The notes below the pieces were generated by a model that worked only from the letters and a program-made list of their open reading frames with translations, was not told the DNA's origin and ran no database searches. The position numbers were made by a program, and so were the translations under genes. Below, piece by piece: positions 1 through 64,000 of a stretch of DNA of 64,000 nt (its first letter is position 1; each line of letters starts with the position of its first letter). The stretch is from Flavobacterium xinjiangense (lineage in GTDB: Bacteria > Bacteroidota > Bacteroidia > Flavobacteriales > Flavobacteriaceae): NCBI RefSeq assembly GCF_900142885.1, contig NZ_FRCL01000010.1, forward strand, positions 62,001-126,000, in the 5' to 3' direction.

Positions 1-1
1 C

Positions 2-1144
2 ATCAAGGCTAACGGGCGAAACAGTTTGTTTTCGAAAGAATATAAAGAAAATGACACTATCAAATATCCAGCATTGGCAGCCACATTAAAACGAATTGCC
101 ATAAACGGTCGTGATGAATTTTACAATGGAGAAACCGCTGAAAAGTTAGTTGCTTTTCTGTCTAAAAAAGGCGGAAATGTAACTATGGAAGATTTGAAAA
201 AATACCAAGCAAAATGGAGAACACCTATTACATTTCAATATAAAGAATTAAAGATTACCTCAATGTCTCCACCAAGCAGTGGCGGAATTTGTTTGAATCA
301 AATCATGAAAATGATTGAGCCTTATAACCTTTCACAAATGGGGCACAACAGTCAAAAAACAATTCAGGTAATTACGGAAGCGGAACGAAGAGCGTATGCT
401 GACCGGAATTATTTCTTGGGAGATCCTGATTTTGTAAAGCTTCCTTTGAAAGAATTAGTCGATCCAGCCTATTTAGAAAAAAGAATGAGTGATTTTTCAT
501 TCGATCAAGCTTCAAAATCCTCAGATATCGCTAATGGGAAAATCAAAGGATATGAGAGCAAACAAACGACTCATTATTCGATTGTCGATTCAAAAGGGAA
601 TGCTGTATCGGTAACGACTACATTAAATGACAATTATGGTTCTAAAATATATTGCGATGAATTGGGCTTCTTTTTAAATAATCAAATGGACGATTTCAGC
701 GCAAAGCCAGGGGTTCCAAATTTATATGGACTTACGGGAACGGAAGCAAACAGCATTGCTCCCCAAAAAAGAATGTTGAGCTCTATGTCGCCAACAATTG
801 TAGAGAAAGACGGTAAACTTTTTATGGTTGTGGGAACGCCGGGTGGTTCAACGATCATTACATCTGTTTTACAAACAATATTGAATGTCTATGAATTTGG
901 CATGAGCATGCAGGAAGCAGTAAACGCACCTCGTTTTCACCATCAGTGGTTACCCGATGAAATTACATTTGAACCCAATTCTTTCGATAAAGAATTATTG
1001 AACAATTTGAAGAAAAAAGGATACAACATCAATGAAAAAAATAAAGAAATCATTGGGGAAGTAGATGCTGTTTTGGTATTACCAAATGGAAAACTTGAAG
1101 GTGGCGCAGATAAAAGAGGTGATAATAAAGCGGTTGGTTTTTAA
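2..1144 (+). CDS. ggt: gamma-glutamyltransferase, 5' end outside window
   Basis: C-terminal two thirds of a gamma-glutamyltransferase, which cleaves gamma-glutamyl bonds (for example in glutathione) in the periplasm or at the cell surface. The reading frame is open to the window edge, and the first residues (IKANGRNSLFS) align with the interior of the next gene, so the start is upstream and the in-frame TTG at 26 is not a real start. The small-subunit signature TTHYSIVD is present; its first Thr (codon 566-568) is the autoprocessing and catalytic nucleophile of the family. The downstream SSM-PTIV, GTPGGS and APRFHHQWLP stretches are also intact. It lies head to tail with a close paralogue 32 bp downstream. 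Family identity is secure. Confidence 0.93.
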   Translation: MKANGRNSLFSKEYKENDTIKYPALAATLKRIAINGRDEFYNGETAEKLVAFLSKKGGNVTMEDLKKYQAKWRTPITFQYKELKITSMSPPSSGGICLNQIMKMIEPYNLSQMGHNSQKTIQVITEAERRAYADRNYFLGDPDFVKLPLKELVDPAYLEKRMSDFSFDQASKSSDIANGKIKGYESKQTTHYSIVDSKGNAVSVTTTLNDNYGSKIYCDELGFFLNNQMDDFSAKPGVPNLYGLTGTEANSIAPQKRMLSSMSPTIVEKDGKLFMVVGTPGGSTIITSVLQTILNVYEFGMSMQEAVNAPRFHHQWLPDEITFEPNSFDKELLNNLKKKGYNINEKNKEIIGEVDAVLVLPNGKLEGGADKRGDNKAVGF

Positions 1145-1176
1145 AAATTATATTCTTATAAATTCAGAATATCAGA

Positions 1177-2862
1177 TTGAAAAAAATTATTATTCTATTG
1201 AGTGTTTTTTCTATTGGTTGTAAAACCCAAAATGTTATAGTAAAGCCCACAGGACTGGTTGCTGATAAAGCAATGGTAGTTTCGGCACGTGAAGAGGCAT
1301 CAAAAATAGGTGTCGAAATCATGAAGAAAGGCGGTAATGCTTTTGATGCGATGGTTGGAACCGAATTGGCTCTTGCAGTTGCTTATCCGTTTGCAGGAAA
1401 TCTTGGCGGTGGCGGTTTTATGGTGTATCGAAAAGCAAACGGCGAAGTTGGTTCTTTAGATTACCGAGAAAAAGCACCATTAGCAGCCACAAAAAATATG
1501 TTTCTTGACGAAAAAGGAAATGTTATAAAAGGAAAAAGTACAGGGACAGCTTTGGCCATTGGCGTGCCTGGAACGATTGCCGGAGTTTTTGAAGTACACA
1601 AAAAATTAGGGTCCTTGCCTATCGAAGAAATATTAAAACCGGTAATTGCATTAGCAGAAAGAGGTGTGATAGTTACTAAAAAACAAGAACTTCGTTTTAA
1701 TGATTATAAAGTGGAAATATTGAAAAAAAATGGACCAAATTCTCTGTTTTCTACTGTTTTCAAAGAAAACGACTTTATAAAATATCCTGCGCTGGCAACT
1801 ACATTGAAAAGAATTTCCAAAAATGGACGAGATGAATTTTACAAAGGAGAAACTGCTAAAATATTAGTTAAATACCTTCAGGAAAAAGGGGCGATAATCA
1901 CTTTGGAAGATTTGGCCAAATATGAAGCTAAATGGCGCACTCCTCTTACTTTTGATTACAAAGATTTAAAGATAATCTCTATGTCTCCGCCGAGCAGTGG
2001 CGGAATTTGCCTAGCCGAAATATTCAAAATGATTGAACCTTACAATTTGGCAAAAATGGGACATAATTCATCAGAAGCCATTCAGGTTATAGTTGAAGCC
2101 GAAAGAAGAGCTTATGCTGACAGAAGTTATTTTCTGGGCGATCCTGATTTTGTAAAAATACCATTAAAGGAATTAATGTCAAATGACTATTTGAAACAGA
2201 GAATGTCAAACTTTAGTTTTGATAAAGCCACTTTATCATCAGATATAAAACAAGGAAAAGTAAATTATAATGAGAGTATGGAAACTACTCATTATTCGAT
2301 TGTGGACCCTTTTGGCAATGCGGTTTCAGCAACTACAACCCTAAATGACGGTTACGGTTCCAAATATTATTGTGACGAATTGGGCTTTTTCTTAAACAAT
2401 GAAATGGATGATTTCAGTGCGAAGCCAGGTGAACCAAATATGTTCGGTTTGGTAGGAAATGAAGCCAACAGTATTGCGCCACAAAAAAGAATGTTGAGTT
2501 CTATGACTCCAACAATTGTTGAGAAAAATGGTAAATTATTTATGGCTGTGGGTTCGCCTGGAGGTTCTACGATTATCACTTCGGTATTGCAGACGATATT
2601 AAATGTTTACGAATATAGTTTGAGCATGCAGCAAGCTGTAAATGCACCCCGTTTTCATCATCAATGGTTACCGGATTTAATCACTTTTGAACCCAATACA
2701 TTCGATACTAAAACCTTTGAAACCTTGAAATCAAAAGGATATCTTATCAATGAAAAAACGACTCCAGTAATAGGAAAAGTAGATGCTATTTTGGCTTTGC
2801 CAAATAAAACTTTAGAAGGTGGAGCCGATTTTAGAGGAGATGATAAAGCGGTTGGATTTTAA
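1177..2862 (+). CDS. ggt: gamma-glutamyltransferase, lipoprotein, second copy
   Basis: Complete 561-residue gamma-glutamyltransferase. It starts at TTG; the N-terminus is a short lipoprotein signal ending SIGC (Cys15), so the enzyme is probably membrane-anchored facing the periplasm. The large subunit covers about residues 25-369; the small subunit would begin at Thr370 of TTHYSIVD, with the second threonine cluster TTTLN and the oxyanion-loop GSPGGS following. It is strongly similar along its length to the preceding gene, indicating a tandem duplication. The residues after Cys are basic or neutral (KTQN), unlike the acidic tags on the surface lipoproteins later in the window. Its stop lies 13 bp before the next gene's ATG. 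Confidence 0.95.
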   Translation: MKKIIILLSVFSIGCKTQNVIVKPTGLVADKAMVVSAREEASKIGVEIMKKGGNAFDAMVGTELALAVAYPFAGNLGGGGFMVYRKANGEVGSLDYREKAPLAATKNMFLDEKGNVIKGKSTGTALAIGVPGTIAGVFEVHKKLGSLPIEEILKPVIALAERGVIVTKKQELRFNDYKVEILKKNGPNSLFSTVFKENDFIKYPALATTLKRISKNGRDEFYKGETAKILVKYLQEKGAIITLEDLAKYEAKWRTPLTFDYKDLKIISMSPPSSGGICLAEIFKMIEPYNLAKMGHNSSEAIQVIVEAERRAYADRSYFLGDPDFVKIPLKELMSNDYLKQRMSNFSFDKATLSSDIKQGKVNYNESMETTHYSIVDPFGNAVSATTTLNDGYGSKYYCDELGFFLNNEMDDFSAKPGEPNMFGLVGNEANSIAPQKRMLSSMTPTIVEKNGKLFMAVGSPGGSTIITSVLQTILNVYEYSLSMQQAVNAPRFHHQWLPDLITFEPNTFDTKTFETLKSKGYLINEKTTPVIGKVDAILALPNKTLEGGADFRGDDKAVGF

Positions 2863-2875
2863 GAAGGAGCAATTT

Positions 2876-3544
2876 ATGAAATTTATACCTGCCTTAGAGC
2901 ACGCTTTCGTAGCAAACCAAAATTCGGAAAATGCTTTTGCAATGGCCAAATATATGCGAAATAATTTTTCTTTCTTTGGAATAAAAACCGAGAACCGAAG
3001 ACGCATTTTCAAGGAAATTTGGAAACAAAACAAAAAAGAAGTTACTGAAAATGCAAGAGAGATTGCTCTAGAACTATATTCGAAACCACAACGGGAATTC
3101 CATTATTGCGCCATTGAAATTTTGATAAAAGAACTCAAAGGAAATTATAAGAAAGATGATATTCAAAACATTGAAAAATTAATTGTTACAAATACCTGGT
3201 GGGACAGTGTTGATACAATTGCAAAATACATATTGGGAGAATATTTATTAGAATTCCCATTGGAAACCAAAAATATAATTGCACGATTTTCTAAATCAGA
3301 AAATATGTGGCTGAATCGAAGCGCCATTTTATTTCAGTTAAATTATAAACAAAAAACAAACTTTGAACTATTGAAAGTTGAATGTAATAAACATAAAATG
3401 TCCAAAGAATTTTTCATTCAAAAAGCAATTGGATGGGCATTGAGAGAATATGCAAAGACAAATCCCGAAGCGGTGAAAATTTTTGTTGCTAACAATAATT
3501 TAATGCCTTTGAGTACAAAAGAAGCATTGAAAAACATCAAGTAA
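2876..3544 (+). CDS. AlkD-like DNA alkylation repair protein
   Basis: 222-residue HEAT-like-repeat protein of the AlkD family, DNA glycosylases that excise N3- and N7-alkylated purines. The signature TWWDSVDTIA contains the Trp and Asp positions known to be important in Bacillus AlkD; MWLNRSAI and IGWALREYAKTNP supply the conserved Arg and the second Trp region. I chose the ATG at 2876 because it follows an AAGAAGGAG-like ribosome site, gives the usual family length, and avoids the 44-bp overlap with the ggt gene that the upstream GTG at 2819 would need. It is probably co-transcribed with ggt. Confidence 0.85.
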   Translation: MKFIPALEHAFVANQNSENAFAMAKYMRNNFSFFGIKTENRRRIFKEIWKQNKKEVTENAREIALELYSKPQREFHYCAIEILIKELKGNYKKDDIQNIEKLIVTNTWWDSVDTIAKYILGEYLLEFPLETKNIIARFSKSENMWLNRSAILFQLNYKQKTNFELLKVECNKHKMSKEFFIQKAIGWALREYAKTNPEAVKIFVANNNLMPLSTKEALKNIK

Positions 3545-3585
3545 GCTAATAATAATTGTAATTTAGCACTCTTTAAAAAAATAGA

Positions 3586-5370
3586 ATGTTCAAAAAATAT
3601 CTCTCGAAACTAGAAACCATAATCGCTTTTGCACAATCTATTTTAACACCAAAGCAATTTATATTTTTATCTGCGGTTTTGGTTGGTATTTCTTCGGCAT
3701 TTGCGGTAATTGTATTAAAATCCTTTGCCCACTGGGTATTTTCGTTTGCGACTTATATTAATGGTATTTTAAAACTAAGCTTCATTAATAGTATTTTACC
3801 AATAATTGGAATACTATTAACTGTTTTTGTTGTCAAAAAAGTTCTGGGAGGTACAATTGAAAAAGGAACTTCACAAATTTTATATACTGTCGCAAAAAAA
3901 GCGAGTATCATACCAAAAAAGCAAATGTATGCTCAAATCATTACCAGCTCGCTTACCGTTGGTTTAGGTGGTTCTGCCGGTTTAGAGAGTCCAATTGTAA
4001 TTACAGGAGCAGCTTTTGGATCTAATTATGCCCAGCGATACAAATTAAGTTATAAGGACAGAACCCTACTTATTGGTTGCGGTGTTGCGGCGGGAGTCGC
4101 TGCAGCGTTTAATGCTCCAATTGCCGGTGTATTATTTGCCATTGAAGTGCTGCTGGTAGATGTGAGTATTTCAGCATTTACTCCAATTATGATTGCTGCA
4201 GCAACCGGAGCTTTAGTATCTGTAATTGTTTTAGATGAAACAATTTTATTGTCTTTCAAACAGCAACAAACATTTGATTTTCATAACATTCCTTTTTATA
4301 TCCTTCTCGGTTTATTTACAGGATTTATTTCGGTTTATTACTCCAGAAACTTTGCTAGGGTAGAACATTTTTTCGCTCGACTTAAATTATCTCCTTATAA
4401 AAAAGCCTTATTTGGCGCTTCAATATTGGCAATCATAATCTTTGTTTTTCCCACGCTTTTTGGTGAAGGTTATGAAAGTATTAAAACATTATCTGAAAGT
4501 GATCCAGGCCAGTTACTCGAAAACACGCTTTTCGGTAGTTTTAGAAATAATAGTTGGGCACTTTTGATCTTTATTGGTTTAACGATGATGTTAAAAGTTT
4601 TTGCTACAGGAATTACTTTAGGTTGTGGCGGAAATGGTGGAAACTTCGCTCCTTCCCTATTTCTGGGTTCTTATGTTGGTTTTTTCTTTTCCAAATTTCT
4701 AAATCTGACGGGATTGACGAAATTGCCTATCAGTAATTTTACAATGGTTGGAATGGCAGGAATTCTAAGCGGTTTATTTCATGCGCCATTAACAGCCATC
4801 TTCTTAATTGCAGAAATTACGGGAGGTTATAATTTAATGATTCCGCTTATGATTGTTGCTTCAATCAGTTTTGCCATTTCAAAACGTTTTGAAAAACATT
4901 CCATGGACGTCAAGAGCTTAGCGGCAAAAGGGCATGCGTTTACGAGTAACAAAGACTCCAACATTCTAACGACATTAGACACCAACTCAATCATTCAAAC
5001 AGATTATTTGACAGTTTCCCCTGATGAAAATTTAGAACGTTTAGTTGATTTAATTTCGCACTCTAATCAGGTTATTTTTGCTGTTGTCGATAAAGACCAA
5101 AAAATGGTCGGTATAGTCCATTTTAATACAATAAGAGAAATTATCTTTAATCAATATCGCGTAAAATATACCTTGGTAAAAGAAGTTATGATTCAACCCA
5201 TAGAAATCATTACGCCTAATGACAGTATGGAAACTGTCATGAATAAATTTGAAAATGCAAAAGTGGTATTTCTTCCAGTACTAAAAGACGGGAAATACTA
5301 TGGTTTTATCTCGAAATCGGTAGCCCTCGAAGCCTATAGAACCAAACTAAAATCTATGACGATTGAATAA
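3586..5370 (+). CDS. ClC-family chloride channel/antiporter with CBS domains
   Basis: 594-residue membrane protein with about ten or more hydrophobic helices (residues 1-435), followed by a cytoplasmic pair of CBS domains (about 465-590). ClC signatures are present: GGSAGLESP at 128-136 corresponds to the GREGP filter, with Glu134 in the place of the gating/proton glutamate; VAAAFNAPIAGVLFAIE and GGNGGNFAPSLFLG supply the other anion-pathway loops. The retained glutamate would fit either an H+/Cl- exchanger or a gated channel, and the sequence does not decide. The CBS pair usually binds adenine nucleotides. No operon partner is obvious; it stands 41 bp after the alkylation-repair gene. Confidence 0.92.
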   Translation: MFKKYLSKLETIIAFAQSILTPKQFIFLSAVLVGISSAFAVIVLKSFAHWVFSFATYINGILKLSFINSILPIIGILLTVFVVKKVLGGTIEKGTSQILYTVAKKASIIPKKQMYAQIITSSLTVGLGGSAGLESPIVITGAAFGSNYAQRYKLSYKDRTLLIGCGVAAGVAAAFNAPIAGVLFAIEVLLVDVSISAFTPIMIAAATGALVSVIVLDETILLSFKQQQTFDFHNIPFYILLGLFTGFISVYYSRNFARVEHFFARLKLSPYKKALFGASILAIIIFVFPTLFGEGYESIKTLSESDPGQLLENTLFGSFRNNSWALLIFIGLTMMLKVFATGITLGCGGNGGNFAPSLFLGSYVGFFFSKFLNLTGLTKLPISNFTMVGMAGILSGLFHAPLTAIFLIAEITGGYNLMIPLMIVASISFAISKRFEKHSMDVKSLAAKGHAFTSNKDSNILTTLDTNSIIQTDYLTVSPDENLERLVDLISHSNQVIFAVVDKDQKMVGIVHFNTIREIIFNQYRVKYTLVKEVMIQPIEIITPNDSMETVMNKFENAKVVFLPVLKDGKYYGFISKSVALEAYRTKLKSMTIE

Positions 5371-5406
5371 ATTTTAATTTTTCTTTTAACATAAACTTCT
5401 AAACTG

Positions 5407-5441
5407 TTGTATCGAAAGAATAAATCAAAATGGTAACTTTG
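5407..5441 (+). promoter_or_regulatory. candidate housekeeping promoter of uvrA
   Basis: A TTG at 5407-5409 and a TAACTTTG (5434-5441) resemble the Bacteroidota -33/-7 elements, 17 bp upstream of the uvrA ATG. The spacer of 24 bp is slightly long for this promoter class. Shown as a contrast with the stress promoters, which lack the TTG. Confidence 0.35.
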
Positions 5442-5457
5442 CTTTTTTGCAAAAATT

Positions 5458-8289
5458 ATGTTAGACAAAGACAATACCATTGAAGTTCAAGGCGCTCGCG
5501 TTCACAACTTAAAAAATATAGATGTTTCGATTCCTCGTGAAAAACTGGTCGTAATTACTGGTCTTTCAGGTTCCGGGAAATCCTCCTTAGCTTTTGATAC
5601 GATTTATGCCGAAGGGCAACGCCGTTATGTAGAAACTTTTTCTGCTTATGCACGTCAGTTTTTGGGTGGTTTAGAACGTCCCGATGTAGATAAAATTGAC
5701 GGACTTTCTCCAGTAATTGCTATCGAACAAAAAACTACCAGTAAAAGCCCGCGTTCAACCGTAGGAACTATCACTGAAATATACGATTTCCTGCGTTTAT
5801 TGTATGCCCGTGGCGCTGATGCGTACAGCTACAATACAGGCGAAAAAATGGTTTCCTACTCTGATGAGCAAATCAAGGATTTGATTATTCAGGATTTTAC
5901 AGGAAAACGAATCAATATTCTGGCTCCGGTTATTCGCGCTCGAAAAGGACATTATGCCGAACTTTTTCAACAAATTGCCAAACAAGGTTTCCTTAAAGTT
6001 CGTGTAAACGGCGATATATTGGATATTACTTTGGGAATGAAATTAGACCGTTACAAAACACACGATATAGAAATTGTTGTGGATAGAATGGTTATTGATG
6101 ATACGCCTGAAAATGAAAAACGTTTAACCGAAAGTATTAACACGGCGATGCATCATGGGGAGAATGTGTTGATGGTTTTGGATCAAGATTCTAATGAAGT
6201 GAGGTTTTTTAGCAGGAATTTGATGTGTCCCTCTACTGGAATTTCGTATCAGAATCCGGAACCCAATTTATTTTCTTTCAATTCACCGAAAGGCGCTTGT
6301 GACCATTGCAACGGATTAGGAACGGTAAATGAAATTAACCCGAAGAAGATTATTCCGAATCCAAAATTATCGATAAAAGCAGGTGGTTTTGCTCCTTTAG
6401 GCGAATACAAATCGTCCTGGATTTTCAAGCAATTGGAAATAATTGGAGAGAAATATGGTTTCAAATTAACGGATGCAGTTAACACCATTCCAGAGGAAGC
6501 GATGGAAATGATTTTGAATGGTGGAAAAGAAAAATTCACCATCAATTCTAAAGATTTAGGCGTTGCCAGAGAATACAAAATTGATTTTGAAGGGATTTCA
6601 CATTTCATCAAAAATCAACATGACGAAAGCGGTTCCACAAGCATAAAACGTTGGGCAAAGGAATTCATGGACGAAATAAAATGTCCGGTTTGTGAAGGTT
6701 CGCGTTTGAAAAAAGAAGCGTTATTCTTTAAAATTAATAAAAAAAATATTGCCGAATTGTGCGATATGGACATTTCGGATTTGACCGCTTGGTTTCTTGA
6801 TTTAGACAACCATTTATCTGATAAACAAAAGCGTATCGCTACTGAAGTAATCAAAGAGATTAAGGATCGATTGAACTTTTTGATGAATGTAGGTTTGGAT
6901 TATTTGGCTTTAAGCCGAAGTTCAAAATCACTTTCGGGAGGTGAGGCACAACGTATCCGATTGGCAACACAAATTGGTTCGCAGTTGGTTGGTGTTTTGT
7001 ACATTTTGGATGAGCCAAGTATCGGTTTACACCAAAGAGACAATGATAAACTGATTCATTCTCTCGAACAATTACGCGATATTGGAAATTCGGTGATTGT
7101 AGTGGAACACGATAAAGACATGATTGAACGTGCCGATTATGTGATTGATATTGGCCCTAAAGCAGGGAAATACGGAGGCGAAATTATCAGTAAAGGAACA
7201 CCAGCCGAAATCTTAAAACATCACACTATTACAGCGATGTACATGAATGGCGAAATGAAAATTGAAGTTCCAAAAAAACGTAGAGAAGGAAATGGAAAAT
7301 TCCTAAAACTGACTGGAGCAACAGGAAATAACTTAAAAAATGTTTCGATAGAATTGCCTTTGGGTAAAATGATTTGTGTTACTGGTGTTTCAGGAAGCGG
7401 AAAATCAACTTTGATTAATGAAACGCTCTACCCTATTTTGAACACGTATTATTTCAACGGTGTCAAAAAACCGCAACCGTATAAAAAAATTGAAGGCTTG
7501 GAACATATCGATAAAGTGATTGATATTGACCAAAGCCCAATTGGTAGAACACCTAGAAGTAATCCGGCAACTTATACGGAAGTCTTTACCGAAATCAGAA
7601 ACCTGTTTACAATGACTTCCGAAAGTATGATTCGGGGATACAAAGCGGGTCGTTTTAGTTTTAATGTGAAAGGAGGACGTTGCGAAACCTGCGAAGGTTC
7701 AGGCGTCCGAACAATTGAAATGAACTTTTTACCCGATGTTTATGTAGAATGTGAAACCTGTCAAGGGAAACGTTTTAACAGAGAAACATTGGAGATTCGA
7801 TACAAAGGGAAATCCATTTCGGATGTGTTGAATATGACCGTGGATGAAGCGGTTCCTTTTTTTGAAATGATTCCGAAGATTTACAGAAAAGTAAAAACCA
7901 TACAGGATGTTGGTTTGGGTTACATTACTTTGGGACAACAAAGCACCACGCTTTCCGGTGGTGAGGCGCAACGCATCAAACTGGCGGGTGAATTGTCTAA
8001 GAAAGATACCGGAAATACGTTTTATATTTTGGACGAACCTACAACAGGGTTACATTTTGAAGACATCAGAGTGTTGATGGAAGTAATTAATAAACTCGTT
8101 GACAAAGGAAATACGATTTTGATTATCGAACACAATATGGACGTAATTAAACTAGCCGATTATATTATAGACATAGGTCCTGAAGGTGGAAAAGGCGGCG
8201 GACAGCTTATCGCCAAAGGAACACCAGAAGAAATTATAAAAATTAAGAAAAGCTATACAGCTCAATTCTTGAAAAAAGAGTTGTCTTAA
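5458..8289 (+). CDS. uvrA: excinuclease ABC subunit A
   Basis: 943-residue UvrA, the damage-recognition ATPase of nucleotide excision repair. Two ABC ATPase modules are visible: Walker A at 35-42 (GLSGSGKS) and 643-651 (GVSGSGKST), and the signatures [12 protein letters not shown] and [12 protein letters not shown]. Zinc-binding cysteine pairs are CDHC and CPVC in the first half and CETC...CETC near 742-770 in the second. Length and domain order are normal. The 3' end is unusual: directly after the TAA stop begins an inverted-repeat element, and a diverged copy of the last 30 codons lies beyond it, so the current C-terminus may be a replacement of, or the parent of, the downstream copy. Confidence 0.98.
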
Positions 8290-8290
8290 T

Positions 8291-8330
8291 TCCCCTCTGC
8301 TGGAGGGGTGTCCGAAGGGCGAGGTGGTTT
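8291..8330 (+). repeat. left terminal inverted repeat of the DUF559 element
   Basis: Starts TCCCCTC and ends GGTGGTTT. Its outer part is itself a small hairpin (CCCCTC, TGCT loop side, GAGGGG). The reverse complement of the right end matches it at about 33 of 40 positions by hand alignment. Confidence 0.8.
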
Positions 8331-8442
8331 AAATTTACTCCTATTTTCGCTACAATCAACATTTTTTTGTAAATTCATTTCTTAGAATCATACTGTCATA
8401 AATGACATCATTTTCAAAGGAGAGGAATAAAAAAGCAAATAG

Positions 8443-8883
8443 ATGGAAAAAAATGGCGAAATAACCGCTTATATAAACACTTAGCCAATTTATAGAAATT
8501 TTATTGAAAACTTACCGTATAACATAAAACTAAAAGCAAGATCCCGAGTATTGCGTAAAGCAGGTGTGCTATCAGAAGTCATATTTTGGTTGCAAGTTCA
8601 TAAGGGAATATTTTGGAAAATAGATTTTGACAGGCAAAGAATTATAGGCAATTATATCGTAGATTTTTATGTAAAAACTCTAGGATTAGTGATCGAAATA
8701 GACGGTTCAAGCCATCATAACAAAGAGGATTACGACCAAAAAAGAGAAGACTATCTCATTGCTCTAGGATTAAAGGTTTATAGAATCTCAGATTTAAGGG
8801 TAAAACATGATTTAAGTAATGTGATGAAGGAACTGGAGAGATATATTGTTGACGAATTTGGAAATAAAGAAACTTTTATCTGA
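8443..8883 (+). pseudogene. DUF559 endonuclease-like gene with in-frame stop
   Basis: Encodes a DUF559 (very-short-patch-repair/restriction-endonuclease-like fold) protein with the family core DFDRQRIIGNYIVDFYV, LGLVIEIDGSSHHN, YDQKREDYL and LKVYRISD. The Asp, Glu-Ile-Asp-Gly and Gln/Lys positions typical of the nuclease core appear intact. The natural start is probably the ATG at 8443, but codon 14 is TAG (8482-8484). The frame then continues PIYRNFIENLPYN, the usual family N-terminus. One C-to-T change of a CAG Gln codon would explain it. Translation from the internal TTG at 8551 would lose the N-terminal helix, so the gene is probably inactivated, though its core remains undecayed, which suggests a recent event. 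Confidence 0.65.
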
Positions 8884-8896
8884 AATTCAGACAAAA

Positions 8897-8936
8897 AAGC
8901 CACCCCGCCCTCCGGGCACCCCTCCAAATGAGGGGA
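8897..8936 (-). repeat. right terminal inverted repeat of the DUF559 element
   Basis: Reads AAGCCACCCCGCCC...GAGGGGA; its reverse complement matches the left end with scattered mismatches, including compensated positions around the CCCCTC/GAGGGG mini-hairpin. It begins about 14 bp after the DUF559 stop codon. Confidence 0.8.
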
Positions 8937-8942
8937 AAAGCA

Positions 8943-9035
8943 GACAGAATAATTTTAGCCAAAGGAACGCCTGAAGAAATTATAAAAAATAAAAAAAGCT
9001 ATACTGCGCAATTCTTGAAAAAAGAATTACTTTAG
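8943..9035 (+). pseudogene. second, diverged copy of the uvrA 3' end
   Basis: Conceptual translation from the AAAGGAACG codons reads [18 protein letters not shown], then LKKELL and a TAG stop, matching the last 27 or so residues of UvrA just upstream. In the 78 bp after GCCAAAGG I count 11 differences, most of them synonymous third-base changes. Both copies therefore diverged under coding selection before coming together. It lies about 7 bp beyond the right inverted repeat and has no start of its own. Confidence 0.85.
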
Positions 9036-9047
9036 TATTCAAGAGTA

Positions 9048-9125
9048 CTAGCCCAGATAGAAGAGGAAATCCTTATGAGCCGGGGTTCGGCTTATAAGAT
9101 TGAAACGAATAGCTGGAAGTATCTC
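9048..9125 (+). ncRNA. candidate structured RNA/repeat motif, copy 1
   Basis: Begins CTAGCCCAGATAGAAG, then a hairpin in which AATCCTTATGAGCCG pairs with CGGCTTATAAGATT (one G-U), and ends GAATAGCTGGA. A second copy at 62.46 kb keeps the conserved flanks while having an entirely different but also perfectly paired hairpin; such covariation points to RNA structure. From memory it recalls repeated intergenic motifs of Flavobacteriia, possibly the Rfam Flavo-1 motif, but I cannot verify that. It lies 30 bp before the LOG-family gene. Confidence 0.5.
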
Positions 9126-9154
9126 CAAAAAAATAAGATTATAAAATATAGAAG

Positions 9155-9883
9155 ATGAGATTAGAAGATTTTGATAATGATGAGGATAAAGTTATCCAAG
9201 ACAGATTAAAAAGAAAGACCTGGAACGAAATAAGAACCAATGACAGTTGGGCGATTTTTAAAATCATGGCCGAATTTGTAAACGGTTATGAGAGTATGGG
9301 ACGCATAGGTCCGTGCGTAACTATTTTTGGTTCTGCCAGAACAAAACCAGAACATGAATATTATTTGCTTGCCGAAAAAATTGCCTATAAAATCAGTAAA
9401 GCTGGTTATGGCGTGATTACTGGCGGCGGACCAGGAATTATGGAAGCAGGTAATAAAGGCGCGCATTTAGGTGGTGGAACATCTGTTGGACTGAATATTG
9501 TATTACCATTTGAGCAACATTACAATCCTTATATTGACAGTGATAAAAATTTGAATTTTGATTATTTCTTTGTTCGAAAAGTGATGTTTGTCAAATATTC
9601 ACAGGGGTTTGTGGTGATGCCAGGAGGTTTTGGTACTTTGGACGAAATGTTTGAAGCCATGACTTTGATTCAAACCAAAAAAATAGCCAAATTCCCTATT
9701 ATTTTGGTTGGAACCAGTTTCTGGTCGGGATTGATTGATTGGATTAAAACAGTATTAGTCGAAAGAGAAGGTACAGTTCACGCGGAAGATTTGAATTTAT
9801 TTAAAATTGTTGATACCGAAGATGAGGTCGTTGAAGTTTTAGATAAATTTTATAAAAAATATGATTTATCTCCCAATTTTTAA
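9155..9883 (+). CDS. LOG-family (TIGR00730) nucleotide-binding protein
   Basis: 242-residue Rossmann-fold protein of the LOG/lysine-decarboxylase-like family. Characterised members hydrolyse nucleoside 5'-monophosphates to base plus ribose 5-phosphate (cytokinin-activating enzymes in plants and microbes). The defining motif PGGFGTLDE is at 156-164, and the phosphate-binding GGGPGIMEAG starts at 90. The N-terminus has no signal, so it is cytoplasmic. Earlier annotations of this family as lysine decarboxylase are incorrect. The gene has its own terminator and is preceded by the candidate RNA motif; it shares no operon with uvrA. The physiological substrate is unknown. Confidence 0.9.
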   Translation: MRLEDFDNDEDKVIQDRLKRKTWNEIRTNDSWAIFKIMAEFVNGYESMGRIGPCVTIFGSARTKPEHEYYLLAEKIAYKISKAGYGVITGGGPGIMEAGNKGAHLGGGTSVGLNIVLPFEQHYNPYIDSDKNLNFDYFFVRKVMFVKYSQGFVVMPGGFGTLDEMFEAMTLIQTKKIAKFPIILVGTSFWSGLIDWIKTVLVEREGTVHAEDLNLFKIVDTEDEVVEVLDKFYKKYDLSPNF

Positions 9884-9887
9884 GAAT

Positions 9888-9913
9888 AAGCTGCCTAAAA
9901 GCAGCTTTTTTTA
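9888..9913 (+). terminator. intrinsic terminator after the LOG gene
   Basis: AAGCTGC and GCAGCTT form a 7-bp stem around a short A-rich loop, followed directly by a run of seven or more T. Confidence 0.85.
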
Positions 9914-9992
9914 TTTTATTTTGAACCAATATTTCTTCATTTAATGTTTAATAATAAGTACATTTATTTTTTTTAAATTCTAAATTATTTAC

Positions 9993-12821
9993 TTGAAATC
10001 ATTCTATAAAATCATAGTTTTAATTCTTGTTTTATTGACGTCAATAAAACAATATGGACAACATCATTCTACAATGACTGTAGAATTGAATTCAGAGAAT
10101 AAAACGTTGACTATAGTACAAGAAATGACTTTTTTCAATCAGTCGAATGATACTTTGACATCGATTGTTTTGAATGATTGGAACAATGCCTATTCCAATA
10201 AAAACACACCACTGGCCAAGCGATTTTCTGATGAGTTTTACAGAGGTTTTCATTTAGCGAAAGAGGCAGAACGAGGAAGTACCAAAAATTTGACTATTAC
10301 GGATAAAAGTCAATTCGTACTTACTTGGGAACGGACAGAGAAAAACCCAGATTTTATAGTTGTTAAATTGGACCATCCAATATTTCCAAACCAAAAAATC
10401 TCGTTACATCTCTCCTATATTACTAAAATCCCAAGTGATAAATTCACTAAATACGGTTATAACGATAAAGGCGAAATGAACCTAAAAAACTGGTTCCTTA
10501 CTCCTGCCCGCTATGAAAATCATGATTTTATAAGATACAGCAACAACAATTTAGATGATATCTCGAATGCTGTTTCTGACTTTGACATTGATTTGAAGAT
10601 TCCTGCTACTTTAGAAGCTACTTCCGATTTAAATAATAATTCCCCAATCAAAAGGGAAGGTTTTTCTATCTATAAATTATTTGGGAAAAACAGAACCGAT
10701 TTTAGTCTTTTTATAGAATCTAAATCCAGTTTTATCAGTTTTAAAAACAGTACTAACGAGGTGCTGACCAATCTTAAAGAAAATAAACTAAGTGCGGTTC
10801 AAAAAGCAATTATTATGGATCGTGTGATGATTTATGTCACTAAGCAAATTGGTCAATATCCACATGAAAAAATAATTGTTTCACAAACCGATTACGAGAG
10901 AAACCCATTTTATGGTTTGAATCAATTGCCCTCATTCTTGAGTCTGTTTCCGGATGAGTTTATTTTTGAAATTAAATTTTTGAAAACCTATCTGAATACT
11001 TATCTGAAAAATAGTTTACGATTAAATCCAAGAAATGACAACTGGATTTATGATGGAATTCAAGTGTATGCCATGATGAAATACATTGACGAAAACCATC
11101 CAAATACGAAGATGTTTGGTAGTATTTCCAAATTTAAATTATTAAAAAGTTATAATCTGACCAACTTAGATTTTAACGAGCAGTACAGCTATTTTTACAT
11201 GCTTATGGCTCGTAAAAATCTTGACCAACCGTTAGGAGATCCAAAAAACACCTTAATAAAATTCAATGAGCAAATTGCGAGTAAATATCGTGCGGGTTTA
11301 AGTCTTTTATACTTGGATGATTATTTAAACCAGAATACAGTAAACAATAGTATTCGTCAATTTTACCTTCAAAATAAGGAAAAACAAACATCAAGAAATG
11401 ATTTTGAAATCCTTTTAAAATCAAATACAAACAAAGATATTAACTGGTTTTTTAAAACTATTATCAGTTCCAGAGATATCATTGATTACAAATTTTCGCA
11501 TGTTTCAAGAACTCAAGACAGTATTACTTTTTCCGTAAAAAGTAAAACAGGAGCTTTAGTTCCTATTCCTGTTTATGGTATTAAAAAAGGAGAAGTTGTT
11601 TTTAAGAAATGGCTCGATATACCAGAAATAGATAGCAGTTTTACAATAGAAAGACAAAATGTCGATAAAATCGTCTTAAACTATAAAAATGAAGTTCCAG
11701 AGTACAATTTAAGAAATAATTGGAAATCATTAAGGAGTTTTTATCCAAACAATCGTCCTGTGAAATTTAATTTCATGAAGGATTTAGAAGATCCTTACTA
11801 TAATCAAATTTTGTACGTTCCGTCATTAACTTATAATTTATATGATGGTTTATCTCCAGGATTACGCTTACATAACAAAACGATATTAGATAAACCATTT
11901 ATTTTTGATATAAACCCATCATATTCTACTAAAACTAATAATTTTTCCGGTTCTGGCTGGTTTGCAATCAGCCAAAATTATAGAGATAGCCGACTTTATA
12001 ACATGAGATATTCGCTATCAGGCTCTTATTTCCACTATGCGCCGGATGCCTATTATCAGAAGATAAATCCAATGGTTCAAATGCGAATTAGACAAGAAAA
12101 TTTTAGAGACAACAGAAAACAATTAATTATGTTGCGTCAGGTAGTGGTAAACAGAGAAAAGAGCGCTTTTGTTGTTGATAATTCAACGGAGAATTACTCG
12201 GTTTTTGATGCAAAATACTTTAATTCAAGAACAGAAGTCACCAATCATTTCAGTTTCACGTCGGATATTCAAATCGCAAGCAAATTCGGAAAAATTGCGA
12301 GTGAATTGGAATACCGAAAACTCTTTGAAAATAACCTTCAAATCAATTTAAGATTGTACGCTGGAAGTTTTTTATACAACAAAACCGATTCTGATTTCTT
12401 TAGTTTTGCTCTGGACAGACCTACGGATTATTTGTTTGATTATGGCTATTATGGAAGATCCGAAAGTACTGGTCTTTTTAGCCAGCAATTTATATTATCG
12501 GAGGGCGGATTTAAATCTAAATTAGCAACTCCTTATGCCAATCAATGGATTACAACGGTAAACGGAAGTTTTAATATCTGGAATTGGGTCGAAATTTATG
12601 GAGACTTGGGTTTAGTAAAAAACAAGGATCTGGATCCGAAATTTGTTTATGATAGTGGTATTCGCCTGAACTTGGTTACTGATTATTTCGAATTGTATTT
12701 CCCAGTATATTCCAATAACGGATGGGAAATAGCACAGAATAATTACAATGAAAAAATAAGATTTTTAGTTACTTTTTCACCAAAAACATTAATCAATCTT
12801 TTTAATCGAAAATGGTTCTAA
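9993..12821 (+). CDS. M1-peptidase-like protein with outer-membrane barrel, probably non-catalytic
   Basis: 942-residue exported protein with signal peptide (about 1-22, ending YGQ) and TTG start. Residues 25-560 resemble the N-terminal and thermolysin-like part of M1 aminopeptidases: a WxYDGIQVYAMMKY segment stands where M1 enzymes have the third zinc ligand region. However, no HExxH motif is present anywhere and no GxMEN motif is visible, so catalysis is unlikely. The C-terminal 330 residues are rich in alternating aromatic/polar strands (RMRIRQENF, EIYGDLGLV) and end in an aromatic residue (KWF), as in outer-membrane beta-barrels. I infer an outer-membrane protein with a periplasmic degenerate peptidase domain. 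Function unknown. Confidence 0.65.
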   Translation: MKSFYKIIVLILVLLTSIKQYGQHHSTMTVELNSENKTLTIVQEMTFFNQSNDTLTSIVLNDWNNAYSNKNTPLAKRFSDEFYRGFHLAKEAERGSTKNLTITDKSQFVLTWERTEKNPDFIVVKLDHPIFPNQKISLHLSYITKIPSDKFTKYGYNDKGEMNLKNWFLTPARYENHDFIRYSNNNLDDISNAVSDFDIDLKIPATLEATSDLNNNSPIKREGFSIYKLFGKNRTDFSLFIESKSSFISFKNSTNEVLTNLKENKLSAVQKAIIMDRVMIYVTKQIGQYPHEKIIVSQTDYERNPFYGLNQLPSFLSLFPDEFIFEIKFLKTYLNTYLKNSLRLNPRNDNWIYDGIQVYAMMKYIDENHPNTKMFGSISKFKLLKSYNLTNLDFNEQYSYFYMLMARKNLDQPLGDPKNTLIKFNEQIASKYRAGLSLLYLDDYLNQNTVNNSIRQFYLQNKEKQTSRNDFEILLKSNTNKDINWFFKTIISSRDIIDYKFSHVSRTQDSITFSVKSKTGALVPIPVYGIKKGEVVFKKWLDIPEIDSSFTIERQNVDKIVLNYKNEVPEYNLRNNWKSLRSFYPNNRPVKFNFMKDLEDPYYNQILYVPSLTYNLYDGLSPGLRLHNKTILDKPFIFDINPSYSTKTNNFSGSGWFAISQNYRDSRLYNMRYSLSGSYFHYAPDAYYQKINPMVQMRIRQENFRDNRKQLIMLRQVVVNREKSAFVVDNSTENYSVFDAKYFNSRTEVTNHFSFTSDIQIASKFGKIASELEYRKLFENNLQINLRLYAGSFLYNKTDSDFFSFALDRPTDYLFDYGYYGRSESTGLFSQQFILSEGGFKSKLATPYANQWITTVNGSFNIWNWVEIYGDLGLVKNKDLDPKFVYDSGIRLNLVTDYFELYFPVYSNNGWEIAQNNYNEKIRFLVTFSPKTLINLFNRKWF

Positions 12822-13007
12822 TCGATTGCTAAAATGATTTTTATTTACGTAATTATCATTAAAATAGTTATTTTAATGAATATAATAAAAAAAGAGGTCC
12901 ATTTTACACCAAATTTATTGCAATAATTAAATTATATTTTTTTCAATGAATTATGAAAATAGCTAGTTTTTAATTAAATTTGCCTCACAAAGTTATACTT
13001 TTCAATT

Positions 13008-15416
13008 ATGATAAAAGAAAAAACCAATTCTACATTGACATTTGAAGATTTCAAAACCGAAGTATTAAATGACTATAGAACAGCCATAGTAAGTCGGGAA
13101 TGTAGTCTATTAGGACGTAAAGAAGTATTAACCGGGAAAGCAAAATTTGGAATATTTGGAGACGGAAAAGAAGTTCCACAGTTAGCCATGGCCAAAGCTT
13201 TCAAAGATGGTGATTTTCGTTCGGGATATTATCGTGACCAAACTTTTATGATGGCCATTGGTCAATTAACCGTGCAACAATTTTTTGCTGGATTGTATGG
13301 TCATACTGATATTGAACAAGAACCAATGTCAGCAGGAAGACAAATGGGTGGGCACTTTGCGACACACAGTTTAAATGCAGACGGAACTTGGAAAGATTTA
13401 ACAAAACAAAAAAATTCAAGTGCAGATATTTCTCCAACAGCCGGGCAAATGCCAAGGTTGTTAGGACTAGCACAAGCTTCAAAGATTTACAGGGAAGTTT
13501 CAGGTATAAAAAACGCAAGTAATTTCTCTGATAAAGGAAATGAAATTGCTTGGGGAACCATAGGAAATGCCAGCACCTCAGAAGGTTTATTTTTTGAAAC
13601 TATAAATGCTGCAGGTGTTTTACAAGTACCGATGGTAATGAGTGTGTGGGATGATGAATACGGTATCTCAGTACATGCAAGACATCAAACTACCAAGGAA
13701 AACATTTCTGAAATCCTAAAAGGATATCAAAAAGAAGAAGATACTAATGGATTTGAAATCCTGAGAGTAAAAGGATGGGATTATGTTGACTTAGTTGCAA
13801 CTTATGAAAAAGCAGCGGCGATATCAAGAGAAAATCATGTTCCAGTTTTAATACATGTAAACGAACTTACACAACCACAGGGTCATTCTAGTTCAGGATC
13901 CCATGAAAGATACAAAGATGCAGCGAGATTAGCCTGGGAGAAAGATTTTGATTGTATTCGCCAAATGAAACTATGGATGATAGCCATTAATATTGCTTCT
14001 CCAGAAGAAATTGAAGCCATTGATCAGGAAGCCAGAAAAGAAGTATTGGAAGGAAAAAAAGCGGCTTGGAGTGCTTTTTTGAACCCTATTATTGAAGAAC
14101 AGAAAGAACTTATTTCTTTGTTGCAAAAAGTAGCGGAAACCAGTAAAAATAAAGAAACAATTTTAAAATTCGTTTCTGAATTAAGTAGTAATAAATCTCC
14201 TTTGAAAAAAGAAATTCTTGTTGCGGCCAGAAAAACATTGCGATTAGTGATGAATGAAGCCGGAAAAGAGGAATTATCGCAATGGATAACTTCATATACT
14301 AAAAAAACACAGAAAAACTTTAGTAGTAACTTATTTTCTGAAACGGAATTGAATGTATTTTCAGTAGAGAAAGTTTTACCTGAATATTCAGAAAATGCGA
14401 AAGAAGATACGGATGGACGCATGATTTTGCGTGATAATTTTGATGCTATTTTTACTAAATATCCAGAAACATTGATCTTTGGCGAAGATGCAGGAAATAT
14501 TGGTGATGTAAACCAAGGTTTAGAAGGAATGCAGGAGAAATACGGAGAACTTCGTGTAGCCGATGTAGGAATTCGTGAAGCAACCATTCTTGGTCAAGGT
14601 ATCGGGATGGCATTACGTGGTTTACGCCCAATTGCTGAAATTCAATATTTAGATTATTTATTGTATGCCATCCAAATTATGAGTGATGATTTAGCAACAT
14701 TAAGATATCGTACGGTAGGTAAACAAAAAGCGCCTTTAATCATACGCACACGTGGCCATCGTTTAGAAGGAATCTGGCATTCAGGATCTCCTATGGGAAT
14801 GATTATAAATGCAGTGCGAGGAATTCACGTTTTGGTTCCAAGAAACATGACACAAGCTGCTGGTTTTTATAACAGTTTATTAGAATGTGATGAACCGGCT
14901 TTAGTAATCGAATGTTTGAATGGCTACCGATTGAAAGAGAAAATGCCGTTGAATTATGGTGAATTCAAAACCCCAATTGGTGTTGTCGAAACATTGAAAG
15001 AAGGAACAGATATTACCTTAGTTTCTTATGGTTCCACTTTGAGATTGGTACAACAAGCGGCCAAAGAATTGCTTGAAGTAGGTATTGATTGTGAGATTAT
15101 CGATTTACAGTCTTTACTGCCATTTGATATCAACCAAGATGTAGTAAAAAGTATTGCCAAAACGAACCGTCTTTTAGTAATTGACGAAGATGTACCAGGT
15201 GGCGCTTCAGCTTATATCTTACAACAAATTATAGAGCAACAAGATGCCTATAATTATTTAGACAGTAAACCGCAAACTTTAACAGCAAAAGCACATAGAC
15301 CTGCTTATGGAACAGATGGCGATTATTTCTCTAAACCATCTTCAGAAGATATTTTTGAAAAAGTATATGCTATGATGAATGAAGTAAATCCTTCGAAGTT
15401 CCCAAGTTTGTATTAA
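13008..15416 (+). CDS. branched-chain 2-oxoacid dehydrogenase E1, alpha-beta fusion
   Basis: 802-residue fusion of the alpha and beta subunits of a thiamine-diphosphate-dependent 2-oxoacid dehydrogenase E1, most like the 2-oxoisovalerate (branched-chain) enzyme. The alpha half (about 1-400) contains the ThDP region beginning GNASTSEGLFFE at residue 186 and ending WDDEYGIS. The beta half (about 460-800) contains EDAGNIGDV, IREATILGQGIGMALRG, HSGSPMG and the C-terminal IDEDVPGGAS transketolase-C segment. It decarboxylates branched oxoacids to feed acyl-CoA synthesis, the source of the iso-fatty acids typical of this phylum. A fused E1 is common in Bacteroidota. E2 and E3 are not in the window. 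Confidence 0.92.
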   Translation: MIKEKTNSTLTFEDFKTEVLNDYRTAIVSRECSLLGRKEVLTGKAKFGIFGDGKEVPQLAMAKAFKDGDFRSGYYRDQTFMMAIGQLTVQQFFAGLYGHTDIEQEPMSAGRQMGGHFATHSLNADGTWKDLTKQKNSSADISPTAGQMPRLLGLAQASKIYREVSGIKNASNFSDKGNEIAWGTIGNASTSEGLFFETINAAGVLQVPMVMSVWDDEYGISVHARHQTTKENISEILKGYQKEEDTNGFEILRVKGWDYVDLVATYEKAAAISRENHVPVLIHVNELTQPQGHSSSGSHERYKDAARLAWEKDFDCIRQMKLWMIAINIASPEEIEAIDQEARKEVLEGKKAAWSAFLNPIIEEQKELISLLQKVAETSKNKETILKFVSELSSNKSPLKKEILVAARKTLRLVMNEAGKEELSQWITSYTKKTQKNFSSNLFSETELNVFSVEKVLPEYSENAKEDTDGRMILRDNFDAIFTKYPETLIFGEDAGNIGDVNQGLEGMQEKYGELRVADVGIREATILGQGIGMALRGLRPIAEIQYLDYLLYAIQIMSDDLATLRYRTVGKQKAPLIIRTRGHRLEGIWHSGSPMGMIINAVRGIHVLVPRNMTQAAGFYNSLLECDEPALVIECLNGYRLKEKMPLNYGEFKTPIGVVETLKEGTDITLVSYGSTLRLVQQAAKELLEVGIDCEIIDLQSLLPFDINQDVVKSIAKTNRLLVIDEDVPGGASAYILQQIIEQQDAYNYLDSKPQTLTAKAHRPAYGTDGDYFSKPSSEDIFEKVYAMMNEVNPSKFPSLY

Positions 15417-15441
15417 AAACATAATTTTTTATAAATTGATT

Positions 15442-15472
15442 TCCCAACTTGATTCAGGTTGGGATTTTTTTT
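15442..15472 (+). terminator. intrinsic terminator after the E1 gene
   Basis: TCCCAAC and GTTGGGA pair (TTGATTCAG region as loop) and are followed by eight T. Confidence 0.85.
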
Positions 15473-15559
15473 GATTACTAATTAATCACTTGTTTATAAA
15501 AGAATAAAATATTAAATTGGTAATCAATTAATTAGTCAATAACCATAATAATAAATAAT

Positions 15560-15823
15560 ATGAAAAAAATAACACTGCTTTTAGGAATACTTTCGATTAT
15601 GACAATTGTTTCCTGCAAGAAAAAAGACGGCAAACCTATGAACCCGCAGGTTCAAACAACTACCGTGACAACTCCCGCCGCTCCAACTCCTTCAAAACAA
15701 GTGAAAGACAGTTCGTCAATAATAGTTGGCACAAATGGCGTGAATGTTACTACTAAAAGTGGCACTACAAAAACTAGTGTAAATGTTTCAGGTGGTACAG
15801 CAAAAATTGAAGTAAAAAAATAA
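15560..15823 (+). CDS. small lipoprotein, unknown function
   Basis: 87 residues: a lipoprotein signal with Cys19 (IVSC), then KKKDGK and a low-complexity Thr/Ser/Val/Pro-rich tail without recognisable domain. The last half alternates polar and small hydrophobic residues (NVTTKSGTTKTSVNVSGG), suggesting an extended beta-prone chain. The basic residues after Cys argue for periplasmic rather than surface location. It is flanked by terminators on both sides, so it is a single-gene unit. I do not recognise a family. Confidence 0.7.
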   Translation: MKKITLLLGILSIMTIVSCKKKDGKPMNPQVQTTTVTTPAAPTPSKQVKDSSSIIVGTNGVNVTTKSGTTKTSVNVSGGTAKIEVKK

Positions 15824-15853
15824 GATTCAGATATTCTCTTAATTAAAAGTTAT

Positions 15854-15889
15854 AATGCCAATGTAAATTTTTTATGTTGGCATTTTTTA
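15854..15889 (+). terminator. intrinsic terminator after the small lipoprotein gene
   Basis: AATGCCAA pairs with TTGGCATT across a 16-base T-rich loop, followed by T-rich sequence. Confidence 0.8.
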
Positions 15890-15922
15890 TTTTATTTTAA
15901 GGTTTATTACAAATAATGCAAA

Positions 15923-16600
15923 ATGAGCACATTAGAAACTATCTTAAAAAGTATTCAAAACGTCAAAGTAATCGAAGATTCTGTTGATAATAAATACTAT
16001 ACTCCTTTGGATTTATCCGTGTCAAATGCCTTTTTTTCAAAACAAGAAATTAGCACATCGACTGATTTTAAAGAATTTATTGAAAAATATTTAGCCAAAG
16101 GAAATTCAAAAGTAGCTTTTGGTGGTTACAACGAAGAACGCAATTTATACAAGCGAAGCACGGTATTCAATGACGCTGAAACAGAAGAACGAAATATTCA
16201 CATTGGGTTAGATTTATGGATAAAAGCCGGAACTCCTGTCCTGGCGGCACTTGATGGAACAATTCATAGTTTTAAACACAATGTAGGGTTGGGGGATTAT
16301 GGACCAACTATTATTTTAGAACACAAAATAGAAAGTCACACTTTTTATACACTATATGGACACCTTTCATTAGAAAGCATTGCTGAAATTGAAGTTGGCA
16401 CTAATTTCAAAAAAGGACAACAATTAGCGACTCTGGGTAATGCAGCCATTAATGGAGATTATGCGCCACATTTGCATTTCCAAATTATAAAAAACATTGG
16501 AGATAATTTTGGGGATTATCCCGGGGTTTGTAGTAAAAATGATCTAGATTATTATTTAGACAACTGTCCAGATCCAAACATATTATTAAAAATCGCATAA
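15923..16600 (+). CDS. M23-family metallopeptidase (LytM domain)
   Basis: 225-residue M23 peptidase-like protein; the family cleaves peptidoglycan cross-bridges. Zinc ligands are present as His93 and Asp97 (HIGLD) and the HLH pair at 183-185; the central TLYGHLS supplies the remaining catalytic His. No signal peptide or lipobox is visible at the annotated ATG, which is odd for an envelope peptidase; either export is signal-independent or the substrate is intracellular. The stop is 3 bp before the next ATG, so it forms an operon with the following lipoprotein. Confidence 0.85.
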   Translation: MSTLETILKSIQNVKVIEDSVDNKYYTPLDLSVSNAFFSKQEISTSTDFKEFIEKYLAKGNSKVAFGGYNEERNLYKRSTVFNDAETEERNIHIGLDLWIKAGTPVLAALDGTIHSFKHNVGLGDYGPTIILEHKIESHTFYTLYGHLSLESIAEIEVGTNFKKGQQLATLGNAAINGDYAPHLHFQIIKNIGDNFGDYPGVCSKNDLDYYLDNCPDPNILLKIA

Positions 16601-16603
16601 ATT

Positions 16604-17080
16604 ATGAAAAAGATAATTCTCATTTTAGGTATCGTTTTGTTTATTAGTTGTAAATCTAAAAAGGTCGTTGAGACACCAAAACCTGCCGAAGTTACATTTG
16701 CAAAACTGATGCTGTCAAATGTCAGTGAACTTCAAAAAGACAAAGCTTATGAACTCGGTAAAAGAGTGCTGATGACCTGCAACACTTCCAAGTTTAAACC
16801 TTTTAACGAAAGTGAAGCTACGGCTTCGGTAATTCAAAACACAACCGAAGAAAGATTGACAAAAACCTGTACTAAATTTCGCCAATACTATGGAACTTTC
16901 AAAGACCTACAATTAGTCGAAATCTATAAAAACTACTTTGACAAATCACTGATTTTTCGTTATAAAGCATTATACACAAAGAAAGTAGCAAATAAAGAAC
17001 TTCGTGTTTCGCTGAATGAAGAAAACAAAGTTTCGGCTATTAAATCACTAGATTGGACCGATAATTTTCAAGTGAAATAG
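16604..17080 (+). CDS. lipoprotein of unknown function
   Basis: 158 residues with signal peptide and Cys16 (FISC). The mature part is mostly helical at the start (FAKLMLSNVSELQKDKAYEL), with two Cys residues (MTCNTSK, TKTCTKF), and ends in alternating strands (IFRYKALYTKKV), a pattern seen in DUF3887-like fold proteins. It is translationally close to the M23 peptidase gene, so the two may act together at the cell wall. Function not recognised. Confidence 0.7.
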   Translation: MKKIILILGIVLFISCKSKKVVETPKPAEVTFAKLMLSNVSELQKDKAYELGKRVLMTCNTSKFKPFNESEATASVIQNTTEERLTKTCTKFRQYYGTFKDLQLVEIYKNYFDKSLIFRYKALYTKKVANKELRVSLNEENKVSAIKSLDWTDNFQVK

Positions 17081-17136
17081 AATATTTAGCATTGCCAACT
17101 GCTCCCATTTTATTTTAAAAAATTTATAAATTAGAA

Positions 17137-17196
17137 ACCTTCTTTTTTTATCTTTTACATCAAAGAATAAAAATATAAGAAGGTTCTTTTATTTTA
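17137..17196 (+). terminator. probable terminator after the M23/lipoprotein operon
   Basis: AACCTTCTT and AAGAAGGTT pair across a 31-base AT-rich loop, followed by CTTTTATTTT. The long loop makes it weaker than the others. The remaining bases from 17197 to 17456 are AT-rich and show no gene. Confidence 0.5.
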
Positions 17197-17456
17197 GTGT
17201 TTTTAATAAAAAAACATATTCACAAATTCTTTATAGCATCAAGAATTATAAGGCAAAATGAATCCTGCAAACTAGTAATTAATTGACTTCCAGACTTCTG
17301 TTTTTATAAAAAAATATAGTATTGATAGATGAATTTATAGGATTGTTATTTATTTATTTTAAAATCACTGCAGCTCTTAACACTTCAAATTTAATAGAAA
17401 CAGCATTCTCTTCTCATTATCATACTTTATTTGTAAATTTAGAAAAAATATAAATC

Positions 17457-17521
17457 TGTGAATTTTACAATTTTTTTTTTTAGTTCTATAAGTTAAATTA
17501 GGAATAATAACATCATTTTTA
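17457..17521 (+). promoter_or_regulatory. stress-regulon promoter upstream of the AraC-type regulator
   Basis: TGTGAATTTTACAA at 17457-17470, GTTCTATAA at 17483-17491, and a -7-like ATTTTTA with the last four bases TTTA at 17518-17521. The box spacing (21 bp) and box-to--7 spacing are identical to eleven other sites in the window. The predicted transcription start is about 20 bp before the regulator's start codon, suggesting autoregulation. Confidence 0.75.
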
Positions 17522-17544
17522 CATAATCAATTAAAAAAAATAAT

Positions 17545-18129
17545 TTGAAACTATATATCAAATACATGGTTAGTAATCGCTGTAAAATGGCGGTAAAAGA
17601 GGAATTGAAAAAACTTGGGCTACATTTCATTGTTGTTGATTTAGGTGAAGTTGAAATCATGGAAAATATTTCTATGAGTCAACGGGAGCAATTAAAAAAA
17701 GTTCTTTTAGATTCAGGACTTGAATTGATGGATGATAAAAAGTCTATGTTGATTGAAAAAATAAAAAATGTGATTATCGAAATGGTACATCATTCTACTG
17801 AAAATATCAAAGTGAATTTTTCTGATTATTTAAGTGAAAAAATGAATCATGATTACACTTATTTATCTAATTTATTTTCAGAAGTTCAAGGAACTACTAT
17901 TGAACAATTTATAATTTCACATAAAACAGAAAGAATAAAAGAATTGATTATTTACGGTGAATTGAATATTACCGAAATTGCCTGGAAAATGAACTACAGT
18001 AGTGTAGCACATTTATCGAGTCAGTTTAAAAAAGTCACTGGTCTCTCCCCTTCCCATTTTAAACAATTAAAAGACAAAAGACGAAATCCAATTGAAGAAA
18101 TTGGAACTTCACAAGAAACAAATAATTAA
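17545..18129 (+). CDS. AraC-family transcriptional regulator with HMA-like N-terminal domain
   Basis: 194 residues. The C-terminal 100 residues are an AraC/XylS double helix-turn-helix: DYTYLSNLFSEVQG, then ELNITEIAWKMNYSSVAHLSSQFKKVTGLSP, both recognition helices intact. Residues 1-60 (MKLYIKYMVSNRC) resemble a ferredoxin-like heavy-metal-associated fold; related proteins, from memory, have NMVCNRC, so the first Cys of the pair would be Ser here. Start is TTG. It opens the signalling block: the stop is one base before the next kinase ATG. It lacks a receiver domain, so how the kinases reach it is unclear. A candidate activator for the promoter family seen upstream of itself and the stress genes (inference). 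Confidence 0.85.
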   Translation: MKLYIKYMVSNRCKMAVKEELKKLGLHFIVVDLGEVEIMENISMSQREQLKKVLLDSGLELMDDKKSMLIEKIKNVIIEMVHHSTENIKVNFSDYLSEKMNHDYTYLSNLFSEVQGTTIEQFIISHKTERIKELIIYGELNITEIAWKMNYSSVAHLSSQFKKVTGLSPSHFKQLKDKRRNPIEEIGTSQETNN

Positions 18130-18130
18130 A

Positions 18131-21100
18131 ATGGAAACTTCAAGAACGCAGGATCCTCTATATACTCGTAGTTTAATTGAAGCCAGTTTAGACCCTTTTG
18201 TAACTATTAGTTTAGAAGGGAAAATTACTGACGTTAATGAGGCATCAATAAAAATTACTGGGATTTCGCGGGCAAAATTGATCGGTACTGACTTTTCAAA
18301 TTATTTTACGGAAAGAGAGAAAGCAAAAAAAGGATATGAACAAGTTTTTGAAAAAGGATTTGTTGCAGATTTTCCATTGACGATAAAACATAGTGATGGA
18401 AAATTAACAGATGTATTGTATAATGCTTCTGTTTATAAAGATGAAAATGGTGGTGTTTTGGGTGTTTTTGCAGCAGCAAGAGATGTAACCGCTCAAAAAT
18501 TATCATCTAAATATTCTCTAAGTTTAATTGAAGCAAGTTTAGATCCGTTGGTTACTATAAATATTGGCGGTAAAATCACTGATATGAATCAAGCTACAGT
18601 CAATATTACTGGAATAGAACGCAAAAAGTTAATTGGTTCAGATTTCTTTGATTATTTTACTGAACCTCAAAAAGCTCGTGAAGTATATCAAGAAGTTTTT
18701 GCTAAAGGTTCAGTTGCTGATTCTCCGCTTACACTTCGTCATAAAGACGGTAAGTTGACTGATGTATTATTCAATGGTTCCGTTTATAAAGATGACAGAG
18801 GGAATGTTTTAGGGGTTGTAATTGTCGCCAGAGATATTGCAGAGCAAAAATGGGCCACTGAATTACGTTCTGCCAACAAAGAATTGGCGTATCAAAATGA
18901 TGAAAAAGAAAAACGAGCTGAGGAATTGGTTATCGCAAATGAAGAATTAGCATATCAAAATAATGAAAAAGAAAAACGAGCAGACGAGTTAGGAATTGCT
19001 AATAAAGAGCTCGCATATCAGAATGACGAGAAAGAAAAAAGAGCCGCAGAGTTAGGAATTGCTAATAAAGAATTAGCATACCAAAATGATGAAAAAGAAA
19101 AACGTGCAGATGAGTTAGTTATTGCTAATAAAGAATTGGCATATCAAAATGATGAAAAAGAAAAACGTGCAGACGAGTTAGTTATTGCTAATAAAGAATT
19201 GGCGTATCAAAATGATGAAAAAGAAAAACGTGCTGATGAATTAGTTATTGCCAATAAAGAATTAGCGTATCAAAATGATGAAAAAGAAAAACGTGCAGAT
19301 GAATTAGTTATTGCCAATAAAGAATTGGCGTATCAAAATGACGAAAAAGAAAAACGTGCAGACGAATTGGTTATTGCCAATAAAGAGTTAGCATTTCAAA
19401 ATGACGAAAAAGAAAAACGTGCAGACGAATTGGCAATTGCCAATAAAGAGTTAGCATTTCAAAATAATGAAAAGGAAAAACGTGCAGACGAATTAATAAT
19501 TGCGAACAAAGAACTACGTTTTCAAAATGATGAAAAAGAAAAACGTGCAGCAGAATTACTGATTGCTAACAAAGAACTTATATTTCAGAATAAAGAAAAA
19601 GAAAAACGAAAAATTGAAAACAAAGAATTGGAAGATTTTAGCAATTCTTTAAAATTAGCTTCTCAATATTCTTTAAGTTTAATTGAAGCTAGCCGTGATC
19701 CTTTATTTACGATTAATCCAAAAGGTAAAATAACAGACACAAATGAGGCATCGGTAAGAGTTACAGGAATTTTACGTGAAAAATTAATCGGTTCTGATTT
19801 CTTTGATTATTTTACTGAACCACAAGAGGCCAGAAAGGCGTATCAGGAAGTCTTTGATAAAGATTTTATCGCAGATTATCCCTTAATTATAAAGGAGGAT
19901 CATAAATTAACTGATGTTTTGTTGAATGGTTCCGTTTATAAAAATGAGGAAGGAGAAGTACTAGGTGTTGTTGTGGTTGCAAGAGATATTACGGATCAAA
20001 AAAGAATTGAAAAAGAATCGATAGAAGCTAGGCTTTTTGCAGAATTAGCAACTGAAATTGCAGAAGACGCAAAACTTAATGCTGAAAAAGCTACAATTAT
20101 AGCGGAAGATGCCGTGAGAGCAAAACAACAGTTTTTGTCAAACATGAGTCATGAAATTCGTACACCAATGAATGCTATCATTGGATTTACGAAAGTGGTA
20201 TTAAAAACAGAATTATCTGCCAAACAAAAAGAATATTTAACAGCTATAAAAATGAGTGGCGATGCATTAATTGTACTCATAAATGACATACTTGATTTAG
20301 CAAAAGTAGATGCAGGTAAAATGGTGTTTGAAAAAACTCCCTTTAAAATGAAGGCTTCCATATCTTCAATGCTTCATTTATTTGAAACAAAAATCCAAGA
20401 AAGAAATTTAAAATTAATACAGGAATATGATAACAAAATACCTAATGTTTTGGTGGGAGATCCAGTTCGATTACACCAAATAATACTAAATCTTGTAAGT
20501 AATGCTGTAAAATTTACGAATAAAGGAAATATTACCGTAGGAGTTCATATGCTGCATGAAGATAATGAAAAAGTAATTATTGAATTTGCAGTCACCGATA
20601 CCGGAATTGGTATACCCAAAGCAAAAATAGATACCATATTCGAAAATTTTCAACAAGCAACTAGCGGTACTTCAAGATTATACGGAGGAACCGGACTAGG
20701 GCTTGCTATCGTGAAACAATTAGTTGAGCCACAAGGAGGTAAAATCCGAGTAAAAAGTATTGTTGATGTTGGAACTACGTTTAGTTTTACTTTAAGTTTT
20801 CAAAAAACAAATGCTGATGCTGTATTAGAAAACGAAATTTTAGAATTGGATACCGAAATAAAAGATATAAAAGTATTGGTAGTTGAAGATATTGCACTCA
20901 ATCAATTATTAATGAAAACGCTGTTGGATGATTTTGGATTCGATAGAGATATTGCTGAAAACGGTCAAATAGCAATTGAAAAGCTAAAAACTAAAAAGTA
21001 CGATATTATACTGATGGATTTACAAATGCCGGTTATGAACGGATTTGAAGCAACAGAATATATTCGTAATACAATGAATTCAAAAATTCCCATTATAGCT

Positions 21101-21649
21101 TTAACAGCTGATGTTACTACCGTAGATTTAGCTAAATGTAAAGCAGTAGGAATGAATGATTATATTGCAAAACCTGTTGACGAAAGAGTGTTGTACAGTA
21201 AAATAGTTGGAATACTAAAAAAACCAAAATTGGAGAAACTTAGTATAAAACTGAATGAAAATATTGGGATTAAAAATAGTTCGGAGAAAAAAATAAAATG
21301 TATTGACTTGGTTTATTTAAATCAACGAACAAAATCAAATCCAGCATTAATGATGGAGATGATTTCACTTTATTTAGAACAAACTCCTACCCTAATAAAC
21401 ACTATAAAGCAAAGTTTAGCTGACGAAGACTGGCTCTTATTAAGCTCAACTGTACATAAAATGATTCCTTCTTTTTCAATGATGGGAATACATCCTGATT
21501 TTGAAAATATGGCCAAAAAAATTCAGGAATATGCAAAAGCTCAAGAACAGAAAGACGGAATACACGACCTAGTCAATCAAATTGAAGATGTATGTTTGCA
21601 AGCCTGTTATGAATTACAAGAAGAATTTAACCTTATAAAAAATAATTAA
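18131..21649 (+). CDS. soluble hybrid histidine kinase, PAS-PAS-coil-PAS-HK-REC-Hpt
   Basis: 1172 residues from the ATG at 18131, which follows the regulator's stop by one base (the upstream in-frame start at 18092 would overlap it). No membrane segments. Order: two PAS domains (about 10-245), a long coiled coil of twelve 21-residue repeats (about 248-495), a third PAS (about 505-635), HisKA with phospho-acceptor His674 (SNMSHEIRTPMNA), HATPase with GTGLGLAIV, a receiver with Asp963 (LMDLQMP), and an Hpt domain with His1109 (HKMIPSF). A complete internal His-Asp-His relay whose next receiver could be the small protein encoded 2 bp downstream. Cytoplasmic sensing by PAS; ligand unknown. Confidence 0.92.
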   Translation: METSRTQDPLYTRSLIEASLDPFVTISLEGKITDVNEASIKITGISRAKLIGTDFSNYFTEREKAKKGYEQVFEKGFVADFPLTIKHSDGKLTDVLYNASVYKDENGGVLGVFAAARDVTAQKLSSKYSLSLIEASLDPLVTINIGGKITDMNQATVNITGIERKKLIGSDFFDYFTEPQKAREVYQEVFAKGSVADSPLTLRHKDGKLTDVLFNGSVYKDDRGNVLGVVIVARDIAEQKWATELRSANKELAYQNDEKEKRAEELVIANEELAYQNNEKEKRADELGIANKELAYQNDEKEKRAAELGIANKELAYQNDEKEKRADELVIANKELAYQNDEKEKRADELVIANKELAYQNDEKEKRADELVIANKELAYQNDEKEKRADELVIANKELAYQNDEKEKRADELVIANKELAFQNDEKEKRADELAIANKELAFQNNEKEKRADELIIANKELRFQNDEKEKRAAELLIANKELIFQNKEKEKRKIENKELEDFSNSLKLASQYSLSLIEASRDPLFTINPKGKITDTNEASVRVTGILREKLIGSDFFDYFTEPQEARKAYQEVFDKDFIADYPLIIKEDHKLTDVLLNGSVYKNEEGEVLGVVVVARDITDQKRIEKESIEARLFAELATEIAEDAKLNAEKATIIAEDAVRAKQQFLSNMSHEIRTPMNAIIGFTKVVLKTELSAKQKEYLTAIKMSGDALIVLINDILDLAKVDAGKMVFEKTPFKMKASISSMLHLFETKIQERNLKLIQEYDNKIPNVLVGDPVRLHQIILNLVSNAVKFTNKGNITVGVHMLHEDNEKVIIEFAVTDTGIGIPKAKIDTIFENFQQATSGTSRLYGGTGLGLAIVKQLVEPQGGKIRVKSIVDVGTTFSFTLSFQKTNADAVLENEILELDTEIKDIKVLVVEDIALNQLLMKTLLDDFGFDRDIAENGQIAIEKLKTKKYDIILMDLQMPVMNGFEATEYIRNTMNSKIPIIALTADVTTVDLAKCKAVGMNDYIAKPVDERVLYSKIVGILKKPKLEKLSIKLNENIGIKNSSEKKIKCIDLVYLNQRTKSNPALMMEMISLYLEQTPTLINTIKQSLADEDWLLLSSTVHKMIPSFSMMGIHPDFENMAKKIQEYAKAQEQKDGIHDLVNQIEDVCLQACYELQEEFNLIKNN
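18872..19612 (+). repeat. twelve 63-bp coding tandem repeats (coiled coil)
   Basis: Twelve units of 21 residues (consensus ANKELAYQNDEKEKRADELVI, with substitutions), three heptads each. Units 4-8 are identical in protein and nearly so in DNA, while outer units have diverged, a pattern typical of unequal crossing-over. The last unit is shortened. Confidence 0.9.
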
Positions 21650-21651
21650 CC

Positions 21652-22086
21652 GTGAAAAACGATACTAAAATAAAAATATTCTTAGTTGATGATGATGCAC
21701 TTTTCTTGAAGTCTTTGGAAATTGAATTTCTAGAAAATGCTGATTTTACTATTGAAACTTATCCTACTGGAGAATTGTGCGTTGCTAATTTATCTAATAC
21801 TCCTGATGTTGTAATATTAGACTACCAACTTGATGGTATTGTAGAAAATGCAATGAACGGATTAGAAACTTTGGACAAAATAAAAGGTTTTAATCCAAAT
21901 ATTCCAGTTGTCATGTTATCATCTCAAGATAAAATTGAGGTAGCCATAAACTGTATGCACCACAAGGCATTTGATTATGTTGTGAAAAGTGAAACTGCCT
22001 TTGTACGTTTGCAAAAGATTATTACTACCATTTTTAAATATCAAAAAATGGAAAAAGAATTAAGCTGGTATATGGACCGAATGTAA
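21652..22086 (+). CDS. single-domain response regulator (receiver)
   Basis: 144 residues, one CheY-like receiver. The acidic pair is in FLVDDDALF, the phospho-acceptor Asp in VVILDYQLDG, the Ser switch position in VVMLSSQD, and the Lys in DYVVKSE. There is no output domain. GTG start 2 bp after the upstream kinase stop, so translational coupling is likely. It probably accepts phosphoryl groups from the Hpt of that kinase, or carries them to CheR/CheB-type effectors that follow. Confidence 0.88.
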   Translation: MKNDTKIKIFLVDDDALFLKSLEIEFLENADFTIETYPTGELCVANLSNTPDVVILDYQLDGIVENAMNGLETLDKIKGFNPNIPVVMLSSQDKIEVAINCMHHKAFDYVVKSETAFVRLQKIITTIFKYQKMEKELSWYMDRM

Positions 22087-22180
22087 TTCGTACTCCTCAA
22101 TAACTATCCTTACGATTCGTTGATAGCTATTTTAATCACTCTTGATTTGGTCAAAATAAAACCAAATTTATTTCAATAAA

Positions 22181-23005
22181 ATGCAGTATAAAGACACATC
22201 AGATCTAGAAATTTCATTGCTATTAGAAGCGATTTATAGAAAACATGGTTATGATTTCAGACAGTATTCTCAAGCTCATATCCGCCGAAGAATAATGAAC
22301 AGAATGGCCATTTCAGGATTCGCCGATGTTTCTCAAATGCAATCTAAAGTTTTGAATGACGAAGAATTTGCTTCAGAACTCCTGCAGGATTTATCAATAA
22401 CGGTAACCGAAATGTTTCGTGACCCAACTTTTTATCAGTCATTAAGAGAAAAGGTCATCCCTATTTTAAAAACGTATCCCTTTATAAAAATATGGCATGC
22501 TGGCTGTGCTACAGGCGAAGAAGCGTATTCAATGGCGATTCTTTTGCAGGAAGAAGGCTTGTATGACAGAACTACAATTTATGCCACTGACTTTAACCAG
22601 TTGGCATTGAACCGTGCAAAAGAAGGTATTTTTTCGAACAAAATGATAAAAGAATACACTGTAAATTATCAACTGTCCGGAGGAAAAGAATCTTTTTCAA
22701 GTTATTATACTTCGAGTTATGATAATGTGATTATGAACCAATCTTTGAAAAAAAATATTGTTTGGGCCAATCATAATTTAGTAACAGATAGTGTATTTGC
22801 TGAAGTTAACTTGATATTATGTCGAAATGTACTTATATATTTTGATAAAAATTTGCAAAACAGCGTGCAAACTCTTTTTTACAATAGCCTCATTAATGGA
22901 GGCGTTTTATGTTTAGGATCTAAAGAAAGTTTGCGATATTCCGATTTATATTCGGAGTATCAAGAGATGGATAATAAACAAAGAATATTTAAAAAGAAAT
23001 ATTAA
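22181..23005 (+). CDS. CheR-type methyltransferase
   Basis: 274-residue S-adenosylmethionine-dependent methyltransferase of the CheR type, which methylates Glu residues of chemoreceptors in motile bacteria. It has the N-terminal helical domain (HIRRRIMNRM), the SAM-binding WHAGCATGEEAYSMAILL and the LCRNVLIYF motif. No methyl-accepting receptor is encoded in the window, so the target may be a sensor kinase, as suggested for CheB/CheR genes linked to hybrid kinases. It abuts the cheB-like gene: TAA and ATG are adjacent. Confidence 0.9.
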   Translation: MQYKDTSDLEISLLLEAIYRKHGYDFRQYSQAHIRRRIMNRMAISGFADVSQMQSKVLNDEEFASELLQDLSITVTEMFRDPTFYQSLREKVIPILKTYPFIKIWHAGCATGEEAYSMAILLQEEGLYDRTTIYATDFNQLALNRAKEGIFSNKMIKEYTVNYQLSGGKESFSSYYTSSYDNVIMNQSLKKNIVWANHNLVTDSVFAEVNLILCRNVLIYFDKNLQNSVQTLFYNSLINGGVLCLGSKESLRYSDLYSEYQEMDNKQRIFKKKY

Positions 23006-23566
23006 ATGCGTTATGAAGCAATTGTTATAGGAGTTTCGTCTGGAGGCATGAATGTTTTAAAAATAATATCCGCGGCCTTACCGACTGATTTCAAAATACC
23101 AATTATTGTAGTTCAACATGTAGGGGCACATTCCGATAGCCAATGGATACAGCTTTTAAATGAAAAAAGTAATCTTCATGTTAAGGAAGCTGATGAAAAA
23201 GAAAAAATAGAAAACGGAAAAATTTACTTTGCCCCGCCTAATTATCATTTACTAATTGAAAAAGATAAAACTTTTTCACTCACAATAGACGAGCGCGTAA
23301 ATTTTGCAAGGCCAGCAATTGATGTATTGTTTGAGTCAGCTGCTGAAGCTTACAGGAATAAATTAATAGGAATTGTGCTTACAGGCTCAAATAATGATGG
23401 GACTAAAGGTATAAAACGAATAAAAGAATGTGGCGGTCTGACGATTATTCAAGACCCAAAAACAGCTGAATCTCCTTATATGCCCATGTCAGTGCTTACA
23501 GCTATTGAACCTGATCATATTTTATCAATAGAGAACATAATCGCATTTTTGATAAAACTTAAATAG
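23006..23566 (+). CDS. CheB-type methylesterase, catalytic domain only
   Basis: 186 residues corresponding to the C-terminal catalytic domain of CheB, without the receiver domain. The expected catalytic triad is visible: Ser11 (IGVSSGG), His38 (VVQHVG) and Asp131 (GSNNDGTKG). It would reverse the methylation (or deamidate) targets of the CheR encoded immediately upstream. Lacking the receiver, it would not be controlled by phosphorylation in cis; the free receiver encoded two genes upstream could act in trans (inference). Confidence 0.9.
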   Translation: MRYEAIVIGVSSGGMNVLKIISAALPTDFKIPIIVVQHVGAHSDSQWIQLLNEKSNLHVKEADEKEKIENGKIYFAPPNYHLLIEKDKTFSLTIDERVNFARPAIDVLFESAAEAYRNKLIGIVLTGSNNDGTKGIKRIKECGGLTIIQDPKTAESPYMPMSVLTAIEPDHILSIENIIAFLIKLK

Positions 23567-23606
23567 TAAAAAAAAAAGAATAGATATAAATTTTACATAT
23601 AAAAAA

Positions 23607-26600
23607 ATGAAAATGACCCTTGGCAGAAAAATAGTAATAGGATTTAGTGCTTGTGCCGTTGTCCTTTTAGCAGTTGCAATTTTCTCTTTTAAAAATAGTG
23701 AAAAATTTGTCGCTTCAAATGCTTTGGTTAATCATTCCAACGAGGTGTTATCTCAATTTGATCAGATACTAATATCTTCCATCGATGCAGAGACTGGTAT
23801 ACGTGGTTATGTAATTACGGGCGAAGAAAATTACCTGAAACCATTTTTATCTTCCAAAACAAAAATAATAGAGCAACTTGCTAAAGTAAAGGAATTGACA
23901 AAAGACAATCCCAATCAACAAAAAAATATTGAAGAACTTTCGGAACAGCTCAAAATTCGTTTTGAAAATCTAAATAAAGCTTTAGACTTTCGTAAAAAAG
24001 ATTTTAAAAAAGCTCAAGAATTTATTGCTTCTGGCGAGGGGAAACAGTTGCAAGATGAAATAAGAAAAACAATTACTAAAACGCAGGAAACAGAACATAC
24101 TTTACTAAATGAAAGAATGCAAACAAGCGAAAATGATGCCGGCAAGTTTAATATTGTTTTTGCTTTTTTATTGTTAATCATTATTCTAATTCTTCTCGTA
24201 GTTTACACAATAGTCACTGAAAATTTGAAAGCACTGAAAAGCTCCGAATCAGAAACTGCCAATAAAAACTGGTTGCTAACGGGTAACTCAGAACTCAACG
24301 AAAAATTAATAGGAAACCAAAGTATAGCCCAGTTAGCAAACAATACGATTAGTTTTTTATGTACTTACCTGAAGGCTAATATAGGAGCTGTGTATCTCTT
24401 TGATGAAAATGACAATACGCTGATTCTAAATGGGAGATTTGCTTTTTCATCTTCAAAAGAAGGTAAGGAAATATTTAAAATAAATGAGGGGTTAATTGGT
24501 CAAGCCGCCTGGGAACAGAAACAAATTGCTATAACAGATGTATCCGAAGATCAAATACGCATCACATCAACCGTTTTGGATGCAAAACCTAAAAATTTAC
24601 TTATCACCCCTTTTCTGCTTGACGGAAAAACGATAGGAGTAATCGAAATAGGAAAACTTACTGATTTTAACGAAACCGAAAAGGAATTCATCAATGTCTC
24701 AATGAACAGTATTGCCATAAGTGTCAATACGGTACAACAAGTCGAAGAAAAAGAAAAAAGAGCCGCCGAATTAAGCATTGCCAACAAAGAACTTGCCTAT
24801 CAAAATGAGGAGAAAGAAAAAAGAGCTGCCGAATTAGGAATTGCAAACAAGGAACTTGCCTATCAAAATGATGAAAAGGAAAAAAGAGCTGCCGAATTAG
24901 GAATTGCCAACAAGGAACTCGCCTATCAAAATGATGAAAAGGAAAAAAGAGCTGCCGAATTAGGAATTGCCAACAAAGAACTCGCCTTTCAAAATGATGA
25001 AAAAGAAAAAAGGGCTGCCGAATTAGGAATTGCAAACAAGGAACTTGCCTTTCAAAATGAAGAAAAAGAAAAAAGGGCTGCCGAATTAGGAATTGCAAAC
25101 AAGGAACTTGCCTTTCAAAACGATGAAAAAGAAAAAAGAGCAGTAGAGTTGAGTTTTGCAAATAAAGAGCTTTCGATTCAAGCAGAAGAACTTCAAATGC
25201 AACAGGAAGAACTCAGACAATTGAATGAAGAACTGGAACAACAAGCACAAAATCTAAAACAACAACAAGAGGAACTGCAAATGACCAATGAAGAATTGGA
25301 AGAGCAGACCCAATCATTGGAAGAGAAAAATAAAGAAGTCGAAGCTTCAAAAAACAGTATAGAATTAAAAACAAAACAACTGGAGATAAGCAGTAAGTAT
25401 AAATCTGAATTCCTTGCAAACATGTCACATGAATTGAGAACCCCGCTGAACAGCTTGTTGATACTGTCAAAAGATCTATCAGAAAACAGAAAGAAAAATC
25501 TGGACGAAGTGCAGGTTGAAAGTGCAGAAATAATTTATAAAAGTGGACATGACTTACTGGTATTAATAAACGAAGTACTGGACCTTTCTAAAATTGAAGC
25601 AGGTAAAATGTCTATCAACATTGAAAAAGTATCCTTAAAAAATTTCACGGATGATTTAATTCGTGATTTTAGACATCAGGCAGAACAGAAAGGATTAAAA
25701 CTAGTTTGTAAATTGAGTACTGATTTACCAGAATATATACATACTGATTTACAACGATTGAATCAGATATTAAAAAATCTTATATCAAATGCCATAAAAT
25801 TCACCGAAAAAGGAAGTGTAACTTTATCTATTGACCCAAATACGGCAACTACATTGAACATTTCAATTACCGATACCGGAATTGGAATATCCGAAGACAA
25901 ACAAACGGCTATTTTTGAAGCTTTTCAACAAGCCGAAGGTGGTACTTCAAGAAAATATGGAGGAACGGGTCTAGGACTTTCTATTTCTCGAGAACTCGCA
26001 AAATTATTAGAAGCAGAAATTCAATTGAAAAGCAAACCTAACCATGGATCTACTTTTTCGCTTATTATTCCTTTGCAAATTCATCCTCAAGAAGAGACCT
26101 TCAACCCTATTCCGGTGCAACCTGTTTCCTATACGCCTCAAGTTATAAAGGAATCAATGTATCTTAATTATGACACCATAAAAGATGATAGAGATACGAT
26201 AAGTAAGGATGATAAAGTAGTACTGATTATTGAGGATGATCGGAATTTTGCCGCTATACTTTTAAACCAAGCACACAAAAAAGGATTCAAATGCTTGTCG
26301 GCAGCAACAGGAGAAGATGGACTATTACTTACTTCAAAATACAAACCAAACGCCATTATTCTAGATATGGGTCTACCTGGCATCAAAGGGCGACAAGTAT
26401 TACACGAACTAAAAGCAAATCCCGCCATAAGACACATACCAGTACATATCATTTCAGCAAATGACCGCACACTAGAACCAATCAGAGAAGGTGCTGTGGA
26501 GTATTTGATGAAACCAATCGCTAAAAATGAACTAGAAGAAGCTTTCAACCGAATTGAGAATTTTGTAAACAGAAAGATTAAAAACCTGATGATTATTGAA

Positions 26601-27383
26601 GACAATGAAAATTCCAGAAAAGCAATAAAAATACTCATTGGTAATGGCGATGTGAAATGTTTGGAAGCAGGAAGCGGTAAAGAAGCTTTGGAACTATATG
26701 AACAAAATAACATCGATTGCATCATTTTGGACATTGGTTTACCAGACATAAGTGGCTTTGAGCTCATCCATAAATTGGAAGAGATCAAAGGACATAACAT
26801 GCCTCCTATTATTATTTACACCGGAAAAGAACTAACAAAAGAAGAAAACAATCTGCTTCAAAAATATGCAGAAAGCATTATTATTAAAGGAATAAAATCA
26901 GAAGAACGATTACTGGACGAAACCGCGCTATTTCTGCATCGTACAATTAGTAATTTACCAAAATCGAAACAAATAATCATAAATAATTTGTACGATAAAG
27001 AAGCTATATTCCATTCTAAAAAAATACTTTTAGTAGATGATGATATGCGAAATGTTTTTGCATTATCCAAAATACTTCAAGAACGCGGGATGGACGTTAT
27101 AAAAGCCGAAAATGGAAAAACAGCATTAGATATGCTGGAAAAAAACCCTGATATTGATTTAGTTCTAATGGATATAATGATGCCCGAAATGGACGGTTAT
27201 GAAGCCATGAAAAGAATACGTGCCCAGATAAAATTCAGGAGTTTACCGGTTATTGCCCTCACTGCAAAAGCTATGAAAGATGATAAACAAAAATGTATAG
27301 ACGCTGGTGCAAATGATTACATTACTAAGCCAATTGATGTAGAACGTTTGTTATCATTGATGCGCGTATGGTTAAGTAAATAA
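23607..27383 (+). CDS. membrane hybrid histidine kinase, CHASE3-GAF-coil-HK-REC-REC-REC
   Basis: 1258 residues. Transmembrane helix about 8-27, CHASE3 periplasmic sensor (about 38-180, with ETGIRGYVITG), second helix about 186-208, GAF domain (about 240-375), six 21-residue coil repeats plus a Gln/Glu-rich coil (375-595), HisKA with His608 (ANMSHELRTPLNS), HATPase with GTGLGLSIS, and three receivers whose phospho-acceptor Asp are at 920, 1042 and 1189. The last receiver is the most canonical (LLVDDDMRN, MMPEMDG). No Hpt domain, unlike the neighbouring kinases. Envelope or redox input through CHASE3 and GAF is plausible but unproved. Confidence 0.92.
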   Translation: MKMTLGRKIVIGFSACAVVLLAVAIFSFKNSEKFVASNALVNHSNEVLSQFDQILISSIDAETGIRGYVITGEENYLKPFLSSKTKIIEQLAKVKELTKDNPNQQKNIEELSEQLKIRFENLNKALDFRKKDFKKAQEFIASGEGKQLQDEIRKTITKTQETEHTLLNERMQTSENDAGKFNIVFAFLLLIIILILLVVYTIVTENLKALKSSESETANKNWLLTGNSELNEKLIGNQSIAQLANNTISFLCTYLKANIGAVYLFDENDNTLILNGRFAFSSSKEGKEIFKINEGLIGQAAWEQKQIAITDVSEDQIRITSTVLDAKPKNLLITPFLLDGKTIGVIEIGKLTDFNETEKEFINVSMNSIAISVNTVQQVEEKEKRAAELSIANKELAYQNEEKEKRAAELGIANKELAYQNDEKEKRAAELGIANKELAYQNDEKEKRAAELGIANKELAFQNDEKEKRAAELGIANKELAFQNEEKEKRAAELGIANKELAFQNDEKEKRAVELSFANKELSIQAEELQMQQEELRQLNEELEQQAQNLKQQQEELQMTNEELEEQTQSLEEKNKEVEASKNSIELKTKQLEISSKYKSEFLANMSHELRTPLNSLLILSKDLSENRKKNLDEVQVESAEIIYKSGHDLLVLINEVLDLSKIEAGKMSINIEKVSLKNFTDDLIRDFRHQAEQKGLKLVCKLSTDLPEYIHTDLQRLNQILKNLISNAIKFTEKGSVTLSIDPNTATTLNISITDTGIGISEDKQTAIFEAFQQAEGGTSRKYGGTGLGLSISRELAKLLEAEIQLKSKPNHGSTFSLIIPLQIHPQEETFNPIPVQPVSYTPQVIKESMYLNYDTIKDDRDTISKDDKVVLIIEDDRNFAAILLNQAHKKGFKCLSAATGEDGLLLTSKYKPNAIILDMGLPGIKGRQVLHELKANPAIRHIPVHIISANDRTLEPIREGAVEYLMKPIAKNELEEAFNRIENFVNRKIKNLMIIEDNENSRKAIKILIGNGDVKCLEAGSGKEALELYEQNNIDCIILDIGLPDISGFELIHKLEEIKGHNMPPIIIYTGKELTKEENNLLQKYAESIIIKGIKSEERLLDETALFLHRTISNLPKSKQIIINNLYDKEAIFHSKKILLVDDDMRNVFALSKILQERGMDVIKAENGKTALDMLEKNPDIDLVLMDIMMPEMDGYEAMKRIRAQIKFRSLPVIALTAKAMKDDKQKCIDAGANDYITKPIDVERLLSLMRVWLSK
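24780..25157 (+). repeat. six 63-bp coding tandem repeats (coiled coil)
   Basis: Six 21-residue units (ANKELAYQNDEKEKRAAELGI type) followed by a partial seventh that runs into an unrelated Gln/Glu-rich coil. The same unit recurs in the kinase at 18.1 kb and the DHp-only protein at 52.1 kb. Confidence 0.9.
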
Positions 27384-27450
27384 TGGAATGCCATGATAAA
27401 GTTGGCAACTCCCCTATTCCTTAAGTTAAACTTTTATTTTACAATTGAAA

Positions 27451-29874
27451 ATGAAAATAAATAGCCCTGTTAAAATTTTATTGGTAGACGATCTACCTGA
27501 AAATTTGTTTGCCTTAGAAGTAATTCTCTCTACTGAGGATTATATATGCGTAAAAGCAACTTCCGGTAATGATGCCTTAAAAATTCTTCTCCACGAACAA
27601 GATTTTGCCATCATATTAATAGATGTCCAAATGCCGTTGATGGACGGATTTGAAACTGTAGAACTAATTCGCCAAATCGAAACACTAAAACATGTTCCGA
27701 TAATTTTTTTAACGGCAAGTATGGACAATACAGTCCAAATTTTCAAAGGCTACCAAGCAGGTGCCGTTGATTATATGATTAAACCGCTTTCCCCTGAAAT
27801 ATTAAAGGCAAAAGTGGCGGTTTTTGTCGATTTATATAAGAAAAACCAGGAATTACTAGCGCAGGCAGAAGAGCTAAAAAAACTAAACAACGAACTTACA
27901 GCTCAAAAATTACTTTCCGAATATTCACTAAGTCTTATTGAAGCAAGTCATGATCCTTTGTTTGCTATTAGTCCTGAAGGAAAAATAACCGATATGAATA
28001 ATGCATCGGTGCAAGTAACAGGAATACAAAGGGAAAAATTGATCGGAACCGATTTTTTTGATTATTTCACTGAGCCTCAAAAGGCTAGAGAAGTGTACCA
28101 GAAAGTATTCAAAAAAGGATTTGTTGCTGACTCTCCACTTATTCTTCGCCATAAAAATGGCAAGCTGACAGACGTATTATTTAACGGATCAGTATACAAA
28201 GATGAGAAAGGAAATGTGCTTGGAGTAGTAATTGTTGCCAGGGATGTTACTGATCAAAAAAGAATTGAAACCGAGCTGATTGAAGCTAAAGTATTTGCGG
28301 AGTTGGCCACCTTAATTGCAGAGGAAGCAAAAAGTAAAGCAGAAGACGCAATGAAAGCCAAACAGCAATTTTTGTCTAATATGAGTCACGAAATCCGTAC
28401 CCCTATGAATGCGATTATCGGATTTACAAAAGTGCTGATTAAAACCCATTTGACGGAAAAACAGAATGAATATTTTAATGCTATTAAAGTCTCGGGAGAT
28501 GCCTTAATAGTACTAATTGACGACATCCTTGATTTAGCAAAAGTAGATTCAGGAAAGATGACATATGAGCAAACACCTTTCAAAATAGCGACCTCCCTTT
28601 CAGCTATGCTTCATTTGTTTGAAACAAAAATTCACGAAAAAAACCTGCAATTAATTAAAAATTACGACAGTAAAATTCCTGAGGTTTTGGTTGGAGATCC
28701 AGTTCGTTTGCACCAAATTATTTTAAATTTAGTCAGTAATGCTTTAAAGTTTACCACAAAAGGAGAGATTACTGTTGGTGTTGAATTGGTACATGAAGAT
28801 AATGAAACAGTCATTATCCGATTTGCAGTTACAGATACCGGAATAGGTATTGCTGCAGAAAAGATGCCCACAGTTTTTGAAAATTTCCAACAGGCTACCA
28901 GTGGAACCTCAAGATTGTATGGTGGAACTGGTTTAGGATTAGCCATAGTAAAACAATTAGTAGAAACACAAGGAGGCAGCATACAAGTAGAAAGTAAAAT
29001 TGACCAAGGTTCAACATTCAGTTTCACACTCCCTTTCCGAAAAACAAAAGCGAAAGCAAAATCACAAACAGTTGCAACACAATTAAATTCGGAAATTAAA
29101 AATATAAAAGTATTGGTAGTGGAAGATATTGCACTTAACCAGTTACTGATGAAAACCCTACTGGATGATTTTGGATTTGAACGGGATATTGCCGAAAACG
29201 GAAAAATAGCTATCGAATTGTTTCAGGAGAATTCGTATGATATTATTTTGATGGATTTGCAAATGCCAGTAATGAATGGATTTGAAGCCACGGATTATAT
29301 CCGTAATACCCTGAAATCAAAAATTCCCATCATTGCATTGACTGCTGATGTAACAACAATTGATCTAGCTAAATGCAAAGCAGTCGGGATGGACGATTAT
29401 ATTTCGAAGCCAGTCGACGAAAAGATATTATACAGCAAGATCGTGGGCTTAGTAAAGAAACCTAATCTCGAAAAAACCGAAGAGTTTATTGCCATTGAAA
29501 ATAGTCAACGTAAAAAAACAAAATGTATTGATTTGACGTATTTGAACAACCGTACCAAGTCAAATCCTGCATTAATGATGGAAATGATCACGTTATATTT
29601 AACACATACCCCTCCTTTAATTACTACCTTAAAACAGAGTTTAGAAGACAAAAACTGGACTTTATTAGCCGCTGCTGCACATAAAATAATTCCTTCTTTT
29701 GCTATAATGGGTATCAGTGCAAATTTTGAAAGTATGGCTAAAAAAATTCAGGAACTTGCTGATAAAGAAGAAAACACAACTGAATTAATCGATTTAATTA
29801 GTCAACTTGAAGCTATTTGTGCTCAGGCTTGTGAAGAATTAGAAGAAGAATTTGCCAACATAAAAAGTAAATAA
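27451..29874 (+). CDS. hybrid histidine kinase, REC-PAS-HK-REC-Hpt
   Basis: 807 residues from the ATG at 27451 (an in-frame TTG lies two codons upstream). An N-terminal receiver has acceptor Asp58 (LIDVQMPLMDG) and is followed by a short coil, a PAS domain (about 150-270), HisKA with His313, HATPase with GTGLGLAIV, a second receiver with Asp602 and an Hpt domain with His744. Input is therefore another phosphorylation event plus PAS. From the PAS onward it is closely similar to the kinases at 18.1 and 30.1 kb, indicating module duplication. It probably receives phosphoryl groups from an upstream kinase and passes them on. Confidence 0.92.
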   Translation: MKINSPVKILLVDDLPENLFALEVILSTEDYICVKATSGNDALKILLHEQDFAIILIDVQMPLMDGFETVELIRQIETLKHVPIIFLTASMDNTVQIFKGYQAGAVDYMIKPLSPEILKAKVAVFVDLYKKNQELLAQAEELKKLNNELTAQKLLSEYSLSLIEASHDPLFAISPEGKITDMNNASVQVTGIQREKLIGTDFFDYFTEPQKAREVYQKVFKKGFVADSPLILRHKNGKLTDVLFNGSVYKDEKGNVLGVVIVARDVTDQKRIETELIEAKVFAELATLIAEEAKSKAEDAMKAKQQFLSNMSHEIRTPMNAIIGFTKVLIKTHLTEKQNEYFNAIKVSGDALIVLIDDILDLAKVDSGKMTYEQTPFKIATSLSAMLHLFETKIHEKNLQLIKNYDSKIPEVLVGDPVRLHQIILNLVSNALKFTTKGEITVGVELVHEDNETVIIRFAVTDTGIGIAAEKMPTVFENFQQATSGTSRLYGGTGLGLAIVKQLVETQGGSIQVESKIDQGSTFSFTLPFRKTKAKAKSQTVATQLNSEIKNIKVLVVEDIALNQLLMKTLLDDFGFERDIAENGKIAIELFQENSYDIILMDLQMPVMNGFEATDYIRNTLKSKIPIIALTADVTTIDLAKCKAVGMDDYISKPVDEKILYSKIVGLVKKPNLEKTEEFIAIENSQRKKTKCIDLTYLNNRTKSNPALMMEMITLYLTHTPPLITTLKQSLEDKNWTLLAAAAHKIIPSFAIMGISANFESMAKKIQELADKEENTTELIDLISQLEAICAQACEELEEEFANIKSK

Positions 29875-30060
29875 AGATATTTTAACTAAATTACGAAAGA
29901 TTACCAGAACACTTTAGAATGATTTTTGGAAAAAAATGTACAAGAGGTTGAAATAAAAAAGCTGTTTTTCCTTCCTCTAAAAATTCAAAAACTCTAGGGA
30001 TTACAATTGGATAAAAGGTACTAGTAATCAAATAAAAACATCTTTTAAAAATAGTAAATA

Positions 30061-33000
30061 ATGGTATCTATTCCTAAATCTGATATTTCGGTAGCTAATA
30101 AAGAGATTAAAAAAAAATCCTTTACAGTAGTTGCTATTGGTGCATCGGCCGGAGGACTAGAAGCGTTTAGCCTTTTATTAAAAAAATTACCCGCTAATAC
30201 TGGTATGGCATATATCTATGCCCAACACCTAAGTCCAGACCATAAAAGTTTACTCACTTCCATTTTATCTAAGATTACAGAAATGAAAGTACAGGAAATT
30301 GATAACATGGAAAAAATGGAACCTAATAATGTCTATGTTATCCCTCCCAATAAAGTAATTGAAGTAATTAACGGACATATTCGATTGCTACCCCGCATTA
30401 AAAAAAATATACCTAATCTTACCATTGATCTTCTTTTTTCCTCACTTGCTGAAACACATAAAGAAAATGTAATTGGCGTTGTGCTTTCCGGTTATGCCAG
30501 TGACGGTATGATGGGGCTCAAAGCAATTAAAGATGCTGGAGGAATCACCTTTGCTCAGGATGATACGGCCCAAGCCGATAGTATGCCTAAATCTGCTATT
30601 TCTTCGGGAGTAGTCGATTATATTTTATCGCCGTCGGAGATTGCCGAGGAATTAGTTCGCCTCAGTAAAATGGGAATTTCTAATAAGAGCATTCCTGAAA
30701 AACAAGTAAAGGAAAAAGAATTAACTCTTGAAAATAACAATTACGATATAAATACGATTTTTGAGCTTTTACTGAAGACAACAGGGGTGGATTTCAGTCA
30801 CTATAAAATGCCCACCATTAAGAGAAGAATAAACCATAAAATGCATCAATATGGCATAAAAACCATTAAAGAATACGCTAAACTTTTACTAAATAACAAT
30901 ATCGAGATCGAGGTATTGTACAAAGATCTACTGATTAATGTGACTAGTTTTTTTAGAGAAAAAGATACTTTCCAATATTTAAAAACGACTCTTCTTCCCA
31001 AACTTCTCAAAAGCAAGGAAGCTGAAGAAACATTACGGATATGGATTCCAGCTTGTTCTACAGGTCAGGAAGCGTATTCAATCGCAATGATAATAACCGA
31101 ATTACAAAATAAAACCAATAATATACCCGTTCAAATTTTTGCCACAGATCTCAGCGAGGATGCCATTCGACAAGCCCGTATTGGCGAATATTCACAAAAT
31201 GACTTGAAGAATATTTCAAAAAAATATTTAGACCATTATTTTATAAAAATTGGCGACAATTATCGCATTATCAAAGAACTTCGTGATATATGTGTTTTTG
31301 CACCTCATAATATTTTACGAGATCCTCCATTTTCGCGGATGGATTTTGTCAGTTGTTGTAATCTTCTTATCTATTTTGATTCTTCAGCGCAAAAAAAAGT
31401 CTTTTCTTCCCTTCATTTTGCTTTGAATGATAATGGATATCTAATGCTTGGTAAAGCTGAAAGTACCGGTACATCATCACCTCTTTTTACATTACTGAAT
31501 AATAAGTATAAAATCTATTCCCGAAAAAACAATATGGGAGTTCGAAAAATACTTGAACTAACACCACGCTTTACGCGTATAAATATGTCTAGCAAAAAAG
31601 TAACCACATCCTCAAAAAGTATTAGTTTAACCCCCGTAGGAATAGAGAATGTTATCGATACTGTTCTTCTGGCAAATTATATGCCTGCATGCGCAGTTGT
31701 CAATAAAGACATGGAAATTTTGCAATTTAGGGGACCTGTTAGCACTTACCTAGAACATTCATCTGGTAAAGCAAGTCTTAATATTTTGAAGATGGCGCGT
31801 CCTGAATTTGCTTTTGAACTGCGCAACGCAATCAATAAAGCTATTGAATCAAAGGAATCAGTACACAAATCGGGAATAGAAATAAAAATTGATTCGGTTT
31901 TACGAATGATGTCTTTTGAAGTCAGACCACTAAAATTTGAATGGGATGAACCTTTATTACTAATCGTTTTCAAACCGCAAGAGGCTGTTGCAAAACTAAA
32001 TGAAAATGATTCCGACGGTAGTTACAATTCAACCCAAAAAGATTTAAAAATAAAAAAACTCACGGAGGAATTAAATAAAACACGTTCAGAAATGGTTTCT
32101 ATCATTGAATCGCAGGAAACGATTTATGAAGAATTACAAGCAGCTAATGAAGAGATTGTTTCGTCAAATGAAGAATTTCAAACGTTGAATGAAGAACTTG
32201 AGACCTCAAAAGAGGAAATTGAAGCTACTAATGAAGAGCTTATCAGTACGAACCAGGAATTACAGATGCGACATGATCTTTTGATCGAATCGCATGAATT
32301 TTCGGAGGCTATTATTGCTACGATTCATGAGCCAATGCTTATTCTGAATAAAGATTTTATTGTTTCATCGGCAAATAAATCTTTTTATAAAAAGTTTCTC
32401 GTAGATAAAGCATCAACAGAAGGAAAACTATTATTTGATTTGGGGAATAAGCAGTGGAATATTCAAAAATTACGTTTAATGCTTAACGATGTTATTTCAA
32501 AAAATAATGGTTTCGAAAATTTTGAAGTAACGCATACTTTTTCAGGAATCGGCGAAAAAATAATGCTGCTAAATGCCCATCTTATAGTTCAGAAAACGAA
32601 TAGCGAACAGCTAATTCTTCTCGCTTTTGAAGATATAACGGATCGTTCTCGCTATTATCTAAAAGAAAAATATTCTTTAAGTCTAATCGAAGCCAGCCTT
32701 GATCCTTTAGTAACCATCAATACGGAAGGTAAGATTACTGACATGAATCAGGCAACTGTAAAGATAACAGGGTTGTCACGCGCTAAATTGAAAGACTCAA
32801 ACTTCTTTGATCATTTCACCGAACCGCAAAAAGCTCGTGAAGTTTATCAACAAGTATTTTCAAAAGGTTCTGTAACTGACTCTCCGCTAATACTTCGCAA
32901 TAAAAATGGAAAACTTACTGATGTATTATTCAATGGTTCGGTTTATAAAGATGATAGCGGAACCGTATTAGGAGTGGTAATAGTTGCAAGGGATGTTACT

Positions 33001-34656
33001 GAACAAAAAAGAATCGAAAAAGAAGCACTTGAAGCAAGAGTTTTTGCGGAACTTGCGACTGAAATAGCGGAAGAAGCAAAAATTAAAGCAGAAGAAGCCA
33101 CGCGATTCGCTGAAGAAGCTATGAAAGCGAAACAGCAATTTCTGTCTAACATGAGCCATGAAATTCGAACACCAATGAATGCAATTATTGGTTTTACGAA
33201 AGTTGTTTTGAAAACGGAGCTATCTGAAAAACAAAAAGAATATTTAAATGCCATAAAAATTAGTGGAGACTCCTTAATTGTACTCATAGATGATATTCTC
33301 GATTTAGCAAAGGTAGACGCAGGTAAAATGATCTTTGAGAAAAAGCCATTTAAAATAAAATCTGCAATAAAAGCAATGTTGCATATCTTTGAGACAAAAA
33401 TTCAAGAGCAAAATCTAGAATTAATTACGCTATTTGATACAACTATACCTAATATTGTAGTGGGAGATCCGGTTCGTTTGCATCAGATTATCTTAAATTT
33501 AGTAAGTAATGCTGTTAAATTCACCAATAAGGGCTCAATTACAGTAGGCGTCCATCTTTTGCATGAAGACACTGAAAAAGTAATCCTTGAATTTGAAGTT
33601 ACGGATACCGGAATTGGTATTTCTAAAGAAAAAATACCTCGGATATTTGAAAATTTTCAACAAGCTTCTAGCGGAACTTCCAGATTGTATGGCGGAACCG
33701 GGCTAGGACTTGCAATTGTAAAAAAATTAGTTGAAGCACAGGGTGGAACAATACGAGTAAAAAGCAAATTTAACTCAGGGTCAACATTTAGTTTTACATT
33801 AAGCTTTAAGAAATCAAATGAAAAACATATTTCTGAATCTTCATTAATTGAATTTGACACAAAAATAAAAAACATAAAAGTTTTAGTTGTGGAAGATATT
33901 GCCCTTAATCAATTGTTAATGAAAACACTGTTAGATGATTTTGGTTTTTATCACGAAGTAGCAGAAAATGGGAAAATAGCCATCGAAAAGCTGCAAAAAA
34001 ATCATTATGATATAATCCTAATGGATTTACAAATGCCAGAAATGAATGGCTTTGAAGCTACAGACTATATTCGTAAAACAATGAATTCCAATATTCCTAT
34101 CATAGCATTGACAGCAGATGTAACAACTGTAGATCTTATAAAATGTAAAGCGGTGGGAATTAATGAGTATATCGCTAAACCTATCGATGAAAGAGTATTA
34201 TACAGCAAAATAATCGAAGTTTTGAAAATAAATGGTGTAATACAAGTGGGTAATCAGTTCAATGATGATCACGAGAGTAAAATCCCTAAACATAAGAATA
34301 CAAAATGTATTGATTTAACCTATCTAAAAGAACGAACAAAATCGAATCCTGTATTGATGTCTGAAATGTTAACAATCTATTTAAACCAAACTCCTTCTTT
34401 AATTGTCGCATTAAAAAAAGGTTTAGCAGAAAAAAATTGGCAAACAATAGCCACTTCTGCACATAAAATGATACCCTCTTTTTCAATAATGGGAATTGAT
34501 ACCTTATATGAAAATATGGCTAGAAAAATTCAGGAGTTTGCAGAAAAAAAAGAATATACTTCTGAATTAATTGACTTATTTTCTCAACTTGAGCGCATTT
34601 GTAGTCAGGCTTGTACAGAAATACAAGCAGAACTAGACACCATGAAAAACGATTAA
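30061..34656 (+). CDS. CheB-CheR-PAS-PAS hybrid histidine kinase fusion
   Basis: 1531-residue multidomain protein. CheB methylesterase-like (about 18-205; Ser29 of IGASAGG, QHLSPDHKS, GYASDGMMG), CheR methyltransferase (about 230-495; ACSTGQEAYSIAM, CCNLLIYF), a PAS-like linker, a Glu-rich coil (about 675-745), two PAS domains (about 745-1000), HisKA with His1033, HATPase (GTGLGLAIV), receiver with Asp1322 and Hpt with His1468. Such CheB/CheR-PAS kinases are known in many non-flagellate bacteria, with unknown methylation targets. It repeats, in one chain, the functions of the separate cheR, cheB and kinase genes upstream. Confidence 0.93.
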   Translation: MVSIPKSDISVANKEIKKKSFTVVAIGASAGGLEAFSLLLKKLPANTGMAYIYAQHLSPDHKSLLTSILSKITEMKVQEIDNMEKMEPNNVYVIPPNKVIEVINGHIRLLPRIKKNIPNLTIDLLFSSLAETHKENVIGVVLSGYASDGMMGLKAIKDAGGITFAQDDTAQADSMPKSAISSGVVDYILSPSEIAEELVRLSKMGISNKSIPEKQVKEKELTLENNNYDINTIFELLLKTTGVDFSHYKMPTIKRRINHKMHQYGIKTIKEYAKLLLNNNIEIEVLYKDLLINVTSFFREKDTFQYLKTTLLPKLLKSKEAEETLRIWIPACSTGQEAYSIAMIITELQNKTNNIPVQIFATDLSEDAIRQARIGEYSQNDLKNISKKYLDHYFIKIGDNYRIIKELRDICVFAPHNILRDPPFSRMDFVSCCNLLIYFDSSAQKKVFSSLHFALNDNGYLMLGKAESTGTSSPLFTLLNNKYKIYSRKNNMGVRKILELTPRFTRINMSSKKVTTSSKSISLTPVGIENVIDTVLLANYMPACAVVNKDMEILQFRGPVSTYLEHSSGKASLNILKMARPEFAFELRNAINKAIESKESVHKSGIEIKIDSVLRMMSFEVRPLKFEWDEPLLLIVFKPQEAVAKLNENDSDGSYNSTQKDLKIKKLTEELNKTRSEMVSIIESQETIYEELQAANEEIVSSNEEFQTLNEELETSKEEIEATNEELISTNQELQMRHDLLIESHEFSEAIIATIHEPMLILNKDFIVSSANKSFYKKFLVDKASTEGKLLFDLGNKQWNIQKLRLMLNDVISKNNGFENFEVTHTFSGIGEKIMLLNAHLIVQKTNSEQLILLAFEDITDRSRYYLKEKYSLSLIEASLDPLVTINTEGKITDMNQATVKITGLSRAKLKDSNFFDHFTEPQKAREVYQQVFSKGSVTDSPLILRNKNGKLTDVLFNGSVYKDDSGTVLGVVIVARDVTEQKRIEKEALEARVFAELATEIAEEAKIKAEEATRFAEEAMKAKQQFLSNMSHEIRTPMNAIIGFTKVVLKTELSEKQKEYLNAIKISGDSLIVLIDDILDLAKVDAGKMIFEKKPFKIKSAIKAMLHIFETKIQEQNLELITLFDTTIPNIVVGDPVRLHQIILNLVSNAVKFTNKGSITVGVHLLHEDTEKVILEFEVTDTGIGISKEKIPRIFENFQQASSGTSRLYGGTGLGLAIVKKLVEAQGGTIRVKSKFNSGSTFSFTLSFKKSNEKHISESSLIEFDTKIKNIKVLVVEDIALNQLLMKTLLDDFGFYHEVAENGKIAIEKLQKNHYDIILMDLQMPEMNGFEATDYIRKTMNSNIPIIALTADVTTVDLIKCKAVGINEYIAKPIDERVLYSKIIEVLKINGVIQVGNQFNDDHESKIPKHKNTKCIDLTYLKERTKSNPVLMSEMLTIYLNQTPSLIVALKKGLAEKNWQTIATSAHKMIPSFSIMGIDTLYENMARKIQEFAEKKEYTSELIDLFSQLERICSQACTEIQAELDTMKND

Positions 34657-34763
34657 TTTTAACTACAAAATTTAGAACCGCACGAAACCGCTTTATAATT
34701 TAATATATATTATTATTATTTTTAATAATTACTCAGAATTTTCATTCATTTTTTCTAAAAATA

Positions 34764-34828
34764 GTTGAATACTACAACATTAAACTGATATCTTATAACT
34801 TCTTTGGGTAGCAAACCGTTCACCTTTG
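34764..34828 (+). promoter_or_regulatory. stress-regulon promoter of the first ice-binding gene
   Basis: GTTGAATACTACAA at 34764-34777, ATCTTATAA at 34790-34798, and ACCTTTG at 34822-34828. Spacing is identical to the other sites; box 1 deviates at two bases and box 2 at one. About 38 bp before the ATG. Confidence 0.75.
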
Positions 34829-34866
34829 TGATGTGATAAATAAGTCACAAAATAAATAAATGAGTT

Positions 34867-35700
34867 ATGAAATTAAAAAATACACTATCTACCCTTGCAT
34901 TGCTTTCGGTAGTATTTTTGTCTAGTTGTAATAATGATACTGCTGAGAATTCAACTGCCAATAGTGCTGCCGTTGCAAAATCAGATGGTTCAACTTCAAA
35001 CATATATGCTGTTAATGAAACCTATAATATAACGCCAAGTACGGGTTCGTTGAATCCTGTAAATCTAGGTATTGCAGGAGATTTTGCTATTTTATCAAAA
35101 ACTGGAATTACCGATGTTTACAAATCAACAATTACAGGTGATATTGGTTCAAGCCCAATAACAGGCGCTGCTATTTTAGTTAGATGTACAGAAGTAGTAG
35201 GAACAATTTATACTGTTGATGCAGCAGGTCCACTTCCTTGTGGTGTTACTAACGCTACGCGATTAACGACAGCAATTGGAGATATGCAAACAGCATACAC
35301 TGATGCAGCTGGAAGAACTAAACCTGATTTTCTAAATTTAGGTGCTGGAAATATTGGTGGAAAAACACTGACTCCGGGTTTGTACAAATGGACAACTGCG
35401 CTTAATATTCCAACTGATATAACTATTGCAGGTAGCCCAACAGATGTTTTTATCTTCCAAGTCGCTGGTACTCTTAAATTGAGTTCAGCTGTTAGAATGA
35501 CTTTAACTGGAGGAGTTCAAGCTAAAAATATTTTCTGGGTAACTTCTGACGCTGTTACATGTGGAACGACTAGTCATTTTGAAGGTAACATATTAGGAAT
35601 GACCGGTATTAATTTACAAACTGGAGCAACAATCAACGGAAGAATGTTAGCACAAACTGCCGTAACGCTACAAATGAATTCGGTTACGAAACCACAATAA
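34867..35700 (+). CDS. ice-binding (DUF3494) lipoprotein
   Basis: 277 residues. Lipoprotein signal with Cys21 (FLSSC), followed by acidic/Asn residues (NNDTAE) resembling a surface-export tag. Residues about 50-275 are a DUF3494 ice-binding domain: NLGIAGDFAILSKTGIT, TGDIGSSPI, GKTLTPGLYKW, DVFIFQVAGTL, AKNIFWV and the closing GRMLAQTAVTLQ. Family members adopt an irregular beta-solenoid and bind ice planes to inhibit recrystallisation. It ends in a strong terminator, so it is a single-gene unit under a stress promoter. Ice binding is inferred by family; non-ice adhesion roles also exist. Confidence 0.9.
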   Translation: MKLKNTLSTLALLSVVFLSSCNNDTAENSTANSAAVAKSDGSTSNIYAVNETYNITPSTGSLNPVNLGIAGDFAILSKTGITDVYKSTITGDIGSSPITGAAILVRCTEVVGTIYTVDAAGPLPCGVTNATRLTTAIGDMQTAYTDAAGRTKPDFLNLGAGNIGGKTLTPGLYKWTTALNIPTDITIAGSPTDVFIFQVAGTLKLSSAVRMTLTGGVQAKNIFWVTSDAVTCGTTSHFEGNILGMTGINLQTGATINGRMLAQTAVTLQMNSVTKPQ

Positions 35701-35724
35701 AGTAAAACAATTCAATTCTCGAGA

Positions 35725-35756
35725 AAAGGCTGTCCTAACGGACAGCCTTTTTTTTT
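35725..35756 (+). terminator. strong intrinsic terminator
   Basis: AAAGGCTGTCC pairs perfectly with GGACAGCCTTT around a TAAC tetraloop and runs into nine T. The stretch from 35757 to 35926 is AT-rich and shows nothing else. Confidence 0.92.
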
Positions 35757-35926
35757 CGCAATTTTGATACTGCTTCAAACACTTAAGCAGTATAGAAAGT
35801 TATGTTTATAAATCAGGTCAGGTCTGTTTTTTAACTCTTAGCATCCATTAAATCTGGTTATTATATCATATAAAAAAACAAGAATAAAATAAATACTAAA
35901 TACTGTATATCAAATACTTAAATACA

Positions 35927-35991
35927 TGTAAATATTGAAAAAATTTTTAATAATTGTATAAAAACAATACTGTAGATTTTATTGAACTTTG
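35927..35991 (+). promoter_or_regulatory. stress-regulon promoter of the DUF2383 gene
   Basis: TGTAAATATTGAAA at 35927-35940 (the weakest first box), ATTGTATAA at 35953-35961, and GAACTTTG ending at 35991. Fixed spacing retained. The start codon lies 38 bp beyond. Confidence 0.65.
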
Positions 35992-36029
35992 TATTGTGAA
36001 AATTAATTCACTCTATAAATATTAAAAAA

Positions 36030-36479
36030 ATGGATACTGAAAAATCAATTGCCATATTAAATTCCCTAATCCAAATTAATAACGATCGAATTGAGGGATA
36101 CGAAACTGCTTCAAAGGAAGCTGATGAAACAGACTTAAAAACATTGTTTTCTCACTTTACTGAAACTAGTTTAAAATGCAAAGCTGATCTTGTTGCAGAA
36201 GTAAAAAGATTAGGTGGAAAACCTACCGAAGGAACAACTACATCAGGTAAATTATTTAGAGTATGGATGGATATAAAATCAGCTATTACAGGCAGCGACA
36301 GAAAGACCATTGTTAATTCATGTGAATATGGCGAAGACGTTGCGGTTCAAACTTACAACGAGGCATTAAGTCACAGCGAAGATTTAACTCCAGAGCAATT
36401 AATGATGATAAAAGAACAACATTCAGCTATAAAAGCAAATCACGACAAAATCAAAAACTTGCGCGATTTAATGGCTTAA
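36030..36479 (+). CDS. PA2169/DUF2383 four-helix-bundle protein
   Basis: 149-residue soluble protein of the DUF2383 family: a ferritin-like helical bundle with conserved SIAILNSLIQINNDRIEGYE, LFSHFTETSLKCKADL, GKLFRVWMDIKSAI and SCEYGEDVAVQTYNEAL. The family is common in stress-linked gene sets of Proteobacteria and Bacteroidota; no biochemical activity is established. Glu residues in helices could form a metal site, but I cannot show that from sequence alone. Single-gene unit with its own promoter and terminator. Confidence 0.88.
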   Translation: MDTEKSIAILNSLIQINNDRIEGYETASKEADETDLKTLFSHFTETSLKCKADLVAEVKRLGGKPTEGTTTSGKLFRVWMDIKSAITGSDRKTIVNSCEYGEDVAVQTYNEALSHSEDLTPEQLMMIKEQHSAIKANHDKIKNLRDLMA

Positions 36480-36500
36480 TCACTACTTATTTCTAATCAA

Positions 36501-36543
36501 AATATGCGGTTACTGCGATGCGTTGTCTCCGCATATTTTTTTT
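36501..36543 (+). terminator. intrinsic terminator after the DUF2383 gene
   Basis: AATATGCGG and CCGCATATT pair across a 20-base loop; eight or more T follow. Confidence 0.8.
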
Positions 36544-36591
36544 ATATTCTTTCTCCAGCTTAGAATTTATTCTTTTATTTTTTTTTTCAAC

Positions 36592-36656
36592 TGTGAATGA
36601 TGTAAGTTTTATTGACAATTATATAACAATATATAAACTCTATAAAAATACATTTG
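36592..36656 (+). promoter_or_regulatory. stress-regulon promoter of a two-helix membrane protein
   Basis: TGTGAATGATGTAA at 36592-36605, ATTATATAA at 36618-36626, TACATTTG at 36649-36656, the last being a full TAnnTTTG -7 element. The first ATG of the gene is about 120 bp further, so the leader is long. Confidence 0.8.
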
Positions 36657-36779
36657 TGATATAATTATGAAACTAAACATAAGAGATTTAATTTATTTTT
36701 TCTCTTTATTTTAAAGTCAATTAATCATTGAAAAACGTTTAATAAAAAAAATATACTAACAATCTAAAAAAAGAAAATT

Positions 36780-36974
36780 ATGAATCTTAAAAGAATCTTT
36801 GGAGCATTACTTACAGCTCTCGGAATAGGTGGTCTAATCTATACTGCAATAGTATTTAGCAGCACTTCAGGTGAAACACAGGATATAAAATCACTCATCA
36901 TTTATGGTGTTCTTGGAATTGTGTTCTTTGTATCAGGAATTAGCTTAGTTCGCACCACAAAGGACGAAGCATAA
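36780..36974 (+). CDS. small two-helix membrane protein
   Basis: 64 residues with two hydrophobic helices (about 5-27, FGALLTALGIGGLIYTAIV; and 38-56, SLIIYGVLGIVFFVSGISL) joined by a short polar loop, with a charged C-terminus (RTTKDEA). It resembles, in length and layout, the 72-residue protein encoded at 43.3 kb, and both sit under the same promoter type, so they may be distant paralogues. Function unknown; a membrane-stress role is inferred only from the regulon. Confidence 0.75.
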   Translation: MNLKRIFGALLTALGIGGLIYTAIVFSSTSGETQDIKSLIIYGVLGIVFFVSGISLVRTTKDEA

Positions 36975-37037
36975 TTTAAAATCGGTTAAACAGTTGTATT
37001 TCTTTTTTAAATATAACTAATTCTATATTGGTTAAAA

Positions 37038-37084
37038 TAAAATCGCTTTGGTATTTTCGAATATTCAAAAGCGATTTTTTTTTG
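37038..37084 (+). terminator. intrinsic terminator
   Basis: AAATCGCTTT and AAAGCGATTT form the stem across a loop of about 17 bases; nine T follow. Confidence 0.8.
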
Positions 37085-37165
37085 TTTGTCCCTTTTCGAT
37101 AGATATAAGCATCTATATGTCAAATACTTAAATTTTATTTGTTTTTATTAAATTAATGGTTAAAA

Positions 37166-37230
37166 TGTGAATAATACAACTCTTACCTTTAATTTTATAA
37201 CAGTGTTTTATTATACTATTCCTAACTTGG
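37166..37230 (+). promoter_or_regulatory. stress-regulon promoter of the acidic protein/D-LDH pair
   Basis: TGTGAATAATACAA at 37166-37179, ATTTTATAA at 37192-37200, TAACTTGG at 37223-37230 (one base off TAnnTTTG). Boxes match consensus fully. Start codon 21 bp beyond. Confidence 0.78.
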
Positions 37231-37250
37231 ATTTTTAAATACTAAAAAAA

Positions 37251-37607
37251 ATGAAAAAGAAAGCAATTATCTCGAAACCGCTTAAAAAGGAATTAAATAA
37301 AGATAATGAGGATAATTTCCCGGACCATCAAATCTATCCCTCCAGTGACGATATTTATAACAAAAATCACAAAGAAAGCGATATAGATCCTGAAGACCTT
37401 GACAAAATGAAAGAGGCAATTGAAAGAGATCAAATTGGCGCATCTAATGAAAAAAATTTTGATCAGGATATGTCAGGAAATGATTTAGATATTCCAGGTT
37501 CAGAATTAGATGACCAACAAGAAAATATAGGAAGTGAAGACGAGGAAAACAACTATTACAGTACTGGCGGCGACAATCATAATGACTTAGAGGAAGATAA
37601 CGGTTAA
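37251..37607 (+). CDS. highly acidic, probably disordered protein
   Basis: 118 residues with a short basic N-terminus (MKKKAIISKPLKK), then a strongly Asp/Glu/Asn-rich chain (DIDPEDLDKMKEAIERD, GNDLDIPGSELDDQQ) and no hydrophobic segment. The composition suggests a soluble, largely unstructured protein like hydrophilic stress proteins. I do not recognise a family. It is 18 bp upstream of the dehydrogenase gene and shares its promoter. Confidence 0.75.
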   Translation: MKKKAIISKPLKKELNKDNEDNFPDHQIYPSSDDIYNKNHKESDIDPEDLDKMKEAIERDQIGASNEKNFDQDMSGNDLDIPGSELDDQQENIGSEDEENNYYSTGGDNHNDLEEDNG

Positions 37608-37625
37608 TCAATTTAAAATTAAATA

Positions 37626-38618
37626 ATGAAAATAGCGGTATTTAGTACAAAACCACATGATCGGGAATATCTAGATAAATTCAACAGTAATGACAGGCAT
37701 GAGCTTACTTACTTTGAAGCACCTCTAAATGCTGATACAACTAATTTAGCACTAGGATTTGAGGCTGTTTGCATATTTGTCAATGATAAAATAGATGCAG
37801 TAACGATTGATAAACTTTTCAAAATAGGTGTTAAACTTATTGATTTAAGAAGTGCAGGTTTTAATAATGTAGATATTGAAGCCGCAAAAAAGAAAAATAT
37901 AAAAGTAATGAGAGTTCCTGCTTATTCTCCAGAAGCAGTTGCTGAGCATGCAGTAGCATTAATTTTGACCCTAAATAGAAAAACACATAAAGTTTACAAT
38001 AGAGTGCGTGAGAGCAATTTTTCATTGGAAAACCTTATTGGATTTAATCTTCATGGAAAAACGGTTGGAGTTATTGGAACCGGAAAAATAGGTGTGGCTT
38101 TCTGCCAAATAATGTTAGGTTTTGGATGCAAAGTTATTGCCTATGATATTACTGAATCTGAAATGCTAAAAGACAAAGGGATTGAATACACAACCTTGGT
38201 TGACCTATATAAAAACTCAGATATAATTTCACTGCATTGCCCTCTAAATGTGAAAACAAAATATCTCTTTGACATTAAAACCTTTTCTAAAGTAAAAAAA
38301 GGAGTCATGCTGATTAATACTAGTCGAGGCGCTTTAATCAAAACATCAGATGCTATTGATGCATTAAAAAATGGTCAATTGGGGTATTTAGGAATCGATG
38401 TTTATGAACAAGAAGAAAATTTATTCTTTAACGATCTGTCTGAAAGTATTATCAAAGATGATTTAATAGAACGATTAATGGCATTTCATAATGTTTTGAT
38501 TACACCTCATCAAGGATTTTTTACAAAAGAAGCGTTAGATCAAATTGCCATTACTACCTTAAAAAACTTCACGGATTTTGAAGAAGGATTACTTTTAGAA
38601 AACGAAGTCAAATTATAA
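37626..38618 (+). CDS. D-2-hydroxyacid dehydrogenase (D-lactate dehydrogenase type)
   Basis: 330-residue NAD-dependent D-2-hydroxyacid dehydrogenase, closest in pattern to fermentative D-lactate dehydrogenase. NAD-binding GVIGTGKIGVAF, the substrate/catalytic Arg in INTSRGAL, Glu in GIDVYEQEE, and the acid-base His in TPHQGFF are all present; the N-terminal DLRSAGFNNVDI loop is typical. It interconverts pyruvate and D-lactate in the cytoplasm. Its placement with a stress promoter fits redox balancing under respiratory limitation (inference). No terminator is obvious downstream. Confidence 0.88.
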   Translation: MKIAVFSTKPHDREYLDKFNSNDRHELTYFEAPLNADTTNLALGFEAVCIFVNDKIDAVTIDKLFKIGVKLIDLRSAGFNNVDIEAAKKKNIKVMRVPAYSPEAVAEHAVALILTLNRKTHKVYNRVRESNFSLENLIGFNLHGKTVGVIGTGKIGVAFCQIMLGFGCKVIAYDITESEMLKDKGIEYTTLVDLYKNSDIISLHCPLNVKTKYLFDIKTFSKVKKGVMLINTSRGALIKTSDAIDALKNGQLGYLGIDVYEQEENLFFNDLSESIIKDDLIERLMAFHNVLITPHQGFFTKEALDQIAITTLKNFTDFEEGLLLENEVKL

Positions 38619-38906
38619 AATATTAATTGATTTTACTTTTTATAAAAAATACAATAACCAATTGGTTTAAAATTAATTATATTTTTTTATGTCCTTTTTA
38701 ACTAAAACCAGGACTGAAATCCTTAAATTTAAATTACTATTCCATTTACGATTTTTAATCAGTAGGCATTGCGTACTGATATTTAATCTGTTTATTTAGG
38801 CCCCTTCGTAAAAAAAATGGCATAAGAAATCATATAAAATAGCCCCGTAATTTTATTCAATGCAAAACCATTTTTTTGAACTATCCCATATTTCCGAATG
38901 AAAATG
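38619..38906. other. intergenic stretch without visible gene
   Basis: AT-rich sequence before the next stress promoter. I see no ORF, no strong hairpin with a T-run and no repeat shared with other gaps. Confidence 0.5.
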
Positions 38907-38971
38907 TGTGAAAGTTGTAACTCATATATAAAATTGTATAAAGCATTAAAGCACATTAAACCTGAAATTTA
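38907..38971 (+). promoter_or_regulatory. stress-regulon promoter of the DUF892-Dps operon
   Basis: TGTGAAAGTTGTAA at 38907-38920, ATTGTATAA at 38933-38941, GAAATTTA ending at 38971. Spacing identical to the rest. The DUF892 start codon is 36 bp beyond. Confidence 0.72.
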
Positions 38972-39007
38972 CAATATTAAAATTTCAGAATAATTAAGTA
39001 CAAAATT

Positions 39008-39355
39008 ATGAAAAGTACCGCCACTAAAGCTGATAAAAAAAGAACTACAAAAGAGGGAAAGGGAAATTCAACGTTTGCCAGACCAGAGATAAAGGAAGGT
39101 TGTCGCAATATTTTTGTTGATGAACTTAAAGAGATTTATTTTGCTGAAAAAGCATTAATGATATCTATACCCATAATGATTAAAAAGGCTGCAACGAAAG
39201 AGTTAGTTGATGCGCTTACCATACATTATGATTTTACAAAAGAACATATCAAACGCTTAGAAGCTATTTTTTGTTCAATAGGTGAATCGGAAATAATAAC
39301 AAAATACGAAGCAATGTATGGGTCGATAAAACCTTTAGAAGATGAAGAGGAATAA
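39008..39355 (+). CDS. short DUF892 (YciE/YciF-type) ferritin-like protein
   Basis: 115 residues. After a basic Lys-rich N-terminus it has the DUF892 beginning: FVDELKEIYFAEKALM, IPIMIKKAATKELVDAL, HIKRLEAIFCSIGE and YEAMYG. Typical family members are about 160-170 residues with a four-helix ferritin-like bundle; this one stops after the first half (PLEDEEE, stop), so it has only two long helices. It may dimerise to complete a bundle, or be a truncated derivative. First gene of an operon with dehydrogenase, reductase and Dps genes. Confidence 0.78.
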   Translation: MKSTATKADKKRTTKEGKGNSTFARPEIKEGCRNIFVDELKEIYFAEKALMISIPIMIKKAATKELVDALTIHYDFTKEHIKRLEAIFCSIGESEIITKYEAMYGSIKPLEDEEE

Positions 39356-39378
39356 TACTTATCAAAAAATCACAAACT

Positions 39379-40761
39379 ATGTCTATTCAAACCGTTAATC
39401 CATACAATAATAAAGTTGTCAAATCATTTGAAGAAATGTCAGACAAAACTGTTGACACATTAATAGAAAAATCTGTAAAAACATTTAAAGAATGGAAAGA
39501 AACAAGTTATGCAGAACGTGCTAAAATATTGCATAAAGTGGCTAAAATAATGCGTGATAAAAAAGAATCACTTGCTAAAATAATTACTTTAGAAATGGGA
39601 AAATTAATTGCTCAAGCTGAAGGTGAAATCTTACTAAGTGCTGATATTTTTGATTACTATGCAGATAATGCAGCTGATTTTTTAGCTGATAAACATTTGG
39701 AGCCAGAGTTTGGGAGCGCTTTAATACGGTTCAGCCCAATAGGAATAATTTTAGGTGTGGAACCTTGGAATTTTCCATTTTATCAAGTTGCACGTTTCGC
39801 AGCTCCAAATTTAATGGTAGGAAATACGGTTTTAGTAAAACATGCCTCGTCGGTTCCACAATGTGCCATTGCTATTGAAGAATTGTTTAATGAAGCAGGA
39901 GCCCCTGTTGGTCTTTATACCAACCTTTTAATTTCAGGTAAAAGGGCTTCCGCTCTAGTTTCTGACAAAAGAATTAAAGGAGTAGCATTAACAGGCAGTG
40001 AAGAAGCAGGCGCAAATATAGCCGCAGAAGCAGGTAAAAATTTGAAAAAATCTGTTTTGGAATTAGGAGGCAGCGATGCTTTTATAATATTAGATGATGC
40101 TGATATTGATAAAACTGTTGAATGGGCTGTCGTTGGTAGAATTAACAACAATGGTGAGTCCTGCGTAGCTTCCAAAAGATTTATAGCAGTCGAAGCTGTT
40201 GCTGATGAATTTATTAAAAAATTCAAAGAAAAATTATCAATTTTAGTTATCGGTGATCCAATGGACTCTAAAACAGAGTTGGGTCCTTTAAGTAGTGAAG
40301 CGGCAGCTGTGCATATAGCTGATCAGGTAAAACGATCGGTCGATGCTGGTGCAAAAGTTTTATTGGGCGGTACACGATCTGATCGTGAAGGTGCTTTTAT
40401 GCAACCTACAATTCTAACGGCTTTAAATCCGAAAATACCAGCTTACTACGAAGAGCTATTTGGTCCGGTCGCTTCTTTTTATCGGGTAAAAAATGAGCAA
40501 GAAGCAATTGACTTAGCAAATGATTCGAATTTTGGCTTAGGTTGTTCTGTTTTTACTCAAGATATAGAAAGAGGAAAACGTGTTGCTGACAAAATCGATG
40601 CCGGTATGGTTTTCATTAATCATCCAACTGGTACTAAAGCAAATCTACCTTTTGGAGGAACTAAAGGTTCGGGTTACGGTAGAGAATTATCGGAATTGGG
40701 AATTCAAGAATTTGTAAATAAGAAACTCATTCGAGTAAGCGGTCTTTCGGACCCTTTTTAG
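39379..40761 (+). CDS. NAD(P)-dependent succinate-semialdehyde dehydrogenase
   Basis: 460-residue aldehyde dehydrogenase of the short succinate-semialdehyde type. The catalytic Glu is in LELGGSDAF and the nucleophile Cys in NNNGESCVASKR; cofactor and substrate motifs PWNFPFYQVAR and the C-terminal PFGGTKGSGYGREL are intact. It oxidises succinic semialdehyde (or similar short aldehydes) to the acid, a common reaction in gamma-aminobutyrate breakdown and in detoxifying reactive aldehydes. Second gene of the stress operon, 24 bp after DUF892. The exact substrate cannot be read from the sequence. Confidence 0.9.
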   Translation: MSIQTVNPYNNKVVKSFEEMSDKTVDTLIEKSVKTFKEWKETSYAERAKILHKVAKIMRDKKESLAKIITLEMGKLIAQAEGEILLSADIFDYYADNAADFLADKHLEPEFGSALIRFSPIGIILGVEPWNFPFYQVARFAAPNLMVGNTVLVKHASSVPQCAIAIEELFNEAGAPVGLYTNLLISGKRASALVSDKRIKGVALTGSEEAGANIAAEAGKNLKKSVLELGGSDAFIILDDADIDKTVEWAVVGRINNNGESCVASKRFIAVEAVADEFIKKFKEKLSILVIGDPMDSKTELGPLSSEAAAVHIADQVKRSVDAGAKVLLGGTRSDREGAFMQPTILTALNPKIPAYYEELFGPVASFYRVKNEQEAIDLANDSNFGLGCSVFTQDIERGKRVADKIDAGMVFINHPTGTKANLPFGGTKGSGYGRELSELGIQEFVNKKLIRVSGLSDPF

Positions 40762-40785
40762 AATGTGACTTTTAATGAAAAAGAA

Positions 40786-41784
40786 ATGAAAGCAAAACAA
40801 ATAGTATTAGCATCAAGACCAAAAGGATCCCCCACTCTTAACAATTTCAGGTCAGAAACTGTGGATGTGGCTGAACTAAAAAATGGCGAAGTTTTATTAG
40901 AAGGAATGTATTATTCCGTTGATCCTTACATGCGAGGCCGAATGAATGATGCAAAATCTTACAGTCCTCCTTTTGATTTAGATCAGCCTATAAATGGTGG
41001 TGTGATCGCAAAAGTATTGGAAAGTAAATCTGATATTCTAAAAGCGGGTGATATCGTTTTGGGAATGTTACCCTGGAAAGAAACATGTACTGCTTCAGAA
41101 AAAGATTTAAAAAAAATTGATACTTCTATTGCACCAGCTAGCTATTATTTAGGTGTTTTAGGGATGACAGGACTTACCGCTTATTTTGGTTTAATGAATA
41201 TTTGTAAACCAAAAAAAGGAGAAACAGTTGTCATATCAGGCGCTGCCGGAGCTGTGGGAGTTGTGGTAGGACAAATAGCAAAAATTCAAGGATGTCGGGT
41301 TATTGGAATAGCCGGTTCTGATGAGAAAACTAAATTATTAAAAACCGAATTCGGCTTTGATGAAACCATCAATTACAAGACTACAAAAGACATGAGTAAA
41401 GCAATTGGAATGTTGTGTCCAAATGGTGTAGATATTTATTTTGATAATGTAGGTGGCGAAATCTCTGATGCGGTTATAGCAAATATAAATTTTAATGCAA
41501 GAATCGCATTGTGCGGACAAATTGCTTTGTACAATAGCACTGACACTCCCATGGGACCCCGTTTACAGCCAATGTTATTAACCAGAAGTGTGCTGATGCA
41601 AGGTTTTATCATAGGTAATTTTAAAAACGAGTTTCCAGAAGGTATCAAGCATTTAGCCCAATGGGTGAAAGATGGAAAAATAAAATTTACTGAAACAATC
41701 GAAAATGGCTTTGATAATTTGCCTAAAGCATTGCTGGGATTGTTTAAAGGCGAGAACACAGGCAAAATGATTGTTAAAGCTTAA
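40786..41784 (+). CDS. zinc-independent MDR-type NADP-dependent oxidoreductase
   Basis: 332 residues from the ATG at 40786 (a GTG at 40765 would add seven residues). Medium-chain reductase of the CurA/leukotriene-B4-dehydrogenase-like group: KQIVLASRPKGSPT start, YSVDPYMRGRM, NADP-binding ISGAAGAVGVVVGQIAK, and FDNVGGEI. Zinc-binding cysteines are absent, as normal for the group. It probably reduces alpha,beta-unsaturated carbonyls, products of lipid peroxidation, which fits the operon with aldehyde dehydrogenase and Dps. Starts just after the preceding gene's stop. Confidence 0.87.
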   Translation: MKAKQIVLASRPKGSPTLNNFRSETVDVAELKNGEVLLEGMYYSVDPYMRGRMNDAKSYSPPFDLDQPINGGVIAKVLESKSDILKAGDIVLGMLPWKETCTASEKDLKKIDTSIAPASYYLGVLGMTGLTAYFGLMNICKPKKGETVVISGAAGAVGVVVGQIAKIQGCRVIGIAGSDEKTKLLKTEFGFDETINYKTTKDMSKAIGMLCPNGVDIYFDNVGGEISDAVIANINFNARIALCGQIALYNSTDTPMGPRLQPMLLTRSVLMQGFIIGNFKNEFPEGIKHLAQWVKDGKIKFTETIENGFDNLPKALLGLFKGENTGKMIVKA

Positions 41785-41821
41785 ATAAATATAAAAAAAA
41801 ACAAAATAAAAACAAAGAATT

Positions 41822-42295
41822 ATGAAACCACAAATTGGAATTACAGAAAGTCATTTACAAAAAAGCAATGCATTTCTTTCGTCTATTTTAGCTAATGAAA
41901 TGACATTATATGTTAAATTAAGAAAATTTCATTGGAATGTTTCTGGTGAGAATTTTATGGAACTGCACAAATTATTTGAAGGTCAATACAAACAATTGGA
42001 AGAAGCGATTGACGAAGTTGCGGAACGAATCAGCAAACTTGGAGGAAAAACTATTGGTACAATGAAAGAGTTCTCTGAACTGACCATCCTCAAAGAATCG
42101 CCAAATCATTACCCTTCCAATAAAGAAATGAAAAAAGAACTGTTAGACGATCATGAAACCCTGATTGTACAATTGCGAAAAGATATTGATATCTGTGCTG
42201 AGGAAAATAAAGATGCAGGTACTGCAGATTTCATGACTGGATTAATGGAGCAACATGAGACAATGGCATGGGTATTAAGGAGATATTTAAGCTAA
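41822..42295 (+). CDS. dps: Dps family ferritin-like protein
   Basis: 157-residue Dps, a dodecameric iron-oxidising mini-ferritin that protects DNA in starvation and oxidative stress. The inter-subunit ferroxidase motif is clear: KFHWNVSGENFMELHKLFEGQY, with His, and EAIDEVAERI supplying Asp and Glu. The C-terminal EQHETMAWVLRRYL matches the family. There is little basic N-terminal extension (MKPQIGITESHLQKSN), so direct DNA binding may be weak. Last main gene of the DUF892 operon. Confidence 0.95.
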   Translation: MKPQIGITESHLQKSNAFLSSILANEMTLYVKLRKFHWNVSGENFMELHKLFEGQYKQLEEAIDEVAERISKLGGKTIGTMKEFSELTILKESPNHYPSNKEMKKELLDDHETLIVQLRKDIDICAEENKDAGTADFMTGLMEQHETMAWVLRRYLS

Positions 42296-42323
42296 ATTTA
42301 GCTTTTATAAATTTTGTCCTAAA

Positions 42324-42491
42324 ATGGAAATATCAGAAAACATTTTGCAAATCGTTTCCAAAAGTAATTGCAGAGTTTGTAAGATAAGCTCCTCAAGAGT
42401 TCTTGATGAATCTAAACTAATCACTGAAATGGACTTTGAAAAAGATGATTTGGAGATCTTAAATGACACTATCACAGTTGAATTTTCTTGA
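42324..42491 (+). CDS. possible 55-residue ACP-like ORF
   Basis: ATG MEISENILQIVSKSN... to TGA, 28 bp after dps. The alternating pattern (ILQIVSK, CKISSSRVLDESKLI, LEILNDTITVEF) recalls the last helices of acyl-carrier proteins, but there is no Asp-Ser-Leu phosphopantetheine site. It may be a remnant or a spurious ORF. No promoter of its own is visible. Confidence 0.3.
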   Translation: MEISENILQIVSKSNCRVCKISSSRVLDESKLITEMDFEKDDLEILNDTITVEFS

Positions 42492-42630
42492 AAAAGCTTT
42501 TTCACCTAATGATTCATACATAGAAAGTAATATTGTATTGAAGGAAGTAATTCGATATTAAACAAATGGTCAGTCGAATTATTAGCGACTATAATAAATA
42601 ATAAGTTGAGATTTTTTTTGGTTTGGATTA

Positions 42631-42660
42631 AGAGGGCTGTTGGTATCAACAGCCCTTTTA
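42631..42660 (+). terminator. intrinsic terminator closing the dps operon
   Basis: GGGCTGTTG pairs perfectly with CAACAGCCC around a GTAT loop, then TTTT. Between 42492 and 42630, and from 42661 to 42757, I see no gene. Confidence 0.85.
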
Positions 42661-42757
42661 TAGTTAAAATAATTGCAACTGTTATACACACTTGCTCCAA
42701 TCACTATTGTAAAGAATCAAAAAATTCTTCTCTATTTTCTTTTTGAGTTGAAAAATA

Positions 42758-42822
42758 TGTGAATTATATAAATCTATCGCAAAGTTATATAACATTTTTA
42801 ATCCACAAATAGCTGAACTTTA
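42758..42822 (+). promoter_or_regulatory. stress-regulon promoter of the baeRF-like gene
   Basis: TGTGAATTATATAA at 42758-42771, GTTATATAA at 42784-42792, GAACTTTA ending at 42822. Consensus boxes and exact spacing; about 70-bp leader follows. Confidence 0.8.
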
Positions 42823-42893
42823 AACTGTTGCAATTCAAAAATTGTAAATGGTTGTTTATGATTTCATATTTATCACATTTTTAAAATAAAGTT

Positions 42894-43274
42894 ATGAAAA
42901 CGAGAAAAAGACTAGGCATTTGGATGGATCATTCTATTGCGCATTTAATGGAATTTACCAATAAGCATTTTGAAATCAAAACCATTGAATCAAAATTACA
43001 TGATGTAAAAGAAGAAACTTTGCCTAAAAGCGAAAGTCTAATGCACAATAAAAAGAAACGCCTTCTTTTAGACTATTATAAGAAACTAAGTGAGGCAATT
43101 AAGGATTATGAACAGGTAATACTCTTTGGTCCTACTAATGCTAAAATTGAATTTTTTGATATTATAAGCGAGGACATTCGTTTTCTCAAAATAAAATTCG
43201 AAATAAAAAATACCGATAAAATGACGCAGAACCAGCAGCATGCATTTGTAAAAGAATACTTTTCAGAAGCATAA
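42894..43274 (+). CDS. small baeRF/eRF1-like domain protein
   Basis: 126 residues beginning RLGIWMDHSIAHLMEF, the opening of a group often annotated as translational machinery proteins, with resemblance to the eRF1/Pelota-like fold: the central IKDYEQVILFGPTNAKIEFF matches the strand-loop with Gly-Pro. The GGQ release motif is not present, so peptide release is unlikely; a ribosome-linked role in stress is an inference. Cytoplasmic. Followed 44 bp later by a small membrane protein under the same promoter. Confidence 0.6.
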   Translation: MKTRKRLGIWMDHSIAHLMEFTNKHFEIKTIESKLHDVKEETLPKSESLMHNKKKRLLLDYYKKLSEAIKDYEQVILFGPTNAKIEFFDIISEDIRFLKIKFEIKNTDKMTQNQQHAFVKEYFSEA

Positions 43275-43317
43275 TTAGATTAAAAAATAACTGATAACCA
43301 CTATAAAAAATAAAAAC

Positions 43318-43536
43318 ATGCAATTAAAAAATTTAGGAATAGGAATGGTCATAATAGGAATAGTTATGATGGCATATACTGGGTTCAACTATGTAACTAC
43401 TGAAAAAGTGGTTGATTTTGGCCCTATTCAAGTAAACAAAGAGGTAAACCATCCTATAAACTGGTCCCCTATAGCTGGAATTATATTGGCTGTGGGAGGT
43501 ATTGTTCTTATTGTAACAAGTAAAAAAACTGCTTAA
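43318..43536 (+). CDS. small two-helix membrane protein
   Basis: 72 residues with hydrophobic helices at about 6-26 (LGIGMVIIGIVMMAYTGFN) and 50-67 (WSPIAGIILAVGGIVLIV), and a periplasmic or cytoplasmic loop with EKVVDFGPIQVNKE. The layout resembles the 64-residue protein encoded at 36.8 kb. Function unknown. Second gene of its transcription unit. Confidence 0.72.
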   Translation: MQLKNLGIGMVIIGIVMMAYTGFNYVTTEKVVDFGPIQVNKEVNHPINWSPIAGIILAVGGIVLIVTSKKTA

Positions 43537-43571
43537 GAAATGTTTTATTATTAGAATTTATCTATTGAATC

Positions 43572-43636
43572 TGTGAATAATACAACATTTAACAAAAGTT
43601 ATATAAAAAATTAAAATTAAATCTTACGGATATTTG
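43572..43636 (+). promoter_or_regulatory. stress-regulon promoter of the Mla operon
   Basis: TGTGAATAATACAA at 43572-43585, GTTATATAA at 43598-43606, GATATTTG ending at 43636. Both boxes match consensus. The first gene starts 145 bp beyond, leaving a long leader. Confidence 0.8.
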
Positions 43637-43689
43637 CACGCTGTTATTTAGCTGTACAAAATATAAAAATACATTGAAGAGCACTAAAC

Positions 43690-43711
43690 ACTGTAGTTTT
43701 TACAGTTTTTG
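43690..43711 (+). promoter_or_regulatory. terminator-like hairpin in the Mla leader
   Basis: ACTGTA and TACAGT form a 6-bp stem with a GTTTT loop, followed by TTTT, between the promoter and the first mla gene. It could act as an attenuator or be incidental; the stem is short. Confidence 0.3.
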
Positions 43712-43781
43712 GCAACGTATTTTAAACTATTATATTGTGTAATATCAATAATAAATTAAACTAACCTAATAAATATAGATT

Positions 43782-44540
43782 TTGATTATTTATTTAAAAA
43801 ATATTTTTGACGATGTTGGTAAAGTTTCGCTTTTTGCGATTCGCTTTTTCAAAGAAGTTTTAAAACCGCCCTATGAATTCAAAGAGTTTATTAAGCAATG
43901 TTACGTAATTGGTTATAAATCTTTGCCATTAGTGGCCATTACAGGCTTTATTATGGGATTAGTACTTACACTTCAATCTAGACCTACTTTAGCAAAATTT
44001 GGTGCAGAATCCTGGTTGCCGGGAATGGTTGCGCTTTCTCTAATTAGAGAGATTGCTCCTGTAATCACAGCCTTAATTTGCGCGGGGAAAGTTTCCTCTG
44101 GGATTGGTGCCGAATTAGGTTCCATGAAAGTTACCGAACAAATTGATGCTATGGAGGTAGCTGCTATCAATCCTTTTAAATATCTGGTAGTGACAAGAAT
44201 TCTAGCCACTACACTTATGATTCCTGTTTTAGTAATATTTGCAGATGCAATTGGAATGTTGGGAGGATTTATTGGTGTGAATATGCATGGTGACATTAAC
44301 CTAACCCGTTATATTTCTCAAGTGTTTGAATCATTAGCATTTTTAGATATTGTACCAGCAACCATTAAAACATTTTTCTTTGGTTTTTTTATCGGAATGA
44401 TTGGCTGTTATAAAGGATTTACTGCAGCGAATGGGACTGAAAGTGTTGGACTGGCGGCAAACTCCGCGGTTGTGACCGCCTCATTAACGATATTCATTAT
44501 TGATATGATGGCAGTTCAAATAACTGATTTATTCTTCTAA
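43782..44540 (+). CDS. mlaE: MlaE-family ABC permease
   Basis: 252-residue inner-membrane permease of the MlaE type, part of systems moving phospholipids between the inner and outer membranes. About five hydrophobic segments, with the family stretches GLVLTLQSRPTLAKFG, REIAPVITALICAGKVSSG and GAELGSMKVTEQIDAMEV. TTG start. The stop and the ATPase start are one base apart. No MlaB (STAS) or MlaC (periplasmic carrier) gene is nearby, as is usual for Bacteroidota. Confidence 0.92.
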   Translation: MIIYLKNIFDDVGKVSLFAIRFFKEVLKPPYEFKEFIKQCYVIGYKSLPLVAITGFIMGLVLTLQSRPTLAKFGAESWLPGMVALSLIREIAPVITALICAGKVSSGIGAELGSMKVTEQIDAMEVAAINPFKYLVVTRILATTLMIPVLVIFADAIGMLGGFIGVNMHGDINLTRYISQVFESLAFLDIVPATIKTFFFGFFIGMIGCYKGFTAANGTESVGLAANSAVVTASLTIFIIDMMAVQITDLFF

Positions 44541-44541
44541 T

Positions 44542-45318
44542 ATGATACAAGAGAAAAAAAATATAGATGCTCCTGCCCTATCATATAATAAAGCTTCAAT
44601 AATAGAAATTGTAGACCTACATAAAACCTTTGGAAAAAACGAGGTACTCAAAGGAGTCAACTTAGTTGTAAATAAGGGAGAAAACTTAGTAATCTTAGGG
44701 AAATCCGGATCTGGGAAATCAATAACTATTAAATGTTTAGTTGGGCTTGTTGTCGCGGATAAAGGAGAAATAAAAGTTTTTGACACGGATATAACTAAAC
44801 TGGATAATAATCAGCTGAATGAAATAAGGGTCAGAATTGGGTTTCTTTTTCAAAATGCTGCTTTGTATGACTCGATGAGCGTTCGGGAGAACCTTGGTTT
44901 TACATTGAAAAGACATGTAACGGATTTATCACCTGAAGAACTGGAAGCTGAAATATTAGCAGTCCTGGAAAGTGTTGGCTTGGCTGATGCAATTGATAAA
45001 ATGCCGTCAGAATTATCAGGTGGTATGCGTAAAAGAATTGGACTTGCACGTACGCTTATCCTTAAACCTGAAATAGTGCTTTATGATGAACCTACAACAG
45101 GACTAGACACAATAACATCAAGGGAAATAAGCGAATTAATACTGGACATACAGAAAAAAAACAAAACGTCTTCTATCATTATTACTCATGATATGGCGTG
45201 TGCAAAACACACAGCTGACCGATTGATTATTCTAAAAGATGGGGTAATTCATGCTGAAGGCAGTTATGAAGAATTAGAGAAAAGCGACGACGAATGGGTA
45301 CGTTCTTTTTTTATTTAA
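44542..45318 (+). CDS. mlaF: MlaF-type ABC transporter ATPase
   Basis: 258-residue ATPase that drives the MlaE permease. Walker A GKSGSGKS, signature LSGGMRKRIGLART (with Met-Arg-Lys in place of Gln-Gln, as in Mla ATPases), Walker B IVLYDEPTTGLD and the switch His in IIITHDM. It lies between the permease and MCE genes in the standard order, translationally coupled. Confidence 0.94.
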   Translation: MIQEKKNIDAPALSYNKASIIEIVDLHKTFGKNEVLKGVNLVVNKGENLVILGKSGSGKSITIKCLVGLVVADKGEIKVFDTDITKLDNNQLNEIRVRIGFLFQNAALYDSMSVRENLGFTLKRHVTDLSPEELEAEILAVLESVGLADAIDKMPSELSGGMRKRIGLARTLILKPEIVLYDEPTTGLDTITSREISELILDIQKKNKTSSIIITHDMACAKHTADRLIILKDGVIHAEGSYEELEKSDDEWVRSFFI

Positions 45319-45348
45319 ACATTAAAATAATAATAAAAAATATAAATT

Positions 45349-46233
45349 ATGAATAAAGAATCTGGGTTCCAATGGAAATTGGGAATGTTTGTAATAATTG
45401 GATTAGTCCTGTTTATTAGTACTATCTATTTTATTGGAAAGCAACAAAATCTTTTCGGTTCAACATTTAATTTAAAGTCTAATTTCAAAAGCGTAAGCGG
45501 TCTTGAGATAGGAAACAATGTGCGTTTTGCCGGAATCAATATTGGTACAGTGAGTGATATTCAGCTAAAAACAGATTCCTCAGTGGTGGTTGTCTTTTTA
45601 ATTAAAGATGAGGTACGAAAGTTTATTAAAACTGATGCTACGGCAAGTATTGGTTCAGACGGACTAATGGGAGATAAAGTATTAACTATCTCTCCTGGAG
45701 TTGCCTCTAATAAAATTGTTGAGGACAATGACGTTATTGCTTCAAAAATACCAATAGACATGGAAGATGTGATGGGTAGCGTTAAAAAAAGCGTAGATAA
45801 TGCCGGTATAATTACGGCACAACTTGCTCAATTTACCTACAACATGAACAATGGAAATGGAACTTTATCAAAATTAATGACGGATAAAGAGATGGCTGGC
45901 AGTATAAAAAAATCACTTCTGAATCTTGAAACAAGTTCCAATGCTTTTTCTTCCTTTACCACTAAAATGAATACCGGAAAAGGTGCGTTATCCAAATTAG
46001 TGACTGATGAAAAAATGGGAAGAATGGTAGATTCTACCATGAATAATATTCAAGTTACCACCAAAGGATTTACCGAAATTACGGAAGCTGCAAAACATAA
46101 TTTTTTATTGAGAGGTTATTTTAAGAAAAAAGAAAAAGCCGAAGATAAAAAACAGGAAGAGTTAGACAATCAAGAAGAAGCAGAACTGAAAAAGGCTATG
46201 AAGAAGGCAGAAGACAGTATCTCTAAAAAGTAA
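45349..46233 (+). CDS. mlaD: MlaD/MCE-domain lipid-transport protein
   Basis: 294 residues: N-terminal anchor helix (about 10-31, LGMFVIIGLVLFISTIYFIG) and an MCE domain (about 38-120, SVSGLEIGNNVRFAGINIG, then GLMGDKVLTISPG). The periplasmic tail has two related helical units (GNGTLSKLMTDKEMAGSI, GKGALSKLVTDEKMGRMV), then a highly charged Lys/Glu end. MCE proteins form hexameric rings around a hydrophobic pore for lipids. Substrate not determinable. Confidence 0.9.
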   Translation: MNKESGFQWKLGMFVIIGLVLFISTIYFIGKQQNLFGSTFNLKSNFKSVSGLEIGNNVRFAGINIGTVSDIQLKTDSSVVVVFLIKDEVRKFIKTDATASIGSDGLMGDKVLTISPGVASNKIVEDNDVIASKIPIDMEDVMGSVKKSVDNAGIITAQLAQFTYNMNNGNGTLSKLMTDKEMAGSIKKSLLNLETSSNAFSSFTTKMNTGKGALSKLVTDEKMGRMVDSTMNNIQVTTKGFTEITEAAKHNFLLRGYFKKKEKAEDKKQEELDNQEEAELKKAMKKAEDSISKK

Positions 46234-46284
46234 TCTAGTAAAATAAGATTTCCCAGAAAAAGCAACATTAAAAATCAAGCTGTT

Positions 46285-46956
46285 ATGGAAAAATATATAG
46301 TGAAAATAAAATATATAAAAAATGTCACTCATGATGTGTTACAAATTGTAACCACTAAGCCGGATATTTATAGCTTTTCACCTGGACAAGCCACAGAGTT
46401 ATCAATTAATAAAGCTGGGTGGAAAAGTAAAAAAAGGCCTTTTACTTTCACTAGCCTGCCGCAGGATAGCGATCTGGAATTCACCATAAAAACATACCCG
46501 TCGCACGAAGGAGTCACCAATGAACTTTTAAAATTAAAAAAAGACGATGAGTTAATTTTACATGAAGTATTTGGTTATATTTCATACAAAGGCGAAGGTA
46601 TCTTTATCGCTGGAGGAGCAGGTGTTACCCCCTTTATATCCATTTTTAGGCATCTTAAATCGATAAATAAAATTGGGAATAATAAACTTATTTTTGCTAA
46701 TAAAACTAAAGAGGATATAATACTAGAAGGTGAATTTAAAGAATTGTTGGGCAATAATTTCATTAATATTCTATCACAGGAAAAACGTGTTGGATATGAA
46801 TATGGCCAGATTGATGAAAAATTCATTAAAAACAACCAAAAAGGGACGAATGAATTATTTTACATCTGTGGACCTCCACCCATGATGGAAGCAATAGAAA
46901 AGTATTTATTAGTTCTAAATGTCAAAGAAGACCGTATTATAAAGGAAAAATTTTGA
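46285..46956 (+). CDS. flavin/ferredoxin-type NAD(P)H oxidoreductase
   Basis: 223-residue two-domain reductase: FAD-binding barrel (RPFTFTSLP, the FAD motif) and NAD(P)-binding domain (GAGVTPFISIF, FYICGPPPMMEAIE). No iron-sulfur domain is attached, so it probably passes electrons to a separate partner such as ferredoxin or flavodoxin. It is 51 bp after mlaD and shares the unit, but a mechanistic link to lipid transport is not evident. Confidence 0.85.
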   Translation: MEKYIVKIKYIKNVTHDVLQIVTTKPDIYSFSPGQATELSINKAGWKSKKRPFTFTSLPQDSDLEFTIKTYPSHEGVTNELLKLKKDDELILHEVFGYISYKGEGIFIAGGAGVTPFISIFRHLKSINKIGNNKLIFANKTKEDIILEGEFKELLGNNFINILSQEKRVGYEYGQIDEKFIKNNQKGTNELFYICGPPPMMEAIEKYLLVLNVKEDRIIKEKF

Positions 46957-46993
46957 TATGTGGGAAAAGTGTCAAATCCCTGCTATTTTAATG

Positions 46994-47058
46994 TGTGAAT
47001 CCTACAACTTAATACTATAGTTATGTAACACATCGTTTTACTGTTGCCATTACCTTTA
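46994..47058 (+). promoter_or_regulatory. stress-regulon promoter of the DUF4382 lipoprotein gene
   Basis: TGTGAATCCTACAA at 46994-47007, GTTATGTAA at 47020-47028, TTACCTTTA ending at 47058. Exact spacing; 43 bp before the ATG. Confidence 0.8.
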
Positions 47059-47101
47059 CTAAATACTATAAAGTATTTTATAACGATAAAAACAATCGAA
47101 A

Positions 47102-47869
47102 ATGAAAAAAATGAAAATTATTCTATCTTTCATCGTATTAGGGATTATTATGATTTCTTGCAATAGCAACGATGATACAGCTTCAAGTTATCCTTACGCT
47201 GTAAAAATGACTGATGCTCCAGGACCATACCAAAAAGTAAATATTGATTTACAAGGGGTAGAAATAACTGGAGATGCTGGAGAAACAGTAACATTGAATG
47301 TTCGCAAAGGAATATACAATCTACTTGATTTTACTAACGGTGCAAGTACACTTATTGCTACTGATACACTACAAGTTTCTAAAGTTGCACAAATTAGACT
47401 TATACTTGGAACAAATAATACGGTAGTTGTTGATAATGTAAGTTATCCTTTGAGTACGCCAAGCGCTGATCAATCAGGACTAAAACTGCAAGTACACCAA
47501 ACACTTGAACAAGGTATTTTGTATAGTGTCTTACTTGATTTTGATGCTAACAAATCAATTGTGAATACAGGAAACGGAACGTATAAATTGAAACCGGTTA
47601 TTAGAACAATTGAAGCTGCTATAAGTGGAAATATAAAAGGTAAAATTACACCTGTCGGTTCTTTGGCTGTAGTTACAGCTGTTGATGTTCTTACAAGTTT
47701 ATCCTATTCAACAAACGTAAATGCAAGCGGTGATTTTTTAGTTATGGGACTTCCTTCAGGGACTTACAATGTAACTATTACCCCTGTTTTACCTTTATTG
47801 CCTATAACAAAAAGTACTATCGTAGTGACCACGGGTAATACAACTGACATAGGAACAACTGCATTTTAA
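47102..47869 (+). CDS. DUF4382-domain lipoprotein
   Basis: 255 residues. Lipoprotein signal with Cys20 (IMISC), followed by NSNDDT, an acidic tag like those that target lipoproteins to the surface in Flavobacteriia. Residues about 30-165 are a DUF4382 domain (VKMTDAPGPYQKVNIDLQGV, LRLILGTNN-type strand), followed by a carboxypeptidase-regulatory-like beta-sandwich (about 175-255, ISGNIKGKITP, SGTYNVTITP). Probably a surface-exposed beta-rich protein; function unknown. Confidence 0.85.
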   Translation: MKKMKIILSFIVLGIIMISCNSNDDTASSYPYAVKMTDAPGPYQKVNIDLQGVEITGDAGETVTLNVRKGIYNLLDFTNGASTLIATDTLQVSKVAQIRLILGTNNTVVVDNVSYPLSTPSADQSGLKLQVHQTLEQGILYSVLLDFDANKSIVNTGNGTYKLKPVIRTIEAAISGNIKGKITPVGSLAVVTAVDVLTSLSYSTNVNASGDFLVMGLPSGTYNVTITPVLPLLPITKSTIVVTTGNTTDIGTTAF

Positions 47870-47894
47870 AAAGCATAAATAGATCTGTTACATT

Positions 47895-47933
47895 AAACAC
47901 TTAATTTTTTTTATAAATTGAGTGTTTTTTTTT
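47895..47933 (+). terminator. intrinsic terminator
   Basis: AACACTTAATTT pairs with AAATTGAGTGTT (one G-U) around a short T-rich loop; nine T follow. Confidence 0.8.
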
Positions 47934-48031
47934 ATCATAAAACATTCTAAAATGAGATACTTTTTAAATTAAAAAACACAACGTCCTCAAATTATAAAAA
48001 CAGTCCATTCAAAAAACAAAAACTAATTATT

Positions 48032-48232
48032 ATGAAAACTGAAACTGAAATCGAAGATGCAATTCTTAAAATCACAATGAAAATCAAAACTGACTATCCA
48101 GAATTATCTAAATACTTGGAAGAAATGCCTACCACCATTCCCGACGTCAAAAATCCTGAAATAAATATTAAAATTTTACAAGATTACTATAATTCTTTGG
48201 AATCATTGTTAAAAAAATATACGTTAAAATAA
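48032..48232 (+). CDS. small hydrophilic protein, unknown
   Basis: 66 residues, Lys/Glu-rich and helical (TEIEDAILKITMKIKTDYPEL, LQDYYNSLESLLKKY), without signal or membrane segment. Start ATG follows an AT-rich leader; no copy of the stress promoter is visible, but it lies between two regulon members. I do not recognise a family. Confidence 0.6.
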   Translation: MKTETEIEDAILKITMKIKTDYPELSKYLEEMPTTIPDVKNPEINIKILQDYYNSLESLLKKYTLK

Positions 48233-48350
48233 TACCATTATAAATCATAAATAATTACTTTTATTTTTTTTAGAACCAAGTATAATGTAAGAGTGAATTT
48301 AAAATTTACTTATTCTTGTTTTTATAATTTTGAAATTAAACTTAAAATTC

Positions 48351-48752
48351 ATGATTAAAATTTATAGTCATTTAGAAAGTGTTTTTGAAAAACTCACTTC
48401 TGTAGCAACAAGTATTCTCGGTAATTCAATTACATTTATTATTGCTTTAGCTTTAGTGTTATTCTGGTGGGCCAACAGTTTTTTTGCCACACGAGATTTA
48501 CATCAAATTATTGGAGATATTATTTTTGGAACCACTTTTTTAAGTTTATTCATCATTCAAAAATCATTTAATAAATTTTCAGCCTCATTACATTTGAAAA
48601 TTAATGAGCTAGTTTCCTCCCACGATACAGCTAGTAATACGGTACTGAATGTTGAAGCGAAAACAGAACGTGAAATAACAGAACTTTCTAAAGAGTATAG
48701 CGAACTTGCTGAAAAAATTAGTGATCTTAACGATGAAATTGAAGCTAAATAA
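48351..48752 (+). CDS. low-affinity iron permease family protein
   Basis: 133 residues from the ATG at 48351 (the in-frame TTG at 48330 is less likely because the family starts near MIKIYSHLESVFEKLT). Two hydrophobic segments (ITFIIALALVLFWWANSFF; IIFGTTFLSLFIIQKSF) and a Glu-rich cytoplasmic tail match the PF04120 iron permease family, known for Fet4-like low-affinity transport in fungi; bacterial roles are unproved. A degenerate, one-base-shifted look-alike of the stress boxes lies upstream but I do not count it. Confidence 0.78.
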   Translation: MIKIYSHLESVFEKLTSVATSILGNSITFIIALALVLFWWANSFFATRDLHQIIGDIIFGTTFLSLFIIQKSFNKFSASLHLKINELVSSHDTASNTVLNVEAKTEREITELSKEYSELAEKISDLNDEIEAK

Positions 48753-48791
48753 TTTATTTTTTATGCTAAAAAAAACAGTTCATTAGCAATG

Positions 48792-48856
48792 TGTGAAATA
48801 TATAAGTTTTGAGTTAAATTCTATAAGCCAAATCATGTACCAATCATCGAACTTTG
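48792..48856 (+). promoter_or_regulatory. stress-regulon promoter of the CsbD gene
   Basis: TGTGAAATATATAA at 48792-48805, ATTCTATAA at 48818-48826, GAACTTTG ending at 48856. Exact spacing; 41 bp before the ATG. Confidence 0.8.
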
Positions 48857-48896
48857 TAGAATCATGAACACTTTTTCATGGTATAAATAAATCAAA

Positions 48897-49082
48897 ATGA
48901 AAGCGGAAGAATCAAAAGGGAATTGGGACGAACAAAAAGATAAATTAAAACAAAAGTTCGCTGCATTGACTGATAATGATATGTTGTTTAAGGAAGGTAC
49001 AAAAGACGAACTGATTACAAAACTTCAACAAAAACTGGGAAAAACTAAAGAAGAATTACTCAAAATCATTGAAGGACTTTAA
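48897..49082 (+). CDS. CsbD-family stress protein
   Basis: 61-residue CsbD-like protein: NWDEQKDKLKQKFAALTDND, then EGTKDELITKLQQKLGKTKEEL, the whole-domain pattern. In Bacillus the csbD gene belongs to the general stress regulon controlled by sigma-B. Soluble and charged; no enzymatic activity is known. Its own promoter directly precedes it. Confidence 0.92.
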   Translation: MKAEESKGNWDEQKDKLKQKFAALTDNDMLFKEGTKDELITKLQQKLGKTKEELLKIIEGL

Positions 49083-49266
49083 ATAAATTTCAAAATAATC
49101 GGTTTTAACATTTACCTCTATATATTTACTTTTTTAATTATTACAATCACTACTCCAGTTTTATCAGCAACCAAATTAACTTCCTTTAAAAGTTTTAGTT
49201 TAAATTGAAATACCCTATTACTAAATCCGTTTTTTACTTCAAAAAATAAATGCTAAAGTTTAGACA

Positions 49267-49731
49267 ATGAAGAAAACAATTTACACACTGGCTGCAATAA
49301 CGGTAATGGCAGCAACCTTATTACTGGGATGCAATACTTCTACTAAAAAACAAGAAGATGCGATAGATGATGTAGCCGATGCTCGAGAAAATACGGAAGA
49401 TGCCAAAGAAGAATTAATGCTGTCAAAAAAAGAAGCAAATGCCAACGAGTGGAAAAAAATTAAAAAAGAGACTAATACCAGAATTACAGAAAATAAAATT
49501 CGAATTGCTCAATTAAAAATTAAAATGACAAAATCCGGATACTCAATTGATACTTTGTACGCTAAAAAAATTGAAGAACTGGAACAAAAAAATAAAAATA
49601 TCAAGATTAAAGTTGATAGTTATAAAAATGATACCACTGATGATTGGGAATTATTTAAACGAGAATACATTCACGATATCAACGAACTTAATCGAGCAAT
49701 AAAAGAAGTCACGGTTTACAATAAGAAATAA
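49267..49731 (+). CDS. sll1863-like stress-response lipoprotein
   Basis: 154 residues: lipoprotein signal with Cys22 (LLLGC), then a long charged alpha-helical coil (NEWKKIKKETNTRITENKI, YAKKIEELEQKNKNIK, DDWELFKREYIHDINEL), the pattern of proteins annotated as sll1863-family stress response. Probably periplasmic. It begins 184 bp after the CsbD gene; no copy of the stress promoter is visible directly upstream, so it may depend on read-through or another promoter. Confidence 0.75.
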   Translation: MKKTIYTLAAITVMAATLLLGCNTSTKKQEDAIDDVADARENTEDAKEELMLSKKEANANEWKKIKKETNTRITENKIRIAQLKIKMTKSGYSIDTLYAKKIEELEQKNKNIKIKVDSYKNDTTDDWELFKREYIHDINELNRAIKEVTVYNKK

Positions 49732-49741
49732 TCAATATGCA

Positions 49742-49771
49742 AAAGGCGAGCTAATTAACTCGTCTTTTTTT
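49742..49771 (+). terminator. intrinsic terminator
   Basis: AAAGGCGAG and CTCGTCTTT pair (one G-U) across CTAATTAA, then seven T. Confidence 0.82.
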
Positions 49772-49833
49772 ATGGTTTAAAATTTTATAAAAATTAAATG
49801 TTGATTCTTTTAAACCTAAAAAATGCGCTCAGG

Positions 49834-49898
49834 TGTGAATAATGTAAGTTTTATAAAAAGTTTTGTAACACTTTTCTCCGCATTCATGGCCACCTTTG
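49834..49898 (+). promoter_or_regulatory. stress-regulon promoter of the outer-membrane/YtxH operon
   Basis: TGTGAATAATGTAA at 49834-49847, GTTTTGTAA at 49860-49868, CCACCTTTG ending at 49898. Exact spacing; 34 bp before the ATG. Confidence 0.8.
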
Positions 49899-49932
49899 TA
49901 TTATAACAAAAACACATTAAAAATATATTAAA

Positions 49933-50565
49933 ATGAAAAATTCAAAAATTATTTTAGCGTCATTAGTACTAACTGTTATGGGTTTTACAAATAGTAATGC
50001 TCAAAGTAGTAATGTTACAAAATTTGGTGTAAAAGGGGGAGTTAATTTCTCAAATTTATACACAGACAATGCAGATGACGAAAATGTCTTAACTGGTTTT
50101 AATGTTGGTTTGTATGCAAAGGTTCCCGTAACCAATTCTATTTCTATTCAACCTGAAATTTATTACACAGGAAAAGGTGCTGAAGTAGTTTATAACAATG
50201 CTTTTGCTTCCGGAACGGCAAAATTCAAACTGAATTATATTGAAGTACCAGTTATGTTAGTTGCAAACGTTACCAAAAATTTCAATGTACAAGTAGGACC
50301 TTATGCAGGTTATTTAATTAGCGGTAAAACTACAAACGAATCTGGAACTTACAATTTCCAAGACAATATAAACACAGATGATTTCAATAAAATTGATGCT
50401 GGTGTCGCTGCTGGTCTTGGGATCGATTTAGAAACAGTTAGTTTTGGTGTACGATACAATTACGGTCTTACTAAAGTAGGAAAAGAAAATCCTACAACAA
50501 AGCAGACTTATCCTGACGCAAAAAATAGTGTTTTGAGTTTTTATGGAGCTTTTTCATTTAACTAG
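49933..50565 (+). CDS. PorT-like outer-membrane beta-barrel protein
   Basis: 210 residues: signal peptide (about 1-24, ending SNAQS) and an eight-strand-type outer-membrane barrel with KFGVKGGVNFSNL, YAKVPVTNSISIQPEIYYTG, VQVGPYAGYLI, VSFGVRYNYGL and a C-terminus ending YGAFSFN. First gene of a group with small membrane and YtxH proteins. Function unknown; an osmotic or envelope-stress role is inferred from context. Confidence 0.85.
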   Translation: MKNSKIILASLVLTVMGFTNSNAQSSNVTKFGVKGGVNFSNLYTDNADDENVLTGFNVGLYAKVPVTNSISIQPEIYYTGKGAEVVYNNAFASGTAKFKLNYIEVPVMLVANVTKNFNVQVGPYAGYLISGKTTNESGTYNFQDNINTDDFNKIDAGVAAGLGIDLETVSFGVRYNYGLTKVGKENPTTKQTYPDAKNSVLSFYGAFSFN

Positions 50566-50687
50566 TACCCAAAGCGGTAATAAAAAAATTAATATTTTAA
50601 AAAAATACATAAATAACTGCAATACAGTTAATTAATTTTTTTAAATTTAAGTAATAATTAATAATTAACAATTAAAAAATAGAAATC

Positions 50688-50840
50688 ATGAGCAATCTTC
50701 TTTACACAATCGCAGTAATTTTAATCATTTTTTGGGCAATCGGATTCTTTGCATACAGTGCAGGTGGACTAATACATATCCTACTTGTTATTGCAGTAAT
50801 TGCAGTAATATTGAGACTTATCCAAGGGAGAAGATTATAA
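50688..50840 (+). CDS. lmo0937-family small membrane protein
   Basis: 50 residues: MSNLLYTIAVILIIFWAIGF, a short AYSAGGLIHILL turn, then AVIAVILRLIQGRRL. This is the lmo0937 family layout: two hydrophobic helices and a basic end. Family members are typical of stress loci in several phyla. Start ATG at 50688 and stop TAA are unambiguous. It lies 32 bp upstream of the YtxH gene. Confidence 0.85.
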   Translation: MSNLLYTIAVILIIFWAIGFFAYSAGGLIHILLVIAVIAVILRLIQGRRL

Positions 50841-50872
50841 AAAAATAGAATGTAAATATTAAAAAAAAAGTT

Positions 50873-51217
50873 ATGAAAGCAGATAAAGTAGTATTAGGTA
50901 TATTAGGTGGTGTGGCTGCCGGAGCATTATTAGGAATATTGTTTGCCCCTCAAAAAGGAGACAAAACAAGAAGAAAAATTTTGGATAAAAGCAATGATTA
51001 TGCTGATGAGTTAAAAGACAAATTAGACACATTATTAGGAACCATGACTAATAAATATGAAAAAATTTGGAAAGAAGGGGAAAATTTAATTTCTCAAGGA
51101 AAATCAAAATTTGAAGACATTAAATCGGAAGGAAAATCAAAATTTGATGATGCTAAAGCTGAAGGGCAAACAAAATTTGATAATTTAAAAAGCGAAATAA
51201 AAAATTCAAATATTTAA
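50873..51217 (+). CDS. YtxH-domain stress protein
   Basis: 114 residues. An N-terminal glycine-rich membrane helix (VVLGILGGVAAGALLGILFAP) followed by QKGDKTRRKI is the YtxH signature. The tail contains an 11-residue repeat (GKSKFEDIKSE, GKSKFDDAKAE, GQTKFDNLKSE), an amphipathic pattern like those of LEA or apolipoprotein-type helices that bind membranes or protect against water loss. ytxH of Bacillus belongs to the sigma-B/sigma-H stress genes. Operon member. Confidence 0.9.
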   Translation: MKADKVVLGILGGVAAGALLGILFAPQKGDKTRRKILDKSNDYADELKDKLDTLLGTMTNKYEKIWKEGENLISQGKSKFEDIKSEGKSKFDDAKAEGQTKFDNLKSEIKNSNI

Positions 51218-51269
51218 AACTATTTGAGTACCAAAATTTCATAATACAAATAAGATTAAATTTTAAATC

Positions 51270-51617
51270 ATGGACAACCAAGCAACACCAATAGAAATGC
51301 TTTTTGAAAAAGCAGAGGATTACACTCGAACAACTGTAGAATTAGCAAAACTAAATGTTATTGATAAATCTGCCGATGTTTTATCCTCGCTCCTTTCAAG
51401 ATTAACCGTTATTATTGTTGTTGCTATGTTTGCCCTATTGATTAATATTGGACTTTCAATTTGGATAGGTGAATTACTTGGTAAAACCTATTACGGTTAT
51501 TTTCTGGTTGCCAGTGCATACTTTATTCTAGCTATCGTCATAAATAGCTTTAAAGATCAATGGATTAAATTACCCGTTAGTAATTTTATAATCACAAAAA
51601 TGCTTAAAAAAAGATAG
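51270..51617 (+). CDS. phage-holin-family (YqjE-like) membrane protein
   Basis: 115 residues: charged N-terminus (PIEMLFEKAEDYTRTTVELAKL), two hydrophobic helices (about 46-70 and 78-96), basic end (TKMLKKR). This matches the putative actinobacterial holin-X/YqjE group, commonly found beside YtxH in stress operons and not a phage lysis gene. Stop and next ATG are two bases apart. Confidence 0.82.
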   Translation: MDNQATPIEMLFEKAEDYTRTTVELAKLNVIDKSADVLSSLLSRLTVIIVVAMFALLINIGLSIWIGELLGKTYYGYFLVASAYFILAIVINSFKDQWIKLPVSNFIITKMLKKR

Positions 51618-51618
51618 T

Positions 51619-51972
51619 ATGAAAAAGAGTAATGAAACGGACGATTTAAATGAGACTATCGCTTTATTAGAATACAGACAAAAGCAAGAATTAAGGATAC
51701 TCAAAGAACAATTTGAAGTGACCTATGATAGCTTAAAACCTCTAAATATTATAAAAAAAGCCTTTAATGATATGACCACTTCGTCAGAATTAAAAGGCAA
51801 TCTAATTAATAATGTTATTGGTATGTCTACCGGTTATCTGACTAAAAAACTTTTATTAGGCTCAAGTCATAATCCATTCAAAAGAATATTAGGTAACGTA
51901 TTACAATTTGTAATTACAAATGTCGTTACTAAACATACCGACGCTGGGAAACCTGCTGAATTATTGGAATAG
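51619..51972 (+). CDS. small protein of the YtxH operon, unknown
   Basis: 117 residues with an N-terminal coiled stretch (ETIALLEYRQKQELRILKEQF) and a C-terminal part with weakly hydrophobic helices (NLINNVIGMSTGYLTKKLLL, ILGNVLQFVITNVVTKH). It resembles proteins that follow YtxH/holin-like genes in Bacteroidota and may form a complex with them. No defined function. Confidence 0.75.
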   Translation: MKKSNETDDLNETIALLEYRQKQELRILKEQFEVTYDSLKPLNIIKKAFNDMTTSSELKGNLINNVIGMSTGYLTKKLLLGSSHNPFKRILGNVLQFVITNVVTKHTDAGKPAELLE

Positions 51973-52131
51973 TACATCATAGTACTAAGATTAAAAAATA
52001 TTCCTACTTTTTTGTTTTTTTTATATAGTTATATTGAAATATATTCTATAAAATGGATCACATTTGCTACGGTATAGGTTACTTTTACGCATATACTTTC
52101 TGCTAATTTAATTTTTTTGAATAAAAAAGTA

Positions 52132-53256
52132 ATGATACCTCCCAAGAAAAATGATTTAATGCATGTTATAAAAAAAAATTCTTTTAAAAATAAAGAAGAA
52201 GAAAAACCTGCAACACAATTAAATCTGCCTATTCCGGAATTGGAGCATCATAAACTAAAAATAGCGAAGCAAGCAGCTGAATTAGTGAGTACTAGAAAAG
52301 AACTTGCCATTCAAGATGAAGAGAACGAGAAAAGAGTTTCAGAACTTGTATTTCTTAATAAAAAAATCACCTTCAAAAATTGTGAAATTGCTATTCAAAC
52401 TGCAGAGTTGAATATCGCTAAAAGAACGCTACTTGCTCAAAACCAAGAAAAAGAAAAAAGAACGGCCGAATTTATTGTTGCAAATGAAGAACTGGCATAT
52501 CAAAACATCGAAAAAGAAAAAAGGGCAGTTGAACTAAAAATTGCAAATAAAAAAATTGCTTTTAAAAACAAGGAACATGTATTTAAAACCGCAGAGTTAA
52601 ACATTGCTAATAGAAAACTTATTTTTCAAAATGACGAAAAAGAAAAACGAGCAGCAGAATTAATTATTGCAAATAAAGAACTTGTTTTTCAAAACGAAGA
52701 AAAAGAAAAAAGAGCTTCTGAATTAATTATCGCCAATGAAGAACTTGCTTTTCAAAATGAAGAAAAAGAAAAACGGGCCGCTGAATTAATTATTGCGAAT
52801 AAAGAACTTATTTTTCAAAATGACGAAAAAGAAAAACGAGCCGCTGAATTAATTATTGCCAATAAAGAACTTGTTTTTCAAAACGAAGAAAAAGAAAAAA
52901 GAGCAGCTGAGTTAATTATTGCTAATAAAGAACTTGCCTATCAAAACCAAGAAAAAGAAAAGAGAGCAAAAGAATACCTATTGGCAAATAAAGAACTCAA
53001 GAAAGCGCAAGCATATCAAAAAGAATATATAAAAGGGCTCGAGAAAATGATGTTTATGACCTCCCATAGAGTTAGACAACCCATTACCAATATTTTAGGA
53101 CTTTCAGCACTTTTGGATCAAAACATAAATTCTCCAGAAGAACTAAAAGTTTACTTAGATTATATCAAACAATCCGCTTTGGCATTAGACAGCTTTACTA
53201 AAGACCTTACCTCATTTATTTCAGAACTAGGAAAAAAAGGGGAAATCAATTCATAG
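52132..53256 (+). CDS. coiled-coil DHp-only histidine kinase-like protein
   Basis: 374 residues from the ATG at 52132 (an in-frame TTG at 52117 adds five). Residues about 40-285 are a continuous coiled coil of the 21-residue unit, degenerate at first and regular in eight units. It ends in a HisKA-like dimerisation helix pair: MMFMTSHRVRQPITNILGL with His312, then YLDYIKQSALALDSFTKDL. The HATPase domain is absent: the protein stops about 60 residues after the His. It therefore cannot autophosphorylate, but could be phosphorylated in trans or act as a phosphotransfer or dominant scaffold for the related kinases (inference). No stress promoter copy with proper first box is visible. Confidence 0.82.
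   Translation: MIPPKKNDLMHVIKKNSFKNKEEEKPATQLNLPIPELEHHKLKIAKQAAELVSTRKELAIQDEENEKRVSELVFLNKKITFKNCEIAIQTAELNIAKRTLLAQNQEKEKRTAEFIVANEELAYQNIEKEKRAVELKIANKKIAFKNKEHVFKTAELNIANRKLIFQNDEKEKRAAELIIANKELVFQNEEKEKRASELIIANEELAFQNEEKEKRAAELIIANKELIFQNDEKEKRAAELIIANKELVFQNEEKEKRAAELIIANKELAYQNQEKEKRAKEYLLANKELKKAQAYQKEYIKGLEKMMFMTSHRVRQPITNILGLSALLDQNINSPEELKVYLDYIKQSALALDSFTKDLTSFISELGKKGEINS
52480..52983 (+). repeat. eight 63-bp coding repeats (coiled coil)
   Basis: Exactly eight units of 21 codons; unit 2 is divergent (ANKKIAFKNKEHVFKTAELNI), the others follow ANKELxFQNxEKEKRAAELII. Same unit as in the kinases at 18.1 and 23.6 kb. Confidence 0.9.
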
Positions 53257-53748
53257 AAAATCTAAATTACCTATTTATACCTTTCCAATTTTGAAATAAA
53301 AATTTTGAATCATAAGTTGTAATTCAAGACATACTCCACTCTTTTTACTTGCACTATTTTACTCGTTCTATCCTGAAATTATAAATTTACAAAAAGGTAA
53401 AAAGAAAAATTTCAAATTAGTATATCCTCATTTTTCAAAGTACTCATCTTAAGATTTGTAAAAAGAAATACAAATCTTTTATCTGATGATTCCGCATATA
53501 ATTTTTTGTGAAAATTAGTATTGCTTGACATCCTCAAATTGTTTGATTAAAAATAATCTCAAATTTACTTTCCATACCATTCGTATTGCATTTATGTAGA
53601 AAAAAACTACGCTGGTTTTTGAATGAAATTTAAGTTTTTTTTAGGTTTTTTTTTAATTTTTTTTAGTACCTAACTATAGATAAAAACAATGAACAAATAT
53701 AAGAAACTGTAAGACAATGACTTAAAAAAAACTAGTGAATATAAAATA
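53257..53748. other. intergenic stretch without visible gene
   Basis: About 490 bp, very AT-rich with T-runs near 53640-53665. I see no convincing ORF, tRNA or terminator stem. It precedes a stress promoter. Confidence 0.5.
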
Positions 53749-53813
53749 AGTGAATTTTACAAGCTAATTTTTTAATTGTATAATAGATTTAGTCTATAAC
53801 TAGCCAATCTTTG
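53749..53813 (+). promoter_or_regulatory. stress-regulon promoter of the second ice-binding gene
   Basis: AGTGAATTTTACAA at 53749-53762, ATTGTATAA at 53775-53783, CAATCTTTG ending at 53813. Exact spacing; 34 bp before the ATG. Confidence 0.78.
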
Positions 53814-53847
53814 TCATAGATAATTTCTTAACCTAAATACAATAAAA

Positions 53848-55629
53848 ATGAAAACAAAAAATTTACTTTTAACCCTCGCAATAATGTTTATTGCATTCTT
53901 TTCTGGCTGCGCCGAAGATGATTTCGTAGAAATCGACGGAGTTTGTCCAGTTGTTGTGTCTACCGTTCCAGTAAACGGAGCTACAAACGTACCTCTTGAT
54001 CAATTAATTAGTGTGACTTTTAATGAAGAAATGAATCCTGCAACAATTAATCAGACTTCATTTACATTGAAAAATGGCACTTCACAAATAGCTGGTGTAA
54101 TTACATACATAAATAAAACAGCAACCTTTAAGCCATCAGCTTTACTTACTCCTAACACAACGTATAGTGCAAGATTAACAAGAACGGTTATGGATCTTAC
54201 CGGTAATGCGATACAAACAGAAACTAATTGGACTTTCAGTACAGGTTTAACCGTTACCCCAATGGTTACGTCAACTGATCCAGACAACAACGCCAATAAC
54301 GTATTTTTAAATAAAGTAGTAAGTGTTAACTTTAATATGCCAATGAAGGCTTCAACTATTAATGCAACTACATATACTTTAGAACAAGGAACTACATCAG
54401 TTTCAGGAACAGTATCGTATAGCGGAACTACTGCTGTTTTTATTCCTACACTACCTTTGGCTCCAAATACACTTTATACAGCTACGGTTTCAAAGGCAGT
54501 AACAAACTTAGACAACACAACTTTAATAGCTGACTATGTATGGAAATTCACAACAGGTGCTTTAGTAGCTCCAACCGTAACTTCTACAGACCCTATCAAC
54601 AATTCAACTGGAATCAGTCTTAATAAAACGATTACTGCAGACTTTAGTATGATTATGGATCCGTCAACTTTTACAGCAACAACTTTTACCTTAAAACAAG
54701 GTACAACAACAATTTCAGGAGCTGTAACTTATTCAGGGTCTAAAGCCTCTTTTAAACCAACAAATCCTTTATTAGAAGGTAAAATTTATACTGCTACAAT
54801 TACAACTGGTGCAAAAAGTGCTACCGGAGTGCCTTTAGCAAATGACTTCGTATGGAATTTTACAACATTAGTTGCAAATGCTCCTTCTCCAACTGCAGGG
54901 TTATTCTTTGGAGTATTTGGTGGAAATGCAGGAATAACGAATCAAGGTCTGAATACTAGGATTAATAATGGAAGTATCGGAACAACAGCTGCTTCTACTT
55001 TAGTAACTGGATTCACAGATAAATTAGCTTCTCCTAATGAGGTTTACACAGTTACACCTCTTAATAACGGACTTGTTTATGGTGGAGTTTTTGCAGCAGC
55101 ACCAGCACCCGGGAATGCTACAAAAGCACAAACCGCGCTTGAAGGATTGAATGCAGCAAGAGACCTTTACAATAGCATTTCTCCAGCTTCAAAACCAGGA
55201 GGAAGTGACCAAGGATCAGGTGAGCTGGGTGGATTAACTTTAGCCGCAGGAGTTTATAAATCAGCAAGTGGTACTTATAAAATCACAAATGGAGATTTAA
55301 CTTTAAATGGAAGTGCAACTGATGTTTGGATTTTCCAAGCAGAGTCTTCATTAACAGTAGGATCTCCAGCAGCTGTTAGAAATGTTAAATTGTTAGGTGG
55401 AGCTTTGGCTAAAAATGTGTTTTGGTACGTAGGTAGTACGGCAGTTATCAACTACGCAGGTGGTGGTGTAATGACAGGAATCATACTAGCAGAAGACGGA
55501 GTTACATTGTCTTCTCCAGGTAGTAGCACAACTTTACCAGGTCAAGAAACGGTATTAAACGGAAGAGCAATTTCATTAATTGCTTCTGTAACTATGGTAA
55601 ATACAATTATCAATGTTCCTGCTAACTAA
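53848..55629 (+). CDS. ice-binding lipoprotein with three Ig-like domains
   Basis: 593 residues. Lipoprotein signal with Cys21 (AFFSGC) and acidic AEDDFVEID after it, resembling a surface-export tag. Three SbsA-type Ig-like domains (about 32-130, 136-232, 238-338), each opening with VxSTxPxxxAxNV-type and ending TNWTFSTG, YVWKFTTG or FVWNFTTL. The C-terminal 245 residues are a DUF3494 ice-binding domain (GGLTLAAGVYKS, DVWIFQAESSL, AKNVFWYVG, NGRAISLIASVTM). The Ig stalk would hold the ice-binding head away from the surface, as in ice adhesins. Co-transcribed with an OmpA-family gene. Confidence 0.92.
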   Translation: MKTKNLLLTLAIMFIAFFSGCAEDDFVEIDGVCPVVVSTVPVNGATNVPLDQLISVTFNEEMNPATINQTSFTLKNGTSQIAGVITYINKTATFKPSALLTPNTTYSARLTRTVMDLTGNAIQTETNWTFSTGLTVTPMVTSTDPDNNANNVFLNKVVSVNFNMPMKASTINATTYTLEQGTTSVSGTVSYSGTTAVFIPTLPLAPNTLYTATVSKAVTNLDNTTLIADYVWKFTTGALVAPTVTSTDPINNSTGISLNKTITADFSMIMDPSTFTATTFTLKQGTTTISGAVTYSGSKASFKPTNPLLEGKIYTATITTGAKSATGVPLANDFVWNFTTLVANAPSPTAGLFFGVFGGNAGITNQGLNTRINNGSIGTTAASTLVTGFTDKLASPNEVYTVTPLNNGLVYGGVFAAAPAPGNATKAQTALEGLNAARDLYNSISPASKPGGSDQGSGELGGLTLAAGVYKSASGTYKITNGDLTLNGSATDVWIFQAESSLTVGSPAAVRNVKLLGGALAKNVFWYVGSTAVINYAGGGVMTGIILAEDGVTLSSPGSSTTLPGQETVLNGRAISLIASVTMVNTIINVPAN

Positions 55630-55650
55630 GCAATTAATTTAAGGTTTAAA

Positions 55651-55672
55651 TATCCCGTCTTAGGGCGGGATT
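55651..55672 (+). other. small intergenic hairpin
   Basis: TATCCCGTC and the following GGGCGGGATT can form a short stem between the ice-binding and OmpA genes; no T-run follows, so it is more likely an mRNA-processing or stability element than a terminator. Confidence 0.4.
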
Positions 55673-55707
55673 CATTTAAATAAAATCTAATAATAAAATA
55701 TATAAAA

Positions 55708-57738
55708 ATGAAATCAAACAATATTTATAAAGAGACAGCTTGTATATCATTGTCTCCTAATAAGCTAACCATCAAAAGCATTGCACTAATTGCTTTGTCT
55801 TTTTTAAGCTTTCAAACAGCAGTTCAAGCACAAGAAACGCTACCAGTTAAATACACAAAACCATCTTGGTTTTTTGGAGTAGCAGGTGGAGCAAATTTCA
55901 ATTTCTATCGTGGTTCTACGCAACAATTGAATGCTAGTTTTACATCTCCAGTTGCGTTTCATGATGGATTTGGCGCTGGACTATTCATTGCACCACTTTT
56001 AGAATACCGTCCTGCTGATTCCAGATGGGGTGTTATGTTACAAGCGGGCTATGATAACCGTAGAGGGAAATTTGACCAAGTGATTACAGACTGTGACTGC
56101 CCAGCTGATTTAAAAGCAAACGTGAGTTATATTACTGTAGAACCTAGTTTGCGTTTTGCACCATTTAAATCTGATTTTTATTTATATGGAGGTCCACGTT
56201 TGGCTTTCAACATGGATAAATCTTTTACATACCAATTAGGTGTTAATCCGGCGTTTCCTGATCAAACTGCTAATGCTGCGGTGAAAGGTGATTTTGACAA
56301 TATCGAAAAAACAATTATTTCAATGCAAATTGGAGCAGGATATGATATTCCACTTTCGTCAGACAGTAACAAGACACAATTTGTATTATCTCCTTTCGTA
56401 TCTTTCCAACCTTATTTTGGTCAAAACCCACGTTCAACTGAAACATGGAATAATACTACTGTAAGAGCTGGTGTTGCGTTAAAATTTGGACAAGGACAAA
56501 ATATCCAACAGTCTACTGATATGGTAAAAGACGGTGAAGTTCAATTCTCTGTAAACTCTCCTAGTAATGTTCCGGGAGAAAGAAGAATGACTGAAATTTT
56601 CCCACTTAGAAACTATGTATTCTTCAATACCGGATCTACAGAAATACCAAATCGTTATGTTTTATTAAACAAAGATCAGGTTAAAGATTTCAAAGAAGAC
56701 CAATTGGAAGTATTTGCTCCAAAAACGTTATCAGACCGTTCAAAACGTCAGATGATTGTTTATTACAACGTTCTAAACATCCTTGGTGACCGTATGCAAA
56801 AAAATCCTTCAGCAACAATTACTTTAGTGGGTTCATCAGAAAAAGGTCCTGAAGATGGAGCTGCAATGGCAGAATCAATCAAAACTTATTTGGTAAATGT
56901 ATTCGCTATTAATCCTTCTAGAATTACTACTAAAGGTCAAAACAAACCAAATATCCCATCAGAACAACCTGGTGCAACATTAGAACTTGAATTACTTCGT
57001 GAGGGAGATCGTAGAGTTTCAATTGAAAGTAACTCTCCAGATTTATTAATGGAATTTCAAAGTGGACCAGATGCACAGATGAAGCCTGTTGTAATCAATG
57101 CTCTACAAGAAGCGCCTGCTGAAAGTTACGTTACTATAAATAACGAAGGAGCTAAAGAAGCTTTATCTTCATGGTCAGTACAAATGACTGACGAACAAGG
57201 AAAAGTACAATCTTTTGGGCCGTACAGCGAAGATGTGGCTAGCATTCCTGGAAAATCAATTTTAGGAGACAGACCAGAAGGAGACTTTAAAGTTAAAATG
57301 GTAGGTCAAACTAAAAGTGGTAAGATTATAGAAAAGGAAACCACTATGCATGTTGTACTTTGGACACCTGCAAAAATTGAAGAAGGTATTAGATATAGCA
57401 TCATTTATGAATTTAATAAATCAAAAGCGATTGCAATCTATGAAAAGTACCTAACTGATATTGTAACACCAAAAATTCCTGCAGGAGCAACTGTAATAAT
57501 TCATGGTCACACTGATATTATTGGTGAAGAAGCGCATAATCTTGATTTATCTTTAGCCCGTGCTAATGATGTTAAAGGAATTCTTGCAAGCGCTTTATCT
57601 AAAGCCGGTAGAAATGACGTGAAATTTGAAGTAAACGGATTTGGAGAAGATGAAAACAAATCTCCTTTTGAAAACAAAACTCCAGAAGAGCGTTTTTATA
57701 ACCGTACAGTGATAATTGAAATAATCCCTGCAAAGTAA
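55708..57738 (+). CDS. OmpA-family outer-membrane protein
   Basis: 676 residues: a long N-terminus with a hydrophobic signal (about 25-43, ending AVQAQ), an outer-membrane barrel (about 50-275, WFFGVAGGANFNFYRG, YGGPRLAFNM, GAGYDIPLSSD), a long middle region with internal OmpA-like fold (NYVFFNTGSTEIPNRY, TLVGSSEKGPEDG), and a C-terminal OmpA peptidoglycan-binding domain (IIHGHTDIIGEEAHNLDLSLARA, then FENKTPEERFYNRTV). It would tie the outer membrane to the cell wall. Shares the promoter of the Ig-ice-binding gene; a strong terminator follows. Confidence 0.9.
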   Translation: MKSNNIYKETACISLSPNKLTIKSIALIALSFLSFQTAVQAQETLPVKYTKPSWFFGVAGGANFNFYRGSTQQLNASFTSPVAFHDGFGAGLFIAPLLEYRPADSRWGVMLQAGYDNRRGKFDQVITDCDCPADLKANVSYITVEPSLRFAPFKSDFYLYGGPRLAFNMDKSFTYQLGVNPAFPDQTANAAVKGDFDNIEKTIISMQIGAGYDIPLSSDSNKTQFVLSPFVSFQPYFGQNPRSTETWNNTTVRAGVALKFGQGQNIQQSTDMVKDGEVQFSVNSPSNVPGERRMTEIFPLRNYVFFNTGSTEIPNRYVLLNKDQVKDFKEDQLEVFAPKTLSDRSKRQMIVYYNVLNILGDRMQKNPSATITLVGSSEKGPEDGAAMAESIKTYLVNVFAINPSRITTKGQNKPNIPSEQPGATLELELLREGDRRVSIESNSPDLLMEFQSGPDAQMKPVVINALQEAPAESYVTINNEGAKEALSSWSVQMTDEQGKVQSFGPYSEDVASIPGKSILGDRPEGDFKVKMVGQTKSGKIIEKETTMHVVLWTPAKIEEGIRYSIIYEFNKSKAIAIYEKYLTDIVTPKIPAGATVIIHGHTDIIGEEAHNLDLSLARANDVKGILASALSKAGRNDVKFEVNGFGEDENKSPFENKTPEERFYNRTVIIEIIPAK

Positions 57739-57774
57739 TTAGTTAATCATTTTACATATTTTTATTGAATACAA

Positions 57775-57811
57775 GAAAGGATAGAAACTTAAAAGTCTAT
57801 CCTTTTTTTTT
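57775..57811 (+). terminator. intrinsic terminator
   Basis: AAAGGATAGA pairs with TCTATCCTTT around a short A-rich loop, followed by nine T. Confidence 0.88.
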
Positions 57812-57969
57812 GCCCAAAATTTAAATTTTAATTAATTTATAATGAATAATTTAAAACCCATATAATCGATTACTACCTAAAAATAGGTAAAGTATTACTT
57901 GTATAAAATTTAAAACAGGAGCACTTTAACAAAAAAATTACTATTTTTACTACTCATTTTTATGTTAAT

Positions 57970-58449
57970 ATGAACGATAACGAGAAAACCTTAGTCAAAT
58001 TTTATACTGCTTTCGCAAATGCTGATGCCGAAACAATGTGCAAATGCTATCATGCCGATATACAGTTTCGTGATCCTGCCTTTGGCTTACTAAAAGGAAA
58101 CGATGTTTGCGAGATGTGGAAAATGTTGGTCGAAAAAAGTAACGGAAAACTTAAAATCGAGTTTAATGAAATAAAAGCGACTGAATACATTGGTTCAGCT
58201 CAATGGATTGCAACCTATAACTTTAGTAAAACTAACAGAAAAGTAGTTAATATAATTAATGCTCAGTTTCAATTTAAGGATGGATTAATCATTAAGCATA
58301 CCGATGATTTTGACATTTGGAAATGGTCTAAGCAGGCCTTTGGAATAAAAGGTTATTTATTTGGATGGACTGGTTTCTTTCACAAAAAAATTAATGAACA
58401 AGCAGTATTTTTGTTGAGAAAACATAAAGAAAATAAACATGCTAACTGA
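57970..58449 (+). CDS. NTF2/SnoaL-like family protein
   Basis: 159-residue NTF2-like cone-barrel protein: LVKFYTAFANADAETMCKCYH, FRDPAFGLLKG, HTDDFDIWKWSKQAFG. The family includes isomerases, dehydratases and non-enzymatic binders; catalytic identity cannot be assigned. A Trp/His-lined pocket is plausible from the conserved His-Ala-Asp and Asp-Pro. It overlaps the next gene by 11 bp, indicating translational coupling. Confidence 0.8.
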   Translation: MNDNEKTLVKFYTAFANADAETMCKCYHADIQFRDPAFGLLKGNDVCEMWKMLVEKSNGKLKIEFNEIKATEYIGSAQWIATYNFSKTNRKVVNIINAQFQFKDGLIIKHTDDFDIWKWSKQAFGIKGYLFGWTGFFHKKINEQAVFLLRKHKENKHAN

Positions 58450-58885
58450 AACTTTAAAATCCTTATTCACTAGAGATTTAAATAAACTTAAATCAGAAAT
58501 TGAATTATATAGAAATGAAAGTGATATTTGGAAAATCCAAGAAGGCATAACTAATTCTGCCGGGAATCTTTGTCTGCATTTAATAGGTAATCTCAACACC
58601 TACGTAGGAGCTGAATTTGGAAAGACCGGTTATATAAGAAACAGAGCACTTGAATTTTCACTGAAAGATATTCCGAAGACAGAATTACTATCAAAAATCG
58701 ATGAAACTATTGTTGTAGTCAATTATGCATTAAATAATATATCGGAAGAAGAATTAAAAATGGAATTTCCTATTTTAGTTTTCGAATCAAAAACTTCAAC
58801 TGAATTCTTTTTGATTCATTTAAGTACTCACCTAGCCTATCATTTAGGCCAAATCAATTACCACAGACGACTATTGACCTTATAA
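58439..58885 (+). CDS. DinB/DUF1572-like protein
   Basis: 148-residue four-helix DinB-like protein: NLCLHLIGNLNTYVGAEFG and the closing HLSTHLAYHLGQINYHRRLL carry the His residues that form the metal site in DinB/YfiT folds. Members are often thiol transferases (bacillithiol/mycothiol-dependent) or of unknown role; the cofactor is not known here. Overlaps the preceding NTF2-like gene. Confidence 0.78.
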   Translation: MLTETLKSLFTRDLNKLKSEIELYRNESDIWKIQEGITNSAGNLCLHLIGNLNTYVGAEFGKTGYIRNRALEFSLKDIPKTELLSKIDETIVVVNYALNNISEEELKMEFPILVFESKTSTEFFLIHLSTHLAYHLGQINYHRRLLTL

Positions 58886-59015
58886 TAAATAATTTACACA
58901 TATTATCATCGTTAAAAACAGCTAATAGATTTAAAATTTGTAAATTTATTACTAATATTCTTTAACACTGATACTAAAGTTAGGGAAGAAATTGAAGTTA
59001 TAATACGATAAAAGT

Positions 59016-60104
59016 ATGCTACCATTTCCAAATATACCCAACCCAATTACTTCCAAAAGAACCTTTTCAGCTCTGGAAATCCTTCAACTAATCGTATTTA
59101 CTTCGTTGATACTTTACTTTGGAAAAACACTTTTTATTCCTTTAAGTTTTTCACTGCTCATTAGTTTTATTCTGTATCCAATATGCAAATGGATGGAGAA
59201 AAAAGGAACAAATAAAGGAACTGCAATTATTATTTCCCTTTTTTTTGTCACACTACTGGCAGGAGCAATTATTTATTTACTCTTAGCACAGGTGATGAAA
59301 TTCTTACATGAATGGCAATTGTTACAAGCAAAACTTATGGATACAGCGACTCAAATAAGTGTTTTTATCACGGAACGCTTTGACATAAGTAATGAAAAAC
59401 AATTAGAATTTATTAAAAACACCATTGATAACTCTGGCTCTGAGGCTTTTTCATTGTTGCGAAACACAGCTTACTCGATATCAGAATCATTTTTTATCTT
59501 TTTAATAATACCTGTTTTTTCAGCTCTCATATTATACAATCGCCAACTTTTGTCAAACGCATTATATGATATTTTTCCAGCTGAAAGAAAAAATACCATC
59601 CATGAAATTCTTATTGAAACCATCCATGCTTATTATAATTTCATCAAAGGCATGTTAGTCGTATATCTGATTGTTGGGATTTTAAATAGTGTTGGACTAG
59701 CAATTATTGGTGTCCCACATCCTTTTCTGTTTGGTTTTATCGCTTCTATTCTGACATTTATACCCTATGTAGGAATAATGATATCATCACTACTGCCGAT
59801 AACAGTTTCCTGGGTGACCTATAACTCTATCTGGTATCCATTAGGTGTCATTCTTGTATTTTCTATTGTACAAGTACTGGAAGCTTATGTTATATTTCCT
59901 TTTGCCGTTGGAAGCCGTCTAAAAATAAACACACTTGTCATTATTATAATGGTACTTGTGGGAGGCATTTTATGGGGCGCTGCCGGAATGATTCTATTTA
60001 TTCCGTTTATAAGTATTGTGAAATTAATTGCAGACCGTACGCCCAGTTTAAAATCATTATCCGTTTTATTGGGTGATAGCGAACACGAAAAACCAGGAAA
60101 ATAA
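59016..60104 (+). CDS. AI-2E family transporter (permease)
   Basis: 362-residue membrane protein with about seven or eight helices in the AI-2E/PF01594 arrangement: FIPLSFSLLISFILYPICKWME, GTAIIISLFFVTLLAG, NFIKGMLVVYLIVGILNSVG, and LTFIPYVGIMISSLLPI. The family includes exporters, Na+/H+ antiporters and proteins of unknown substrate, and the autoinducer assignment is not certain. Convergent with the menC gene, 4 bp apart. Confidence 0.85.
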   Translation: MLPFPNIPNPITSKRTFSALEILQLIVFTSLILYFGKTLFIPLSFSLLISFILYPICKWMEKKGTNKGTAIIISLFFVTLLAGAIIYLLLAQVMKFLHEWQLLQAKLMDTATQISVFITERFDISNEKQLEFIKNTIDNSGSEAFSLLRNTAYSISESFFIFLIIPVFSALILYNRQLLSNALYDIFPAERKNTIHEILIETIHAYYNFIKGMLVVYLIVGILNSVGLAIIGVPHPFLFGFIASILTFIPYVGIMISSLLPITVSWVTYNSIWYPLGVILVFSIVQVLEAYVIFPFAVGSRLKINTLVIIIMVLVGGILWGAAGMILFIPFISIVKLIADRTPSLKSLSVLLGDSEHEKPGK

Positions 60105-60108
60105 TCTA

Positions 60109-61164
60109 CTACAAAAGGTCAAAATCAAACGCCCAATCCAACTCCTTTTTATACCATAATTGTCCTTGCGAAACTGCTAACGGACAGTCAAAATTATTGG
60201 TATAAAGAGCTCCCGTTCCCAAACCTTGAGGCATCGAATTGTGCTGTAAAAACGTCCATTGGGCAATGGCGTTTAGACCAATATTACTCTCTAAAGCTGA
60301 GGTAATCCACCAGCCAATTTTATGCTTTTCAGCCAAAGAAATCCATTCTTCTGTACCTCTAAAACCACCTACGAAACTAGGCTTCAGAATAATGTATTGC
60401 GGTTTGATTTTCTCCAATAATTGTTCTTTTTCTTCTACCGTAAACACGCCAATCAGCTCTTCGTCTAATGCAATAGGAAAAGGAGTGATTTTACACAACT
60501 CTGCCATCCTGTCAGTATGATTTTTTCGTATTGGCTGCTCTATGCTATGTAATTTAAATTCAGATAGTTGATTTAATTTATCTAAAGCTGTATTTTCATC
60601 AAACGCACCGTTAGCATCTACCCGTATTTCGACTTGTTCCGGAGTAAAATGTTCCCGAATAAACCGCAATAACTGCAGCTCTTTATCGAAATCTATCGCG
60701 CCTATTTTAAGTTTTATACATTTAAAACCCTGAGCCAGTTTTTCCTCAATTTGCTCCTTCATAAACGACTCCTCTCCCATCCAAACCAAACCATTTATCA
60801 AGATGGATTTTGTACCATTTGTGAAGTCCGAAGGAAAGAGTAAAAAAGGGGTTTCACTCTCCAAAGACTGGAACGCCATTTCGACTCCAAACTGTATCGA
60901 AGGAAACTCCATTAACGCTTCCCAAAGTTGGTCTTTTCCTAAGTGGATATTGTCGCAAGTCCATCGCAATTTTTCTTCATAATCTGGTCGATCATCAATA
61001 CTCAATCCGCGAAGAATTCCGCATTCACCAATTGCTTTTTTACCGTCTTGCTCCAAGATGATAAACCAAGTTTCTTTTTCATTCATAACACCACGGGAAG
61101 TTCCTGATGGGCGTTTGAAATTAAGAATATATTTATGATACGTTGCTTTCAAAATAGAATTCAT
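60109..61164 (-). CDS. menC: o-succinylbenzoate synthase (enolase superfamily)
   Basis: 351-residue enolase-superfamily enzyme of menaquinone biosynthesis, dehydrating SHCHC to o-succinylbenzoate. Barrel residues are recognisable: catalytic Lys pair in CIKLKIGAIDFD, metal ligands Asp in VEIRVDANGAFDE, Glu in HSIEQPIRKN, Asp in IALDEELIG, and the Lys in ILKPSFVGG. Being in the same run as menA strengthens the assignment over mandelate-racemase-like alternatives. Start ATG 1 bp from the stop of the upstream (TPR) gene. Confidence 0.88.
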   Translation of the reverse strand: MNSILKATYHKYILNFKRPSGTSRGVMNEKETWFIILEQDGKKAIGECGILRGLSIDDRPDYEEKLRWTCDNIHLGKDQLWEALMEFPSIQFGVEMAFQSLESETPFLLFPSDFTNGTKSILINGLVWMGEESFMKEQIEEKLAQGFKCIKLKIGAIDFDKELQLLRFIREHFTPEQVEIRVDANGAFDENTALDKLNQLSEFKLHSIEQPIRKNHTDRMAELCKITPFPIALDEELIGVFTVEEKEQLLEKIKPQYIILKPSFVGGFRGTEEWISLAEKHKIGWWITSALESNIGLNAIAQWTFLQHNSMPQGLGTGALYTNNFDCPLAVSQGQLWYKKELDWAFDFDLL

Positions 61165-61165
61165 A

Positions 61166-62371
61166 TTAATTAAGAACTTTTACAATTCTTTCAAAATCAT
61201 CATTTTTAATGCCCATTTTTTTGAAAGTTTCAAAATCCAGTTTTACTTTTTCAGTCCAACTCAAACTATCGGTAACGTTTTGAGATTGGTATTGCTTGTA
61301 AATAGCTTTGGCTGAAGAATAATTATCATTCAATAAATACGCATGTGCCAAATTCAGCTTTATCAATAATTCCGAATCATCCAGCTTCTCGCCTTCTTTT
61401 AAGAATTTAATAGCTTTACCGTACTGTTTAGTCAAAATATAACTGTTTCCTATCGCATTGTAATCTAATGCTGTTGCTTTTCCGTCATTGATTATAGTAC
61501 TCCATTTCATGATTGCATCCCCTTGCTTCCCTAGTTTTGTAAACAAAGTGGCTTGTTTACGCAAATCATCATAAACTCCTTTAGAAAGACTTGTTTCTCC
61601 AAAGCAACTATTCCCAAAATCCTTAAAAGCTTTAGAACGCTCCATCGGTAATAATTTTTGAAATTCCTTGAACTTGTATTTGAACTGTATTTTATCAAGA
61701 ATACAAACGCAAAAATCATCTGAATTTGTCATTTTTTGAGCCATATTAGATGTTTTACATTGATCAATTATGGATTTTCTGTTTACTACAGTCCATCCTC
61801 GGCTGAGTTTGTTATCGACCCACGGTACGACTTCAAGTATAATTTTCTGGTTCATGATCCAGTTCTTACTTTCGAAACCAAACCATAAATTTCCTGAATT
61901 CGATTTCATACAAGCCGATTTCTCTGCAGAAAGCCGTTTGGCATCTTTGCTAACGGGCGTATCCTGAACCAAACAAGCGTCATCTGTTTTCCCATCTGCT
62001 TTGTATTTTGTAGCTAAGTCGGCACTAGAAAAAATTGCGTACTTGCATTTGTCATCTCCAAAGATTTTAGACAATATAAAAACAGCACCTGCCGAGCCTT
62101 GGCTTATTCCCGTAGGATCTGGAATAGCTTTCAAAACCGAAACCAAACTGCCCGCCATTTGTTGATTTTTATCTAAAAGCGTTATTCTGTAAACGAGTTC
62201 GGTGGTTCCTTCAGGGAAATCTTGGGTTTTTATAATTATCCTGCCTCTTGCGGAAACTGTAATTTCTTCAGTTGTAGCGCGAGCTTTATCCCAATAGCCG
62301 TCTTTTTGAGAAAAAACGGTATTCATTGAAACCAGAAACAGTATAAAAAAAATGAAATATTTATTTTGCAT
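61166..62371 (-). CDS. exported TPR-containing protein, unknown
   Basis: 401 residues: signal peptide (about 1-22, ending VFSQ), a beta-rich N-terminal half (IVYRITLLDKNQQ-type strands, Cys pairs KCKYAIF, ACLVQD), a Cys-containing middle (CKTSN, FCVCILDKIQFKYKF) and a C-terminal tetratricopeptide region (about 290-370, YNAIGNSYILTKQYGKAIKFLKEG). Periplasmic or surface protein. It lies inside a men-gene run and is one base upstream of menC, but no known role in the pathway. Function unknown. Confidence 0.75.
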   Translation of the reverse strand: MQNKYFIFFILFLVSMNTVFSQKDGYWDKARATTEEITVSARGRIIIKTQDFPEGTTELVYRITLLDKNQQMAGSLVSVLKAIPDPTGISQGSAGAVFILSKIFGDDKCKYAIFSSADLATKYKADGKTDDACLVQDTPVSKDAKRLSAEKSACMKSNSGNLWFGFESKNWIMNQKIILEVVPWVDNKLSRGWTVVNRKSIIDQCKTSNMAQKMTNSDDFCVCILDKIQFKYKFKEFQKLLPMERSKAFKDFGNSCFGETSLSKGVYDDLRKQATLFTKLGKQGDAIMKWSTIINDGKATALDYNAIGNSYILTKQYGKAIKFLKEGEKLDDSELLIKLNLAHAYLLNDNYSSAKAIYKQYQSQNVTDSLSWTEKVKLDFETFKKMGIKNDDFERIVKVLN

Positions 62372-62456
62372 GATTGATATAAAATTTAAACACTAAGCGC
62401 ACAATCCCGAAGCGTCGATATTCGCAAAGTTCACAAGGTATCGAACCAAAGAAAAC

Positions 62457-62530
62457 CTAGCCCTGATAGAAGCGGCATCCTTTACTTGTGCTCTTTAGCA
62501 AGTAAAGATACAAGCGGATGGCAGGAGATT
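62457..62530 (+). ncRNA. candidate structured RNA/repeat motif, copy 2
   Basis: CTAGCCCTGATAGAAGCGG, then CTTTACTTG pairing perfectly with CAAGTAAAG, and AGCGGATGGCAGG. The flanks match copy 1 at 9.05 kb while the hairpin sequence is different, indicating conserved structure. It is on the strand opposite to the neighbouring genes, so it would be an independent transcript or an inert repeat. Confidence 0.5.
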
Positions 62531-62553
62531 GCTTCGAAAAACTCGCAATGACA

Positions 62554-63231
62554 TTACAAGTCTATAGAACTTCCTATTTCCAATAGCATCAAATCTTTTC
62601 CTTTGTCGAAGAATTTACGAATAGCAGCTTCATGATCGATTTCGATATAACCAAAAGTATCGTAGTGGTAGCCCAGAATTTTATCGCAGTCGACAAAATC
62701 AGAAGCAATAATGGCATCTTCGACATCCATCGTAAAATTATCTCCTATCGGCAGAATTGCCAAATCGAGTTTGGTACGCATCGAAATGAGTTTCATATCC
62801 ATAGTCAGCGCGGTATCTCCAGCAATATAGACATTTTTGTGTTCGCCTTCAATTACGAAACCACCGGGATTCCCGCCGTAGCTGCCGTCAGGAAATGAAC
62901 TGGAATGAATCGCATTTACATATTTCAGTTTCCCAAAATCGAAATTCCAGCTTCCACCATGATTCACTGGATGCGATTGAAACCCTTTTTGAGAATAATA
63001 TCCTGCAATCTCAGCATTAGAAACGATTACCGCATTAGTTCTTTTAGCAATAGCTTCCACGTCAAGAATATGATCACCGTGCGCATGCGTCACTAAAATA
63101 TAATCTGCTTTCAAGGTATTAATGTCAATATGTGAAGCTTTAGGATTTGCGGAAATATAGGGATCTACTATAATATGCTTGCCGCTCACTTCGATTCCCA
63201 AAGAGGCATGACCGTAAAATGTTATTTTCAT
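62554..63231 (-). CDS. UPF0173-type metallo-beta-lactamase-fold hydrolase
   Basis: 225-residue metal-dependent hydrolase of the UPF0173 group: ITFYGHASLGIEVSG, zinc-binding LVTHAHGDHILD, GDTALTMDMKLI and the C-terminal GYHYDTFGY. No signal peptide; cytoplasmic. It is placed between menA and the TPR/menC genes, a position seen in related genomes from memory. Substrate unknown. Confidence 0.88.
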   Translation of the reverse strand: MKITFYGHASLGIEVSGKHIIVDPYISANPKASHIDINTLKADYILVTHAHGDHILDVEAIAKRTNAVIVSNAEIAGYYSQKGFQSHPVNHGGSWNFDFGKLKYVNAIHSSSFPDGSYGGNPGGFVIEGEHKNVYIAGDTALTMDMKLISMRTKLDLAILPIGDNFTMDVEDAIIASDFVDCDKILGYHYDTFGYIEIDHEAAIRKFFDKGKDLMLLEIGSSIDL

Positions 63232-63309
63232 TTTTTTTAAATTTAAAAATTGACAGATTTAAAAGTTGAAAGATTCAATCTTAAAAATCTATTATTGTTT
63301 ATTTTTCTG

Positions 63310-64000
63310 CTAAGAATTATTTACTATTAAATCCGAAAAAAAGTAGATCATACATAAGGCTAACAATATAGAAAGCGCAAAAGTACTCAATGCCAGTTTT
63401 TTTAATTCAGGATCTAATAATCTAGGCTCTTGATTCTTATAAACATTATTTAAATGTTTAGTTAAAGGTATATAAGCCAACAAAAACAAATATTGATCAA
63501 AGTGGAAATTACTTAACAATGCAAAAATAAGAACCAAAACCATTGCCGTAATCACCAAAAAATAATGATATCTTTTTGCTTTAGTCGCACCAATTTTTAC
63601 AACGATTGTATTTTTATTAGACTTCCTGTCCGAAGCTTCATCGCGCATATTATTCAAATTCAAAACTCCCACGCTCAATAATCCGATGGCGCTTGCAGGT
63701 AAAAACAATACAAAATCCAGTTGTTTTGAATAAAGAAAATTCACCCCTAAAGTACTTACCAACCCAAAAAATACGAAGACAAACAAATCGCCATATCCAC
63801 GGTATCCATAGGCAGTATTCCCCACTGTATAACGAATTGCCGAAACAATAGATAAAAGTCCCAATGCTAGAAAGAATAAAGAATACCAAATATTCGTATC
63901 CGCAAACGCATAATAAATCAATAGTATCGCAGAGAGTAATGTCAGCAATGAAGTTATAATTATAGCGCGTTTCATAGCTGCAGGAGAGATTACACCGCTT
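63310..64000 (-). CDS. menA: 1,4-dihydroxy-2-naphthoate octaprenyltransferase, 5' end outside window
   Basis: Membrane prenyltransferase of menaquinone biosynthesis. The frame is open to the window end (SGVISPAAMKRAI), so the ATG at 63975 is internal; full-length MenA is about 300 residues. Visible are repeated hydrophobic helices, the second conserved aspartate region NLNNMRDEASDRKSNKNT (the Mg-diphosphate-binding NxRDxxxD-like motif) and RYTVGNTAYGYRGYGDLFVF. The first Asp motif lies outside. Attaches the polyprenyl chain to DHNA at the inner membrane. Confidence 0.9.
   Translation of the reverse strand, partial: SGVISPAAMKRAIIITSLLTLLSAILLIYYAFADTNIWYSLFFLALGLLSIVSAIRYTVGNTAYGYRGYGDLFVFVFFGLVSTLGVNFLYSKQLDFVLFLPASAIGLLSVGVLNLNNMRDEASDRKSNKNTIVVKIGATKAKRYHYFLVITAMVLVLIFALLSNFHFDQYLFLLAYIPLTKHLNNVYKNQEPRLLDPELKKLALSTFALSILLALCMIYFFSDLIVNNS

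Follow-up and report, generated by a model that had tools for sequence, protein, structure and literature searches.

The window analyzed here, a stretch of 64,000 nucleotides with 33% GC that forms part of a 3.9-Mb genome, carries on its + strand a gene for an AraC-type regulator of 194 amino acids with a TTG start (17545..18129). Its product combines a C-terminal HTH_18 domain with a copper-chaperone-like N-terminal domain in which SxxC replaces CxxC, and it matches both HTH_18 (PF12833, E 5.6e-16, 59 bits against a cut-off of 33.6) and HTH_AraC. The predicted structure (30-row alignment, mean pLDDT 84) comprises a beta-alpha-beta-beta-alpha N-terminal domain (residues 1-80, pLDDT about 90), followed by a double helix-turn-helix. 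When this model was searched with Foldseek, AraC-family DNA-binding domains took the top ranks (AraT, SoxS, MarA, and AraC among them), and the N-terminal part matched the copper chaperones Atx1, HAH1, and GolB with a probability of 0.97-1.00 but an E of 0.06-0.15. Together, the model and these matches place an HMA fold in the N-terminal domain. No Response_reg match was found in 17569-18129 at E <= 0.001, and the modeled N-terminal fold differs from that of a receiver. The best sequence match among solved chains was 12aw_A, a hybrid two-component system protein (E 1.5e-7). Residues S10 and C13 are invariant in 30/30 aligned rows, all of them close orthologues, so this group lacks an intact CxxC metal site.

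For comparison, we used 80 orthologous loci from named genomes and MAGs, chosen for carrying the regulator and representing the best 80 of at least 534 matches. Among these best 80, the closest named-genome relatives of the regulator belong to Flavobacterium, and the loci range from Flavobacterium to Bacteroidales, Prolixibacteraceae, and one contig labelled Ignavibacteria. The latter (L096) carries a close orthologue outside Bacteroidota as labelled, by transfer or misbinning. Neighbor counts refer to 77 of the 80 loci, or to 74 where the next gene is concerned, after filtering for frames that start off the locus, proteins of less than 150 amino acids, and identical proteins. The aligned start codon is TTG in 59 of the 77 orthologues, and its conservation hints at deliberately weak translation.

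Kinase partner and signaling block

A single base separates the stop codon of the regulator gene from the ATG of a gene for a hybrid histidine kinase (18131..21649, + strand), whose product has PAS repeats, HisKA, HATPase, and a receiver, with Hpt below its cut-off. Across the loci, the next open reading frame of at least 120 amino acids after the regulator is HK-like in 69/74, with a gap of at most 79 bp in 60 of these 69; two of the five other loci (L039, L049) have a receiver-like frame at this position. A kinase match on the regulator's strand is present in 76/77 loci, a count that may include other PAS kinases encoded nearby.

The + strand continues with a single-domain receiver (21652..22086), which has a homologue in 62/77 loci, and with a CheR-type methyltransferase (22181..23005) and a CheB-type methylesterase (23006..23566), each with a homologue in 13/77 loci. 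These are followed by a CHASE3-GAF hybrid kinase with three receiver stretches (23607..27383), a receiver-PAS-kinase-receiver protein (27448..29874), and a CheB-CheR-PAS-kinase-receiver fusion (30061..34656), each without a DNA-binding domain match. The fusion lies close to the separate CheR and CheB genes. In a Pfam search of the block 17545-34656, which covered eight proteins, no DNA-binding domain besides that of the regulator was found at E <= 0.001. The sequence-only reading of this stretch had described the protein as the sole DNA-binding regulator of the signaling block and as coupled to a hybrid kinase gene, and both descriptions are upheld, by the Pfam search and by the gene spacing, respectively. 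The neighboring kinase and single-domain receiver might control the regulator through protein contact or solely through its amount; our preferred guess is contact with the receiver or Hpt output, combined with positive feedback on the amount of regulator.

Paired sites, their genes, and promoter geometry

Directly upstream of the regulator gene, a sequence match on the + strand predicts an AraC operator with a -7 box (17457..17521), which reads TGTGAATTTTACAA-n11-AGTTCTATAA-n22-CATTTTTA and begins 88 bp 5' of the TTG start. The -7 box of this site is poor, with 4/6 consensus letters, and the transcription start of the gene would lie near 17526, 19 bases 5' of the TTG start. Twelve such sites are found between 17457 and 53813, every one of them on the + strand, and they share, with single departures, the design TGTGAATnATRYAA, n11, ARTTnTRTAA, n22, and then a TAnnTTTG-like box; a weak site at 34764 departs more from it than the others. 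Since the core AATTATRTAA is common to both halves (ARTTATRTAA in the second), the sites form a direct repeat with a 21-bp period. The operator of CRP/FNR proteins is an inverted repeat, TGTGA-N6-TCACA; this candidate was rejected, as the consensus of the 176 sites described below is a direct repeat in which TGTGA has no inverted partner.

To score the sites, we used a weight matrix trained on nine (later ten) other window sites, with the 17457 site held out. The held-out site reached 30.2 bits with nine training sites and 31.0 bits with ten. At 10 bits or more, the window holds 12 matches, throughout on the + strand; when the window was shuffled ten times with a first-order Markov model, a single match reached this level, at 10.4 bits. 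Taken by itself, the first half-site, searched as a 14-base pattern at 3 mismatches, gave 43 matches versus a shuffle mean of 32.2 (sd 6.1), which is not significant, as 6/100 shuffles reach 43. Likewise, the 35-base pattern at 3 mismatches gave mostly noise genome-wide (112 matches versus 89 for the reversed pattern). We therefore limited genome counts to at most one mismatch and locus counts to the weight matrix. At 0-1 mismatch, the 35-base pattern occurs at 14 places in the genome, 10 of which lie inside the window. Altogether, the paired site that had been noted directly 5' of the AraC-type gene stands well clear of the shuffles, and the half-site spacing of about 21 bp noted earlier recurs at the window sites. 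The earlier count of twelve promoters stands if the weak 34764 site (16.9 bits) is included; otherwise, there are eleven.

Beyond the regulator gene, the sites, all on the + strand, precede a set of genes downstream of the signaling block. The weak site (34764..34828) lies before an Ice_binding protein gene (34867), and it is followed by sites before a DUF2383 gene (35927..35991; gene at 36030), a gene for a small membrane-type protein, judged by eye (36592..36656; 36780), a gene for a small acidic protein with no Pfam family (37166..37230; 37251), and a DUF892 gene (38907..38971; 39008). Further sites stand before a hypothetical gene with no Pfam family (42758..42822; 42894), an operon labelled by eye as ABC-type lipid transporter-like (43572..43636; 43782), a DUF4382 gene (46994..47058; 47102), a CsbD-like gene (48792..48856; 48897), whose product matches at 39.1 bits, just under the cut-off of 40, an outer-membrane beta-barrel gene (49834..49898; 49933), and a Big_5/Ice_binding gene (53749..53813; 53848). 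Two Ice_binding (PF11999) proteins are encoded in this set (34867-35700 and 53848-55629). A ferritin-like (Dps-type) gene at 41822 lies in the cluster with no site directly before it, and a similar gene stands behind a site in 3 other loci. The protein encoded at 52132-53256 consists of many similar coiled-looking repeats and then a HisKA end, without an ATPase domain match.

Outside the window, 7/15 loci examined combine both half-sites (at most 2 mismatches) with a -7 box matching in 5 or 6 letters; one of these loci encodes a small protein that resembles, by eye, those behind sites in L100 and G016. For sites of at least 24 bits, we sorted the first ATG open reading frame of at least 40 amino acids behind each site, which 6/176 sites lack, into single-linkage BLASTP groups. 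The largest group is the regulator's own (40/170 sites), a ranking that favors the regulator because the loci were picked for carrying it. The Big_5/Ice_binding group follows 21/170 sites and the CsbD-like group 15/170, each in 14/81 sources. Judged from these gene families, the regulon may have a stress role.

The geometry of the promoters was examined in the same 176 sites of at least 24 bits, taken from the window and the 80 orthologous loci and picked by half-site score alone, with the -7 box left out of the score; their half-site letters lean to the window's type, the matrix being trained on the window. A -7 box with at least 5/6 letters lies at +22 from the second half-site in 127/176 sites and at +21 in 9/176, and any other spacing within 12 to 35 is found in at most 6/176. 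TTTG between -37 and -28 is present in only 3/176 sites, and 22/176 have a bare TTG from -35 to -26. These counts bear out the fixed phase and the absent -33 element that had been proposed from the window. A class II activator sits at about -65 to -56 and -44 to -35. In F. psychrophilum, the -7 box occupies -12 to -5 (PMC9723704), which puts the present half-sites at about these two positions.

That the upstream boxes keep a constant distance from the -7 box would also fit the promoter of an alternative sigma factor, in which case the motif would not be an operator. We consider this reading hardly credible. Downstream, the sites carry an ordinary sigma-A box of the TAnnTTTG kind, as the letter counts at +22 illustrate, and the upstream part covers two helical turns to about -69, past -35. 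In addition, the F. psychrophilum sigma motifs SM1-6 comprise, in the portion of that study drawn on here, sigma-A variants, sigma-54, a TAnnTTGY variant, and a CGT-box ECF type, with no such repeat described among them (PMC9723704). An alternative sigma promoter was accordingly rejected, the element being sigma-A-type rather than non-sigma-A.

Many regulators repress themselves; this one might bind its own promoter and repress it through negative feedback, or it might repress its targets. The layout makes this unlikely in our view, since the second half-site ends at about -35 and leaves the -7 box uncovered. Moreover, these promoters should be weak without help because TTTG at -33 is rare, and the same layout is found at the regulator's own promoter and at the target promoters.

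Conservation of the sites and their co-occurrence with the regulator

A site of at least 14 bits lies within 400 bp 5' of the orthologous gene in 51/80 loci, and 44 of these 51 sites fall between -83 and -98. Overall, the matrix finds 229 matches across the 80 loci versus 1 in Markov shuffles (one per locus). No 14-bit site lies within this distance in the remaining 29/80 loci. Six of these (L075, L082, L086, L090, L094, and L099, four of them labelled Lutibacter) have a site about 950-1100 bp upstream instead, which suggests an operon with one gene ahead of the regulator. The site of L083 lies at -402, and some of the others seem, by eye, to have a changed half-site or a changed spacing.

We then compared the presence of the regulator with that of the motif, counted at no more than one mismatch, in 150 genomes of the genus and 296 of the phylum. 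The cut-off for orthologues was set by us at E <= 1e-70, and that for family members was E <= 1e-20. In the genus, the motif occurs in 37/43 genomes with an orthologue versus 44/107 without (p 5e-7), at least 5 sites per genome are found in 14/43 versus 3/107, and the reversed pattern is found in 0/150. In the phylum, the corresponding numbers are 13/20 with an orthologue versus 16/276 without (p 2e-10), and 26/141 with any family member versus 3/155 without (p 9e-7); the reversed pattern gave one match each in 3/296 genomes. All these p-values are overstated because the genomes and loci are related. At one mismatch, the motif was not found in 7/20 phylum genomes and 6/43 genus genomes that have the orthologue.

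The genomes with a motif but no orthologue bear on the possibility that the sites are bound by an unlinked transcription factor, of which the AraC-type gene, a target judging by its position, would be no more than one target among others. Among the orthologue-less genomes of the genus, the sites in G021, G206, and G174:C13 lie beside paralogues, and those in G174:C4, G345, and G310 have no family member within 14 kb around them. Of the three family-less phylum genomes with a motif, two (G116, G275) look like chance, as the -7 box is absent. G192 (L177, L178) has two sites with 6/6 -7 letters, both at contig ends, and no regulator family member at E <= 1e-6. An 80% orthologue is present in its congener G442 together with seven sites, of which one precedes a CsbD-like gene (by eye) and closely resembles a G192 site; another congener, G441, has neither orthologue nor site. 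G016 and G011 have good sites, one each before a gene that resembles regulon members elsewhere (by eye), and regulator relatives at 37-38% identity only. When G192, G016, and G011 were searched with Pfam HTH_18 and the matches were compared with the regulator, no further close relative was found. These three genomes, with sites and no close orthologue nearby, favor an unlinked factor. Against it stand the phylum-wide co-occurrence of the motif with the family given above, the 21-bp half-site period, which suits the AraC family as known from the arabinose system, and the sites of paralogous AraC genes in a metal-type context (by eye), which have the same architecture and base differences that follow the protein clade. 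On balance, we judge an unlinked factor to be improbable.

The paralogues were compared using 136 family rows, which include the orthologues from related genomes and from which identical proteins were removed. A same-architecture site was defined by at most 3 mismatches over 19 fixed letters, with the fourth base left free, and none of 136 shuffled stretches came within 3 mismatches. Close orthologues have such a site in 55/84 cases, always upstream of the gene (55/55). In the metal-type CxxC clade, a variant site is present in 10/16 members, and it lies downstream of the gene in 10/10, over the stop codon in 6/10. The fourth base is A in 10/10 metal-clade sites and G in 51/55 orthologue sites. 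Between the clades, the first recognition helix differs (DYNS, DYNY, DYNT, DYST, and others versus DYTY), and the second differs much less.

The HMA-type AraC regulators with CxxC in Bacteroidota thus resemble the window protein in belonging to the same two-domain family, at 37-59% identity, and in the architecture of their sites. They differ in that their site comes after their own gene, whereas the site of the window protein comes before its gene; they have the first metal cysteine, where the window protein has S, and their half-site letters are different. The metal-type label of the neighboring genes was given by eye at two loci. At the first, a CxxC paralogue in the genome that holds the window (G000:C32:340750-341301; loci L193, L204) lies among metal-type small proteins, by eye, and has its own variant site over its stop codon. 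In G142, the gene next to the metal-type paralogue is an apparent heavy-metal ATPase, also by eye. A cysteine is present at the position of Cys13 in 135/136 family members. In a family tree of 80 rows, the metal clade forms one strongly supported side (16 rows), and the S and C forms are mixed on the other; because of this mixing, the cysteine may have been lost, or regained, on more than one occasion. The tree does not support assigning the SxxC form a single origin, as it requires five changes of the S label and has long branches that make parts of it unsure.

Autoregulation and regulon control by the AraC-type protein, as proposed in the sequence-only reading, are in our view well supported by this comparative evidence. 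The upstream site recurs in most orthologous loci, with sites of the same architecture beside paralogous AraC genes, and the motif tracks the orthologue in both genus and phylum; the activating sign is what we infer from the promoter layout. Likewise well supported, on sequence grounds, is the assignment of the regulator as a putative class II-type activator of the AraC family whose input domain and partner are unusual and which is found across the phylum.

Proposed mechanism and relation to known systems

The sites, their phase, the rarity of the -33 element, the conservation, the co-occurrence, and the gene pairing are all read directly from the sequence: sites with a 21-bp period exist at a constant +22 phase and co-occur with the gene, and binding is what they predict. 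From them, we infer that the AraC-type protein is probably a self-activating class II activator of its own operon and of a regulon, a statement that takes in binding, activation, the stress role, and control by the kinase. Specifically, the protein would bind two 10-bp direct half-sites 21 bp, or two DNA turns, apart, with a sigma-A TAnnTTTG-type box placed 22 bp beyond the second half-site. The bound regulator would stand in for the missing -33 element and recruit the housekeeping sigma-A polymerase by class II activation. The 17457 site would drive the operon of regulator and hybrid kinase, and since one site would serve this shared operon, the regulator is proposed to activate its own synthesis together with that of the kinase. 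The other sites would drive the general-stress and envelope-type gene cluster, along with about seven promoters elsewhere in the genome.

This arrangement resembles that of the AraC/XylS class II activators, such as AraC at araI1-I2, SoxS, and MarA, in the double HTH and in direct half-sites 21 bp apart that end by the -35 region; in the arabinose system, AraC occupies such half-sites at araI1-I2. In contrast to AraC, which has a sugar-binding cupin, the window protein has a copper-chaperone-like N-terminal domain, and its system uses the Bacteroidota -7 box, usually without the -33 TTTG. The hybrid two-component systems of Bacteroides also pair a hybrid kinase with an AraC-type output. There, receiver and AraC domain are fused to the kinase, whereas in the window the kinase and the AraC protein are encoded by separate genes and the AraC protein lacks a receiver. 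The sigma-B, RpoS, and PhyR/EcfG stress responses share with the present system CsbD-like, DUF892-type, and ferritin-like (Dps-type) genes, with kinases nearby; those responses work through a sigma switch, and here an AraC-type activator would serve instead. In a search of open-access full texts, we found no account of the regulator, the site, or the regulon.

More tentatively, we suggest as a possible reading, about which we remain rather doubtful, that this system serves as the general stress response in a large part of Bacteroidota. It would descend from an AraC-type metal sensor that lost one metal cysteine, kept the other, and was taken over by a hybrid-kinase phosphorelay, becoming a self-amplifying master activator that does the job of sigma-B, RpoS, or EcfG. 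If the mechanism proposed above is right, the stress switch of Bacteroidota would be defined and its operator readable, so that regulons would be predictable from sequence across the phylum. In addition, the metal-type and stress-type regulators with their matched sites would provide a pair for learning how AraC-type specificity evolves.
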